Shown here one piece after another: positions 1-64,000 of a DNA stretch of 64,000 nucleotides. Positions within the stretch are counted from its first letter, which is position 1. Every line of letters starts with the position of its first letter. The stretch comes from Cinnamomum chago (Eukaryota > Streptophyta > Magnoliopsida > Laurales > Lauraceae): the NCBI GenBank assembly GCA_038049695.1, contig CP142457.1:61996501-62060500 (forward strand), in the 5' to 3' direction. The translations under genes and the position numbers were made by a program. The notes under the pieces are model-generated. The model was not told the origin of the DNA and did no database searches. It saw nothing but the letters and a program-made list of their open reading frames with translations.

Positions 1-1087
1 GATCACGAATGAATTTTGATCCTTTAGCTGTGTTTGGGCTTCTAGAAATGATGCACGAGTCAAATCATGATTTTGGGGCCCAAAGGAAGAAAAAACCTGA
101 AAAAAAAAAAACTATATTGCAAAATCATCTCGATTATTGTATTGTGGCAACTCAATGGTCTAGAAAAAGTGGTCATTTTCTCATTATCCACGATGAATTA
201 TGCCGCGGAATTTGACCTCATAGTTATTTTTGGCCTTCTTGAGAGAATTAACAATTTAAATTTTGTAAAAGAGCACATAAATTTTCAGAAATCATGATTT
301 AACGGTTTGCATTTTTTGCAATTATCTCAAAGACTTTGAAGAAGAAAGGAGTGATATTTGATCATATAGTTGTTTTGGGCTTTTAAACCTGATTAACGAT
401 TCAAATCCGGATTGTGGGACCCACAAAATAGGTTTCCAAACACAAAACAGATAACCTTATAACCTATCGCCTGGGGATATTGTTGCTCCGCTTTCTTTTT
501 CTTCTTTGATTTGTAAGGTAAAACAGGGGGAGGTCGGACGCTGGAAATAATCGGATGCATGGATAGGGAAATTCTTAGCATCCATTTTCTATGCTTTACC
601 AAATGTTGGTTTTCCATGGAAATAGGGAAAACGGGATAAAGGAATTTGCGGAGCAGACGGTAACAAATTGTCTTCGGGCTTCGGAATGATTCTATGTGGT
701 TTGAATTTCTATTTAATTAATTTTGGTAAACAAGCTCGTGATTAGCACGGGTAATTTTGCTAATGTACATATTAAGCTGGAGCAGTAAAAACCATATTGA
801 GCAAATTTCGAAATTGGTCCATACATCTCAAAGAAGGGACTATATATGCATCCATGTGGCTGTGCCCACAAATGAGTAGGATCCCATGTTTTATAAATGA
901 ATGCATTTTTAGAAATTTTCTGAACACTGTTTGCCTGGCTAGCCCAATAGCCTCTAAAAATAGATGGCCAGGATTGAACCGCTTCCACTATTTGAACCAT
1001 ACGAGTTCGTCCGTATCAAACCAGGTGTCCCGTTATCATCTTCTCTCGTAACGTTACTTCCCACGGTCGTGTCGGACTCGAACCGAC
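1..1087. other. 5' flank with no recognisable gene
   Basis: AT-rich intergenic DNA. Short open frames here show no family motif and no splice structure. The last few hundred bases are presumably promoter and 5' leader of the fibrillin gene that starts at 1088. I could not fix a TATA box with confidence; a TATAAAT-like string lies near 890. Confidence 0.5.
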
Positions 1088-2197
1088 ATGGCGCTCCTCC
1101 TCAGCTCCCATCCTTCTCTTCTCTCCCAAAACCCTAAAAATCTCCGCATCTACTTCCTTCGATCTCCAAATCCCTCTCTCTCCCTCTCTTCAATCCCTCC
1201 CACAAACCCTAGATTCCCCTCTCTCCGCATTCGATCCACCTTTTCCGACGGAGATCAGGAAATCGGCCCGATTCGCAGGAAAATCCCGATCGAAGGGACT
1301 TCCTCGAGTGAAGAAGATCCCGCAGAGGGTACTGTTGCGGAACCAGTCGAGGAAATTGAGGAGAAACCTTCAGTTGTGGACGAATGGGGAGAGAAAGCTG
1401 AATACGAAGAGGTGAATTCGACCACGAAGCTTTCTGAGGCCGATCCGCCCAAGGACGAAGACGAATGGGGAAATGATGTAGCGGGTTCTTCTGATTATCT
1501 TTCCGGAAATGGCAATGCGGTTGTGATTGTTAAGCTTGGGGAGTTGAAACGGTGTTTGGTGGATTCGGTTTATGGAACTGAGTATGGGTTTCGAGCATCG
1601 GCTGAGACTAGGGCGGAGGTGGTGGAGCTTGTTAATAAACTTGAAGCCGGTAATCCCACTCCGGCGCCAATGGAGGAAGCGGCCCTTATAGGTGGAAATT
1701 GGGTTCTTCTGTAAGTTTGCAGATGATTACTCTTCTTCTTTTTACCTCATGCTACTGCAGTTATAGTGTTATTTTTCTTGATTAGTTTTATTTTTCAATG
1801 AACCATTGAAAGTAAAGCTACAGTAGGTTTGGTTTTTTGGAGTTACTAGCTTTTTAATTGTATGTGCAATGGACTGAAGTTGAAAAAACAAAATTTATGT
1901 AGAAATGGCCACTAACTACCCATCATACATTACCCAGCATGGTTGTCTAATACTCCAATCCCTCAGATGACCCACTAAAAAGGTGAATTTGGATGGTAGA
2001 GTTGCATGGTGTTTGAGTGTTTTGGTGGGATGGTTGGTTGTCTTGTCTAGTCCACTATTTGCCATGGGTGGGGCAAAATTTGGTCACAATAGTATGTTCT
2101 CCACTGCCCCCAAGTTTTGTCAGCTTTAATTCTTAATTGAATTGGGATGAATAAGTCAGAAAACAATTTTTGTTTTGGGTACATGAACTGTATGTAT

Positions 2198-2231
<34 letters not shown>

Positions 2232-5200
2232 TGGGGGATGGTCAATTAGTCATTCCCTTAGCCATCCAGACCCACATTTCTAACTGATTCTTCACTTCTT
2301 GGGATGCTTCAGATTTAGGAAGAAGCAGGAGAACCCTACAAATCTAGACAAGGGACTAAAACATCAGCATCAGACCAGATTTCAGCTAGAAAAAGAAAAA
2401 TAATGATATATATCAGACTTTTGAGTATAGGTATCAGCAAATCGGCCCGATCATTATGTTTTCATTTTTTTATTCTTTAAAAGGATCTAGAAATAGAATG
2501 ACAAAAAATTCTGGAATTTCTGGGTTTTAGAGATTAGTGGGCCTATTTTATTTGTATGTCAGGTCTTGTACTATCGTAGGACATTGTTTCATCCCGTGTC
2601 ATATGCGAAGGTTAGTTCTATAGTTCTACAGTTTTTTTAACATAAAGATCCATTAATGATAAACTCATAATGCTAGCTAACAAAAGTTGTGAGATTTAAA
2701 TGTCAAAAGTGGCTTATGTCTGGATTTGAACAATGTTAGAAGTATGTACAGGCAGCGCCCTGGTTCGATGATTCACGTCATAGCTCTGATGTCCCCTGCC
2801 CATCTTTTATGCTATGCCCATTTTCATGTCTACAAATGCTGTTGTCATTAATCACCAAAGAGAACTACCTAGACCAATGAAATCTACAACTTTCAAGAGT
2901 AAGATATCTTCAGCTTTATGGACTACATATTAACTAATCATCATCATCAAAGCCTTGTCCCGACTATGTTGGGGTGAGTTACATGAATTCTGTTTTGCCA
3001 TTCTAGTCTACCCGGAATGTCATTTTCTCAAAATTCATGTTGCAGTTGTGACAAGGTTTTATGCCGGTTGTCAACCCACCTGACGAAACCCTCCTTTATC
3101 TGGCTTGGAACTGGCAGTTGCAGCAAATTGGCAGAGTTAGAATATGCATTAACTGGAAAGTTAAAATAATTTGGAATGCGTTCTTGTGATAAGTGACATC
3201 AACAAGAGCTACTATTTTGGCCTATTAACATTCAAGTTCAATCACACTCACACTACTAAATCCCTAATCGATGCCCCTCACATAGGCCCAAACAACATTC
3301 CCATTAGTGTCTAAGTCCTTATGGTTCAAAGATGTATCACCGACATTCGTTTAGTCTTCTCAATGGGAAGATGCAATAACAAATATGGAGACAATGTTCA
3401 CTGCTCCAACTCCATCTTTTGACCTCTCTCTACAAATTTAAATCTATGTATTTATATCATACGGGCATCATATATAAAATGAAGAGTCCCCAATACTAAC
3501 AAATCTTCTCAAAATAGTTACATATAACCTAACCTTAGTACAAAAGTAATAATCACAGCCTACATCAGTTTGCATTTCTCCTCTTTTTGTCAAAAATAAT
3601 AGGAGATCCATATCTGCTGTATTGATGCTACAAGGGTATATGGTATATCCACCGATATCCCATATCGATTTTCCCAAAAAATGGATACTTATCAGGCGAT
3701 ACACACTATATTGGTTGTTTTTTAATCCATGATTCAGGACAGAACACTTCTAAATAAATACTAGTTGTTCATAGATCTGCCATTTTTGTTGTCATATATG
3801 TATGTGTGTGTGTATAATGACAGGCATTTCCCTGTAGTATATAACCCGACGGGACTATTCCCACGGGCGCACGCACGAAACCCACACACACACATGCACC
3901 GGGTAAGTCTGGGGTGATGATATAATTGGAACTCTATTATCATAATATTAAAGTCAGTTGATGGATATCTGAGCAGGCTAACTTGGAAAAATTTTACCAA
4001 TTCTTTTTTTTTTATTAGAGAATTTTTACCACTTCTATCAAATTAACTATTCAAATTTCAGTATAAAAAATCTTCAGGTTTGATTCCAGTTGAATTTATT
4101 TCTAAATTAAGTAACTCAAACCACTTTGTGAAACTGTAAAATGATTTTTTAGAGAGGGAGGGAGGGTTTGGATGTGGGAAGCTTTATGTCTTTGAATTTT
4201 GTGTTTTCTGTATGCTGTTTCCTTCCCCACAAATTGACTTTGGGAGTTGTTTAAAATTTCAGGTACACAGCTTTTTCTGAGCTGCTTCCTCTTATAGCAG
4301 CTGGGACATTGCCACTGTTAAAGCTTAAAAGGATATCCCAAGAGATTGACACTGGAAGCTTCACCATAAAGAACACTGCAGCCTATTCCAGCCCTTTTGC
4401 TACTTTCTCCTTTAGTGCAGTTGCTTCTTTTGAAGTTCGAAGTCCTTCGAGGATACAGGTAACCATCATCCTGGGAGCATAGGTGGTTATTGATACTGTG
4501 GAAATGTCTTATAACTACAAGACGAACTTCTCAAAACATGAGCCTGCAAAATTTTATGTGACCACGCACACCTGTATTTCTGCTTAAAGCAGAAATACCT
4601 GCACTAGTATGATTTATCAACTGAAGGATTTGTGACTATCTTCGTCATTGATGCCTTACCGACCCATCTCATTGTGGTTTTGTGCAAACTCATGAAAATG
4701 TTTGGCAAACTCATACAGCTGATTACCTGTTTGATGCAGTTCTCCTTTGCCTGCGCTTGGTAGCAATACTACCAAGATATGGCATGGCTAAAAGCATTCA
4801 TGACTATCATCATCAACATAGCCTTATTCTGTACTTAAGAGTTCAAAGCTAGGGTGATACGATGGTGGTGATTTTTAACTATTCTCCTATCCAAGTAGTT
4901 CCCTAAACATCCTGCCTAACACTGTGCATTGGCACTGGCCTAGGTGTGCTCTACATGTTTCATTGCTCATTTGCAAGTGTCCAGATCACTACTTTATATA
5001 TCTATATTTCAAATGGTTGCCCATTGATTGCATGTGCAGGCCAAGAAAGTTCCTTTGATCCCAAGGTGCCTCCGGTGGCAGTTACCTTAGATGGTGTTCC
5101 CTCTGTTGTTACTAAACGGGCACTGAGAGAGATAACTGATAAGAGAGTTTTCTGCCTTTCTTGAAGCCTTAAATTAAATATCGTAGAATGGGTGTTGTTT

Positions 5201-5991
5201 TAGAGCATTTTTCGGTTTGTCTTATTGTATGTGATTGGCAGTGCTGCTTATTTGACTTGATGATTTTCTTTAAAAATATTTCGCTTTTTTGGGGTTATCT
5301 CTAGAGTTAGCTTCTCACGCTTCTTCTTTTGTATTTCTTTTTTCTTTGTCATTGTATATTTTACAGTGACCTAATAAGAGAGTCGGGACTTACCTAACTA
5401 CTTGGCCGCTAGTGAATATGTTGAATTTTAGCTGAACGGCTGTTTCTAGTGAGATATATGATGAAATTGAGTTGCATTTATTTATTCGCATATGAACCTG
5501 ATTACCTCTGGGTGATTATCTCATCCTAAATTTATCTGCAAGGGAGGACTCTTTTTTTTTTTTTTCTTTTCAACCTCTGATAATTTTTTTATACCATTGC
5601 CTTTTGAACTTTTCCTGTCAGTGCGGCCTTCTGGAACTATGGGTCTGTTAATCAATGGGTTCATCGGAATGTGCAGGTCAAATTCAAGGAAGGAGTCTTC
5701 CCACCTCCGGAGATATCGTCAAGCATTGATCTCCCAGAAAGCATTGATTTTTTTGGGCAGAAAGTTGACTTATTGCCCGTGCAACGGTCACTCAACCCTG
5801 TGCAGGAGGCTGTGGCAAACATTTTACGTACGATTTCCGGTCAGCCACCTCTCAAAGTTCCGATTCCTGGGGAAAGGTCTCAGTCATGGCTTGTGACAAC
5901 TTACCTTGACCAAGATCTTCGAATTTCTAGGGGCGATGGTGGCTTGTTTGTGCTTGTGAAGGAAGGCAGTGCCCTATTAGAAGATCAGTAG
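1088..5991 (+). CDS. FBN2: Plastid fibrillin / plastid-lipid-associated protein, FBN2 (PAP3) type, three exons
   Basis: Exons 1088-1710, 4263-4458 and 5677-5991 join into 378 codons (377 aa). Both introns have GT-AG ends (gtaagt donor after exon 1; gtgcag acceptor before exon 3) and the frame is kept across phases 2 and 0. Fibrillins are lipocalin-like proteins of plastoglobules and thylakoids that bind lipids. The Ser/Pro/Arg-rich first ~50 residues look like a plastid transit peptide. A long acidic linker (about residues 50-140, with two DEWG/DEWGN motifs) precedes the PAP/fibrillin domain: LKRCLVDSVYGT, a central YTAFSELLPL block in exon 2, FEVRSPSRIQ at the exon 2/3 junction, and a C-terminal YLDQDLRISRGDGGLFVLVK block. 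Length and acidic linker match the FBN2/PAP3 group (about 376 aa in Arabidopsis, from memory). The ATG is the only one giving a transit peptide. Intron 1 is long (2.55 kb) and carries a G30 tract and an interspersed repeat. The gene looks intact; assignment to the FBN2 subgroup is an inference from domain order. Confidence 0.93.
2201..2230 (+). repeat. Homopolymer tract of 30 G
   Basis: An uninterrupted run of thirty G lies in intron 1 of the fibrillin gene, followed by ATGGGGGATGG. So long a G run is unusual in plant DNA. It could fold as a G-quadruplex or form an R-loop on transcription, and its length is also prone to sequencing error. Confidence 0.9.
2930..3125 (+). repeat. Interspersed repeat of the 'catcatcatcaaagccttgtcc' class
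   Basis: It holds the string catcatcaaagccttgtccc followed by ttggggtgagttacatgaat, and 100 bp later a block reading gccggttgtcaacccacc and tgacgaaaccctcctttatc. I recognise this combination from many plant genomes as a dispersed repeat. It sits inside fibrillin intron 1, and a shorter echo (catcatcaacatagccttatt) is near 4808. The transposon class is not clear to me. Confidence 0.55.
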
Positions 5992-6588
5992 GGGCTTATA
6001 ATCAGGTTGTATTAATAAAACAATAAAAATGTGGGATGTAGTCCGACTATTTGGTTTGTATCAATTGTTGGACATAGATGTTTTGCAATACAAAATAGTG
6101 ATTAAGTTGGGGAGGGGTGATGTTAAACATCTTCATACCTCTCTCTCTCTCTCACTCACACGCGCGCACACCTCCCCAGATTGAACAACTTAGGTTGCAC
6201 TGTTTACACACTTTTCATGTTCTAAATGTCTAACGTTTGCTAGAGCAGGTGACTGGGTATTCCTGCTCTTGTATTTTTAAAGGTTTCTGACTTCGTTGGC
6301 TCTTTGTTTTTAATTTTATTTTCCCAGATATATATTTCGATATTTCATGTTACTAATTCTCCCGAGTGCTTCCATTGTTTTTCATTCATTCCAGTACTTT
6401 TATCTGCTCTGATGCTTCTTTATTTCTTATGTTAATCTTTTATTGTTAGCCAATCTGACTCATAGTTGAGCGTCTTTAGATGGGTAGGTTTAGGGACATT
6501 ATTTTCTACTGCTTTATTCCATTGTTACTGGCTCTTTGGATCTACGGTAGTAATCTTTAATGGCCTTAAGCAGCCTGAAACCCATTTA

Positions 6589-6825
6589 GGCTGCGTTTGG
6601 TCATAGCAACTATTGATAGCGATTGAAGTTATGTAGATGCTGATGCTAAAAGCTGGGGGGGGGGGGGGGCCGAGATTATGGAATATCAGTGATTTGAGGC
6701 TTTAGAAGCTGTCGTTATTGCTGTAGCTTGTCGTTGTGTTGTATTTGCGTTTAGTGCCCCCCCCCCCAACGATTTAGCCAATCGCTGTACCAATCGTTAG
6801 GAAGTTGTTACAGCCAAATGCACCC
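6589..6825. mobile_element. Tourist-like (PIF/Harbinger) MITE, 237 bp
   Basis: The termini are GGCTGCGTTTGG and, reverse-complemented, GGGTGCATTTGG, flanked by TTA on both sides (6586-6588 and 6826-6828). The TTA target and GTTTGG-type terminal inverted repeat (TIR) are the PIF/Harbinger signature. It contains a G15 tract (6655-6669) and, about 90 bp on, a C9 run that could pair with it. No coding capacity. Confidence 0.8.
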
Positions 6826-7549
6826 TTACTTTCATGTGAATGCTTCAAGCAACAGCATTGTGGTTGTATTATGAGTGTAAAAACTTGTGAATGGAAATGA
6901 AGTCGGATGCTTTTGAAACTGAAGTAGCAAATGAGGGTGGATTTCATCTGTCAATTGTCTTGAGTATCATGCAGTTGCAAATGAAGTTTGGCACGTCATT
7001 GAAGAACAAGAGGGCATATGAACTAATTATGTGATTCCAAAATGCTAATAGCTTAAGCAATGTTATAAAAGAAGAAAATGCTAAACCTTAATATAGATCG
7101 ATCAATTGATCCAAGAGCTTTCTGGTTCTCCATGTGACTGGAAAAAGAGCATCCATTGATAATATCATCCTTGCCATTAAAACCCCGTCTCTGGATCATT
7201 TATGAACCCATCTTTGGATCGTCTACTCCATTTCCTGAGTCACTGAAAAACTCAAGCAAAATCCACCTCAAATCATGTGGGGATGGATTGACTTTTTTGC
7301 ATCATTGTCATAATGTTTGCATGATGTTTTGCTTTAAAATGCACCGACGAGGTGTGTTGATTGGGCTTGCAGTGGGGAAAATACAGTTAAAAAATGAAAT
7401 TTGATTTGAGTATGTGTGTTACGATTATTTTGGCTTTTCACAGTGGATCCTCAAAAACTGAGAAGAGATCACCACCTTCTTTCAAACGAATCCAAAACAC
7501 GATGAGAATTCTTGAGACACTTTTTTCTTAATCTCTGGTAAATACTCAG

Positions 7550-7665
7550 GCACCTACACTAACCCTAATCCAGTCCCTCACCATTAACGCTAGGGATCAA
7601 TCATAAATTATTTGTGTGGTAGGGAGGTGTCTTACTACTGAGCTATCTTATCATAAGTTGAGAAT
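7550..7665 (-). mobile_element. Putative tRNA-derived SINE head
   Basis: On the minus strand an A-box-like TAGCTCAGTAG (near 7650) is followed about 45 nt later by a B-box-like TGATTGATCCC (near 7600). That is the internal Pol III promoter of tRNA-derived SINEs. No target-site duplication could be fixed, so the ends are approximate. Confidence 0.4.
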
Positions 7666-7828
7666 AAGAGTTGAAATGCATGGATAAAATCGGAACTTTG
7701 CCAACTTGGTCACTTTTTTTCTTGTCATTCAATCTCACATTAACAACCATGCATCTAACTAGCGGAGCCTCATCCCATGCCAAAAGTTCCTTTTGTTCTT
7801 CAAATGCACATCCCAAAAAGAGAGATGC

Positions 7829-7980
7829 TCATGTGAGAGCATCTCTCACATCTCTCACCTTATTATGAGAGATAAAAGTGGAGTCTTCACATTTAAGTTG
7901 TTGACATTAGATATAGATGTGAGGGCCTCCACCACCTTATCCCTCATAGTAAGGTGAGAGATACTCTCATAGGAGCACCT
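7829..7980. repeat. Foldback MITE of the GAGAGATAAGG family, copy 1
   Basis: Inverted arms built from ctctcaccttattatgagag and ctcatagtaaggtgagag surround a core with acatttaagttgttgacatt and gatgtgagggcctcc. The same core and arms recur near 16.9-17.2, 41.7 and 60.6 kb. No protein is encoded. The superfamily is undetermined. Confidence 0.75.
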
Positions 7981-10169
7981 TCCTATGCCGTTAATATTAC
8001 ATAGTTGCAATGAGATGATATTGAGAGGCTTTCAAAAAAATTAGCTTTAAAGAATCCACAGTGGATATTTAGGCAAATTTTTTAGAACATTCAGATATTA
8101 CATTATTCCTCATCAACTAATTTATTGATGAGAATTTTCTCACACGAGCAAATGAAAACACCATCTTTTCCCTTTTTCTTGTTCCTCAGACAAGATTCGT
8201 TAGGGCCAGTTTAGAACCTTACTAGATTAGTAAAAGTTAAGTAAAGCCTTCATTCAGACAATGGGTCAATTCAATAGCACTATAATTCAAAATTTTCTCC
8301 ATATTTTTTTAAAAATGATAAAAAAAAACCACCTCTTTTTCCCACTAAAAGATCAAAAAGTAAAAAAAAATTTATACCAAATAATTAAAAATAAAATATT
8401 ATTATAACCCTACTATATTTTATTCTCGCTTGATTGAATCATTTACTACACTTTATTTTACATATAAAATTACCATATGTGCCCTCAAGAGCACCAAAAG
8501 GTGATGCAAAATATCTCCTTTTCTTGTCAAAAATATCTCTTCACCAGTCCCACCCTGACGTGAACATTGGCTCACATTCAATTGCTCAGGTATCTGCCTC
8601 CCAGTTGGATGGCTTAGTTGATAGTGATATATGAGACGGGTAAAAGAGACATCAAAGTTCCATATTTCTTTGTAGCCTAGAGTGGAGGATCTAATAAAAA
8701 AAAATTCAAAACCCCTCTCTACCTATTGATGGAGACCACTTGGATGAATGTAATTTATATGAGAGAAAGTAAATGATGGCTCGGATGTTGATCGGGGTGT
8801 AATCATTTGATGGTGTTTTCATTCAAGTGGGTTAAGATTTAATCATTTTATAAGTTTTTGGTGTCTTTTCATAAAATCTAAAAGTGGATTCAACTTGGAT
8901 CAATTTTCAAATCAGATTAATTTGTCAATATGATAATGGGAAGAGACAACAGGTTTAAAGGTGAAGTTTCAATTGAATAGGAGATTAAGGTATGTTATTT
9001 GAAATGGTCTAGTGACGTGCAAGAAAAACTCATTGGACATAGTTTATGCATGATATATATTACAAACATACATGTTCAAACACAACAGGAAGAAAGAAAA
9101 ACTGAATCCCCGAGTTCAAGGAGTAGAACTCCACATGGGACCCATTTGTTGAAAACCCCAGCCGCTCAAATTTTGGCCCTCCCGATATATATGCAATAGT
9201 CCTAAATTTTATTTCAATAGGAATTGACATTTTCATAAGATTCACTGTGTAGTAAAAAAAAACCATCAATTGTATGAAGTGAAAATTTACTTAACTGCTT
9301 GCAATGTATGTGGTATTGCACAAATCATACATATAAATCACTGATTTGACATCACAAAGAAAGAAGATTAAGTTTGAGATATCACAAAAATTAAAAAAAA
9401 TTTATAGTGTAGTATTAAATGGCATTTTTGTCTATTCCCATAACCATAAGTCCATTACATATATTCATATGGAGGGAGATTATTAAAATTTCAGGAGAGA
9501 GGGAGAAAATCCATGTTGACTGTTCTGTGAAAAGCCCTTGATTATGTGTATATATATTTTTATTTAAATAAAGCGATCTATGGCGAAACTAATTTCTATT
9601 GGGATAAAAGTTAGGAATACTTGATAAATTAGGAGTGACTAACTTAGATTTTCAATGGATAGGTCCAATGTTCAACTTTGAATTTCTCTAAGTTAAAGCT
9701 TGAGAGGACCTGGCTCCAAAAACTAGCATACAGATATAATGAATAATGAGAAGCATGATATAGATTGTTGAATAGTAAAACTCAAAAAGCCAAACATTGG
9801 GCAATGCTTAATGATGATGATGAGAGGTGACCCTATTGTTTTTTTTTTTTTTAACAAAATGGATTACTTGTCCCATTTGCTTTTGGGAGAAATAATTAAT
9901 GTTAAACCAATATGAAGATGGGAAGCCTATGGTTGAGTTGTTAATATCTACCTTTAAATTAAGACAACGACATCGATTGTTACCTTGAAAACCACCTATT
10001 GGGATAAGACTATGCAAAAGCATTCCGCCGGGACCTTAATTTATGTCCCAATTAATAATTAGGTCCCCTCAATGTTCAGTTGGTTCTATATCAATTTATC
10101 AAATTACTTGGTCATAGTATGATGCTTTATACAATTTATCTACTTAATATATTCACTCTACAATATTAA

Positions 10170-10426
10170 GGGTGTGCTTGTATAACCAAAAAAACGCAAA
10201 AACCGGTCCCACCTATATTAACGTCAGATTCACTGTAGCTCCGCAAATCCGCGAGTTTGTGGATTCCGCGGATCCTATGGGGGGTGGTCTGACTTCCAAA
10301 ATATTTGCAAACAAGGATTTCTCTCTTCCTCCCTGTGCTTTTCCACGCTGATCCAAACGTGGATTTTCCACGGGATTGCGGAAAAATGACAGAAATCCTC
10401 TCTGAGGATGTGTACCAAACATGCCC
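10170..10426 (-). mobile_element. Tourist-like (PIF/Harbinger) MITE, short deletion derivative
   Basis: It is flanked by TAA on both sides (10167-10169 and 10427-10429). The end near 10426 (GGGCATGTTTGGTA on the minus strand) and roughly the next 240 bp nearly match the start of the 860-bp element at 35512, in the opposite orientation. The other terminus is more diverged (GGGTGTGCTTGTATA). It is therefore a shorter sibling of that element that has lost most of the interior. Confidence 0.8.
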
Positions 10427-10533
10427 TAAAAGAAAAAAAAAATGCACTACAAAAATCAGTTTTGGATGGGGTTCGAACTTCCTTTCCAGGCATCACTCAT
10501 CATACATACATGAGAAAAGAGTTCCGTTGAGGG

Positions 10534-10745
10534 CAGATTCGGAGCTAGGAGTAAGGGCTGAAGCCCCAATCCATACCTGAAAAAAAGATTAGGATTCTTA
10601 AGAATCTCTACAAATTCTAAAGGCCCCCCCCCACCCGGACAGATTCGGAGCCAGGAGTAAGGGCTGAAGCCCCAATCCATACCTGAAAAAGAGATTAGGA
10701 TTCTTAAGAATCTCTACAAATTCTAAAGGCGCCCCCCCGCCCCCG
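10534..10745 (+). repeat. Two-copy tandem repeat, 106-bp period
   Basis: Copies start at 10534 and 10640 with cagattcggagc(t/c)aggagt, run through gggctgaagccccaatcc and gattcttaagaatctc, and end in a C-rich tract. The tracts differ between copies; the rest is nearly identical. GGGCTGAAGCCCC and GATTCTTAAGAATC are short palindromes inside each unit. Confidence 0.85.
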
Positions 10746-10804
10746 CCCCGACATCGACATTTGTTAAACATTGGGTACCAAATTGAGTTTCAAAAAGTCT
10801 AGTC

Positions 10805-10852
10805 GGCCCGAATATGGGGACCGGGTGCTGGCCCGGTCCCCATATTCGGGCC
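10805..10852. repeat. Perfect 21-bp inverted repeat with 6-nt loop
   Basis: The left arm (10805-10825, ggcccgaatatggggaccgg plus g) and right arm (10832-10852) are exactly complementary, with loop TGCTGG. The stem is GC-rich and very stable. It lies outside any gene or transposon end I can identify. Confidence 0.9.
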
Positions 10853-11633
10853 ATGTAGCATTTCCCATTGAGTTTATGGGGTCTGCCTCTGGTTGATGAT
10901 GAATCAGTCAATAAAGTAGTCGGTTTCTTGCACTGCTGCAGAGCGACTTTGAAAATGGAAGGTGCTGATCTGATCTAGCATTTCCATTATGTATGATAAG
11001 TGGGACACCAACTGATAAAAGAGGGCGCGGCTAAAGAATCCTGACCAAATTTCAAAATCCCCGGCTTTACAGCTACGAACGCTCCTTTTGTTCTCAACTT
11101 TCGCTAGCTAGAAATTAGTGAAGTGACTTCGGATCGGCTCCAACGGCACACTAGAAATTCTTATTCCACTGCCCGAACTTTTTTAAATTCAAATTTTCAT
11201 AATAAACCGTTGTATCTGATTTTGTCTTGTGCTTCTGCTCTCCCATCCATTTGGATGGCCAATGACCCCCTATCATCACAATGAGCAAGTAAAATTAAGG
11301 TCCATAAACACGGTCAGATGAGCTCCAATGTGGCTAGGGCTTGATCTTGTATAGACCATTTTATTTTCCTTCCTCAAGAGGATTCTGAATCGATGCAAGA
11401 GCCTTTTTTTAATTAACAGTTGAGCTACAATTGGAGGTAATTCTGAACCTGTGCAAGGGCATAACTTTATTTTGACACTATGAGAGGGTGGGATATATAT
11501 ATATTTTGGCTAGGTTAGCCAACTGGCCAGAGTGATAGAAACTTCACCAGTAGCAGTGTAGTGTCTCCTGTTGTCCATTTTTCCTTGTTATTTTTATTAT
11601 CACCCTCGTCCTCACTCCCTTAATCAGTCCAAC

Positions 11634-11816
11634 ATTTTTTTTTTTTTTTTTTTTTGATATCAGAGGGTTCACAACCCTTTGGGTTGGATTAATCCCTCCG
11701 GGCCCAGAGGAAAGCCGGGTAAACTCCCCTGTAGCCCCAGTGTGGTAGTGCAGTTTCGAACCTACAACTTCAGGGTGCAAACCGTAGTCCTAGGCCAACT
11801 GAGCTACCCCTTGAAA
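11634..11816 (-). mobile_element. Complete tRNA-derived SINE with 14-bp TSD
   Basis: On the minus strand it starts with AAGGGGTAGCTCAGTTGGCC (A box), carries GGTTCGAAACT (B box) about 40 nt on, and ends in a poly(A) tail seen as the T run at 11635-11656. The perfect duplication ttaatcagtccaac flanks it at 11620-11633 and 11817-11830. A 3'-end fragment of the same family lies at 61810. Confidence 0.92.
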
Positions 11817-12179
11817 TTAATCAGTCCAACGTATCATCACTTCATTTCGGTTCTATGACTATCCATCTTTTAAAAGCTGATTGTCTCTGTTACTAGTGCC
11901 ATTACAAGTGGGCCAATTGCTCCCATGGACGTGTAAATCACAACCCAAATTTGATAAATAGAATGCCCACGTGGGAGTGTTTGGACTACTGCATTCGTAC
12001 CAGTCCCAGCTAAGCATTTCAATATCGCCCTGTTAAAACGGACGTTGCCCTATTAAATTCAAAAGCACCACTTGTGTCTAGTCCTAGTCCAAAAAAAAAA
12101 CCCTCCTCATCTTTCCCTTTCTCCTTCTTCCTCCTTTTACTTTACCCCCAACACCTCCATCTCTCTCTCTCTCGGCAGC

Positions 12180-12769
12180 ATGCAACGACAATCGCTGGGG
12201 TCGCCTTCGAAGCTGCAAGTCAGTGTTGGGAGGGAGGAAAGGAAAGATGAAGAAGAAGAGAAACGCAAGCAAGTAGAAGTAGAGGTGAAAGAGGCAGACA
12301 AGCTTCTTCTCAAAGCGACTTCCAGAATCGATAAATCCATTCATCTCATTCCGGTTCTTACAATCTTCTGTTTCTTCCTCCTCTATCTTGCCTCTTACGA
12401 TCCATCGCAAAAAGGTAAAAACAAACCAAGATTTTCACAGCATTCTTCTTCATCTATTACTTATCATCATTCTTCTTGCAGAGATGGAGCCGGAGAATGC
12501 AGGTGTTTTCGAAGGGTATTTTCGTCAGAAAGGTAAAAATGCAAATGCTCCATCCACAGTAGGTCATGTTTTCTCTTTATTTTTCTTCTTCACTAACTTT
12601 TGATGCTTTTGGTGTCTGGTTTGAAGATCCAACAGAGATTGGAGAATTTGAGAGACTACTAGAGATGGGAAAAAGCGCATCTTCGACGATTCTGGTAGGC
12701 CGTCGGACTTTAAAGGAGGTTATCAGATTCCGGTCGACCAACCTCCATCGCAAATTTGGCTATTTTTAG
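12180..12769 (+). CDS. Small single-pass membrane protein of an uncharacterised plant family, three exons
   Basis: Exons 12180-12414, 12482-12532 and 12627-12769 join to 143 codons (142 aa). All introns are GT-AG and phase 1, with short introns of 67 and 94 bp. The N-terminus MQRQSLGSPSKLQ is a conserved start I recognise from many plant genomes and fixes the ATG. A Glu/Lys-rich helix (about 18-45) precedes a hydrophobic segment around residues 55-71 (HLIPVLTIFCFFLLYLA), which I read as one transmembrane span. The rest (79-142) is polar and ends in a basic HRKFGYF tail, resembling the HRK-G-F ending of homologues. No enzymatic motif is visible and the function is unknown. Topology is inferred: basic residues on both sides make it ambiguous. 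The 51-bp middle exon is inferred from splice sites and the preserved frame; a two-exon isoform cannot be excluded. Confidence 0.8.
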
Positions 12770-15700
12770 AAAGGTATGGAGGGTCAGATTTCTCCTCCGT
12801 TACCTACCTGATCAAATGAATCAGAAGAACAAGTGGATTGTTCTTCCTGTACCAAGCTTTGCCCCATGTATGCAATAGGATGCAATTGATGGTGTTTTGC
12901 TATTATTATTTGTTCAACTAATAGGGGTTGGGTTTTTGCTAAGATTTGGAATGGTGTACGAAACGATGGCCATCTAAGCAATGGTAAATCCGATAAAAAA
13001 AAAAAAAGTATTGTATTTGCATTTGTATTTGTATGTTTTTAAATGTTTCTTTTGGCCATCAATAAGCACTGGAAGCCAGCTGGTGTTCTGGTCTGGTTTG
13101 GTCTGTGGACTCTGGAGTCCTGACCGTTATACAGTTCTTGGGTTGCGTTTGATGGTGTCAGCTCAGCTAAGCTGGCCAGCATTACAACGGTTAGTAAAAC
13201 AAAAGGTGTCCCATCCAGTGCAAATGAAAAAAATATTTGCATTTGTTTATCTATCTTGCATGAGGTAAATCATAAATGCACTAGTATTTTATGATGATTT
13301 AAAAAGTGAAACAATCAAACCGGTCTGTTTTATTGGTGGGTATGGGTGAGCTCTTTTATAGCTGTATGTTGTTTTACTTTGTATTTGCTTTATTTATATT
13401 CTAATTGTTTAGTGGACACTTGTTTTGATGGGGTAATATTAAAATGATTATGATGGTGATTTCTTATCTTTTTTCAAAATTCTTTTTGCTAGATTGGATG
13501 AGAGTGGTACAGAATTGTGGGTCTAAAACCCTATTTGCAAAAAATAAAAAATAAAAAAATCCCCTGTAATGTCATTGAAGATCAATCAAGCTCATCATGT
13601 TTTTTTCTTCTTGCTGGTTCATAACCCCACTTTCAATGTCATGAAATCTAATGGCCACTGAAGTAAAACCCACACAATGGGGTGATATCTCTCTCATGTG
13701 ATTTGTTTGAATCAGCAGGAGCTGGATTTCTATAGGGGAGACCAATAGAACTTGCTGGAGTGAAATTTGGGCCAAAAGAATGAAACTAATTTGAACCTTT
13801 TCTTCCATATAGAAGTAGATTGGTAGATGTCCGCATTTTGCTGTGTTGGGCTGTCGGTGGCGTTTGGTGCATAACTTACTGTTCTGGTTTAGTACCCTCT
13901 ATTATTATTACACACCGTTGAGGATGAAGATGCGTTAGTGCGTCCCATCAAGTGTACCTTTTCGACTCTTCGCTGCCGACAATGTTGGTCGATGGAAAAT
14001 CATAACGCTTCTACAACACCTTGGCAATTGCTGACCGGACCAGCCTATTCGCCTGAAAATGACCTGCTAATTTTGATATTTTTTTAGGATATGGATTGAA
14101 CAATTGTCTTTTCACACCGGATATTTGCTCCAAAACAGAATTTAAGATCAAATATTCCTACAATAAGTGCGATATGGAAGTGTCCTAAAATTATCTCACA
14201 CAGGTGATATATGTGATATCGCAGAGTCTTAAAATATCGTATATTAAGCAATTCATAATAAAGGGTGAGGAGTATCTTTTTTACCTAATGGTTGAATCCC
14301 CATTGGCAACATGTAATACTTTTGGTCTCAGACGATTATGATCTTTAAAATAGTCTTAAATATAACAGTAAAAATACAGTTTAGTGTTGGTGGTTTTTTT
14401 TTTCACATTGGTGTTGGACTTGCTTGTGCCTTTACCTTTACCTTGGAATCATTGAAGTTGTCAAAAGTTTCTCAGTACAAATTTCTGCACTCTTGCTCAT
14501 GCTAGTGGAACAGTAATTGTTAGAATACTACTTTACAGAGAGGTCTTCAAGCGGAGGGACTGATATAACCGCAGCCTCGTCCCTGTTTCTTCAATTAGGA
14601 AAAAGAAAGAAGGGGCAGGGAGAAGAAAGACAAAATCCAAACAACACAACCACACACACAGAAAAAAAGAAAAGAAAAGAAAAGGGCCCCCCACTTATAA
14701 AATTCAATTACATGCTAAGAAAATTTTCAATTTTTTGTACAAATATTGCCTTAAAAGTATTATCCATCCAACTCCTGTAAAGCTTTCCACCCTTAAAAGA
14801 AAACATACTAATTTAAAGCTTATTAAAGGTCTCTATACGTACCCGTGCCCAGTGGTTGGTCTTCTTCTTTATGTTTAGATATCACTACACATGACTGGCT
14901 TCACCATTAGCGGACAGAAAGCAGAAAAGTCGTTTCTCATGATCCTTCACGAGCCAGAATGATGGCTCCTTTCTATTTCAGACCCCCAATTCCCATGCAC
15001 CTTCTTTTTCGTTAATTACTATTTTACTACAATTGGACTCTCGTGAAAAAAAAAAAAGAGGAGCAATTAGATATCGAATCAAAGAGTTAATCATGTTCCA
15101 ACAGTATCAGTCCTAGGCAAGAAGAATCCTGTGTGAGATTCATTGAGTTTTCTGTATGCAGCCATATAAATCATTCTGTGGAGCCAAACCAAGTTACTTG
15201 TTTTTAATCATTCAAAATGAATCCCTCTTGGCTCTTCCTGCTGTATCATACAGTCAGTTTTCTCCAACAGGAATGCACGCGGCAATTGTCAAATTGGTCG
15301 TGTGATAAATCTAATGGCAGAGTTTACACCAATTGCATTGAGATCTGGTCAAGTGCCAAAGCACGGGGAGAGGTTTATTTTGAACGGTGCAGACATAAGA
15401 TGGCCGTGCCAATTGATTGTTGGAGAGAGAGATATTCTTAGATCTGACCCACTCACAAACAGGCGCCCATTAATTTCCAGTGGCCCAAATTCCATTTCAA
15501 CATTTGTATTAAAGGGAAGATGAGGGACTATGAGTTCTATCATTTGAAAGTTGACGTTGGGTTCGAGTCGGTTGGTACAGGTTGAGTTTGCTGGTAATCC
15601 TCATTCATCTTATGTAATAGTCTTCTTTTGACATACTATTTAAGATGATCAAGAAAATGGATATTCTCTAAAACTATTTAATCTGGAGCATCAAAGAGAA

Positions 15701-17235
15701 AGGGGTTCAAATGATCTACAGGAATCGGTATTTTGCAAAGACACAAGTCTCATTCCTTTCCATCACCATATTTATTATAGCCCCAGGCGAGCCCAAGATT
15801 GGTGCAATGAGCCAACTACACACCATCCCACATGCAACGAGCGACCTGCTGCTGCTGCTTCGATCAACCACATTGTTGCTCTCTTTGCATAGGCTTGTTA
15901 AAAGGAATGCGGAAAGCGTTGTAGAGCCGAAGATGGTTGGCTTAGGTAAGCATGTTTTACATGTGTGTTGTAGTCCCAGAAACACCCGTACCTCATCGCC
16001 AAATTTTATAGTAGAAAGAAAGGGATTCGAGCTACTTGTTTAGTACTGGATTTTGAAGATCTTCCCACGGTACAAACCGTGATCTTGGAGCATAACAAAC
16101 GGCATGCAGGTGGCAACAAACCTAGTAGCGGCCAGGATGGAAATGAGCAAAACAACAACAACTTACCTTCTCCTCAAATATGATCGAAACCAATTTAATA
16201 AGTAGGGAGCATCATCACCATCCATTGTGGTGGGATCATAGCATTGTTCTTTCTATCACAACTTTCAAACATATCACTTGAAGAAAATTTAGGCTCTTAA
16301 ACGTAACACTTGGGCAAACCAACTTTGCCGCAAAACTATGTAGCCGTCTTGGCGAGAAGTGTAAAAATGAAAAGAAATACTAGAGTGGGGACAATATTGG
16401 ATGGACCCTTCTCCACGCTGCCGAGCGTGAAAAACACTGGCACTGAGAGAACATAGAACATTCCTCCGAACCATATAACCATAACTAGTTAACTACAAGC
16501 CCTGGTGCACACACAGCCAATATAGGTGCTGACGTCTCCACCAAAAAGCTCACCCGATCCTCATCCCTTGGACCACCCAACTCCACCCGATGACATTTAC
16601 AGTATCCCTCGAGTCCAGAAATCATGGGTTGAAGCCTGAAGTAGTGCAAATATACTTTGAGGCCCACCTATTAAAATGTCCCGGCCGCTCCTACTAGATG
16701 GGGGTATCCTCACCATAATTTACCGCAATAGACACTAATCGATTAAGATAAACCATTTTGATAAAAATCAATTAATAAATTAGCATAAAACTTATTTATA
16801 AATATATATATATATAATTGTATTAATCATATTTTTAAGCATTCAATCAATTATATATATATGTATGTATGTGAAGTGCTCATATGAGTATTTCTCACCT
16901 TACTATGAGAAATAGGGGTGGGAGCCATCACAATTAAGTTGTTGGCATTAGATATGAATGTGAGGGCCTCCACCTTATCTCTCATAATAAGGTGAGATCA
17001 TCTCTCACAGAAGCATCTCTCTCATATATATATATATGTGTGTGTGAGGAGCCCAACTTTATCTCTCATAGTAAGATGAGAGCATCTCTCATAAGGGCAT
17101 CTCCCATATATATGGATTTAAGTTGTTGGCATCTCCCACATTTAAGTTGTTGGTATTAAATATGGATGTGACGACCCCCACCTTATCTCTCATACTATGA
17201 GAGATAAGGTGAGAGCATCTCTCGTAGGAGCATTT

Positions 17236-17272
<37 letters not shown>

Positions 17273-17625
17273 TCATATGCCATAAATAAATATATATATA
17301 TATATATATATTGAAAATATTCATATACTGTGAAAACCATTGGTGGGGCCATCTAAGCAACTCATACAAAACGTTCGTGATCCTCCAATAATCACTAATT
17401 CCAAGGTTTGAAACCCAATTCGATAGAGGGTTGATTTTATTTTATTTTAATATAAAATCATTAAACTTGTACATCACGTATGAAAGGCTTAACGGCACGA
17501 GATTTCATCAAGTGAAGTGATATCACAAAGATATTTCCATCACCAGGGCCCCTATCAATCCTATGAATACTACTCATACGCGTATGCTGTTTGCTCAACT
17601 GGAACTCAAGCATTAAGAGATAGCA
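12770..17625. other. Intergenic stretch without recognised genes
   Basis: AT-rich DNA with several 60-110 codon open frames, none with a recognisable domain. The frame at 15302-15523 is the longest with a protein-like composition, but it matches no family I know. Nothing else stands out until the foldback repeats near 16.9 kb. Confidence 0.5.
16876..17245. repeat. Cluster of GAGAGATAAGG-family foldback repeats, copies 2 and 3
   Basis: Two adjacent, partly overlapping units share the arms ctcaccttactatgagaaat / ctcataataaggtgagatc and the core aattaagttgttggcatt and gtgagggcctccacc. The second unit (about 17045-17245) is rearranged, with the core sequence repeated. (TA)n tracts follow at 17241-17265 and 17289-17311. 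Confidence 0.75.
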
Positions 17626-18612
17626 ATGGCATTGGTAAGAGCAAGAAGGCAACAGCAACCCCTCCGGCTTCCTCTACCACCCTCTTCAAAACATCTCTTT
17701 CCTCGTCATCCCATGCCAACAACATTCCACCCTGACTCGCCACTAATCGAGAGCCTCTCCGACCTAGACAAGCTAGCAGTCCTCGGCCACGGCAATGGCG
17801 GCACCGTCTACAAGGTCTGCCACCGCAACTCCTCCGCCATCTTCGCCCTCAAGGTCCTTCGCTTCGACTGCGACACCATCGCCATCCGCCACCAGGCGAC
17901 CCGTGAGGCCGAGATCCTCAAACGGGTCAACTCACCCCACGTCGTCCGCTGCCACGGCGTCTTCGACGGCCAATCCGGCGACCTCTGCTTCGCAACAGAG
18001 TACATGGACGCCGGCTCTCTCCATGATTTGCTGCGCATCCGCCGAATTCTGCCGGAGAGGGTGATCGCCGGCGTGGCGAGGCGGGTCTTGGAAGGGCTCA
18101 AGTATCTTCACGGGATGAGGATCGTGCACAGGGACCTGAAGCCGTCGAACCTGCTCGTGAACGGCCGCGGGGAGGTGAAGATCGCCGATTTCGGAGTGAG
18201 CAGGGTGGTGGCGGGGGACACTTGCGGCGGCGGCGGCTGCTGCTGCGACTCGTACGTGGGCACGTGCGCGTACATGAGCCCGGAAAGGTTCGACCCGGAC
18301 ACGTGCGGGGGGAGGTACGATGGGTTTGCAGGGGACGTTTGGTCGCTTGGAGTGGTGCTGCTGGAATGCCACGTGGGAAGCTACCCCTTGATCTCCGCCG
18401 GGCAGAGGGCTGACTGGGCAACGCTAATGTGCGCCATATGCTTCGAGGGACCGCCTGAGGTGCCGGAGACGGCGTCGGAGGAGTTCGAGAGCTTTTTAAG
18501 GAGGTGTCTGGAGAAGAATTGGAGGAGGCGGGCCACCGTGCAGGAGCTACTTAGCCACCCCTTTGTGGCTCGGGGACACTCTTCTGCACAAGGCCTACTT
18601 GACAACGCATGA
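17626..18612 (+). CDS. MKK9: MAP kinase kinase, group D (MKK9/MKK7-like), intronless
   Basis: A single 328-aa frame. MAP kinase kinases phosphorylate MAPKs on Thr and Tyr; the MKK7/MKK9 group in Arabidopsis acts in ethylene, defence and stress signalling. The N-terminus MALVRARRQQQPLRLPLPP has the basic-plus-LxL docking motif for MAPKs and matches the start of MKK9 as I remember it, fixing the ATG. Kinase landmarks: glycine loop GHGNGGTV (54-61), ATP-binding Lys76 in ALK, HRDLKPSN (168-175) with catalytic Asp170, DFG (188-190), then SYVGTCAYMSPERF (209-222), with SPE in place of APE. The activation loop is unusual: TCGGGGCCCDS (199-209) contains runs of GGC and TGC codons, so the plant S/T-x5-S/T phospho-motif is spaced T-x9-S. 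The gene is much more GC-rich than its surroundings, as is common for intronless plant kinases. Catalytic residues are intact, so it is probably an active gene. Confidence 0.95.
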   Translation: MALVRARRQQQPLRLPLPPSSKHLFPRHPMPTTFHPDSPLIESLSDLDKLAVLGHGNGGTVYKVCHRNSSAIFALKVLRFDCDTIAIRHQATREAEILKRVNSPHVVRCHGVFDGQSGDLCFATEYMDAGSLHDLLRIRRILPERVIAGVARRVLEGLKYLHGMRIVHRDLKPSNLLVNGRGEVKIADFGVSRVVAGDTCGGGGCCCDSYVGTCAYMSPERFDPDTCGGRYDGFAGDVWSLGVVLLECHVGSYPLISAGQRADWATLMCAICFEGPPEVPETASEEFESFLRRCLEKNWRRRATVQELLSHPFVARGHSSAQGLLDNA

Positions 18613-21600
18613 CCCAACCACCAAAATTTTATTTTCCTCCATTCAATTCCCATTGTTAACAACATATTGATATCTGTTTCAATGAGATACATATTCAAGA
18701 AATCTTTAGAAAAAACGAAAGGGAAAAGGATCTTAACTTTAATCTCCACTGTGATTGTTAAAAAAGGATTTGAATTATTAGTATTCACTAATTTCAAATT
18801 GAAATAAACTCCTATTGATTTTGAACAGCCCCTACAACTTTGACCGAAGGACCATAATCATTTCCAATATCCAAGTCTCTTTTAACGTTTTTTAATCTCA
18901 CTTAATTTAATAAAATATCAATTATTACTCTCCCCGGTTCATTACGAGTGCAGCATTTCGCTACTTTCCATTAAAGGAGAAGTTATTTGAGTTGTTTTTG
19001 GATATTCACCTTCAATTCTAATTTTCTAACCAATTGTAGAAATGTAAGAGTCTTGGAATTCCTAAGAATTCAATTACACGAAAAAGCCCTATCCTTTTTC
19101 ATTTCTATCTTGACCATCCATTTCAAGAACTTGGGACGGAACTTTAGATGGAGCTGAGTGCAGTAGAAGCCAAAATCCTGAATGCTCTCTTTTATTTTAA
19201 TAGGGCCAGTGAAACAGTCAAACCTGCCCGGTGTCCCTATTATTTTCTAAATAAAAAATAAAAAAACCCACAGAAATCTTACGGCAAGGCAGCAGAGGAT
19301 TCAGATACATTATCATATCATCTCACTTCAAACGGTACACTGCAGAACTTGGAGAAACCTGCATTCAACCTGCAGAAAGTAGAGCCGATGCACAACAAAC
19401 TTCACTGCAAGTGCCACTTCAAGGCTATACTACAATTACCATTTTCTTTTTCTGAAATTTAGTTATTTTCATGAAGCAAATAGATTATATATATAAAATG
19501 TTGGAGTTAAAAGAGGAAAAACAAGTGAGATGCATCTAATCACTGTGTGGTGCAATGGCTACTGTTGACCTATCTGAATGTATGCCAATTCCCGGGAGAA
19601 GAGGAGTGAATAGAACATGTGGATTCAGAAGGTTGAAATTTCGCTGCATTTGGATGACAGTAGTCTTGTATTTAAGGGCTCCCAGAATGGATGGTTGGAA
19701 TGGCAGGTAAATTGGGCTTTTCTACCTGTTCATTGTCAAGGCCATAATCACATGAGAATAATCATCCTAACTTTGAGTGAAATTTCAGCCATCGCCAATC
19801 CACTGGCTTCTGCTGTCTTAATATTTTGTTATCCAGTACAAGCCCCTTTATCTTCATTTCTCATTGTTCAACAGAAGCATCAGGTTTAATGTCCTCAACA
19901 ACATTATTTTACATATCAGTTTCCCTTGGATTTCAGTCTGCATTTAAGGGAGCAGGACAACGAATTGAAGGTTTCCGCATTCCACTAGATCTTGCTTTTA
20001 CTGTAATGACACTTATGTACGCACTTCTTCTTCATTTTTATTTCTTCAAGAGATACACTTTCAGTACTCAAGGAAGAAAAGGTTAAACTCTAAAAACATT
20101 AGATGCAAATATCATTCTCCTGATATTCTGAAATATTGCAATTCCATGCTGCTGAATTATCACGGGGACAGTTACAACTGCATTGTCCTGTGAACTTGGA
20201 CTTTATCCTCAAAAGACAAAAAAACCTAGAACACAAAGTACATGCAGTTGATATGTGTATGCAATAATCGATGAAATAAATGAAAATACGATTAGGAACG
20301 AGTACATTAAATGAAATTTGGTGATGATGATAGAAGATAACCATTGAAGCCATTTGTGCTGGTTTAAGCAATGTGTATTAGAAGGCTAGGAACAACCCTG
20401 TATAAAGAACTTGATAAAGTGAAGATGGTTAAGCAATGTGTATTAGAAGGCTAGGAACAACCCTGTATAAAGAACTTGATAAAGTGAAGATGGATGAAGG
20501 CTCGATATAGAGCAAGGAGTGATGTCTGATTGTGGACTAACATATAACTTAGCCCTAAATAAGGACAGGACAATGCTTTAATGATGGCGATACTAGGCTT
20601 TCCAGTTGCAGCTTGATTAAAAAGTGTGGAAGCAGACCCAGGACAGTGCAGGACAAAACAAATCTTTTAACTGAATACTTAAAATTCAACTGAATCCTCT
20701 GTGCAAAAGTAGCTCAGTTTCAGTTGCCTAATGATTTTCCAAATGCTAGCAACACCAACAATGTTACAAATGTCAAACTGTAAATGGTATTATAGCAGTC
20801 ACAGTTCTGCACTTTATTTTTCCATTTTCTATGAAAGTTAACTGAGATTCTTTCTAAAAGGAAAATGATAAAATAGTAAAATACAATAATATATGGAGGA
20901 AAGCCAGATAAAAGAGAAATGACTCGGACCCTATAGTATATGTGCGTCTGTGTGTATTGAACTCACCCTTTCCCAAGAACCAACTGAACTGTCAATTGAA
21001 ATGACAAGTTAAAAAGTTCATATCACCAATTGGCATTCATAACTCTGAGAACCACAAGCTTCTGATATCCCACCTAGAAAATGATAATATACAGACTGAT
21101 AAAAAATAATTAAAAAAAAACCCAATAGTGTACAGGTACCAGAATAGAAATGGTAATATTACAGGTGTTGTCAAGTTCTTCTTATGTTCCATGCAGATTA
21201 CAACCCTGCAGGATGCACACTTGTTCAAGTGGGACATAGTCCTGTGTATCTCGTATGACACTCTAACCCAAATGCAACTCACAGTTCGGACGATCTAATA
21301 TACCACATTTATAGTGACTCTGCATCTATAAGTAAATCACTTTAATGACGGAACTGCATAAATCCTCAACGCAGAAGGAGTAGTGGGTAACCATAGATGA
21401 CTGTGTGCAAGTGCTTTCATGTTTATATACCATCAATAATAGTAGCAAGGAACACAACTAACTACTATTTTTGAAGACAATAATGCCCAGTAATTCTTGC
21501 ACAAACAAGAGGGGCTGCAAAAGTTGTCATTCTTAAACTCATGTAGAAAGCAATTTAATCATGGAAGACTTACTACCTTCATAAGCATCTATTGTGTTAC

Positions 21601-21854
21601 TCTCAACGAAGAGCTATAACCCATGGTAATAAATCAATCTATAGAAGTTGTACTAAGTCCACATATGGGTGCTCACGCATACTTGATAGCCTCAATTATC
21701 TTGTGCTGACCTGGAAAAAAGTATAGCCCAAATGACTATCAGCAAGTGCGGATCTTAGAAGATACCTATTAGGTTTCTGTCCAACAACTGCAATGAGAGA
21801 ATAATTATAGCAGAGTATTTTGGATTACCTTTAGTCACTTAAAACACAAAATAT
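18613..21854. other. Intergenic stretch without recognised genes
   Basis: AT-rich DNA between the MAP kinase kinase and the 3' end of the heat-shock-factor pseudogene. Apart from a perfect 65-bp tandem duplication (listed separately), I see no gene, RNA or transposon ends. Open frames are short and motif-free. Confidence 0.5.
20364..20493 (+). repeat. Perfect tandem duplication, 2 x 65 bp
   Basis: 20364-20428 and 20429-20493 are identical, starting ttaagcaatgtgtattagaa and ending aagtgaagatgg. The lack of any mismatch in noncoding DNA suggests a recent event or an assembly artefact. Confidence 0.92.
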
Positions 21855-24279
21855 ACATGTAGTGTCTTCTTTGCCTTTTGAGGTAAGAAGTCCTATCTGT
21901 TCTATTATATTGTCCATATGCTGGACTTTGTCCAATTTTGTCTGCTCTTACTGCACCTGTGTCCTTGCATTAGAATCCTGTGTGCTTGACTCAACCTCCT
22001 ACACGTCCTCTGATAGCAGGCATGCTGAAAGGAACTGTTCCCAGAAGGAACCATTTAAGCATGGAATCCTAGGCATCCCATCGATCAAAATGTCTATGTC
22101 GCTGTCACTCGAGAATTCCCCATCTTCCATTGGCATCGTCTCATCCACTGCTGGAGACATAGGGCTGATGAAGCCATTCCCCACTACTTCAGGAAGGACA
22201 AAGTTCTCATTTGGAATACCAACAACATTGCTTTCTGGGACCATTCCATGCACTTGAGGTAATTCAGGAATGACCATATCTGCCTGGGATGGAGTGAGGG
22301 ATTCAAGCACTGCAGATAGAACAATTGTATTAGGAAACTGAGACCTTACTACAATGTCTGTTGCAACAGGAGATTGAATCTCAGATACAGCAGAAGATGG
22401 GTGAATGTCATTGGCCACAGGCAAGTATGAGTTACCCCCGAAATTTGACTTGAAGAACTCCCACTGTCCAATCTCTCTGATGATGACGGAATATTGTCGA
22501 TCTTTGGTATTTTCATGAGCATGGTTATCTGTCCATCAGAACCAGGGGCACGTTCACCATCAGAGTTTGGTTTGGGAAGTCTCCTTTTCTTGTTAGCACC
22601 TGTTATGTCTGTTGTTGCCATTCTGTTGCACTAGCTGTGCCAAATACCTTGGGCTCCACATGGCCTTTGCCAAAAAGGACATCATCTGTTGCTGGCGCTG
22701 CTCCATTCCCTGAAGGCCTTGTCCCACAGTCTGCAACTGGTGATCAGTAGCCTGTTGCTGCTGCCTTAGCCTTAACAGTTCCTGCATGAGCACACCCTTG
22801 TCCTGTTTCAATTTCTTCCGCCGGCCCAAACTTTACCACCTCAACACATGTCCTGACTGATGCATTTTTATCTTGGGGCAGTTGAGGCTGAGTATGCTCA
22901 TGGGTGGGCTTCCGCCTAATAATAGTCTTCAGCAGGTGTTTCTGACCTCTTAGAAAGCCCTCGTTCACAAACTCCCACAGATCTGGAACAACCTTCCTGA
23001 AGCCCCGTTAAAAAAAAAAAAGAAGCAAAAGATAATGCAAAAATACACTTCATCAGGGTTTAGGAGAAAGTATATTAGAAATACCAGTAGGAAAATATAA
23101 GGTCAAAAGGTAAACTGATTCAGGAATGGAAAAAAATAATAATAATAACAGAATCTTATGATAGAAGTTGATTGATGGGTTACAAACCATCAAAAGTAAG
23201 CTCGCAGGACAAATCGAAGATCATCAATCGAACAAATTAATATTCTTCAGATGTCAATAAAAGAGCTGAGACAAGGCTTCTTGTCTTGAGGGGATAAAAA
23301 TGTTGGAATAAGGCTTTGAAGATGATGATGATGATGATGAAGGTTAGATGACTAATGAGTGAAATTTGAGAATTTATCCCATCCAACGCTGGCTCACCCG
23401 ATCAATTATCTCTGGATCACCAAACCATGAGCCCACAATACAAGGGAGAATACCCTTGCAAATACTTGTCTCAAAACTCATTTACTAATGCAGATAAAAA
23501 TGGACCTCCCTCACCATGGAAACTCTTCTGAAACCTCCAGAGTCCAGAGAGCAGGCAAATGAAATCCACCATCTCAATTGGCTCTAAACCACAAATTCAA
23601 GGAAGACAGAGTAGATATACATTCTTTTTTTTTTTGTTAACATAGTCCCCATTGATTTTTCTCTTCATTGGTTTTCATCAGGATTAGGATTTCAAAGATA
23701 CAAATTTCAAGCATCTCACAATCTCCTGGCTTTAATTTATTCTAAATTAGCCACATCGACTATTCCCGACCATAAGAGGATTTTCTGGTCTACTCGTTTA
23801 CTTGTCCCTTGTTCAAGTTATATGGCCCCCCATTGATTTCTTCATCTGGGGGCGAGGAATTAACAGATACGATTGTCAAGCACTTGACACAATCTATAGA
23901 TTTGAGAATTACTTTTTCCATAGAATCCCATTTACCATGAACTCCTAAAAACTCAATACCAATCAATCAACCAAACAGGCGACTGAATTAGGACAAACAC
24001 AAAAGAGAAAGAAAAGGCAAATGTGCAAAATCTGCAATTGGAAAGGGCTTACGTAGGTGTTGAGCTGCCTGATGAAGCTGGAGAAGCTGCTGTGCTTGGA
24101 GTACCTGGGGAGAAGGCTCTTGCCGAACTCGGCCGGATCTCGAACGACAAAGCTGTTGCTGGTATGGCTCCACGACACGATTGCGTTGGTCGATGGATCG
24201 TCCACCATGTCGTACGTCTTGATCAGGAACGGTGGCGGAGCGTTGGAGATTGAGACTTTATTCGATCCTCAGTAAATAT
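21855..24279 (-). pseudogene. HSFA1: Heat-shock transcription factor pseudogene, class A1 type
   Basis: Minus-strand homology to class A1 heat-shock factors, the master activators of the heat response. Exon 1 (to 24053) encodes most of the DNA-binding domain: [17 protein letters not shown] through [11 protein letters not shown], with a good gtaagc donor. Exon 2 starts at 23004 with GFRK, then [18 protein letters not shown], the Q-rich heptad oligomerisation region ([18 protein letters not shown]), a KKRRLPK nuclear-localisation signal, an acidic AHA-like block (SFWEQFL) and a C-terminal HMDNIIEQIGLLTS export-like motif. Lesions: the acceptor before GFRK reads GG, not AG; the frame shifts near 22808, 22615 and 22480; stops occur at 22744 and 21999 and again before the export motif; no in-frame ATG lies between an upstream TGA and the DNA-binding domain. 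Conserved residues are also changed (VVWN to VVRD, YFKHNN to YSKHSS, VDPDRW to VVPDLW). The retained intron makes it a duplicated, not a retroposed, copy. A separate ATG at 24525 opens a short frame that might be a remnant leader. Confidence 0.92.
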
Positions 24280-24655
24280 TGCGATAATGCGATGATCAGA
24301 GAGCCGTGATAGATCAAATCCAAAAGCAAAATGTAGAAATTAGGGATTAGAGGATACGAAAAGAAGAAGAAATAGAATTTTGGAAATTGGTGGGATTAGG
24401 GGTTAGAAAGGATAGAAGAGAGAGATGAGGAAATAGGCATTGAGTAACAAAACCCTACAAAGAAGGAGGAAGAGGAGAGTCGTACGGTCCTGGAGATTCT
24501 GCGAAGACGACGGACTTCCCGCCATTTGACTCTCTAATACGGGCTCGATGATCGCTAAAATAACAGATATGCCACTCCAAACGTTTTGTTTTGTTTTGTT
24601 TCCAATTTAAATCTGCTAAATCAATTGGACCAATCTGAACCGATAATATAAATAT

Positions 24656-24785
24656 GAGGAATGCTCACAGGCTGCAACTGTTCTTATTATAAGCTGGAGC
24701 TTGTGTGAGGCCCAACGGATCTGCCTGACCTCACACAGGCTCCAGCTTGTAATAAGAACAGTTGCAGCCCGTGTGAGCATTCCAC
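24656..24785. mobile_element. Mutator-type foldback MITE, 130 bp, 9-bp TSD
   Basis: Long inverted arms (GAGGAATGCTCACAGGCTGC on the left and its near-complement on the right) meet in a short spacer, so the whole element is a hairpin. TATAAATAT flanks it on both sides (24647-24655 and 24786-24794). Nine-base duplications are typical of the Mutator superfamily. It has no coding capacity. Confidence 0.85.
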
Positions 24786-24837
24786 TATAAATATATATTT
24801 TTTGATAAAATATATAAAGAAATATGAAAAAATTACT

Positions 24838-24905
24838 TGAAGAAGACTCAAACCCTCGCTCTATTACTTGAAGTCCAATGTCTTTCACCAATTGAACTGT
24901 TATTT
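24838..24905 (-). mobile_element. Putative tRNA-derived SINE head
   Basis: On the minus strand CAGTTCAATTGG (A-box-like) is followed about 45 nt later by GGTTTGAGTCT (B-box-like). The ends are not defined and no duplication was found. It could also be a degenerate tRNA gene. Confidence 0.35.
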
Positions 24906-25540
24906 TTTTGTAAATAAAAAAAAAGATAAAACAAAAAACCGTAAACGAACCAAACCTGTTCCGTTCCGTTCGAGCACATGGGTGGTTCAGTTCAATTTAG
25001 GAAAATAGAAAACCGACGGGTTCAGTTTAGTTGATGGTTTCCCCTCTAAACCGATCCAATCCGATCCGCCCATGTGCACTCGTAAATGCTACATAGTGAG
25101 CTATATATAGCGATTGTAATGAAATATAGTGATGTGGCAATGTGAGTTTTATTAGTGTAAAAATCTCAAATCTTTTATAGGAGCCAATTTTGTGTTTTTC
25201 TAATAAATTAGAATTATACAAAGGATGGGCAATTTTAGAAAATGTTGTTGAGGAAAAGAAATTTTAAATTAAAATTGTTTGGCACTACTAAATTTATATT
25301 TTTAAAATAGCGCAGACGCTGCTAATCCACATTCTACCTTTGCATTGAGTAGAGCCAATGAACTCGATCATGATGTGATCTATTTCAGCTTGGCTATATG
25401 TCTGAAAGATGAAATACGATCCTTTGAGAAACCACATTTATGTAGTGTCCCCATCAATGGAAGTCCAAATTTTCCATTTTCCCCATTTTTTTCTATCCCT
25501 CTCATTGGAAAATACTTTTCTGTGGGTTCATGAAAAATTG

Positions 25541-25660
25541 AAGTGGAATTCACATCAAACAATAGAAAATGTTGTCTATGAAAAAACTGTCATTTCATAA
25601 AAGTGGAATTCACATCAAACTATAGAAAAGGTTGTCCATGAAAAAACTGTCATTCCTTTC
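25541..25660 (+). repeat. Two-copy tandem repeat, 60-bp period
   Basis: Both 25541 and 25601 begin aagtggaattcacatcaaac, and each copy continues through atagaaaa.gttgtc.atgaa and aaactgtcatt. The copies differ at only a few positions. Confidence 0.9.
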
Positions 25661-28600
25661 CATCTTGACAAAAAGCAATCATACAGAGTGCCAAAAGGTT
25701 AATGGCGTCAAAAGAGGATCACAGCAAATGTGTTGTGTTCTTTCTGAAGTTGGTCGTTCGGTGGCCTTTCTTGATTATTCTCCAAGCCAACTTGACTCAA
25801 TAATGGCAAGGTTCTCTCTAGATAGTAGTGATCATTCTCCTCTCTACATCCTTGCATACTTTAATAGTTTTGTCAGCGTTTTCATAGTCTGAACTATGCC
25901 AGTTTGACATTAAAAGAGATTCCAGAAAATTCTAGAGTTTTAAAACCTTCTCAGCCATGCAGAAATACAACCCAACCAGTGATCAATATCTCTATCCACC
26001 CATGAAGTTTGAAGCAATGGTATAATGCGATGTAATGTTTTGGATTGGGCCTAAACATTATGTTGGAAGATTTCCATTTATTCATTAACTGAAAGTGGAT
26101 GGATGTGTTTGGATCACCTGAATTGCCAATGTGTGGCACTCGTTTTGTATTCTGTCGTATCCAGAAAAAGAATGTTTAGATTAGGGTGTTTGGATTTACC
26201 ATCAATGAGAAATAAGCATGCTGGAAATTGTTAGGTTCCTTAAAAAGATGATTAGAGTGGGCGCAGACAATAAATATTAAAGGCAACTCTACCTATCAAT
26301 AATCACTGCCTCTGATAAGATGACTGGCCAAATTTGAGGAAGCTACTATTTTGGAGATATTATCCAAATAGGACCAATGAAGCCCACTAACATGACTCTT
26401 GATACATCTGCAACTTTGCTTCTCTGCCTTTAGAAAAGGCTTCATTCCACAATTTCTTTTACTAATTCCCACTACAATCATTTTGAGGCAAAGATGATCC
26501 CACAAGGAGGGATATGGGGTTCCTAAGTTTAGGAGACAGAAGCACACATGCACTCAGAGTTTTTTCCATTTATGGGACTTCCACATATGCATAGTGTGAG
26601 GATTTTTTTTTTTTTTATCTGCACCATCTGCTAAAAAAGAATCCCCTGAACTAAAAGCAATTACCAAATCCCTGCAAAACAACATTGGGGGAGTGCCATA
26701 AGTGAAAGTCACCCATTTATCAACACTGGTGCATTAATGCAATATTCATAAAATCACATGGTGAGATGAAAACCAACAAACAATAGCAGTGGCCAATAAT
26801 AATCTGGTAGGACCAATCAACCCCATCAACCTTTTCGTTGATGCCATGTCTCGAACTGGGTATTCAGAGGGAAAAGACAGCAATGTCTGTTTTGGATTTC
26901 TGATATTTCCATTTGCCTTAAAGCTAGAGTCTTGCACGCTGCTGGCACTTGTGTCATTCACAGCTTTTTCCTTCTTTTGGCAGAAGCTTGTGTCAACAAA
27001 AAACGAAAAAGAAAAAGAAGCAATCATCAATCCTAGGGAATTCTGCAAGCAAAGCCCAGATTCCCCAAACTTGGCAAGACTATGAGGTTCCCCTGCGGAA
27101 TATTTTAATGTCAAAAACATCAAAGTTTCTAGCTAAACACTGGATATCCAATAAAAAGAGACAGTGCTAGATAACTACATGAAACTTCAGTCATAGTGGA
27201 TGATACCAGAGGGGACAAGTGCCTTGCACGCAAATTGAAGATGTCACCACCATCCAATTTAAAGAATGTAAAAGATAGTCGCACTTTGTTTTTTTAATGA
27301 AAAAAAAAAAAATTTGCCATGCACCATATGCACCATCACTATCAGTCCTATTTACAGTGTTTGAGGAAGTCTCGTTTAATTTTTATTATCGAGATAATGA
27401 TAGCCTTTTATTAATTGCAGATCCCCTCATTGGTCTATGTACAATAAAGTGTAAATAGCTATCCATGTTTTCAACAATCCAATTATAATATACCAAATCG
27501 ATTCAAAAGAAGATTGGCCCAACATGAGTCACTGGGTGACGTGGGCATAATAGATCTTATCAAGCAAGATCAAGGCAACACAAGTTAATTGATAGTGGCA
27601 GCATAGGGAAGTCCCACGCCACCATCAGCATGAGATAATTTCCTTGCATATAATAAGGATGAGTTTTCAAGGACACATGAGAAACCCACATATAGATTTG
27701 GAGGCACATGCAAATCAATTGGGTCATAGTAAAACAGTTTAGCTTTGGAGCCCTTACGTAGAAGATTATGGTAAGATCTCACCCCATCCTACCATCATGA
27801 TTGATGCATCAAGACAGACATGGTTTGTGAGCTCAAGTTTGTCCACATATTACCATGCACAAGATTCAGATCATCAAATATACAAGAAACAGTGTGTCCC
27901 TAAGCTAACTAGCAAAGAGCAACTATCCTAAACAGGGGCAGGATTTAAAAAAATTAGAATTTTAGGACTGCTCCTTTTTGAAGTAGATTTCATCTTCAGA
28001 CCAGCCCACAAGCCAATAAGTTTTCTTAAATCCCAAGTAGCATGTTGGATGGCAGTTAATGGCCAGGTTCCTGAGGCCTAGTCTGCAGTCGCCCAGGCAA
28101 AGTCTGCCTAAGAAGCAAGCAAGCTGATATATTCGCTAATTCAAACTGGGCAGCTTTTTTTTCTTTCCTTTCTCCTCTCTGGTTTGTTTACTGAGGCTAA
28201 TTCCTACTAAAATATTACCAATTATTGTTTGAATTGATGTAATGGAAATGGCTCCAGCAGTCCAGCTGCCCTGTCCACAATTCAATTTAAATGCAACTTT
28301 TCTCCAATCTGGGATATTGGTTCACTGATAAAGATGTAGGGGGACTTCTTGCTTCTTCTTCAAATATGATACTTGGCTTTTAAGTGCATGGACTTTGAAC
28401 ATCTTGAAGAAGATGTGATCATCTTGGGTAAGTCAAACTGAAATCTCTAATCATGGAAAGAATCTCCTCCTGCTGCCTGACTCTGCTAGGCAAGACATTT
28501 AGCTGAAGGATCATACCTAATTTAGTAGTCCCTCCCCTCTTCGTGATATATCAGGTCTTGGGTATAATACTAAGATACTATAATGTCAAGGGAGTCAATT

Positions 28601-28789
28601 GCTCGTCTTCATGGATCTAAAGTTTGTCACTTGAATATATCTTCGGTCATGTGGACTAGCAGAAAGAATTTGCTACAGTAAATAGTGTGGCCTGAATAAC
28701 ATATGATGGTCACAAATACCACACCCAACAGTCATCCTTCAATGAGTCCAATGTCTGGGAGATGTATCTGGCCTTTGGACAATGGATCA

Positions 28790-29770
28790 GACAGACAAAT
28801 CACAAATGCCAAGGAATGAAAATCCATGGTCACATTCCATCATAAAAGATTCCCACCCGGCAAGAGAATAACTGATAATGGCTGGAAATTTTCAAATCAT
28901 AGTATTTCTAAGGAACAGGGTAAGTGCTTAGAAAACGGGTAAGTGCTTAGAAAACAAAATACAGAACCTTGACATGATCTCTAAAGAAATTAATGACAAC
29001 CAAGAGAATTAAAGTTCGAGCTCAATAATGGTGCTGAGATGTTGAGTTTTCTTACAAGAAGTCTTGCTGAGTTGAAAGATTTAACCACCACTCCAACAGG
29101 TCATAGTTTTCAGTTGACCCAAGATCAAGAAGAGAATGTAATCCACAGTGGCTAGGGTTTGTGCTATTCTAATGTAAACATGAAAAAAACAATAGAGATT
29201 AATGAATATAGAAAACATGATCTGCAATACTTGGCCTTATTCATGAATCAGGAATGCAGGTGAGACCTAATGGTGCAATAAATTGCAACCTGGGATTAGG
29301 TATTAGCCAAGAACCACAAATCAGCTTTCATCTAAGGAATCAAAATCAATGGTCCTAATCCATCATAAACCACCCAGGACGAGAAGAACCGATAATAGCT
29401 GGGAATTTCCAAATCACAGTATTTCTAACAAAGGGTAGATTCTTAGAAACTTATAACAACAAGGAGATTAAAACCTCGAGGTCAAGAAGGGTGGCGATGC
29501 TGAGGTTCCCCACAAGATGTCACAGTTGAAAGATTAAACAATTCCAGTTGATCCAAGAGCATGAAGAGAAAATAATCCCTAGGAGCTAAGATTCCTCAAA
29601 TTCTAATATGAACTTGAAAATAACAACAGAGGTCTATGGATACAAAAACATTATTTTCTGAAATACTTGGCCTCATCTGTGACATGCACATGCTAGTGGG
29701 GCCTAATGGCGCACCAAAATGCAAGCGGGATAGAGGATTAGCCATGAACCACAAATTAACTCTGTCAAAC
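28790..29770 (+). repeat. Diverged tandem duplication of about 500 bp
   Basis: Copy 1 runs from about 28790 to 29325 and copy 2 from about 29305 to 29765. Aligning landmarks are ggtc(a/c)(c/t)a(a/t)tccatcata, gataatggctggaaattt against gataatagctgggaattt, cagttgac.caaga, and the closing ttagcca(a/t)gaaccacaaat. Copy 1 also holds a 19-bp direct repeat (gggtaagtgcttagaaaac twice near 28920). No protein frame is preserved. Confidence 0.75.
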
Positions 29771-31511
29771 ATTGACAATCATTCGATATAAGGCAATAAG
29801 GCATAGGAAAACCAAGGGTCAAAATAAGTCAGTCAACAGTCTCTGGTTATCATCTAAAACCAAACAACAAGCAATGTCCAATGGAGCTGGATTTTGCAAG
29901 GTGCCAAATCTACAATTTCTTTTGCATGAGTTGCCAATGAGTCCCACCAATAACCATGTCACCTGATGAGGCCAAATCACACATGACACTTGCAAAGTCA
30001 GGCGAGTGGGGTTCTTCACAAGGGGCAAAACTACCATAACTTCCAATAGAAAAGCAACAAAGCATGTTGTTGACAAAAGGATTAGAAATTTACCAACAAT
30101 CATCTTCATCAGTCAAGACGACCAAAATTAAGGTCAGGAATAGTCCGTAATCATCACATTAGACTGGATGACTGCCAATGTCCAACGGGACTGATTTGAC
30201 GTAGCTAGCTAATCCAAAAATGCCCCTGTTTCAGCTGGCCAGTGGGCCCCCACCTACATGCCTCCAATACCTGTTTTTGTATCATATTACCAAAAACACA
30301 GAAAGCCCTGAGGTTTTAATGGCAGAAAGTGTGAATAAACTGTTGTGTAGTCTGATTCAATCCCTATATTTATATATCAAGTTTGGCCTTTAGTTAGAGT
30401 ACCTTTATTACATTCTGGAGTTGTCTTCATGCGTTATGGTAAGCCCTAGATTTAAATGTTGAGTTTATGTGACATGAGGGTATCACAATACTTTCGGGAG
30501 TTCTTTAGATAGGATCCTCGAAAGTTTGTGACCATATACTGTTTATGCGGACACATTGCTAGCTGTTCAATCAGAAGGCACAAATTGATAGCTGTTACAG
30601 TGCTTTGGAGCAGAAAAGTGTTAATGTATGATGGAGCTGATTTGTGTTAATGGCTAATCCGCAACCCCCACTTGTATTTCAAAGAACAAGGAACATAGTT
30701 TCTTGGGCTCCAACACATCATGTAACTCAAATCATTTCAAGTGAAATGTCCTTCCCCAGACCACAGAGCATTCTAGGATGTTTTTGGCTGGAACTTTCTG
30801 TGTTTGCCAATATGGTGACCTTGAAAGCAGCCCTCCTCAATAATATAATTTTAAGCGAGTGAATGAACTGCATAATAGAGCTAAAGAAAAATGAAGAAAA
30901 GAGAAATAGATTACATTTGGTCTACATCCCCAAGTCCTTTTCCAATCATTTTAGGTAAGTAAATGGATCAAAATATTGACATGGAACAAGGTAATCTACT
31001 TCCGGTAACTTACAGATGGCCCTTCCCATAAAAATAAATCACAAGTAGAAATTCATAAACATCCTGACATGCGCGCTAAACCAACCAGACAAGCAATATA
31101 ACATTTTATAAACATAGGAGTCAGAAGCTAAATTCCAAAGACTAAAACTTAACACCAAGTCCATGAGATACTGCATACTAACAAACACAGACAAAGAATA
31201 GAATATACGTAGCAATCACAGACAAGAATATTAAATGACATCTACTATCACAAAGCTTAACAGATTCAGAATTATCCACTAAATTAATCACCCACACATA
31301 TTTTCCATCTCTCTTGACAAAAAGAAGAAGTAAAGGCAAAAGGAAAAAACAAAAAGCAAAAACTCAAATAGTCATCATTCAAATAAAATCAGAACCTATA
31401 TGATTTCATATGCTATCAAGTAAAAAAAAAAACAAAGAAAAATGAAAGCAAGTGGAAAAATTCATCTTCAAAGCCCTGGCAAGTCAAAGAGAATTCACCT
31501 GGCAAACATTG

Positions 31512-33227
31512 CTACATGGTCCCTTCCACTTTCACAGGTGTTTGATTCACATGAGTCTCAGTCCACCCAGCATCCACACTCCCATTCAAACCATCATCAA
31601 CGAAATCGCCCACACGCTTAACCTTCGATTCGGGCGGAGGAAGAACAGGATAATTCCCAGAGAAACAAGCATCACAAAAGCTAGGCGCTTCCTCCCCTAG
31701 GAATTCCCCCAAGCTCTCTAATGATAGGAATGCAAGCGAATCACACTGGATGAATTCGCGAACCTCTTCAACACTCATTCTATTGGAAATCAGCTCCTCA
31801 GAACTGGGAGTATCCACTCCATAGTAACAAGACCCAATGATTGGGGGGCTTGCAATTCTCATGTGGACTTCTTTAGCTCCTGCATCCTTGAGCAACCTTA
31901 CTATCTTCGACGAAGTCGTCCCTCTCACAATCGAGTCGTCGACCACGACGACTCGCTTGCCCTTCAGGACGGCCTGCACAGGGGCGAGCTTGAGCTTGAC
32001 CCCAAAGTCTCGAATTTTCTGTGATGGCTCGATGAAGGTGCGACCCACATAGTGGGATCGGATTAGACCCTGTTGGAAGGGGACTCCGGCCTTGGCGGCA
32101 TAGCCAAGGGCGGCGACGAAGCCGGAGTCTGGGACGGCAATGACAACGTCGCAATCTACCGGCGCCTTGGCGGCCAGAATCTGGCCGAAGGCATAGCGGG
32201 ACTCATAGACGGAGCGGCCGAAAACGGTCGAATTGGGGAGGGAGAAGTAGATGTGTTCGAACACGCAGGCCTTTCGAGGGCGGTGGGGGAGGAGGCAGAG
32301 GGAGCTAATTCCGGCGGCGTCGACGACCACGACCTCGCCGGGATTGACCTCACGCTCGTAGGTGGCCTCTATGAGGTCTAGGGCGCAGGTCTCGGAGGCG
32401 AAGACGACGGCGCCGTTGCTGCGGCGGCCCATGACTAGGGGGCGGAAGCCGAAGGGGTCACGGACGGCGACGAGCTTGTCCTCGGTGATGAAGACCATGG
32501 AGTAGGCGCCCTGGAGCTGCTCGCAGGCGCCGACGATGCGCTGGAGGAAAGGCCGGGCTTTGGAGATGGCGATGAGGTGGAGCACCACCTCCGTGTCGGA
32601 GCTGGTGTTGAAAATGGAGCCCTGGTCCTCCAGCGCATGCCGGAGATGACGGTAATTGACGAGATTCCCATTGTGGGCGACGCCGACTGACCCAAACCGG
32701 TACCCGGCGACGAACGGCTGGACGTTTTTCAGCATGGAGGAGCCGGCGGTGGAGTATCTGACATGGCCAATGGCGGAATTTCCAGGGAGCAGGTCGAGCT
32801 TGGACTGGGTGAATACATCGGAGACGAGGCCGACGCCGGTGACGGACTGGAGGATGTTCTTGTGGACAGAGACGATGCCGGCACCCTCCTGGCCGCGGTG
32901 CTGGAGGGCGTGGAGGGCGAGGTAGCAGAGACGGGAGGCTTCCGGGTCGCCGTAGATGCCGACGACGCCGCATTCCTCACGGGGCTTGTCTGATTCCTGG
33001 GATGTAGGGTCGTCGTCGCCGGGGAAGAAGGTGGAGATGGCGGTTTTGGAGGAGGAGTATAGTTTGAAAGAGAGAGAGGGAGGTTTTGAGGGGTTTAGAA
33101 GGGTTTTGGGAAATTTGGAAGGGGCTTTATGAAAAAAGTGGAGGGGGGATTTTTTGGTTGTGGATGGTGATGATGATGTTGATGATGATAAGGGGGAGGA
33201 GGAGGGAAAGAGATTGGATGTGGCCAT
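31512..33227 (-). CDS. ASE: Amidophosphoribosyltransferase (glutamine PRPP amidotransferase), plastidial, intronless
   Basis: A 571-aa single-exon frame. The enzyme makes 5-phosphoribosylamine from PRPP and glutamine, the first committed step of de novo purine synthesis, in plastids. Residues 1-84 are Ser/Pro/Lys-rich and fit a plastid transit peptide. The mature class II glutaminase domain begins with nucleophile Cys86 (EECGVVGIYG), followed by HRGQEGAG, HVRYST, AHNGNLVN and SSDTE. The C-terminal phosphoribosyltransferase domain has the PRPP loop VVVVDDSIVRGTTSS (about 426-440). Cysteines 321, 467, 518 and 521 (CVFEHIYF, GSCYYG, FCDAC) match the four ligands of the 4Fe-4S cluster in the Bacillus-type enzyme. 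Length and lack of introns match Arabidopsis ASE1-3; which of the three it corresponds to cannot be told. The frame is intact and GC-rich. Only one copy lies in the window. Confidence 0.97.
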   Translation of the reverse strand: MATSNLFPSSSPLSSSTSSSPSTTKKSPLHFFHKAPSKFPKTLLNPSKPPSLSFKLYSSSKTAISTFFPGDDDPTSQESDKPREECGVVGIYGDPEASRLCYLALHALQHRGQEGAGIVSVHKNILQSVTGVGLVSDVFTQSKLDLLPGNSAIGHVRYSTAGSSMLKNVQPFVAGYRFGSVGVAHNGNLVNYRHLRHALEDQGSIFNTSSDTEVVLHLIAISKARPFLQRIVGACEQLQGAYSMVFITEDKLVAVRDPFGFRPLVMGRRSNGAVVFASETCALDLIEATYEREVNPGEVVVVDAAGISSLCLLPHRPRKACVFEHIYFSLPNSTVFGRSVYESRYAFGQILAAKAPVDCDVVIAVPDSGFVAALGYAAKAGVPFQQGLIRSHYVGRTFIEPSQKIRDFGVKLKLAPVQAVLKGKRVVVVDDSIVRGTTSSKIVRLLKDAGAKEVHMRIASPPIIGSCYYGVDTPSSEELISNRMSVEEVREFIQCDSLAFLSLESLGEFLGEEAPSFCDACFSGNYPVLPPPESKVKRVGDFVDDGLNGSVDAGWTETHVNQTPVKVEGTM

Positions 33228-33442
33228 GGACTGAAATGAGAAAAAGGAAAACCAAAGGGGTGGTTGGGAGAGAAGAGAGGTTTGTGTTTGGACTTGGGAA
33301 GATGGAGAGATTTCTCTTCCCCTTTTAAGAAAAAAAAATCTGTCTAGTCTAGAATGTGGGAATCAAACAGAAGCTATGGTGACTTCCATCGTGTCAAGCT
33401 CAAGCGTCTCCTCCTTATCAGTGGAAGAGGACTCCGCAGGGC

Positions 33443-33450
33443 TTTTATAT
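33443..33450 (-). promoter_or_regulatory. Candidate TATA box of the amidophosphoribosyltransferase gene
   Basis: ATATAAAA on the minus strand, 216 nt upstream of the ATG, in a sensible position for a leader of about 185 nt. The leader is rich in CT on the minus strand. This is positional inference only. Confidence 0.4.
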
Positions 33451-33455
33451 TTTGA

Positions 33456-36400
33456 TATGATGATCTCAGCCGCCCAAAAAGGAAAAACGAGTGCCCTGCT
33501 TTGCATGGATATCAGGCTTTCAACTCAAATACAAGAGGGTCCCTGCAAGTGGGACTTGTTAATATATTTTTATAAGCAAAATGTTTCCATACTGGTGGTG
33601 GTGGGTAGCTCTCACTCACTCTTGCAATGAGAAACATCATGATGGGCGCATCTGGCCCCACTGAGCACAAGACCAACCATGGAAACAGTCATCCTTCATG
33701 GCCGAGGTATTAAGTTTGGAGTCAATCCTATGCTTCTTTAACCCATTGATTTGTGGTCTAAAATTTAACGACTTATATTAAAAAGAAGAAATTTAACCCT
33801 CAATTTAACCGTTCAATCCATTTCAATTAGTGCAAATCCATCGGCTCTAGCATTATTATGAGGGGTCCCGTGGGCACGAATAGTATAGATTAGTGATAAG
33901 TAGCTCTCAACATGATATCTCTCACCTTAAGACTATGAGAGTTAACTTTTTGTCCAATTCAGTTCGTTGAGATGGGTGCAAATTCATGGGCTCCGACTTT
34001 ATTATGACGGGATTGCATGTGTGTGAATGGTTCAAACGAATGAGCTCATTATGTGTTTTTCACTATAGGATTGTAAGAGTCCGAATCCGATGAGGTAAAA
34101 GAGCTGTCTCATAATAACATGACAGACCGTAGTTAATCCACCTATAATTACAGTGTGTGTGTGCCCCCTTAAAGGATTCCGATTCAGGACTATGAGAGTT
34201 AACTCTGATAGGAGCGTTGTTACGTTTCTCGTTTTTATATATTATTAACAAACTATATTATTAATTTTATGGTGAGGATTGCGAGGATAACTCTTATTAA
34301 AATAAAATCTGCAAACGTAATATAGTAATGATAAACTAGTAAGGCGTTCTCCGCTTAAGATTTTAATAGTAAATGCCGACTGTGAAGTTTTTAACTTTTA
34401 ATGACGTTAATGTGAGTTCCAACAAGTGGGATGACGTCAGGTGCTTTCTTACCTATTAAAATAATTGCACAAAGTAAAAATTCCCCCAATCACTTGTTAA
34501 ATTAAAACTTAAAATGATCCCACGTGTCTCCCTCAAGTCTCTCTTTAATAATTTACTTGTACAGTGAAAAATAAAAGAGGAGTCAAATTAAGAGAGATAA
34601 AAAACAGGGCTCAAGTCAAAAGTGCTAAATTACAAAAAACCACCTATTCTTTTTCATTCTCTCTTAATTTAAGCATTTGCTTTACAATACTTTACAAGTA
34701 AATTATCTAAACAGCCTTAGTGGGTGAAGTGGAATTCCAAGTTAGGCTTTCTTAAAATTCAAACTACTCAAAATAAATGCCTTTAGAGCATATTTGGTAA
34801 CAAGTTAGGAATCCATAGATCTAATGGGAATAAAGATTCATCATCGATGATTTGTATAGTTGATGATTTCATATTAATATTGATGTATATCGAAGTTTAT
34901 ACCTAAGAAAAATACAGTTCAGTGTGCAAATCAACTTAAGTGATGAATTTCAAATCTTATGAGGGTGATCAGATCTAAAAATCGTAACAAAGGAAGATTT
35001 CCGTTCATTCAAATTCTTGAAAATTTACAATTGTCAAATATGGATTTACCACAATTTTCGAAAAACTGAAAATCTTTTTCCCAAATATTTAATCGCGAAA
35101 CGTGACTTTAGTGTGTTTAGATATCTTTGAGTTTTACTTCAAAAGGAGTCTATCCCATAAAATTGACTTTACATTCTTAATCATATGATAAATCTCATGG
35201 ACAACCTCTTCCTCATTGTGATGTTTGGTATTAAGGCAGGCATTAATTTTATACAATCCAGAATGTTGTAGGTCAATTCCATGGTGGAGTTCCACTCCGT
35301 CCCCTAGGAAAGTGTGAGGAAGTTATCTAGGCTCCTCCCTTGGATGCATTGGAGATGTAACATGTATAAAGTATGTGATTTTTATTTTTTGTTTTTTGTA
35401 ATTTCTTTTCCGGCAATGGGCCCACATTTAGATCGATTCTCCTTTTTCTTCGATGATAGGACCCCCTGTGATCAATCCACTCACAGCCACTCTCCCTGCC
35501 CTTTTCTTTTAGGGCATGTTTGGTACAGATCCTCAGAGAGGATTTCTGCCCTTTTTCCGCAATCCCGTGGAAAATCCACGTTTGGATCAGCGTGGAAAAG
35601 CATATAGAGGAAGAGAGAAATCCTGGTTTGCAAATATTTTGGAAGTCAGACGCCCCCCCATAGGATCCGCGGAATCCACAAACGCGCGGATTTGCGGAGC
35701 TACAGTGTTTCTGACGTTAATTTAGGAGGGACCGGTTTTTGCGTTTTTTTTGTTTTCATGGGCCCCACAATCAAGATCTAAACCGGTAAAAGTGTTCACA
35801 AGGTCCAAAACGGCTACCATACCAAAAATCAGCCGTTGATTCCATCTATAACTTGAGATATTTGCAAAACCATTCTGACTGTTAATATGCCCCACAATTA
35901 AAAAAACGGGATTATTTGGCAGTCTGTTTTTTTCATTTTTTTTAATTTTTGTGGGCCTCGAAATCATCATCTGAACCGTGAATAGTTTAGAGGAGACCAA
36001 ATACAACTAGGGGCCCAACTTTCAACCGTAGATCTATCCTCTATTTTGAGATATTTGCAAAAACGTTCAAAATCTAAAATGTTAATTTTTTAACTTATGT
36101 GGCCCCCTTTGCACGATCTGAACTGTTCAGAATATCTAAAGAGCCAAAAGTGATTGTGAAGTAAAAGATCAGCCCTTGATATTTCATGGATTATGAGAAA
36201 TTGACTAAAAACTTTTTATTGTTGGATCACACAATGCATGGACTCCATGATTCCTCTCTTCTGCCAAACGTGAAACTATTTTTAGGAAATCCTCTTTGAG
36301 GATGACTTGATTCCAACAGACCAAAGAAAACCTCTAACTAAGGGATTCTTGTCAATTTGCCAAACGTGCCCTTATAGTACATGACCAAATCTGACACTTA

Positions 36401-36815
36401 TTCATCCAACTAATGGTAGCCACTTAATTGAAATCCTAAAAAGGAAAATGGTTCCTTTAAAGAAACAGTAAAATTGAGGGCTATAGACAAAAGGGTTGTG
36501 ATAATCTAACAAATCTCCACATAGATATATGTCCCATTTAGATATTCCCATCCCCTACCTCATTTATGATTGGCAAGCCTTAGGTGGCCCCATGAGAGAG
36601 TCTATAAGGAAGGTCTGCTGGCGAGCACAAATACAATTTCACAAGATGTGATATGCACTATTGGACATTCCATCTGTCTTTAGTTTGTTTTCCATTTATA
36701 GGGACATTATTTAATGATTATCTATAGATCTTTACCTTTATTTCTTCAATTTCATCCACTTATAAAACGAAATTCATGAGTTTTTAAGTATTCATTTTCA
36801 TGTAAATAAATCATT
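33456..36815. other. Intergenic stretch with degraded repeats
   Basis: No gene seen. Weak echoes of the GAGAGATAAGG foldback family lie at about 33885-34210 (atatctctcaccttaagact and ctatgagagttaac strings). A Tourist-like element occupies 35512-36371. The rest is AT-rich with nothing I can name. Confidence 0.5.
35512..36371 (+). mobile_element. Tourist-like (PIF/Harbinger) element, 860 bp, non-autonomous
   Basis: Termini are GGGCATGTTTGG and, reverse-complemented, GGGCACGTTTGG, with TTA on both sides (35509-35511 and 36372-36374). The first ~250 bp nearly match the short copy at 10170-10426, on the opposite strand. No transposase frame remains, so movement would need a partner element elsewhere. 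Confidence 0.85.
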
Positions 36816-36820
36816 TAACT

Positions 36821-38419
36821 TGTTGGAAGTAGGTGGGCTTCGTGGATAGATTTTCAAAACTTTTTGACCCACTTGACTCAGGGATCAACTATCCAGAAGG
36901 CTATCACCCAATCCATTCTCATCAATCATATACAACAATATAACCTTTGGAGCTCGGTAGTGCTCTAATCGAGGAGAAAACAACCAACTAGAACAAGAAC
37001 TCTTTTTAAGCAATTAGAGATCTCCAAGACCTTGTTGTCTTTCACGCTATGACCCTCTATCAGATCTCTTTTCTCAAGAAGATGAGTGAGATCTCCAAGA
37101 GAAAACCCTACTAGAAACTCTAAGGAACTAGAAGGCAACTAGAAGAGAAAGAAGAGAAGAAAATTGTGCAACACTTGCACAAATAAAGAGGGTTGGGCGT
37201 GCACTCTTATGGGTGGACGTCCAATGGGTGTATTCCCCTTTTAAATAGCTCTCAAGTCACCTCTCTTATCTCTCTTACTAATTTGTATTAGAAGTCACAC
37301 TTCCACACAAATTTACAAATTAGTAGCTTACTATTACCATTATTAGAAGTCTCACTTCAAATATAAATAGTAACTTTCTAATTCCTTCCTTTCAAAGTTT
37401 AAGTAAGAATATAATCTTTCTAATACTTGAGCTAGCGTGGGGACCACTAAGGATTCGTTAGAAAGCTGGCTCAAACTGGGACACGCGACCCCACATCTCA
37501 TGTGTAATCCGGGCCCACAGTTAATTGCAAATAACACCACTATATAAATGCAATTACACTCCAGTCTTAGGAATAAATTATAATGAAGACCCTAAACTTC
37601 CAAATTACCACAAGTAGGCCCCTCTATCATTATTCATGGATCAATTGGAATAAATCTGTCCCATCCAATCTTAGATCCACATCTTATTATCCTTGAGCCC
37701 CAATTAATTACAGTGATCATCAGTACTATCCAATTAACTCTTAATCGAGATGGGTGCGCACTTACTAATGATAAATCCATTAATTGGCACAAGGGGATAA
37801 TGTAGATAGATTCCATCTTGATCATTGCATGTTCCCACAGTCTTACTATCACGTACCCAAGACACTGAGGTGTTGACCTACAATTGGCCTCACTCATTGG
37901 CGACTCAAAGCAAATGAATAGACAGAAACTTGAGTTCATCAATGTCTCAGGATTGAGAGCCTATTGCAAGGAAATTATGCGAGCAGTCCTTAAATCAAGA
38001 TAGTATTTCATAAGGTGCTTCTTATGATCCTTCAATACATCCAATGTACCAGCACTATGATCCAGAATCTTATATTCTGATGATCGAGACAGATCACACT
38101 ATCTCATAATGATCAAAGTGCTGCAACCTTGTCAGATAAGATGCTCAGTCTCATCATTGGTTGTGAAGATATTTTTAAATATAAGATTTGTGACACATAT
38201 CTCCCGTATATGGATCTCATCCATATACATATATCACATCTAATATACTAATGGGACCCGGTTCTTCTCATGAATCATTATGTCATATGTATTGGTCATG
38301 TGCATTAAGTAATAAATCATCATTCATCTCATGAAAGGAAAGCATGATTATATTGATAAATAAATAAAATTAATCAATTTATTACATCAACTGATGGATT
38401 GAGACCATACAATCTAACA
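36821..38419 (-). mobile_element. Solo LTR of an LTR retrotransposon, about 1.6 kb, 5-bp TSD
   Basis: On the minus strand the element starts TGTTAGATTG (38419) and ends CTTCCAACA (36821), the TG...CA ends of LTRs. TAACT on the plus strand flanks it at 36816-36820 and 38420-38424. A TATA-like CTATTTAAAAGGGG lies at about 37236-37248, where a U3 promoter would sit. There is no internal domain, primer-binding site or second LTR, so this is what unequal recombination between two LTRs leaves. The open frames inside are noncoding. Confidence 0.88.
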
Positions 38420-38539
38420 TAACTTTGATCAACGATCAATTTGTATTAAAGCATCTCCCTTCCTCCAGGGACAACAAAGGACCCGGAAATAGATACACAA
38501 ATTCATCAGATAAAGTACGAGGATTAATTACATTCCAGC

Positions 38540-39050
38540 ACAGTAGCAAGGGGAATATCAATTCGTGGGGTTTAATTTCAACATCATAAAATATGAGCTG
38601 AAATTTGGAAAGGATGGATAGAACTAATTATAGGGGTCTTGTTCCAGAAAGGCACATGCTTTCAATCTTATTCTATCTCCCAAAGTGAGGCCGAAAATAT
38701 TGGACTCCTACAGAAAGGAAAATAAAGGTACAGAATAGAATTTTATCCTATCTCAATGTGATTGTGATTGCTAGTGGATCACATTTTCTTCCTACGACTG
38801 TCCAGGCCAGGTGGGTCCCCTGTTGAAAGGTGATTAATCTCTCTCTGGGCCTTTCTAGTGGATGTGCCATGGAACAATGGAGCAGGGATCTCATCCATCT
38901 TATCTGATATTAAGTGGGCTGTTAATGGTCAGTTGGGGCTTGGGATTACAATACAGTCAAGCATTCCATATCTAATGTGAAAGAATTTCACCAATCCAAT
39001 GGCAGAAGTTTTTCAAGGAGGAGTTTACCTCAGGTTGTCAATGTGTCGGG
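38540..39050. repeat. Diverged copy of array-flanking DNA
   Basis: The string tatctcccaaagtgaggccg near 38675 has a partner near 40575. The string gaatttcaccaatccaatgg near 38983 has a partner at about 44765 (gatttcatcaatccgatggc). These are remnants of the segmental duplications that built the PR-10 array to the right. Confidence 0.6.
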
Positions 39051-39053
39051 TCT

Positions 39054-39429
39054 AGAGATGTAAATGGGTCTTTGTTTCTCCGATCATCTGGAGGTTCCGA
39101 ATCGTTAAAAACCGAGTCTGGATCCTTATTTAGGCACTGATAAGTAAATGGGTTCGGGTCCAGTTCCATCTTGGTTCGGACCCAAGACCCAACATATTAC
39201 CTCATTTTTTAAAAATCTCTTTAAAAAACTATATATATTTTTAATATCATTCTTTACTTAGATCCAGACCCGGATCCGGAACCGTCCGATATATGGTTTC
39301 GGTTTCGGAGCCAAGAAATCAGTTCCAAAACGGTTCTGGGTTCAAATCTAGTTTCACTTTTTTTTTAAACGGTTTTAGTTTCGTGTCCATCATGAATTCA
39401 GACCGGAACCAACCTGTTTACAACCCTAC
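39054..39429. mobile_element. hAT-like MITE related to the one at 51145
   Basis: The left end is AGAGATGTAAATGGGT and the right end reverse-complements to GTAGGGTTGTAAACAGGTTG. The interior matches 51145-51502 in inverse orientation (ggttccgaatcgttaaaaac against gatttttaacgggtcggaac). No clear 8-bp duplication is seen here. Confidence 0.6.
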
Positions 39430-40299
39430 TCAGGCCTATTAAGAAGCCGGACATTTTAATAGCATTCGCCCAAGCCTAGAATCCAGAACAATCAGTCAAA
39501 ATTTGGGGCCTTTTTGACTCGTGAGAAAAAAGCTTTGATTTGCTGTCAATCCTTGTCTTTCATGCAATATTTCAGGGGGGATTGACGAAATAGATAGTCT
39601 GGTCTACACCGGCTTGACCGATTGGTTAATCCAATTCAATGATGACTAAAATTTGAAAAGAAAAGAAAAGTGGACAAAAAAGTTACTTTAAATAATTATG
39701 GATGGATTCAGCTGTTGATTTTGACCAGGTTTAACAGGTTTTGCTGAGTTTTGACCAATAGCTTTTACAAAACCAGAATGTTCAAGGGCGTGTTCATTTT
39801 TAACTTAAACACTGTTCCATTTAATGACATGCATGGCTACAAGGGTGATTACCTTTGGCGATAGGCAGGGGTAGACCCAGAAATTCTTCATTGGAGGAGC
39901 CACAATGTAAGTGAAATTTTAGTGTGGCCATTCCGCCGCTGGCGATAGGGAGCTTATGTCACCTAATACATGTTTACAAGATTTGTGAAGATCTAAGATG
40001 TGAAATTTTCCATATGAAGTTTATGGTATGCATCATGCATGAGAATATGCAACAGCTAGGATGAATTAGGGCCCCAAAATAGTGCAGATGACTAGAAAGT
40101 GAGACTTAGAAACAATAAAATTCTGAGAGATTTTAATCATGTCTGAATGATTTGGCAACTATTAACCCTCACTACTCAAAGGGAAGAATTAGGGTCCAAC
40201 TATCTACCTCTAAAAGAGAAAGTTTAGAATGGTGAAAATATATACACCAATTCACCTAATAAAGTCTCAATTTATTTTACATTCTAACAAGGGGGCACA

Positions 40300-42089
40300 T
40301 GGCATGAGGGACATCAATTTGTGGGGTTTCACACAACCTCATAGGGATTGTTTTTGGGAGGAAAATATTCCCAAGTGGATTAAAAAAACAGGCTCAATTT
40401 TGTGCAGGGGAGCCTGTGGTTTTGTCTCTGGTCTTCTTTTCAATGAATTCTTTTTGTGTGACACCCAAGGAAAAAAAAAAAAAAAAAATCAACCTCAGAA
40501 AAAGGAGCCGCAATTTGGAATAGAGGAATAGCATTAATTATTGTGATTCCCACTGCCCTTTTCTTCTTGTTTTTATCTCCCAAGTGAGGCCGAGAATCTC
40601 GGACTCTCACCAAGAATTCCACATAAAATGGGAAGAGAGATACAGAACATAATATCTTATCTCCATGAGGTTGTGTGGTTAGGCTTTGTAGGACTATTAG
40701 TCTTGTTGCTTTAGATGGACCCAACATTGCGCATTGCAGGTGGAGCCCACGATGTTATCTATGACGGGTGATTCAATTATGGGCCATTAATCTTCTCTTG
40801 GCCCTTGGGCACGTTTGTGTATTGCTGCGGTAACCTGACCTTCCAGCGTAGACATTGGTTTTTTCATGTAAAACTCAATTAATTTTTCGCTTTTTCTTAT
40901 GACAAAGTACCCACACCAAATATGACTTTTTTATTGTAGCATGGAAAAGATATTTTAGCTTTCCATGTTTCTTCACATGAAAGGATATGTACGAACGTGC
41001 TTGTTTGTTTACATGGAAGAAAATTGAATTCCTAAAGATCCTTTGTAATTAGACTTGTATTAATCTTATTAAAAGTGGTTACATTTGATGAGAAAAAGGC
41101 ACCCCCAAATAATCTCCCTTTTATTGGAACAATGAATTAAGAGAAAACAGTAGATGACACCCAACTATCACCCAATCCAACAAATCCTAGGAAATGGAGG
41201 TTCGGTCTCCATTTCACTCTAATTTACCCATCACCCTTCATGTCTTTAAGAATACTTTGCTGCAACCCCTTTTAGAATTTCTTAAAATCCAACCCTTCGC
41301 GAACAACAAACTGGCCAATAATGAGATTAAATTTATTATTATTAAAAGGTGATATCTGTCATATCATATTTCTTTTTTATAATTCTTATATAATCTCTTC
41401 TTAGGTACTTTCTCCTATTAAATCCAAACAAAGTGAAGAAAATCAACCACACAAAAAGGTGGCGTTTCACCTCTAAACTTTTCCTCATTTGTTTATGCAG
41501 TGAGAATTCTACACTCTTTTATCATTTTCTCCTTACCCAAACAACATTCAGTAGGCACTAACCTAATGCCAGTACAAATGGTATATTTCAATCGATAATC
41601 CACACTCAACATGAAAGCTTTTACAACACGACAGGTACAGACGGATGGTTATGGTCAATGGGTTTGTTTTTGGGCAACCGCCCAAGTAGTAGGGTACCAT
41701 TACAAATTTCACCATCTCATACCATACATACGCATAGAGCCTCTTACATTATTATGAGAGATAAGTTTGGGCCCTCACATCTATATTCATGCCAACAACT
41801 TAAATGTGAGGGCCCCACCTTTATCTCTTATAAAATGGTAAGAGATGCTCTTATAGGAGCATATTCATATATATATATATATATATATTTATGAGTTGAT
41901 TTTGTGGGTCCTATTCTGCTGGGTTGACTCTTTTCATGCCATGTTTCAGGTGAGAAAACGAATAGACATATAAGCCTATGTGCCCAAGACATGGATCCTA
42001 CTAAAATACATAAACTAAAATAGATAGATAAAAATCTGAAACTACCAACAAGGGCAAACCAAGCAGCCTCCAGTGTTCTAATTATCAGG
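40300..42089. other. Flanking DNA of the degenerate PR-10 unit
   Basis: Holds the block at 41010-41230 (catggaag.aaattgaattcc, then taatctcccttttattggaa and tatcacccaatccaacaaat). Diverged copies lie at about 45450-45640 and 50434-50630. No gene. Confidence 0.6.
41722..41866. repeat. GAGAGATAAGG-family foldback MITE, copy 4
   Basis: Arms cattattatgagagataag and aaaatggtaagagatgctct flank the family core gccaacaacttaaatgtgag. An (AT)n tract follows at 41868-41890. Confidence 0.75.
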
Positions 42090-42842
42090 TGGACTAAACC
42101 AAGAGATGGATGTATACGTGTCTTTCTCTGAGATCTAGAGGTGGATTCAGTACAGGAGAAAGCTCATACTATTTTCTTTAACAATAAGCAAATCAAGAGA
42201 TTGATGAATTTACTCAGACCGTGTAACTAGAAATTAAAATCGTGGTGTGTGTAAACAAGTAATAAAAAAGAAATGTGCGTGCATATGGCAACTCTATTTC
42301 AACAAACTAGAGATTTCAGGCTTTACATTAAGCTACTGGTCTGTGAGGCTCTCGGACAGTTCTTCTTATATGATATGTCTCTCTCTTCTTTTTTGGCCGC
42401 CCTTCTAGGCATCAGCGTGCTTCTATTTATAAGCTTCTTTGCACGTGTCGCCCCTTTACTCTCCTTGCTTCCGTCCCTCTGCCTTTGTCAATAGACGGAA
42501 GCAGGAGCGGTGATGTATTTCCAATCTTCGCTATTACGGACCATTCTTTCTTTCAGGTCCTTTGTAGACCCGGGTCCGACTATGGTCCTTACCACTTTTG
42601 TCTTGCCTAGAGACTGTCCAAGATGAGTGATCATAATTGCAATTATCATATTACTACGAACCTACTAGGAGAGAGTGACAGAAAGGATAGTGCCAACATG
42701 ACCTCCATCGCCTTCAGCTTGTATATCTTGGAAGAAGTTGGGGAGCAGTTTGGCAAGTAGCTTGGCCACTCGAAGCCTGCCATACGTTTCCCACGGCTGC
42801 CGGCACTCCAGCTTCCAACTTTCTTGTTCTTGTTGGAGATAA
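42090..42842 (-). pseudogene. Degenerate Bet v 1/PR-10 gene (array unit D)
   Basis: Minus strand. Exon 1 remains at about 42671-42842 but is frameshifted: KLEAGVPAAV reads in one frame and WETYGRLRVAKLLAKLLPNF in another, then DGGHVGTILSVTLS. There is no usable ATG at the expected MKGQ position. Exon 2 is reduced to about 42110-42175, equivalent to the LEKDSDSS-FLLYR region, then jumps directly to sequence that in unit A lies inside the intron (aatcaagagattgatgaat). Most of exon 2, the C-terminal helix and the splice junction are gone. Its place at the left end of the array and its damage mark it as a dead duplicate. Confidence 0.8.
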
Positions 42843-42960
42843 TTAAAATAAAGGGATTGTGGTGGAAATTGGGATACTTTCTAGGCTAGTTCTGAATAGC
42901 TCTTGTATATAAAAGGGCTCGTTCTAATTGCACCCACCCTATTTGCTATTTAAACCCACC

Positions 42961-43662
42961 CTAACTTCTAGGGTGGATGGGATGGGATGGGATGGGATGG
43001 GATGGATTGACTGGGGTGAAATGGAGTTTGTGTAGATCACCGATTTCAGTGACCTGGATGCACTCTCGCAGATATCCGGCGGCGATCATCCGCCCGGTGA
43101 TGCTGCGGAGGTCGCAGATCGCATCAGACGGCACCAGATCGACCTCACCGATGCTGGTCGTCGACGATCGACGGCTGCAGCTGCTCCTCCGACCGATTTC
43201 CAGCTCCTGGAACCTTCTCGGATCTTCCTCATCTTGATAACTGTTGTCTTCCTCATAGACGACGAATTCGCCGGATCTGCTGCTGGAGGAGATGGAAAGC
43301 GAGTTCAGGTGGTCGGAAATCGCGTCTGCCCCAACCGGACTACTATGCGTCATGAGTATGTGGCGGAATTCGTCTTCCAGACGAGCCATGGCAATCTGGA
43401 TCGCGCCGCTCGGATCGGAATCGGCGGAGACAGAGCGCCGGATTTCATCGACAGCGCGTAAGTACCGGTCCACCTCCCGGTGGTCCCCGTCAAAGATCAT
43501 GCGTTCTCTGGCCTCCTCCGACGCCGTCGAGTCCCACCGCATGATTAGCTTGTGTGCCGCCTCGATTCCGCCGGCCAGATCGTTGGATTCCTCCCGTTCT
43601 ATCGCCTGCGATCGGTTCTCGGCCAGATATTTTGAGTTTTTAGCGGTGTTTAATAGTCTTTT
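42961..43662 (-). pseudogene. EXO70: Truncated EXO70 exocyst-subunit fragment
   Basis: Minus strand, GC-rich frame. EXO70 proteins help tether secretory vesicles at the plasma membrane and are usually about 600-700 aa. Visible here is only the N-terminal part: SKYLAENRSQAIEREESNDL, GIEAAHKLIMRW, DSTASEEARERMIFDGDHRE, VDRYLRAVDEI, AIQIAMARLEDEFRHIL, DLRSITGRMIAAGYLRECIQV. Homology stops at ECIQV, where the next residues of the family (start of the large C-terminal Exo70 domain) are missing. The frame instead runs through PSHPIPSHPIHP, encoded by the GGATG pentanucleotide repeat, to a stop at 42961. Upstream, 40 codons of family-like sequence lie between an in-frame TAA (43663-43665) and the internal ATG at 43542, with no earlier ATG. 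Both ends are therefore broken. It lies between PR-10 units D and A and is probably a captured or inserted fragment. A 193-aa product from the internal Met is possible, but function as EXO70 is unlikely. Confidence 0.87.
42973..43012 (+). repeat. (GGATG)n pentanucleotide repeat at the EXO70 breakpoint
   Basis: About five units of gatgg/gatgggatggg lie where EXO70 homology ends. They encode the terminal PSHPI repeats of the truncated frame. Confidence 0.85.
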
Positions 43663-44538
43663 TTATTGATGTGGTCTTGTAAGGCAGCTGCTGCTGCTCT
43701 TCTTCTCTCTCTGTCTCGGCTGCGACGGTTTGTCTGCATATGTAGGTGGGGAGAGAGAGACGTTCATCGCTTTGGTGGAATTGGTCTCGACGGAGGAGAG
43801 GTGTTTGACTTTGACAAAGGTGTGGTGGAGTTGGACTCTGTGCAGGATGTGATAGAAGCATGACAAGACCAAGTTAAATGGGTGTGACGTGGTGGGAGTC
43901 ACTTTAAATGAGTGTGAGTGTCATGAAACTCTTAGGGCCGTACACCCACCCTTTATATAGGGTGGGTGTATATATCAACACCCATCAATCAATCTTAGGT
44001 GCTATGTGAACCGGTACATCTGGCGAAAGCCTATGTGAATGTAGAGTGGGTGCAGATAGCAACCCCCATATAAAAGTTATAGGGTATCTGATCTTTTTTG
44101 ACATTTTTGTGCTGGCCTGCCGCGGATATTGATTCCGATAAATTCTGAATAGGGTCCTTTCCGGCCCTCAACAAACCTCGTATGTCACTTGGCTGCTCAG
44201 GAATTAACAAGTATGCCATTCTTTGCATGTGTGTGGACTATCTTTCCACTCTGTGGACTTCTTCTTACCCGTTGTGTCAGGTATCTTGGAGCTGAAGCCA
44301 CTTGTGTCAGGTATTTTGGGGCTGAAGCCACTGGTGTACCAAAAACAACTCAAAATGGCTTCCTTCCCACTTTGTTAGCTTTCATTTGGTAATTTCTTTA
44401 TTTAATTTTCTATGGTATATCTATGTTATACCATTGCTTTTATCCTATACCTATATCATCTTCCTCTCTAATATATCTTAACATTACTGATTAAAAAAAA
44501 AAAAGCTGGGATGATTATAAAAGATAGGAAATAAGAGA

Positions 44539-44720
44539 TGTTGGAAAAGTCATGTTCGAAAAGTCTTACATCCCACGTCGTCCAAGTAATGGATTTGACA
44601 CGCCTTCACATACCTATTTGGACATTCCACCTATCAGCTAAAGCTCTCGGATTGATATATGATATCTTATGTGGTATCAAAGATAGTTCTTGTCATTCTT
44701 ATATAGCCCACTGAACTACA
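44539..44720 (+). mobile_element. Possible TRIM / LTR fragment
   Basis: It starts TGTTGGAAAAGTC, contains agtcttacatcccacgtcg (a motif common in terminal-repeat retrotransposons in miniature) and ends next to tggtatcaaagata, which resembles the initiator-Met tRNA primer-binding site. A second LTR and a duplication were not found. Confidence 0.35.
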
Positions 44721-45994
44721 TTTTTTCTTATTAGCGACGGTTGGGTTGGGTTAATCTGAAAGGATTTCATCAATCCGATGGCAGAAATTCCTGATATAAG
44801 GAGCTGTTCCCTCAGGTAGTCGGCGGGCTGGGCCCCAGCTTGAGGAGATTTTTTTAATAGTCCAGCTCAGTAAGACACTCTAGTCCACATATTGTATTTT
44901 CCCCATTTCATAGAAATTCTAACCGGAGAGTGTTCTCAGAGATATAGTTGCATTCCCCCCGTTGATACAAGTTTTGTCCCGTGGGCATCCACAAAACTAT
45001 AGGGAGCAGAGAAAACAGAGAAATAAAAAGCTCCTTATAAATTAGCATTGGACAAAATCAGCATAATAAGATTATTTTAATTTACAGAGCTTCAGATTTC
45101 AAAACATTCATTTGATTTACACTTTTCTTGTTGTGCAATCGATTGGTTATTTTCATTTTTCCATTGCGTGCCTTCCTGCTTGTCAAATGATGCATCTAAG
45201 TGAGCCTAACTTATGCAAGTTAGATTATTTTTTATTTTTCCACCTTGCACAGGGAATGACATTCGGCTGTTTGGAATTAAAATCTGATAAAATTACTTTC
45301 TCATCAGAGAGAAAAAAATCGAAGAAACAAAAATGAAAATCCACAAATAATCGATTGTCAAAAAATTCTCTCTTGGAAAATGGCTAACCATGTATCATCA
45401 TAGTAAATCAAATCTTAGGAAAGTCAACTCCATCTCTCAAGGTCCAATGTTTGCATGGAAGGGAAATGAATTCTTAGGGTTGTTTGTAAGACTTATATTC
45501 TTATTAAGAGATCCATGAATGACATTCAAATAATCCCCCTTTCATTGTAAAAGTTAATTAAGAGAAGATAGTAGATAAATGCTCAAGCAGCCCAACTATC
45601 ACCCAATACATCAAATCCTAAGAAGGCCGGGTTTCATCTCCATATCACCCCGTATCCTTTACCTCTCATGTCTTTGAGTATACTTTGATGCAACTCATTT
45701 TGGAATTCATTAGAATTCAATCCTCTGCAAACAAACATAATAATAATGGGATTAAATTTTGCATTACTAGCTAGAAAGTGACGTTAGTCAAATAATATTT
45801 TTTCCCCATAATTTCTAAATAATTTCTCCTCAGCAGCTTTCTCTAATATAAAGTCCAAACATAGTGGAAAAAAGCAACACCACAAAAAGTGGTATATAAT
45901 CCACCTCTAAAAGTTCTCTAATTTGTTATTATATTAAGAATTCTCCATTTTGTCATTTTCTCATCCAAAAAATGAACCAGAGGGTATATGCAAG

Positions 45995-46303
45995 TTCTGG
46001 GCCTGTTTATTTACAGGAGTTTATGACTAGGATTTGGGAGGTTGAGTTTTTTTGGACATGATATGACATCTTGTCCCTTGGCATTTGAGATGCTACGTTT
46101 CTTTTATTAGAATTTTAAATTCCAACCACTCAAAATGCCTTTTAGAATTCTTGGAATTCCACTCTATATATCATTTTTTGGAATTTCAAATCATCCATAA
46201 AAAAGAGGAATTTGAAATTCCACCTAAGAAAACAATTTTTAGAGAAATTGAAATACTCCCAAATATGAATGATTGGAATTTTGATAAATAAACGGGCCCA
46301 GAA
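45995..46303. mobile_element. Foldback MITE, 309 bp
   Basis: The left end TTCTGGGCCTGTTTATTTA and the right end, reverse-complemented TTCTGGGCCCGTTTATTTA, form an inverted repeat of about 19 bp with one mismatch. The target-site duplication is unclear, so superfamily is left open (PIF/Harbinger-like ends). Confidence 0.65.
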
Positions 46304-46762
46304 TTATCATAGTTGTCCATTCCAGTTTATTTCCGTCCCAATGACCAGAGCTTTCCGTTTTGGTCCTTCAACAGAAACGAAATGGGGCTCCAAGCTTTTC
46401 AGTTTGAATTCCGCTCCATTTCAGTTAGGTCCGATCCATTTTGGCTATCCATTTCTGCATAAAGAGTAGGGTCCATTATAGATGTGATCACCATCTCAAA
46501 CCATATATGAGTTGATTTTGTGGGTCCTACTGTTCTGGCCATGTGCCCTTTTTATGTGCACATGTATGTCTAGATAATACTTAAATAAAATAGATAAAAT
46601 CATAAAAAAATATGAAACTTCCAATTAAGGCAAAAGCAACCGGGCTCGCACCCTTTCCATTATTTATGCGAACCAAACACAACCGCAATAATGACAGTAA
46701 TAATAGTCAACACTGAATAATGCTAGAACCCCAAAATGGGTTTAATTTTCCTCTCAAGAGTC

Positions 46763-47782
46763 TCAAGAGTTGAGCTTGGCTTTGTACTCTTCAGCGAGAT
46801 GGTTTCCTATGACTTCAGCAATGGCCACTAGCGAATCAGTAGAGACGAGAGAGACATTGGCAGCAGACTCTTCTGCGAGCTCATACTCAATGGTGGATTG
46901 AATAATGGACGAATCGCTGTCTTTCTCTAAGACCTGGAGGCGGACTCGGTACAGGAGAAAACCAAGATCCAGGAAACCACCTTCCACGACTTCAGTCTCC
47001 TTCAAACGATTCTCATGTTCGATTTTGGTGAACTTCTCTTTATAAACAGCAAATGCAGGCGCACCTAGTAATCCACAACTGACCACTTTTTTAGTATTGT
47101 ATTTTTCTCCTTTCTAATATAAAATAACAATGATCAAATCAAGAGATTGATGAATGGTCTGGCTATTGTTGGATACGCAATCCAGACCGTCAAGATTAAT
47201 TATTTAAATAGGAGCAGACCTACGGAAACAGATCCCCTATTTCGTCCCAACAGGGGAGCCCTGTTTGGACGAATCAGGAGTCGCCACATGCGGGGGCGGA
47301 AGGGGGCAGAGGAAAGAGAGAAGCAAGTTCTATTCCTCCCCTCCTTCCGCCCCCGTGCGCCCCCCGATTCGTCCAAACAGGGCTCTTTGTTTGGACGAAA
47401 CAGGAATCCTGATCCCAGACCCGCATATATGATTTTGTAGACAGTCACCTCGTTAGTAAAAACAAAAGCCGAGAAAATCCATATGAAAATTCTAGATCCG
47501 CCTCCAAAATTAATATGAAATTCTTTGGTCCACCTCCAAAACCCCGAATACCTCCTGGATTCCACTCTATATTGGATGAGTATGAAGTACAAACATACCA
47601 GGAGCGAAGGTGAGGGAAAGGACAGTGCCAACGCCTCCATCCCCTTCAGCTTGTACGTCTTGGAAGATGTTGGGGAGCAGCTTGACGACTAGCTTTCCCA
47701 ATTGAAGCGTTCCATACGTTTCCCACACCACAGCTGCAGGCGCGCCTACTTCCAACTCGTGTGAGACCTGCCCCTTCATCAT
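46763..47782 (-). CDS. Bet v 1 / PR-10 family protein, norcoclaurine-synthase-like (array unit A), intact
   Basis: Minus strand, exons 47782-47599 and 47064-46763, phase 1 intron with GT-AG ends, giving 162 codons (161 aa). The Bet v 1 fold binds hydrophobic ligands; the family includes PR-10 allergens and (S)-norcoclaurine synthases of benzylisoquinoline alkaloid synthesis. Visible are MMKGQVSHELEVGAPAAVVW at the start, WETYGTLQLGKLVVKLLPN, the glycine loop GDGGVGT, then VYKEKFTKI, VVEGGFLDLGFLLYRVRL, SIIQSTIEYELAEESA and a C-terminal helix AIAEVIGNHLAEEY. Two Met codons are adjacent; the second (47779) matches the MKGQ start of unit C. Start wording and the FLLYR-R block resemble proteins usually labelled norcoclaurine synthase-like, but I cannot confirm catalytic residues, so the substrate is unknown. 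A TATTAAAAG string 75 nt upstream (about 47855) matches the spacing of the TATA box in unit C. A foldback lies in the intron. Confidence 0.9.
47240..47410. repeat. Foldback insertion inside the unit A intron
   Basis: GAGCCCTGTTTGGACGAATC (about 47248) is repeated inverted at about 47369 (GATTCGTCCAAACAGGGCTC), with GC-rich inner arms (gcgggggcggaaggggg / ccttccgcccccgtgcg). The introns of units B and C lack it, so it arrived after duplication. Confidence 0.8.
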
Positions 47783-49070
47783 CTTCTTCTTCTTCTTCTT
47801 CTTCTTTTTCTTCTTGTTGTTGGAGATGAGCTCATGGTATCTAGGTTGGTTCTTTTAATAGGTCTTGGAATGCGACCCTTATTGGACATTTCTATGCTGG
47901 CCTACCGCGAATATTGTACATTTCAACATGGAAAGATTCCGATGAGATATCCACAGTGGGTCTTTTCTTTTCTAGTGTCCAACGACTCATACTGGCCTCG
48001 TATTCACTCGGTTGAGTTGACTATGTTGGAGGTCATTTACCTGAACGAGTAATCTGAGTATCCACTCACCAAAGTTAACTGAACTCGATGTTCCTTCTGG
48101 TCCTTCTTGTCATTTACTCACCTCCATGTTCCTTTGGGTCGTTCTTGGCTGGGTTTGATTCTCTTTTCGTGTTTGAAACTTTAATGGCTAAATCCATTAG
48201 ATTATGGGATGGCGACCTCCCAACACTCCTAACAAGAAGGGTGAGTTCCATCGTTGTAAATCATGTTGTGGGGCTCACTTTTGAAATTAAAATGCTTTAA
48301 GGTCGACATTGTTCAACAAGCCGGCCGGGAAAAGTTTACTAATTGAAGTTTTATATACCGTTAAATTGACCGTGTTTAAAATACATGATTAGAAGAAGAA
48401 AAATCTTGAATCATGTGTTTCATAAATAATCAATCCAGCGTTGTGCATAATTTTATTGGGCTAAATTTTCTTTGATAGTAAATCTATTTTAAAAAACTCC
48501 TATTCCTCTATGCTCAATTAAAGTACGGCCCATTGAAAAATCTAAATTACTCAAAAGAAGTGTTTTGTTTTATTAGTGATCAATTTGGTGATGGTAATTA
48601 CTATTAGAGTAAATAGGGGCATTTATTTTGAGATTACTTTTCAAAAATTTAAACCACTCAAAATAAACGCCCTTCTTCTTGGAGAGAAATTCACATATAT
48701 TATTAGTGATAAATCTGGAAAAACCAATTCTTAAGAGGATTAATGTTGGGCAATTTAGAATATTTTCACTAAATGGGTCAATTCAATTAAAGACTGAATA
48801 TTCATCTACAAAGGAAATGAGGGTAAGAAGAAGGGAGAATAGAGAAGATCAGTATTAACAATGCCCCGCTTCCATCTTACATCTGATTTACGTTCTTAAT
48901 GCTCCTCTTTGTGGCATGGGCTACAATGGTTTCCTTTCATTCTTTGCTGGGATGGGATCAAGCCAATTCAAAAGGAGGGGGTCAAATCATGTGAGAATAC
49001 ATGCGAGGAAAGTAAGAAACATATGAGTATTTGAAGGCAAAGAATCCTTAGGGGGAGTAGTTGCATCAAG

Positions 49071-49594
49071 TAGGGCTGCACAGAACCGGACCGCAAAACC
49101 GGACCGGATTTGTGGTCTTAGACCACAAATCCGGACCGGACCGGACCGGATTTGTGGTCTTAGACCACAAATCCGGACCGGACCGGACCGGACCGGATTT
49201 GAAAAACCGGTTATATCCGGTCCGGTCCGGTCCGGACCTTTTAAAAACCGGTCTGGACCGGACCGGACCGGATTAATAATAAAGATTTTTTTTTTAATTT
49301 TTTTAATATAAAACTTTAAGTATATAAAATTTCTAAGTCAAATATCATAGTGAAAATGAAAATATAAAATAAAATAAGAATTTCTAAGTCATATTTTTCT
49401 TCTTTCACTTGCATAATGGGCTGAAAATGAAAAAAAAAAATAAGAACTTAGAAAAAAAAAAAAACTAATGAAACCAGTCCGGACCACTTAAGTGGTCCAG
49501 ACCGGACCGTTTTGGACCGGTCCGGTCCTCTCATTTAAGCCGGACCGGAAATCCGGTCCAAAAACCGGACCGGATTTCCAGTTGTGCAGCCCTA
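49071..49594. mobile_element. hAT-type non-autonomous element with CCGGA pentamer arrays, 524 bp
   Basis: A perfect 12-bp TIR TAGGGCTGCACA at both ends and the 8-bp duplication GCATCAAG (49063-49070 and 49595-49602) define a hAT element. Both halves are built of tandem ggacc/ccgga pentamers, with the palindrome gtggtcttagaccac twice near the left end. The middle is A/T-rich. No transposase frame is present. Confidence 0.93.
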
Positions 49595-51144
49595 GCATCA
49601 AGGACTAATAATCGCTTATTGATTGGAGACTTCAAGCTATATCATAGGATTGCAATCACTTCATGGGGGAAATGTTTCTTTATTAGAATTCATGGAATTC
49701 ATGTCTAGAGGCTGTTTGGAATTTCAAATGTTAAAGAATTTTGAAATGCTACTAAATTATGTGATTTGAAAATTCTCCGTTTCATTCCTACATGAGTTCT
49801 TGCCTAAGAATTTTTAAATTCCTGAATTCTATAAACTCCTAGTTTCATTGCTACATAAATTCTTGACTGGAATTACACATTTTATGCATTGTAGCACATG
49901 GGACCCACCTTTGTTGTTGTGAATTTGGGACTAGATGGTAAGAATTACAATGTGGGCCCACCTCAAGTATATGGTACATGAGCCCATTTTTTAGATACAA
50001 AAGCATGCAATCCAAGTTTAAAATCTGAATATGGTCCCATCTAAACAGGAATTGCATGGCCCCAATTGTTGCAATTGAAAATATGAGGCTCTCTTTTTTA
50101 TAGGTAAGATCAGCCTCCTTTAATGGGTACTAGAATTCCAACCAAACCTCTCGGAGTTCCAGAATTCTGAAATGCGCTCTTAGAAGGGCTAGCATTTTGA
50201 AATTTCACATTTTGGGCATTTAAAAATTATGACTACCTTGAAAACTGAAAATCCCAATAAAAGAACACTGAATTTCTTATAGGAATTCTTGATTCCACAG
50301 GCAGCCAAAATTCCTATCAGAAATGCTTGTAAAGAAATAAGCCCTTAATGATTGAGGACTTCAAGATATATCCTTGAAATTGTAATCACTTATTGATTGA
50401 GGACTTCAAGCTATATGCTAGGATTGTAATCACTTATTGTTTGCATGGAAAGGAGTTGAACCCCTAAGGTTGTAAGAATTGTATTATTCAAAGTGGTTAA
50501 AATTGACAAAACATATATAGTTTAAGATCCATAAATGATCTTCAAATAATCTCCTTCTTAAAGGAGAGACGGAAAATTAATATCCAATTCTATCACCCAG
50601 TAAATCAAATCCTAGGAAAAGATGGGTCTCTAATGTCTAAATTTGCCCCTCATCTCTTCAATAATACTTTGTCGCAACCCATTCTAGAATTCCTTGGAAT
50701 TCAGTCATTTGCAAAGAAACAAGCCCCTAATGAAATTAGTTTATGTGTTACTTTGAAAGTTATATTTATCATTTAATTCTTTTTTCAGGAATTTTAAGTA
50801 GTTCTCCTTAACTTGACTTAAATCAATTCAAGTCCAAACATCAGTGGAGAAAAGCAACCATACAAAATTGGGACTTCACCTCTACATTTTTCCTCATTTG
50901 TCTATCCTGCCAAAAGTTCTCTAATTTCTCATTTTCTCCTGCTCGAAAACGACCCCGACTGGGCCTTGGCGTTGTTTACTTATCTGCTAGTGGTTCATTA
51001 CAATAGATGATCCACATGCACCATGAGAACTCACCATCTTGATAGATACAGATGGATGGTGATGAAATTGGTTTTTAAGTCCACTGCCCAACCACCATCA
51101 CGGATGTCTCTATCTCATTCTCATACCATACATGAGTTAGATTT

Positions 51145-51502
51145 AGGGTTGTAAACGGGTTGATTCAAGTCCGGGTCCATGGTGTGCCCAGAACCAGAGC
51201 CGTAAAGAAGAAGGTGGAACCAGTTTCTTGGCTTCGGAATCGGAACCAGAACCATATATGCGATAGGTCTAGATCTGGGTCCGAGTCTAAGCAGAAAATG
51301 ATATTAAAAAAACATGGTTTTTAAGAGAAATTTTCGAAAATTGAGGTAATATGTCGGGTCTCGGGTCCACGGGTCCGAACTAAGGTGGAACCGGACTTGG
51401 ACCCATTTACATATTGGAGCCTAAACAAGGACCCATACCCGATTTTTAACGGGTCGGAACCTCCGGGTAATCGGAGAATCGGGGACCCATTTACATCCCT
51501 AC
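51145..51502. mobile_element. hAT-like MITE in the unit B downstream flank, 8-bp TSD
   Basis: TTAGATTT flanks it at 51137-51144 and 51503-51510. Ends are AGGGTTGTAAACGGGT and, reverse-complemented, GTAGGGATGTAAATGGGT. The matching place in units A (46508, gagttgattttgtgggtcct) and D (about 41891) is uninterrupted, which shows the empty site. A related copy lies inverted at 39054. Confidence 0.8.
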
Positions 51503-51808
51503 TTAGATTTTTGTGATTACTCATCGGTAGGACCCTTTTTTTTATATATGCTATGTTCAAGGTCACGGAAAATACATAAGAGCATACCTAAGCAATATAT
51601 AAACCTGTGTGCACATGTATGGTCTGTACGTATCATAAGAAAACTCCCACATTTTTAATTATCAACTACACTAATCACAAATAAGAAGAATAAGGTAATG
51701 ATAATTAATACACAACCCTTAGTAATCCAAGAATTGAATTCCAAAGCAGAGTGCAGGGCATCAATTACAAATTACAAGGATCCCAATGGGTTGATTTTTT
51801 TTGTCTTT

Positions 51809-52936
51809 TTAAGCTTTGAGCTTGGCTTTGTACTCCTCTGTGAGACGCTTTCCGACGACTTCAGCAATGATTGGTAGCGAATTAATAGAAGAGTAATGCT
51901 ACTTGGACAAACTTTTTGGCCAGAATTTTGGCCAACCCATATGGTTTCCATTGAATATCACTATGATATTCAATGGAAACCATATGGGTTGGCCAAAATT
52001 CTGGCCAAAAAGTTTGTCCAAGTAGACTTTTTGTTAATAGAAACGAGAGAGGTGTAGATAACAAATTCTTCTGCTAGCTCATACTCGATGGTGGATCGGA
52101 TGATGGACGAATCGTTGTCTTTTTCTAAGATCTCGAAGCGGCCTCGGTATAGGAGAAAACCCACATCCAGATACTCACCTTCCACCAATTCTACTTCCCT
52201 CACACGATTCTCTTTGTCGATCTTGGTGATCTTTGATTTGTAAACCTTGAATCCAGGAGTATCTAATAATAACCATTCTCATTAGTGTATTTTTGTCTTT
52301 AAATAGATCAAATCAAGAGATTGATGAGAACTAATTAAGGGGCTGTTCGGTTGGTTGGGAATCCCACTTTAGTATTCACGGATCGAACTCTAGGTATCCC
52401 ACACGGATTCGAGTCTGGATCCTCCCTTACAGTAATTACATAGGAACAATGTAATATATGTCACTTTCAATTTAATTGGAGTGAGTTCTACTATAAGAGT
52501 GAACGTAACTGCGAATGTGACATTAATTACATTTATGTCGTGTTTTCAATGAGATGATGGGATTCACTCCGATTGAGTTGAAATTTAAGGATATAACCCT
52601 GGGATGATCTTTAATGGGTCCTAGCCCCCTTAGTTGGGTTAAAAAAAGTCCAAAAGAGATTGTTGGATATGCGATCTAGATTCTAGACCATTCGAGGTGA
52701 GATCACCATCATAATTATCAGAAGATGACCAATAACTTACCGGGATGGAACCAGTTGAGAGAAATGAGAGTGCCAACACCTCCATTGCCTTCCATGACTT
52801 GTAAATCTCGGACTACGTTGGGGAGCAATTGGACAATTAGCTTGTCCAATTGAAGCGTGCCATAAGTTTCCCATACCACAGCTGCAGGCACGCTTACCTC
52901 CAACTCGTGTGAGAGCTGCCCCTTAATGATCTTCAT
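51809..52936 (-). pseudogene. Bet v 1 / PR-10 gene (array unit B) interrupted by a MITE
   Basis: Minus strand, exon 1 52936-52741, exon 2 from 52262. The start is MKIIKGQLSHELEVSVPAAV, followed by WETYGTLQLDKLIVQLLPN, GNGGVGT, then TPGFKVYKSKITKI, YLDVGFLLYRGRFEILEK and SIIRSTIEYELAEE. After SLVSIN the frame enters a 143-bp hairpin element (51891-52033) and stops at 51970-51972. Beyond it the old C-terminal helix (SLPIIAEVVGKRLTEEY) runs to the original stop at 51809-51811. Taking away the element and one 9-bp duplication leaves 302 nt of exon 2, the same as in unit A, so the gene was open before insertion (165 aa). As it stands it would give 162 aa with about 20 residues of transposon-encoded tail in place of the C-terminal helix that lines the Bet v 1 pocket. 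Function is probably lost, but a folded product is not excluded. Confidence 0.88.
51891..52033. mobile_element. Mutator-type foldback MITE, 143 bp, inserted in PR-10 exon 2
   Basis: Nearly perfect arms (ctacttggacaaactttttg on the left and its complement on the right) meet at atcactatgatattc, making a full-length hairpin. TTAATAGAA is duplicated at 51882-51890 and 52034-52042. The 9-bp duplication suggests the Mutator superfamily; ends begin GAGTAATGCT, comparable to GAGGAATGCT of the element at 24656. High arm identity points to a young insertion. Confidence 0.93.
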
Positions 52937-53349
52937 CTTCTTCTTGTTTTTCTTCTCGTTGGAGATGAACTAGAAGGTCCTCTAATGGAAAACTTATTTT
53001 CGGAGATTTCTGTGCTGGCCAGGCCTGTAGCCAGGGAAGATTTCGATGAGTTTAAAGACAGTAATTTATGAGTGCTAAAAAGCTCATAATTGACCGAGCC
53101 TTGCCCTTACTCGGTTGAGTCAACTTGATTGCTAGTCACACCTCGGTGAGGTTAGGACAGCCTCGGGTGTACGAAGGATAAGAGAGGCCATTCTCGATTG
53201 CTAGTCACCCTTTGATTGGGCATTGATTCTCTATTCTCGTTTGAGACTTTTGTTGCTAAATCCTTTTAAGCATCAGATGATTGTGAAAAATGGGCCACAA
53301 CACAGCCGACTTCCCAACAATGGGAAACAAGAGTAGTCGTCCTCAGTGT

Positions 53350-55545
53350 TGGTTAATTCATAGGTTAGATAAGATTTTGGGTTGATTGAGTTGTATTTTC
53401 TTTTTGATGGACCGGCTATCGTATGCATGAAGTGGAGAATCATAAAAAAGCAATGGCGAAGTGCATTATCCAATCGATCAGATATAGGGCAGATCGATCG
53501 GATATCGGAGACTTCTCACTTAACAGAGGTTACTGTTGACATGTGAATTTTCAATTACTAATTTCCTAATCTTTTTAAGGTAAAATGCTCATTTTCCATT
53601 GACTGCTGGGAAGGATCGGCTAATACATTGAAACTTGATTGCTGACTGTTAAGATAATGGAAAACCCACCGCCGGTGACCCTTGGATACAGTACAGCAGT
53701 CAATGATTACACACCCTCAACAGCTGCTATGAACTCTACAATAGCCGTCATATGTGTGCTCTTAACAACCAATCAGCATACCAACTGCTGAATGCTCTTC
53801 GAAGACGTCAGTCGTTGAACGCTATTCAAAGGCACTAGCTGCTAGACACTCTTCAATGGCCGCAACCACATCCCTTAAGTAGCCGACTGACCGCTAACAA
53901 CACCTGAATAGCCATTGGGCGCAATTCATGCACTTTAATAGCCATTGGGCATTGTGAAGTTATTCTAACAACCAATAAGCGATTAGCACCCATGATCTCC
54001 TCCATTGATCAAGCTTGATGGCCATAGGTCATGCAGAAATGGCAGTTATACCCCATTTACTCCACTTCCTAAAACTACTCCCCCCACGATCTCCAGCAGT
54101 TACAAATGGCTATAGGGGGGTTGAAAGCAACTTTCTGCACACACGGAAGGCATTCACGCAAAAAGTGTAAAAATCATATTGTGCTCTTGCCAGAAGACTC
54201 AACCTAATTCCTTTTGCAAGATAATGGTTAGTCAACAGTGATTTGAAGCCTCAGAACCTTTCTTTGTTCTCTTCACACAAGGAGGAAATAACAGTGATGT
54301 CCATACAAACATCATTCAAGACCATCCTTTCAATAAGTGGTGATAGATTACAAAGATTGATAAATGAGACTATATTCAAGGACGAATATGTTCTATGAAG
54401 ACAACAACTCTCTTCTATCTTTCTCTCTCTTTAAATGTTGTATTTTACACTTTCTTTTACATTCGATCTCCTAAGCCCCACAATGGGGTTGTATAAAATT
54501 TGTTAACAACGTGCACTCAAAAGGTAATACAAATAAAACCCATGTAAAAATAAAAGCAAATATGACTTTTCAATACACAGTCAAACATACGTGCAAGTTA
54601 CTTTTATGTCTTCCTGTAATTCATTGAAATTAAATAAAATCAATTCTATACTTGTTTTTGTTCAATTTTCAGCGAAACAGTTACTCGATCGATAGGATGG
54701 TTGGCCCGATTGATCGGATGGCAGCTCATTGTTTTGCGTTGGGAGATCTAATTGAGAGAATTCTTCTCTAGAGATTCAGTTCAATGATTGTACTGCAGAG
54801 TTGATCTAGAGAGCAGTATCTTTTATATCCCTTGTAGAAGATCATATTCTTTCGTAGAAGATCTGAGAAGTCAAGCCGGTTTGAATCTGTTGCAATTAAC
54901 GGTGTGAAAGTCATTGATGTGTGGAGCTACACAAGAGGTAACTGCAGTCTTTAGGTAGTAATTATCTAGGGAGGGATGTGTGAGTGTCTTATAATTGCGA
55001 GATTCATAATGCTTAATTGTTGATTCAATTTGGATCTGTGGTTTTTTACCCAATTTGGATTTTCCACATTATATCTAGTGTACTTGTGGTGTGTGCTTTT
55101 GCTATTTATTTTCGCAGCATATTATCTTATTTTTTGCACACATTGGGCTGTTGAGTTGTCCAATCTAGAGATCAATCCAAAAACCTTCAATTGTTATAAA
55201 AGTCTTTTGTGGGCTTTCTTTTGGAATCATAACCAGTCTGATCAAGGTCATTGCTCCACCTTGTATCACCTATGAAAATTCTTCCTAGATAAACCTTGAG
55301 AGGTTAGTTGATGCAGCATAAATACTATTTAATACTTCTCTTGGGTGGAGCCCACTCCTCAACACTTTCCCTTGGGTGGAATCCGGTGGGTGCACCTCAT
55401 TCGTAAATAGAACTCTCCCTCAGGTGGAACCCAATTGGCACATTTTTTAGGGTACATATTTTTTTTTTCACGCTGAGCCGTTCTTCTTAAGATTCGAACT
55501 TGCATGACGTTAGTAGGAGAAGTATAAATATTTTTCGATAATAAA
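53350..55545 (+). mobile_element. Probable LTR-retrotransposon-derived insertion
   Basis: The end at about 55020-55130 reads ggatctgtggttttttaccc, then ggattttccacattatatct and ttgctatttattttcgcagc, a wording typical of the 3' part of Copia LTRs. Repeats of cgatcgat and gatcggat occur at both 53.46 and 54.69 kb. Boundaries come only from the break in array similarity and no duplication was found. Confidence 0.4.
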
Positions 55546-56629
55546 TAATGTTAAATTGATTATGTATAAAGCATATAATTAGAAGAAGGAAAAGTAAATC
55601 ACTTTCTTTGTATAAATAATCAATATAATACTGTGCATAATCTTATTAAGTTAAATTTTATTTGATGGTGAAATAAAGTGAGGCTAATTTGAACAGTTTA
55701 AATTTCAATAATGTGTCTTACTAGCTAATGGATCTATATTGTGGGCTTATAAATTATAATATATCTGTGGCTGTCCCAGTAGTTGTCTTCATGTCAGTGG
55801 ACCTGTCCATTTTTTTAAAAGAAGGGTGATGGTTCCTAGACTAAGAAGAAGCAACTGAGACAACACTTGTCCCACTGCCACTGGTTGGGTTAATCTTTCA
55901 AAAGTCTTATCTTTCATGACTCAGAATCCTCTATGATATTCACGCCCTTTATTAGCTATTAATTTGTTGATTTCAATTCCAATTAAAGTGAATAGGAGGG
56001 TTTATTTTGGGTCCACTTGTTCAAGATCCAGACTATTAAACATAAATGCTACTTTTCTTTGAGTGAAATGCACATATTCCATATAAATCTGGGGTGTTCT
56101 GTCCTTTTAAACAATAAAATACTAATATTTATTTTAAACAGTTTAAATTTTTCATTAAATCAACAAGAAAATTGAATGTCCCTAACCAGGCTAGCAGTAG
56201 CTGGGCCAAATCCCCTAATTGGTGGGGGTGTCTTATTGCTCGGAGTGGATTTGGGTGCAAATAAAAAAAATTAGTAATTGACTGTCACTAAAGAAGCAAT
56301 AGTGAAAGTGTATTACCCTTCAATGATGCTCCTAATAATGGAATCTAACTGGAACCCATTTTAGCCACTCTATTCATTTTCTATAAGATTAGACAAACAA
56401 GTGTGGGTTACTTCGTATTACCCATTAATGACAGTTCTGCACTCATTGGAAACTTGCATTATTGCTGTTCTATTGTGTTTGACGTTGCAACCACTCACAA
56501 AAGCAGAGTCCAGGGCATCAATTATTGTCTTACAAGGATCCAAATGGACCTTAGGAACTCTAATGACAGAGAAATTATTTCTAATTTCTATTGGAACTTC
56601 TTTTACAACAGGAAGGAAGGTAGGAAGGA

Positions 56630-56631
<2 letters not shown>

Positions 56632-56695
<64 letters not shown>

Positions 56696-56712
56696 TAGAG
56701 AGAGAGAGAGAT
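56632..56712 (+). repeat. (GA)n microsatellite
   Basis: About 80 bp of GAGAGA with a few ATA interruptions, starting after ggaaggaaggtaggaaggaagg, just downstream of PR-10 unit C (40 bp past its stop codon). Confidence 0.95.
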
Positions 56713-56751
56713 TCTTTTTTCTCTAAAATCCCAAAAATAAGTTGAATCTCT

Positions 56752-57600
56752 TCAAGCGTAGTTGACCTTAGCTTTATACTCCTCAGCAATGTGCTTTCCA
56801 ACAATTTCAGCAATGATCGCAAGCATATCAGTAGTGATAAGAGATGCATAGGCAGCAGACTCTTCTGCTATCTCATACTCTACAGTGGATCTGATAATGG
56901 ATGAATCGCCATCTCTCTCTAAGATCTCGAGGCGGACTCGGTACAGGAGAAAACCCATGTCCAGGAATCCACCTTCCACCATTTCCACCTCCTTCACATG
57001 CTTCTCATCATCCACCTTGGTGAACTTCTCTTTGTAACCACTGAATCCAGCCACATCTATTCACCAATCCTCATTCATTAGTACATAGATATGGTTTTTT
57101 TTTTTACATATAATAACAACAGTAAAAATGAGATTTTTATGAACAAAAACTGTCCCCACAGACGGAATAAATTAGTAAGGCAGAAAGGAAATGTGGCAAA
57201 GGGAAAAGAGGGCTTAAGCTCATGAGTCATGAAATTGTTTGTGGCTCAAGGGTATGACTAGAAAAAAAAAAAAAAAAAAGGAAAAGTGAGTCAAGCAACT
57301 CTTGTGACATTTTGGGATATTTTATCATTCCACTGAAGAATTTAATGGATAAATGGTCTTATATGCAAACGAACTGTCTGAGATCATCACCATCATGATC
57401 AGATGAATTAACTTACTGGAAGCGAGGGTGATAGCAAGGACAGTGCCAACGCCCCCATCACCTTCTAAGACTTGTATGTTTTGGACCAAGTTGGGCAGCA
57501 GTTTGGCGACTTGCTTGGACATTTCAAGCGTGCCATAAGTCTCCCACACCACCCCTGCAGGCACGTCTGTCTCCGACTCGTGTGAGAGCTGTCCTTTCAT
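56752..57600 (-). CDS. Bet v 1 / PR-10 family protein, norcoclaurine-synthase-like (array unit C), intact
   Basis: Minus strand, exons 57600-57417 and 57056-56752, phase 1 GT-AG intron (gtaagt donor), 163 codons (162 aa). Same fold and motifs as unit A: MKGQLSHESETDVPAGVVW, YGTLEMSKQVAKLLPN, LEGDGGVGT (glycine loop), AGFSGYKEKFTKVDD, MVEGGFLDMGFLLYRVRL, SIIRSTVEYEIAEESAAYAS and the helix AIIAEIVGKHIAEEY. Compared with A it has one extra residue before the glycine loop, a longer C-terminus (NYA), and an acidic stretch ESETDVP where A has ELEVGAP. That last change removes a usually hydrophobic strand residue and may signal divergence in ligand binding. The frame, splice sites and TATA box are intact, so the gene is probably expressed. 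It is the rightmost member of the array; no further unit is seen to 64 kb. The substrate is unknown. Confidence 0.9.
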
Positions 57601-57676
57601 CTTCTTCTTCCTCCTTTGATGCCTTGTCTTCTTGTTCTTGTTGTTGTTGATGAATCAAAGGCCTTGTAGCAGGAAA

Positions 57677-57683
57677 TTTTATA
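57677..57683 (-). promoter_or_regulatory. Candidate TATA box of PR-10 unit C
   Basis: TATAAAA on the minus strand, 77 nt upstream of the ATG. Unit A has TATTAAAA at almost the same distance (75 nt); in unit B the place reads cgaaaataagtt, so the box appears degraded there. Confidence 0.45.
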
Positions 57684-59437
57684 AGCATCTTGTATGTAAG
57701 AATTTCTGTATGAGGGGAAGTGACGTTTATGACCTTCTTGGACATTTCTGTTCTGGACTGCCAACGAATATTGTGTATTTCTATTCTGAAAGATTTCGAT
57801 GAGATTGGGTTGACTCAGCTTCACCAGATGGCCGTTAAATCGAGTCCCTTGGGTTGAGTCAGCTTCACTAGTAATTAGACTCACCATTGTTGCTCAACTC
57901 CATTATAAAATCGAGTCCCTTGTGTTTAATTGCTGGGCTTTGATCAACTTTTCTGGTTTGAGAGAGTTTTATGGCTAAATCTATGCGTCATTATAGGTGA
58001 TTCTAGGCATAGGATGAGATAGACTTCACCACCACCACCACCACGACAATAATAATAATAATAATAAGGATCTTGAGCTGCTAAAGTTGCATTGGAATAT
58101 TGCTCTCAACAACTTTAACACAAGTAGCCAGGGTTGCAAATGGGTATTTGAATATCTGAACGTTCGAAGGCCCCAATTATAAATAAAGTGGGGATGGATC
58201 TATTTTTGGATCTGGATAAATTTGGATCTTTGGATCTGGATCGATATCCATACATATAGGGTCCAAAGCACTTGGAACTGAATCCTTATATGTTTCGACT
58301 GGATGGTCTACATTAAAAATGATTACACTCACATGTTAAAAATATGTATTGTGGTTTAAAGAGACAAAATGGCTTGAGTTATTTTCATATTTGAGAATAT
58401 GCACTAAGTGGCTGCACTTTTGGAGCTCTATGAATTTTGCCACAAGCCATGAAATTTGGAAGGAGAAAGGATGATATTGCTCCAGCAGTAGATGATTAAA
58501 AAATAATTAATAGATGGACATTAACGGCGTGTTAATTTGCACAGATTTATAATCTGAAATTTCAATGTGTTGAAAATTCTGATAGCAATGTCAGGTTGTG
58601 TAAATGAAATTCTTTGTTTTGTTAGTCGAATTTCAGAAGTCCAATCTTTTGAGATGTCAGTTTTACCTTCTTAAATTTTCCAACAGCATCTTGGAGGTTA
58701 AGTGGATCTGAGGATTCCAAAAAAAAAAACCGATGAAAACTTTTGGAGAATTTCTAATTTTTTTCAATTTTAATTAGAAACTTTCTACATTCCAGCAAAC
58801 AAACATGCAAGCAGCAAGGAACTATGAGATTGAAAAATAATAGATAAGACTCAGGCTTGTTGCTTTCCTGGATCTGCAAATGCCAATGAACCGAACTGGG
58901 AATGGGTCAGGCCAGCTGTTCCATGTGCGCCCCCCACCCCTTGGAATGTGCAACCAGTCAACTATATATGATGAAAATAAAGGACTATGTAAGGTTCAAC
59001 TGGCTCTATTTAGGGATGTTCAAGGGCCAGGTCGGGCAGGGCTGAGGCAAATCCAGGCCTGGCCGTGTCTGGTTTAAGCCTGGACCCATTTAATCAATCA
59101 GGCCAAGCTGAACCGAGACTCTTATCTTTTGCTGTATTCTTCTTGACAAGGCCATCTTATGCAATTGGTTTGGAAATCACTGAATGTTTTGCTCTGCATT
59201 GATGTACTTCTCAGCCGTCTTAAGTGACACATTCCAATTATATATGTTAAATTTCCCATCCGGGGTACTCATGGCAGGGTGGCAAATCATGACCTGACCC
59301 ACCACTCGACCCAATCTAACCCCATAATTCAAGGTCGAGTTTACACCTTTTGTTTTCACCTTTGGTTTAGTTGGTTGAAATTGTGTCTACTCTAATTAGG
59401 ACGCTGCAACCAGACCTATCCGACTAATTGCTGCTAT

Positions 59438-59768
59438 TCGGGGTGTTCATGGGCCTGGCCAAGGCACATCCAGACCGGCACCGGCTTTTGAACAGTGGCC
59501 TGGGCCCACCCAAACCCGGCACGGGCTGTGAAAGTTAGGCCCGAGCCCGTCCATTTAATCAACCGAGTGGGGCTGAAGCGAGTTTTCTTTATCACATTGA
59601 GCAATCGTTTGAACTAACTAAATTAAATTACATGCATTTCTCATACGGCCCGGGTCGGGCTTTGGGCTTTCTATCACCTAATCCAACCTGACCCAATTAT
59701 TAAACGGGCCCAAATCAGATATCCAACGCTGGCCCAACGTGGCCTGGCCTGGCCCATGATCACCCCTA
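59438..59768. mobile_element. hAT-type MITE, 331 bp, 8-bp TSD
   Basis: GCTGCTAT flanks it (59430-59437 and 59769-59776). Ends are TCGGGGTGTTCATGGGCC and, reverse-complemented, TAGGGGTGATCATGGGCC. The interior is rich in ggcctggcc. A related unit start (tagggatgttcaagggcc) lies at 59011, so this copy may be nested in or next to an older one. Confidence 0.88.
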
Positions 59769-60106
59769 GCTGCTATGATCTAGGGGCCCAAAACATCCTG
59801 CATGTAACCTGTTAACTAAAGGTTTTGATTCTACCCTAGTAACTTCCTGGTTGAGTTTGGGTTGACACTTTCAACTCTTATCAATGAATGGATAAGTTTT
59901 TGTTGATCTCATACATGTTGATAATAAGGTGCTCCACCCAACCCGGCCCATAACCCATTGCCAACTCTATCTCAAGGTAAGCATGATTCCCCTTCAAGAA
60001 GCATCCTAAGAATTCTCTTATATACCCATTAGCCTGGTTGCAAATATTGCTAATATTTTGAATTGACCAACAATATTATGATATTTTGTTAAAAGTTTTT
60101 TTTTTC

Positions 60107-60140
<34 letters not shown>

Positions 60141-60619
60141 GAATTATTGTGATAAATTTAATTATCCAAAAATTATTGTTGCCATGATATTTTTGAGAAT
60201 ATTGTGATAAACATCCCTTACCACAATAACAACAAGATGTTTTTGGTTTAAGTTGATCTAAATTACTATGTGAAAGAATCAGTTGGTTTCTATTTATTCT
60301 AAACCACTCTTCTTCTGATGGTCCTGTAGTTTCAATATTCTCACTTTAGCATCAAAATGATTTATACAATATTATGCAATATTTTTATATCAGCATTTTT
60401 GAACAATATTGATCGAAACACAACCTTGAAATTGTTCCAAAGTCATCTTTTGGCGTTGTTATTCCTATCAGAGCTTTTGCAGCATTGTTTTCTTGGAGGC
60501 ATCAAGGGAAATGGGAAATGTTTGGTTGGCAATTTGGGTCAGGTACGGAGTAAGGCAAGGGCTGTTAGCCATTCCTGGGCTTTACTAGGAAATCTGGATG
60601 GATATTTACTTAGTGGAAT

Positions 60620-60755
60620 CCACATAAATAAGCCAACAACTTAAATGCTATCTCACATCTATTTCTCATAGTAAGGTGAGAGATGCTCTTATAGGAGCGA
60701 TATCATCTCTCACCTTACTATGAGAGATAAGGTGGGGGCCCTCACATTCATATAT
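60620..60755. repeat. GAGAGATAAGG-family foldback MITE, copy 5
   Basis: catagtaaggtgagagatgc followed by ctcaccttactatgagagat gives the arms in inverted order relative to other copies, with the core piece gccaacaacttaaatg on the left and ggtgggggccctcacattc on the right. Confidence 0.75.
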
Positions 60756-60766
60756 ATATATATATA

Positions 60767-61342
60767 CAGGGCCGGTCCTGAATTTTTCAGGGCCCAGGAC
60801 AAGAGTAAAAGTTAGGCCTCTTCAGCCATCATATATGATAATATCATTGGTGGGTCCCACTGATGTGAAAAATTGGCAATGGATTGATGATGCCCAAGTA
60901 TAATTATTTGAAAAAAAAAGAGAAGAAAGAAAACTCAGACCATAATTCAAGCATCATATATGGGGAATTAAAAATCATTGGTGGGCCCCACTAACAAATG
61001 AGAAGAACGGGTGTAGGGCCGAAGGCTTGATGATCTATTTGTAAAAAAAAAAAAAACCTAAATCATCCCAACACTAGACCAGATTCTCTCAGAATTTCAG
61101 CCATCAAATATAAAATATCATTGGTGGGCCCCTCTGATGGATGCTCAAATAAGTGATGTAATAAGCACTCTCAGATGATTTGATGATGGGTCTATTGATG
61201 CCCAGTACGATGGAATCCATTGGATGAGCCCTGCCCTCACCAAATGATTGAAAAAAAAAAAAAAAAAAAGTAGAAGGGATTTTGGGCCCCCTCAAAAAAT
61301 GGGCCCGGGGCAAGGGCACTTACAGCCCTTGCCCAGGGCCGG

Positions 61343-61346
<4 letters not shown>
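60767..61346. mobile_element. hAT-like element with AGGGCCGG ends, about 580 bp
   Basis: Left end CAGGGCCGGTCCTG; right end reverse-complements to AGGGCCGGCCCTGGGC. It is inserted in an (AT)n tract, so the 8-bp duplication (TATATATA) is not diagnostic. Inside, a motif near atcattggtgggtcccact occurs three times (about 60845, 60973 and 61120). No transposase frame. Confidence 0.75.

Positions 61347-61420
<74 letters not shown>
61347..61420 (+). repeat. (AT)n microsatellite, about 74 bp
   Basis: Uninterrupted alternating AT right after the hAT-like element. It is the longest dinucleotide tract in the window. Confidence 0.95.
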
Positions 61421-61424
<4 letters not shown>

Positions 61425-61809
61425 GGATCTTCCACCAGTTAAGTCGGATATTTCTGGCTGTAACCATCAAAGAGGAATCGGGATTCTGGCAATGTATAGC
61501 CCAAACAATTTCTGAATTCGGTTCAGCTCAGTGGGTCTAAGCCTTTATATCTTCATCTAACTATATCATGAACCACTCAAAATTCTCTTGTTTTGTTGAG
61601 CTTGATCACATGCCTTTCACTATTTTATTCGTACATGTTTAATTCGAAAGAAGGCCCATTCTGTTTTTTTTTTTTTTTTGGGTAGAAAGGCCCATTCTAG
61701 CTAAAGTGAAATTTAGGCCAATGATGTGAACTTTGAGCTCTCCTGATTTAAGAAAAAGCCTTTTGGGCCTGAGTTAGGGAATTCTCCTGTAGCTCTTTCT
61801 CTTAGAGCC

Positions 61810-61922
61810 TTTTTTTTTTTATAACGTAGGGTTCCCAGCCCTTTGGGCCAGAATAATCCCTACGGGCCCAGGAGAGAAAGCCGGGTAAAATTCTCCTGTG
61901 GCCCCAGTGTGGTAGAGCAGTT
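61810..61922 (-). mobile_element. Truncated copy of the SINE family seen at 11634
   Basis: It shares the poly(T) start and the strings ccctttgggcca, aataatccctacgggcccag, gaaagccgggtaaa and tggccccagtgtggtag with the 11634 copy, then breaks off before the B box. On the minus strand this is a 5'-truncated SINE. Confidence 0.85.
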
Positions 61923-62177
61923 TGCATGGATATGAGTTCTTAGAGATTGATAGTAAATTGGTTTGAGGAAAGGATTATTGAGGAGGTGAAGGATACAAGG
62001 TTAAAATCCAGATGAAATATTTTGGCTTTCCTTGGATTTGATTGATTAGGGTGATAGTTGGGTATTCATTTTCTATCTCTCCTTTGATTTTTTTTCATAA
62101 AAAGGAGATATTATTTGATGACGACGATCTTCGACTTTTCTTTTGTGTTTCCTTTTTAACATGAAGGACTAAAACAC

Positions 62178-62275
62178 AAGCACTCTAGTGGTTAAAGGCC
62201 CGGGTCTTATTTCACATAGTTGCCCAAGGATCTATCCCAGGCAGTTAGGTTATCACATGGGAGCTATACTACTCA
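62178..62275 (+). mobile_element. Possible tRNA-derived SINE head
   Basis: TCTAGTGGTTAAAGGCC (A-box-like) is followed by AAGGATCTATCCCAGGC (B-box-like) about 40 nt later. Ends and duplication not found. Confidence 0.35.
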
Positions 62276-63619
62276 CCCATATAGCAAGAAAAAAGAAAAG
62301 AGAAACTGATGCGCTCTCATGCACATGCACATGTATGGGTTTTTATCTTTGTTTCTTCAAATTCTAACCACATGTAAAAATACATTTTCTAGAGTTCCTA
62401 TGAATGTAATTTCAAGCAAACAAACAGTCCCTTAAAAGATCCAATTTCATTTGCAATTTGAGCTGAGGCCCAACAGTCAGTTTTGACCCAATGCCACATC
62501 TAAATCACTGAGGCACAACCACGCACTCGATCCATTGCAACCTCTAGCCTCCTTTTTTTTTTTTAGTCCATTTAAGGGGGCTGGACCCATGAGAGTATCC
62601 ACGGGCAGAGAGAACCCCCATGACTAACCTGCTGGGGCTCTAGATGACACAATATGAGGAATCCTTATCTCATATTCCATTAGAGATAAAGAAAAAAATT
62701 AACTTTTTTGTGAAACCTTATCTCCTCAAGAAGTTAGGAGATATCTTAAATCCCTTGTTTCGTAGAAACATGGAGATTCTATTTCATCTAATCCACAATA
62801 ATCAATTGTGTAAAATCTCTTCCTTAGATTTTTTTTTTCTTTCATTCCAAGAAAGCATTTGAGATGGTGCAGTAGCTGGCATAATATTTTTCATAGTGGA
62901 TGATCGTGGATTGATTGGATGTAGAAACAGGGGATTCGGACTCATTCTAAGGTGGTGGGTGCATGGTTTCTTGCAAAGAAATGAAATCCCACGTTAGTTT
63001 TTCAAGAAATTATAAGGTAACAAACATATTGGGTATACATTTCGAAATATCAGCCAATGTGCCAGCCGTTTCATTGTGATTTTAAAAATAGTTCAAAATT
63101 TATAAAAACAAAAGTGAATAATTAAGAATGACTTAAAATCCTACATGCATACCAATTTCACGCTCTATTTCTCTTGTTGTAGAAATGGGGAGATAAGCAC
63201 AAGAGGTAGAAGGAGATGATGGAATATAAAAATGTACTACGTAAATCTAAAGGCATCCAAACATTGTTGATTTTTTGTATTTTCAGGAAAATATTAAATG
63301 AAGGGTCTATTTGTTTCATGTAATTGTTCCTTGAAAAAAAATGAAAAATCAAAGGCGAATAACAAAAAAAAAAAGACCATCAAATAACCTCTCTATTAAT
63401 AGAAATTGAATCAAGAGATAATGAGATTGAGATATCCAACCATCACCTTAGTAATTTAAATATTAGGAAAGTCAAGGTCTCATCAACATGGCTACCTTAG
63501 CATATCATTGACCTTCACCTCCTTAATAATCTTTGACTATAAATTGTTATATATATCCAATTTCTATGTATTCTATGCACAAAAACAAGCTCGAAGTAAA
63601 TGCAGGTAGGCAATACAGA

Positions 63620-64000
63620 TTGTGTGGGGTCGTTCCGTGCTCATAAATCCAGTCTCGGCTTACCACCCCCAGTCTCGGTTTACCATTGATCTCGGACCCA
63701 TCCAAGGTCGGTCGCAACGCCATCTCGGAAGAATCAAGGAGCGAGTCTCGGTGGCCTCGTCACCGAGTCCCGATCTCGGCCTCAGCCCCTACCCGACCTC
63801 GGCTCCTGTCACTCAGCCATAAATGCGGTCATAAATGCGCTGCCATGACGGGATCGGCAAACTGACAACATAGTGGGCGCCGGACCTAGATAAGAAGCAC
63901 GCCTTATCTAAAAAGTCATGTCCATAGGCGTGGGGGTGCTGGTCCGATGGGACATACCCTTTTTTGCCTACCCCCACTCAGGAGGTACGAATACACGCTG
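63620..64000 (+). mobile_element. Probable LTR / retrotransposon edge, open at window end
   Basis: Composition changes sharply to GC-rich at about 63620, beginning TGTGTGGGGTCGTTCCGTGC. The following 150 bp repeats TCTCGG about ten times, then comes ataaatgcggtcataaatgc. This looks like the LTR of a Gypsy-type or small retrotransposon running off the window. No ends can be matched. Confidence 0.4.

Follow-up and report, generated by a model that had tools for sequence, protein, structure and literature searches.

A tandem array of four norcoclaurine synthase (NCS)-like Bet v 1 genes, A to D, occupies part of the 64,000-nucleotide stretch of Cinnamomum chago DNA analysed here (contig CP142457.1, positions 61,996,501 to 62,060,500; hereafter the window). 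The four units arose by repeated duplication of about 5 kb and have since met different fates: B and D are intact, A has decayed, and C is broken by a MITE. We read the array as an old Lauraceae tandem set whose Bet v 1 genes are of NCS II type, and we give about even odds to the proposal, drawn from sequence comparison, that B and/or D condense dopamine and 4-hydroxyphenylacetaldehyde (4-HPAA) and thereby feed the benzylisoquinoline alkaloids of laurels.

A four-unit tandem array with two intact genes

Parallel diagonals join the four minus-strand units in a self-comparison of 38-60 kb, and in a more sensitive unit-by-unit comparison all six pairs among A-D align in their gene bodies, while a control with one unit reversed returned 0 hits in 6 of 6 pairs. 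The gene bodies lie at 42.1-42.8 (A), 46.8-47.8 (B), 51.8-52.9 (C) and 56.8-57.6 kb (D), all on the minus strand, and exon alignments give spacings of 4.8-4.9 kb (A-B), 5.0-5.2 kb (B-C) and 4.7-4.8 kb (C-D). The unit-by-unit comparison also aligned the 3' flanks for A-B, A-C and B-C:

41006..41544, no strand assigned, unit A, 3'-flank block (matches 45448-45972 and a portion of 50437-51131)
45448..45972, no strand assigned, 3'-flank block of unit B (unit-by-unit alignment)
50437..51131, no strand assigned, 3'-flank block of unit C (unit-by-unit alignment)

Identity in these flanks is 69% between A and B (41006-41544 with 45448-45972) and 64% between A and C (41005-41731 with 50437-51131); for unit D, a 3' flank like that of A-C was not found at E<=1e-3. 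On the 5' side, B-C, B-D and C-D align, with short matches for A-B (39 bp) and A-D (67 columns). The original prediction, a four-unit array of about 5-kb period with all gene bodies on the minus strand and repeated downstream flank blocks, is borne out by these alignments and by the splice models below, except that the alignment it reported between the upstream flanks of A and C was not found at E<=1e-3. Neither the window nor 60 kb of flanking DNA (20 kb on its left, 40 kb on its right) yielded a fifth unit.

B and D are complete two-exon genes, with spliced proteins of 161 and 162 aa, respectively:

46763..47064, minus strand, gene B exon 2, ending in TGA (open reading frame, acceptor AG, phase fitting exon 1)
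47236..47404, no strand assigned, MITE-like inverted repeat in the B intron (self-complementary match, inverted-repeat arms)
47599..47782, minus strand, gene B exon 1, from ATG to donor GT (spliced protein matches Pfam Bet_v_1 at 1.1e-10)
56752..57056, minus strand, gene D exon 2 (splice model; recovered in the own-genome search)
57417..57600, minus strand, gene D exon 1 (splice model)

The introns of B, C and D (534, 478 and 360 bp) are of the GT-AG type and in identical phase, following codon 61 in B and D and codon 65 in C, which is the Bet v 1 superfamily layout of two exons and one intron at a conserved place. Pfam PF00407 scores 42.0 bits for B (residues 1-153 of 161) and 42.1 bits for D (residues 3-133 of 162), with a cut-off of 22.4. 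D had been described as collapsed and B as hit by a MITE; D turns out to be whole, and the MITE-like repeat in B is real but intronic (intron 47065-47598), leaving the coding sequence open.

The two units that had been taken as intact, and hence as enzyme candidates, are the broken ones:

42105..42167, minus strand, exon 2 remnant of gene A (alignments of 56-62 columns with B, C and D)
42655..42838, minus strand, gene A exon 1 remnant (aligned to the exons of B, C and D; no ATG, in-frame stops)
42916..44067, minus strand, Pack-MULE-like insert of 1152 bp between A exon 1 and the A 5' flank
51809..52262, minus strand, gene C exon 2, MITE-interrupted (frame stops in the insert, C-terminal part resumes beyond)
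51891..52033, no strand assigned, palindromic MITE of 143 bp in C exon 2 (inverted and direct repeats)
52741..52936, minus strand, gene C exon 1, open (splice model)

Gene A retains only 56-62 bp of exon 2, and the own-genome search found two TAG codons inside its exon 1 remnant. Terminal inverted repeats, a 9-bp target duplication and a captured gene piece are the hallmarks of Pack-MULEs, and the insert beside A has all three: its terminal inverted repeats (42924-42941 and 44042-44059) begin 8 bases inside a bracketing 9-bp direct repeat, CTTTTATAT (42907-42915 and 44068-44076), and a frame of 233 codons at 42961-43662 matches the N-terminal part of EXO70 (Pfam Exo70_N, 2.4e-12). Beyond the insert, the A 5' flank picks up again at 44084-44149. 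In C, the MITE arms (51899-51960 and 51964-52025) are 62 nt long and 100% complementary, and the 9-bp direct repeat TTCTATTAA brackets the element at 51882-51890 and 52034-52042. The C frame runs into the MITE past its residue 141, which corresponds to about residue 139 of the avocado ortholog; since a structure model of that ortholog, full-length in contrast to C, places the C-terminal helix at residues 140-162, this helix is lost in C.

Family placement, age and search for further NCS genes

Among proteins of solved structure, B and D come nearest in sequence to NCSs (8ho2, E of 5e-35 with B and 6e-31 with D): the lotus and Thalictrum NCSs rank first, cytokinin-/phytohormone-binding proteins next and PR-10 allergens after them. 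A tree was built from 56 rows (B, C, D, 51 of the 227 fetched proteins and two outgroups from the C. chago genome). In it, B, C and D fall on the NCS side, apart from a PR-10 and an MLP protein encoded by the genome itself (98/95*), a split whose outgroup is just these two long-branched rows. Both results uphold the proposed identity of the genes as NCS-like Bet v 1 proteins, not PR-10 allergens. The division of the family into NCS I and NCS II comes from PMC4870700 and was extended in PMC12072525. The NCS I clade, comprising Ranunculales and lotus, holds 14 rows (100/99*); B, C and D lie outside it, and constraining the seven Lauraceae rows into it is modestly rejected (p-AU 0.038). They group with proteins of Magnolia and Asimina (95/94*) and belong to a 33-row NCS II group with lotus P0021 and eudicot and magnoliid homologs, carrying an unstarred 85/94. 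The seven monocot rows stand outside that group, and the Dioscorea row among them sits next to NCS I (94/83); NCS II thus forms a grade in this tree, not a clade.

Each of the three genes pairs with its own avocado gene: D with P0001 (MRB53_019335; 100/100*), its nearest protein at 93% identity; C with P0006 (MRB53_019336; 100/99*); and B with P0004 (AAC387_Pa06g0202) and Cinnamomum P0003 (100/99*), its nearest proteins at 94% and 96% identity. The array is therefore old, its duplications predating the split from avocado, and the adjacent numbering of MRB53_019335 and MRB53_019336 suggests that the orthologs of D and C are neighbours in avocado too. A picture of recent diversification or species-specific expansion is thus contradicted, a B-C-D clade without the avocado orthologs being rejected with a p-AU of 1.5e-53. 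We assign no date to the duplications, since the two estimators used are discordant (B-D dS of 0.47 by NG86 vs 0.34 by YN00). Constraint between the paralogs is mild at best, with dN/dS of 0.42 (B-C), 0.43 (B-D) and 0.50 (C-D) by NG86, and 0.69, 0.67 and 0.87, respectively, by YN00; by either method, comparison of B, C and D gave no hint of positive selection acting on the gene as a whole.

The assembly searched for further NCS genes comprises 1.06 Gb in 14 contigs and may be incomplete. A whole-genome search with D returned seven matches, all of them array exons. D alone would hardly detect a distant NCS; a second search used lotus NCS P0146, which differs by one residue from the compared part of PDB 8ho2, and gave 16 matches at E<=1. 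Six are the exons of B, C and D (E 6e-16 to 1e-7), whose recovery at 39-44% identity is a built-in control. The next match, L048 (C8:22791077; E 0.036), scores best with a PR-10 query and presumably resembles a phytohormone-binding-type protein, and the nine weaker ones lie at PR-10/MLP-typed loci. With these two queries no NCS-type gene was found in the assembly outside the array, which leaves B and D as the only intact NCS candidates found there. The claim of a lone array relies on the D and lotus-NCS searches because of the low sensitivity of the genome-wide Pfam Bet_v_1 search, which gave 37 exon matches, 36 of them outside the window, and detected just 1 of the 7 array exons that D detected. 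A hidden NCS among those 36 was considered and rejected: 35 match best with the genome's own PR-10 or MLP in a set of 12 queries (a set tilted to PR-10/MLP, as those two come from the C. chago genome itself), at 47-100% identity except for L035 (33%) and L036 (28%), and the last, L032, has MLP as its best query (28%). An NCS I profile search of a protein database showed no named Persea or Cinnamomum protein among the best 120 of 201, a few of which are unnamed.

The sacred lotus NCS cluster (NnNCS1, 2, 4, 5 and 6 in 83 kb; PMC4870700) is likewise tandem and two-exon and includes two pseudogenes, and P0021, which we equate with its NCS II member NnNCS4 on account of a length of 155 aa, shares 58% identity with D; lotus, however, also has NCS I genes, none of which were found in the C. 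chago assembly. Aristolochia contorta, a magnoliid as well, has clustered genes (10 of the 15 contain a single intron) and NCS II members AcNCS3-7, but in addition ten clade NCS III genes and seven two-domain genes (PMC12072525). Neither an NCS III nor a two-domain gene was found in C. chago with D and lotus NCS as queries, a pair that includes no confirmed NCS III sequence. The two accounts of Aristolochia conflict, PMC8445822 placing seven A. fimbriata genes in NCS I and PMC12072525 none of the 15 A. contorta genes. Thalictrum flavum NCS (P0115; PDB 2vne, 2vq5, 5n8q) has the Bet v 1 fold, and its Tyr108, Glu110 and Lys122 are matched in B and D; it differs in its identity to D of 36%, in having Asp141 where these have Val, and in an N-terminal stretch absent from both. 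No characterised laurel NCS was found in the excerpts of open-access literature searched.

Catalytic residues and the C lineage

At positions 108, 110, 122 and 141 (TfNCS numbering, residue roles from PMC6257185), B and D have Tyr, Glu, Lys and Val, C has Tyr, Ser, Arg and Gly, and the avocado ortholog of C has Tyr, Thr, Arg and Val. The Glu110 and Lys122 of a functional NCS are thus present in B and D and missing from C, while Asp141 is replaced by Val in B and D. TfNCS mutants E110Q, E110D and K122L had no activity, and D141N and D141E kept 10% and 50% (PMC4413047), so that B and D hold the essential pair; Val141 is also found in lotus NCS P0146, and Ile in NpNBS (PMC6286614), meaning that Asp141 is not strictly required. 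A residue alignment joined B, C and D with 206 fetched proteins 140-220 aa long; of its 209 rows, 203 retain Glu110 and 199 retain Lys122, and six, C and its avocado ortholog among them, have neither. Judging from these residues, catalysis had most likely been abandoned in the C lineage by the time the MITE inserted. Arg122, common to C and its ortholog, is the most direct sign, as Ser and Thr at position 110 could be separate losses.

Candidate role of B and D in laurel alkaloid synthesis

As the sole intact NCS-like genes found, B and D suggest themselves as candidates for the opening step of laurel alkaloid synthesis. One or both would form a Bet v 1 barrel with the amine and the aldehyde bound in its pocket, the equivalents of Lys122 and Glu110 would drive an NCS-type condensation of dopamine and 4-HPAA to norcoclaurine, and this product would feed the benzylisoquinoline alkaloids. 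Deprived of both residues, the C lineage would have turned into a non-catalytic binder before being broken in C. chago. Counted in favour of the alkaloid role are the in vitro activity of clade NCS II members from another magnoliid, with a lotus one cited as active (PMC12072525), and the many benzylisoquinoline and aporphine alkaloids of Ocotea laurels (PMC13316992); the alkaloid pathway, including NCS, has been annotated in four laurel genomes (PMC10030967). Counted against it are the Val at Asp141 in both genes, their position outside the alkaloid-tied NCS I clade, and the YN00 dN/dS of 0.67-0.87 between paralogs, indicating weak constraint. No further alkaloid-pathway domain was found in the 11 other window frames given a Pfam scan (117 frames in all), which was likewise counted against the role. 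Every species tested in PMC4870700 had NCS II members, even plants in which benzylisoquinoline alkaloids are reportedly absent, and since Glu110 and Lys122 are conserved in such plants too, the presence of the pair is no pointer to alkaloids.

This distribution also suits a serious competitor, to which we give somewhat less than an even chance, namely that B and D are general NCS II binders of small ligands (hormones, flavonoids, phenolics) or stress proteins, and are not involved in making alkaloids. Legume, grass and other homologs fill the match list of D, cytokinin- and gibberellin-binding proteins share the fold, and the expression of lotus NnNCS4, an NCS II gene, is out of step with alkaloid content (PMC4870700). 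However, the conservation of Glu110 (203/209) and Lys122 (199/209) is more in keeping with a retained reaction than with simple binding, albeit not a reaction specific to these alkaloids; both of the two magnoliid NCS II proteins assayed in PMC12072525 were active; and the D and lotus-NCS searches found no other NCS gene in the assembly that might form norcoclaurine.

Alternatively, B and D might carry out a related amine-aldehyde condensation, of norbelladine synthase type or with other aldehydes, in place of norcoclaurine formation. NpNBS has Tyr, Glu (shifted by one) and Lys, without Asp141, much as B and D do (PMC6286614), and many database matches bear the name 'norbelladine synthase-like'. 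Those names were transferred by similarity, though, and B and D stand apart from Crinum NBS1 in the tree, which makes such a reaction improbable. We know of no norbelladine alkaloids in laurels, which counts against it as well. That A and C are intact, newly diversifying enzymes deserves almost no credence: the tandem array and its flanks are real, but both units are broken, C is without both essential residues and the paralogs predate the avocado split, so that the sequence refutes the idea, barring assembly errors at both loci.

Returning to norcoclaurine formation by B and/or D, a more specific version, which we advance tentatively and regard as rather doubtful, is that one or both would be the committed Lauraceae NCS, recruited from NCS II stock independently of NCS I, with the C paralog losing its catalytic pair before the avocado split. 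If so, the entry step of benzylisoquinoline synthesis would have been reached at least twice from one protein family. New Pictet-Spengler chemistry, which the original prediction had looked for in A and C, is possible in the candidates B and D. Should the array be the sole NCS locus of the genome, the candidate list comes down to these two genes, which would then bear on which enzyme opens the pathway and on whether the pathway requires the alkaloid-specific NCS I clade. The avocado ortholog of C, full-length without the catalytic pair, offers a natural control for binding versus catalysis.

Genes neighbouring the array

Several matches to Pfam domains lie in the window outside the tandem array of norcoclaurine synthase (NCS)-like genes, and a Pack-MULE-like insert occupies the 5' region of unit A, one of its four copies:

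1052-5991, PAP/fibrillin exons (Pfam)
17617-18612, protein kinase frame (Pfam)
23963-24268, HSF DNA-binding exon (Pfam)
31512-33362, minus strand, amidotransferase and phosphoribosyltransferase domains (Pfam) in a long open frame of one exon
42916-44067, insert of Pack-MULE-like structure; its frame of 233 codons has an EXO70 N-terminal match

The PAP/fibrillin, protein kinase and HSF matches are ordinary plant genes. The long single-exon frame is situated to the left of the array and probably encodes an amidophosphoribosyltransferase.

Repeated blocks near units B and D

Two collinear blocks upstream of unit B (48352-48718) recur, matching at 70-74%, downstream of unit D (55542-56092). They may belong to a dispersed repeat, or they may be the vestige of a unit that has been lost.

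Bet v 1 genes elsewhere in the genome

PR-10 and MLP genes, which are other Bet v 1-type genes, form several further clusters in the C. chago genome (loci L022-L027 and L037-L041, on contigs C1, C3, C4, C7 and C9). On contig C8, a hormone-binding-like Bet v 1 frame (L048:1477-1860), which we take to be of the CSBP type, is distant from NCS.
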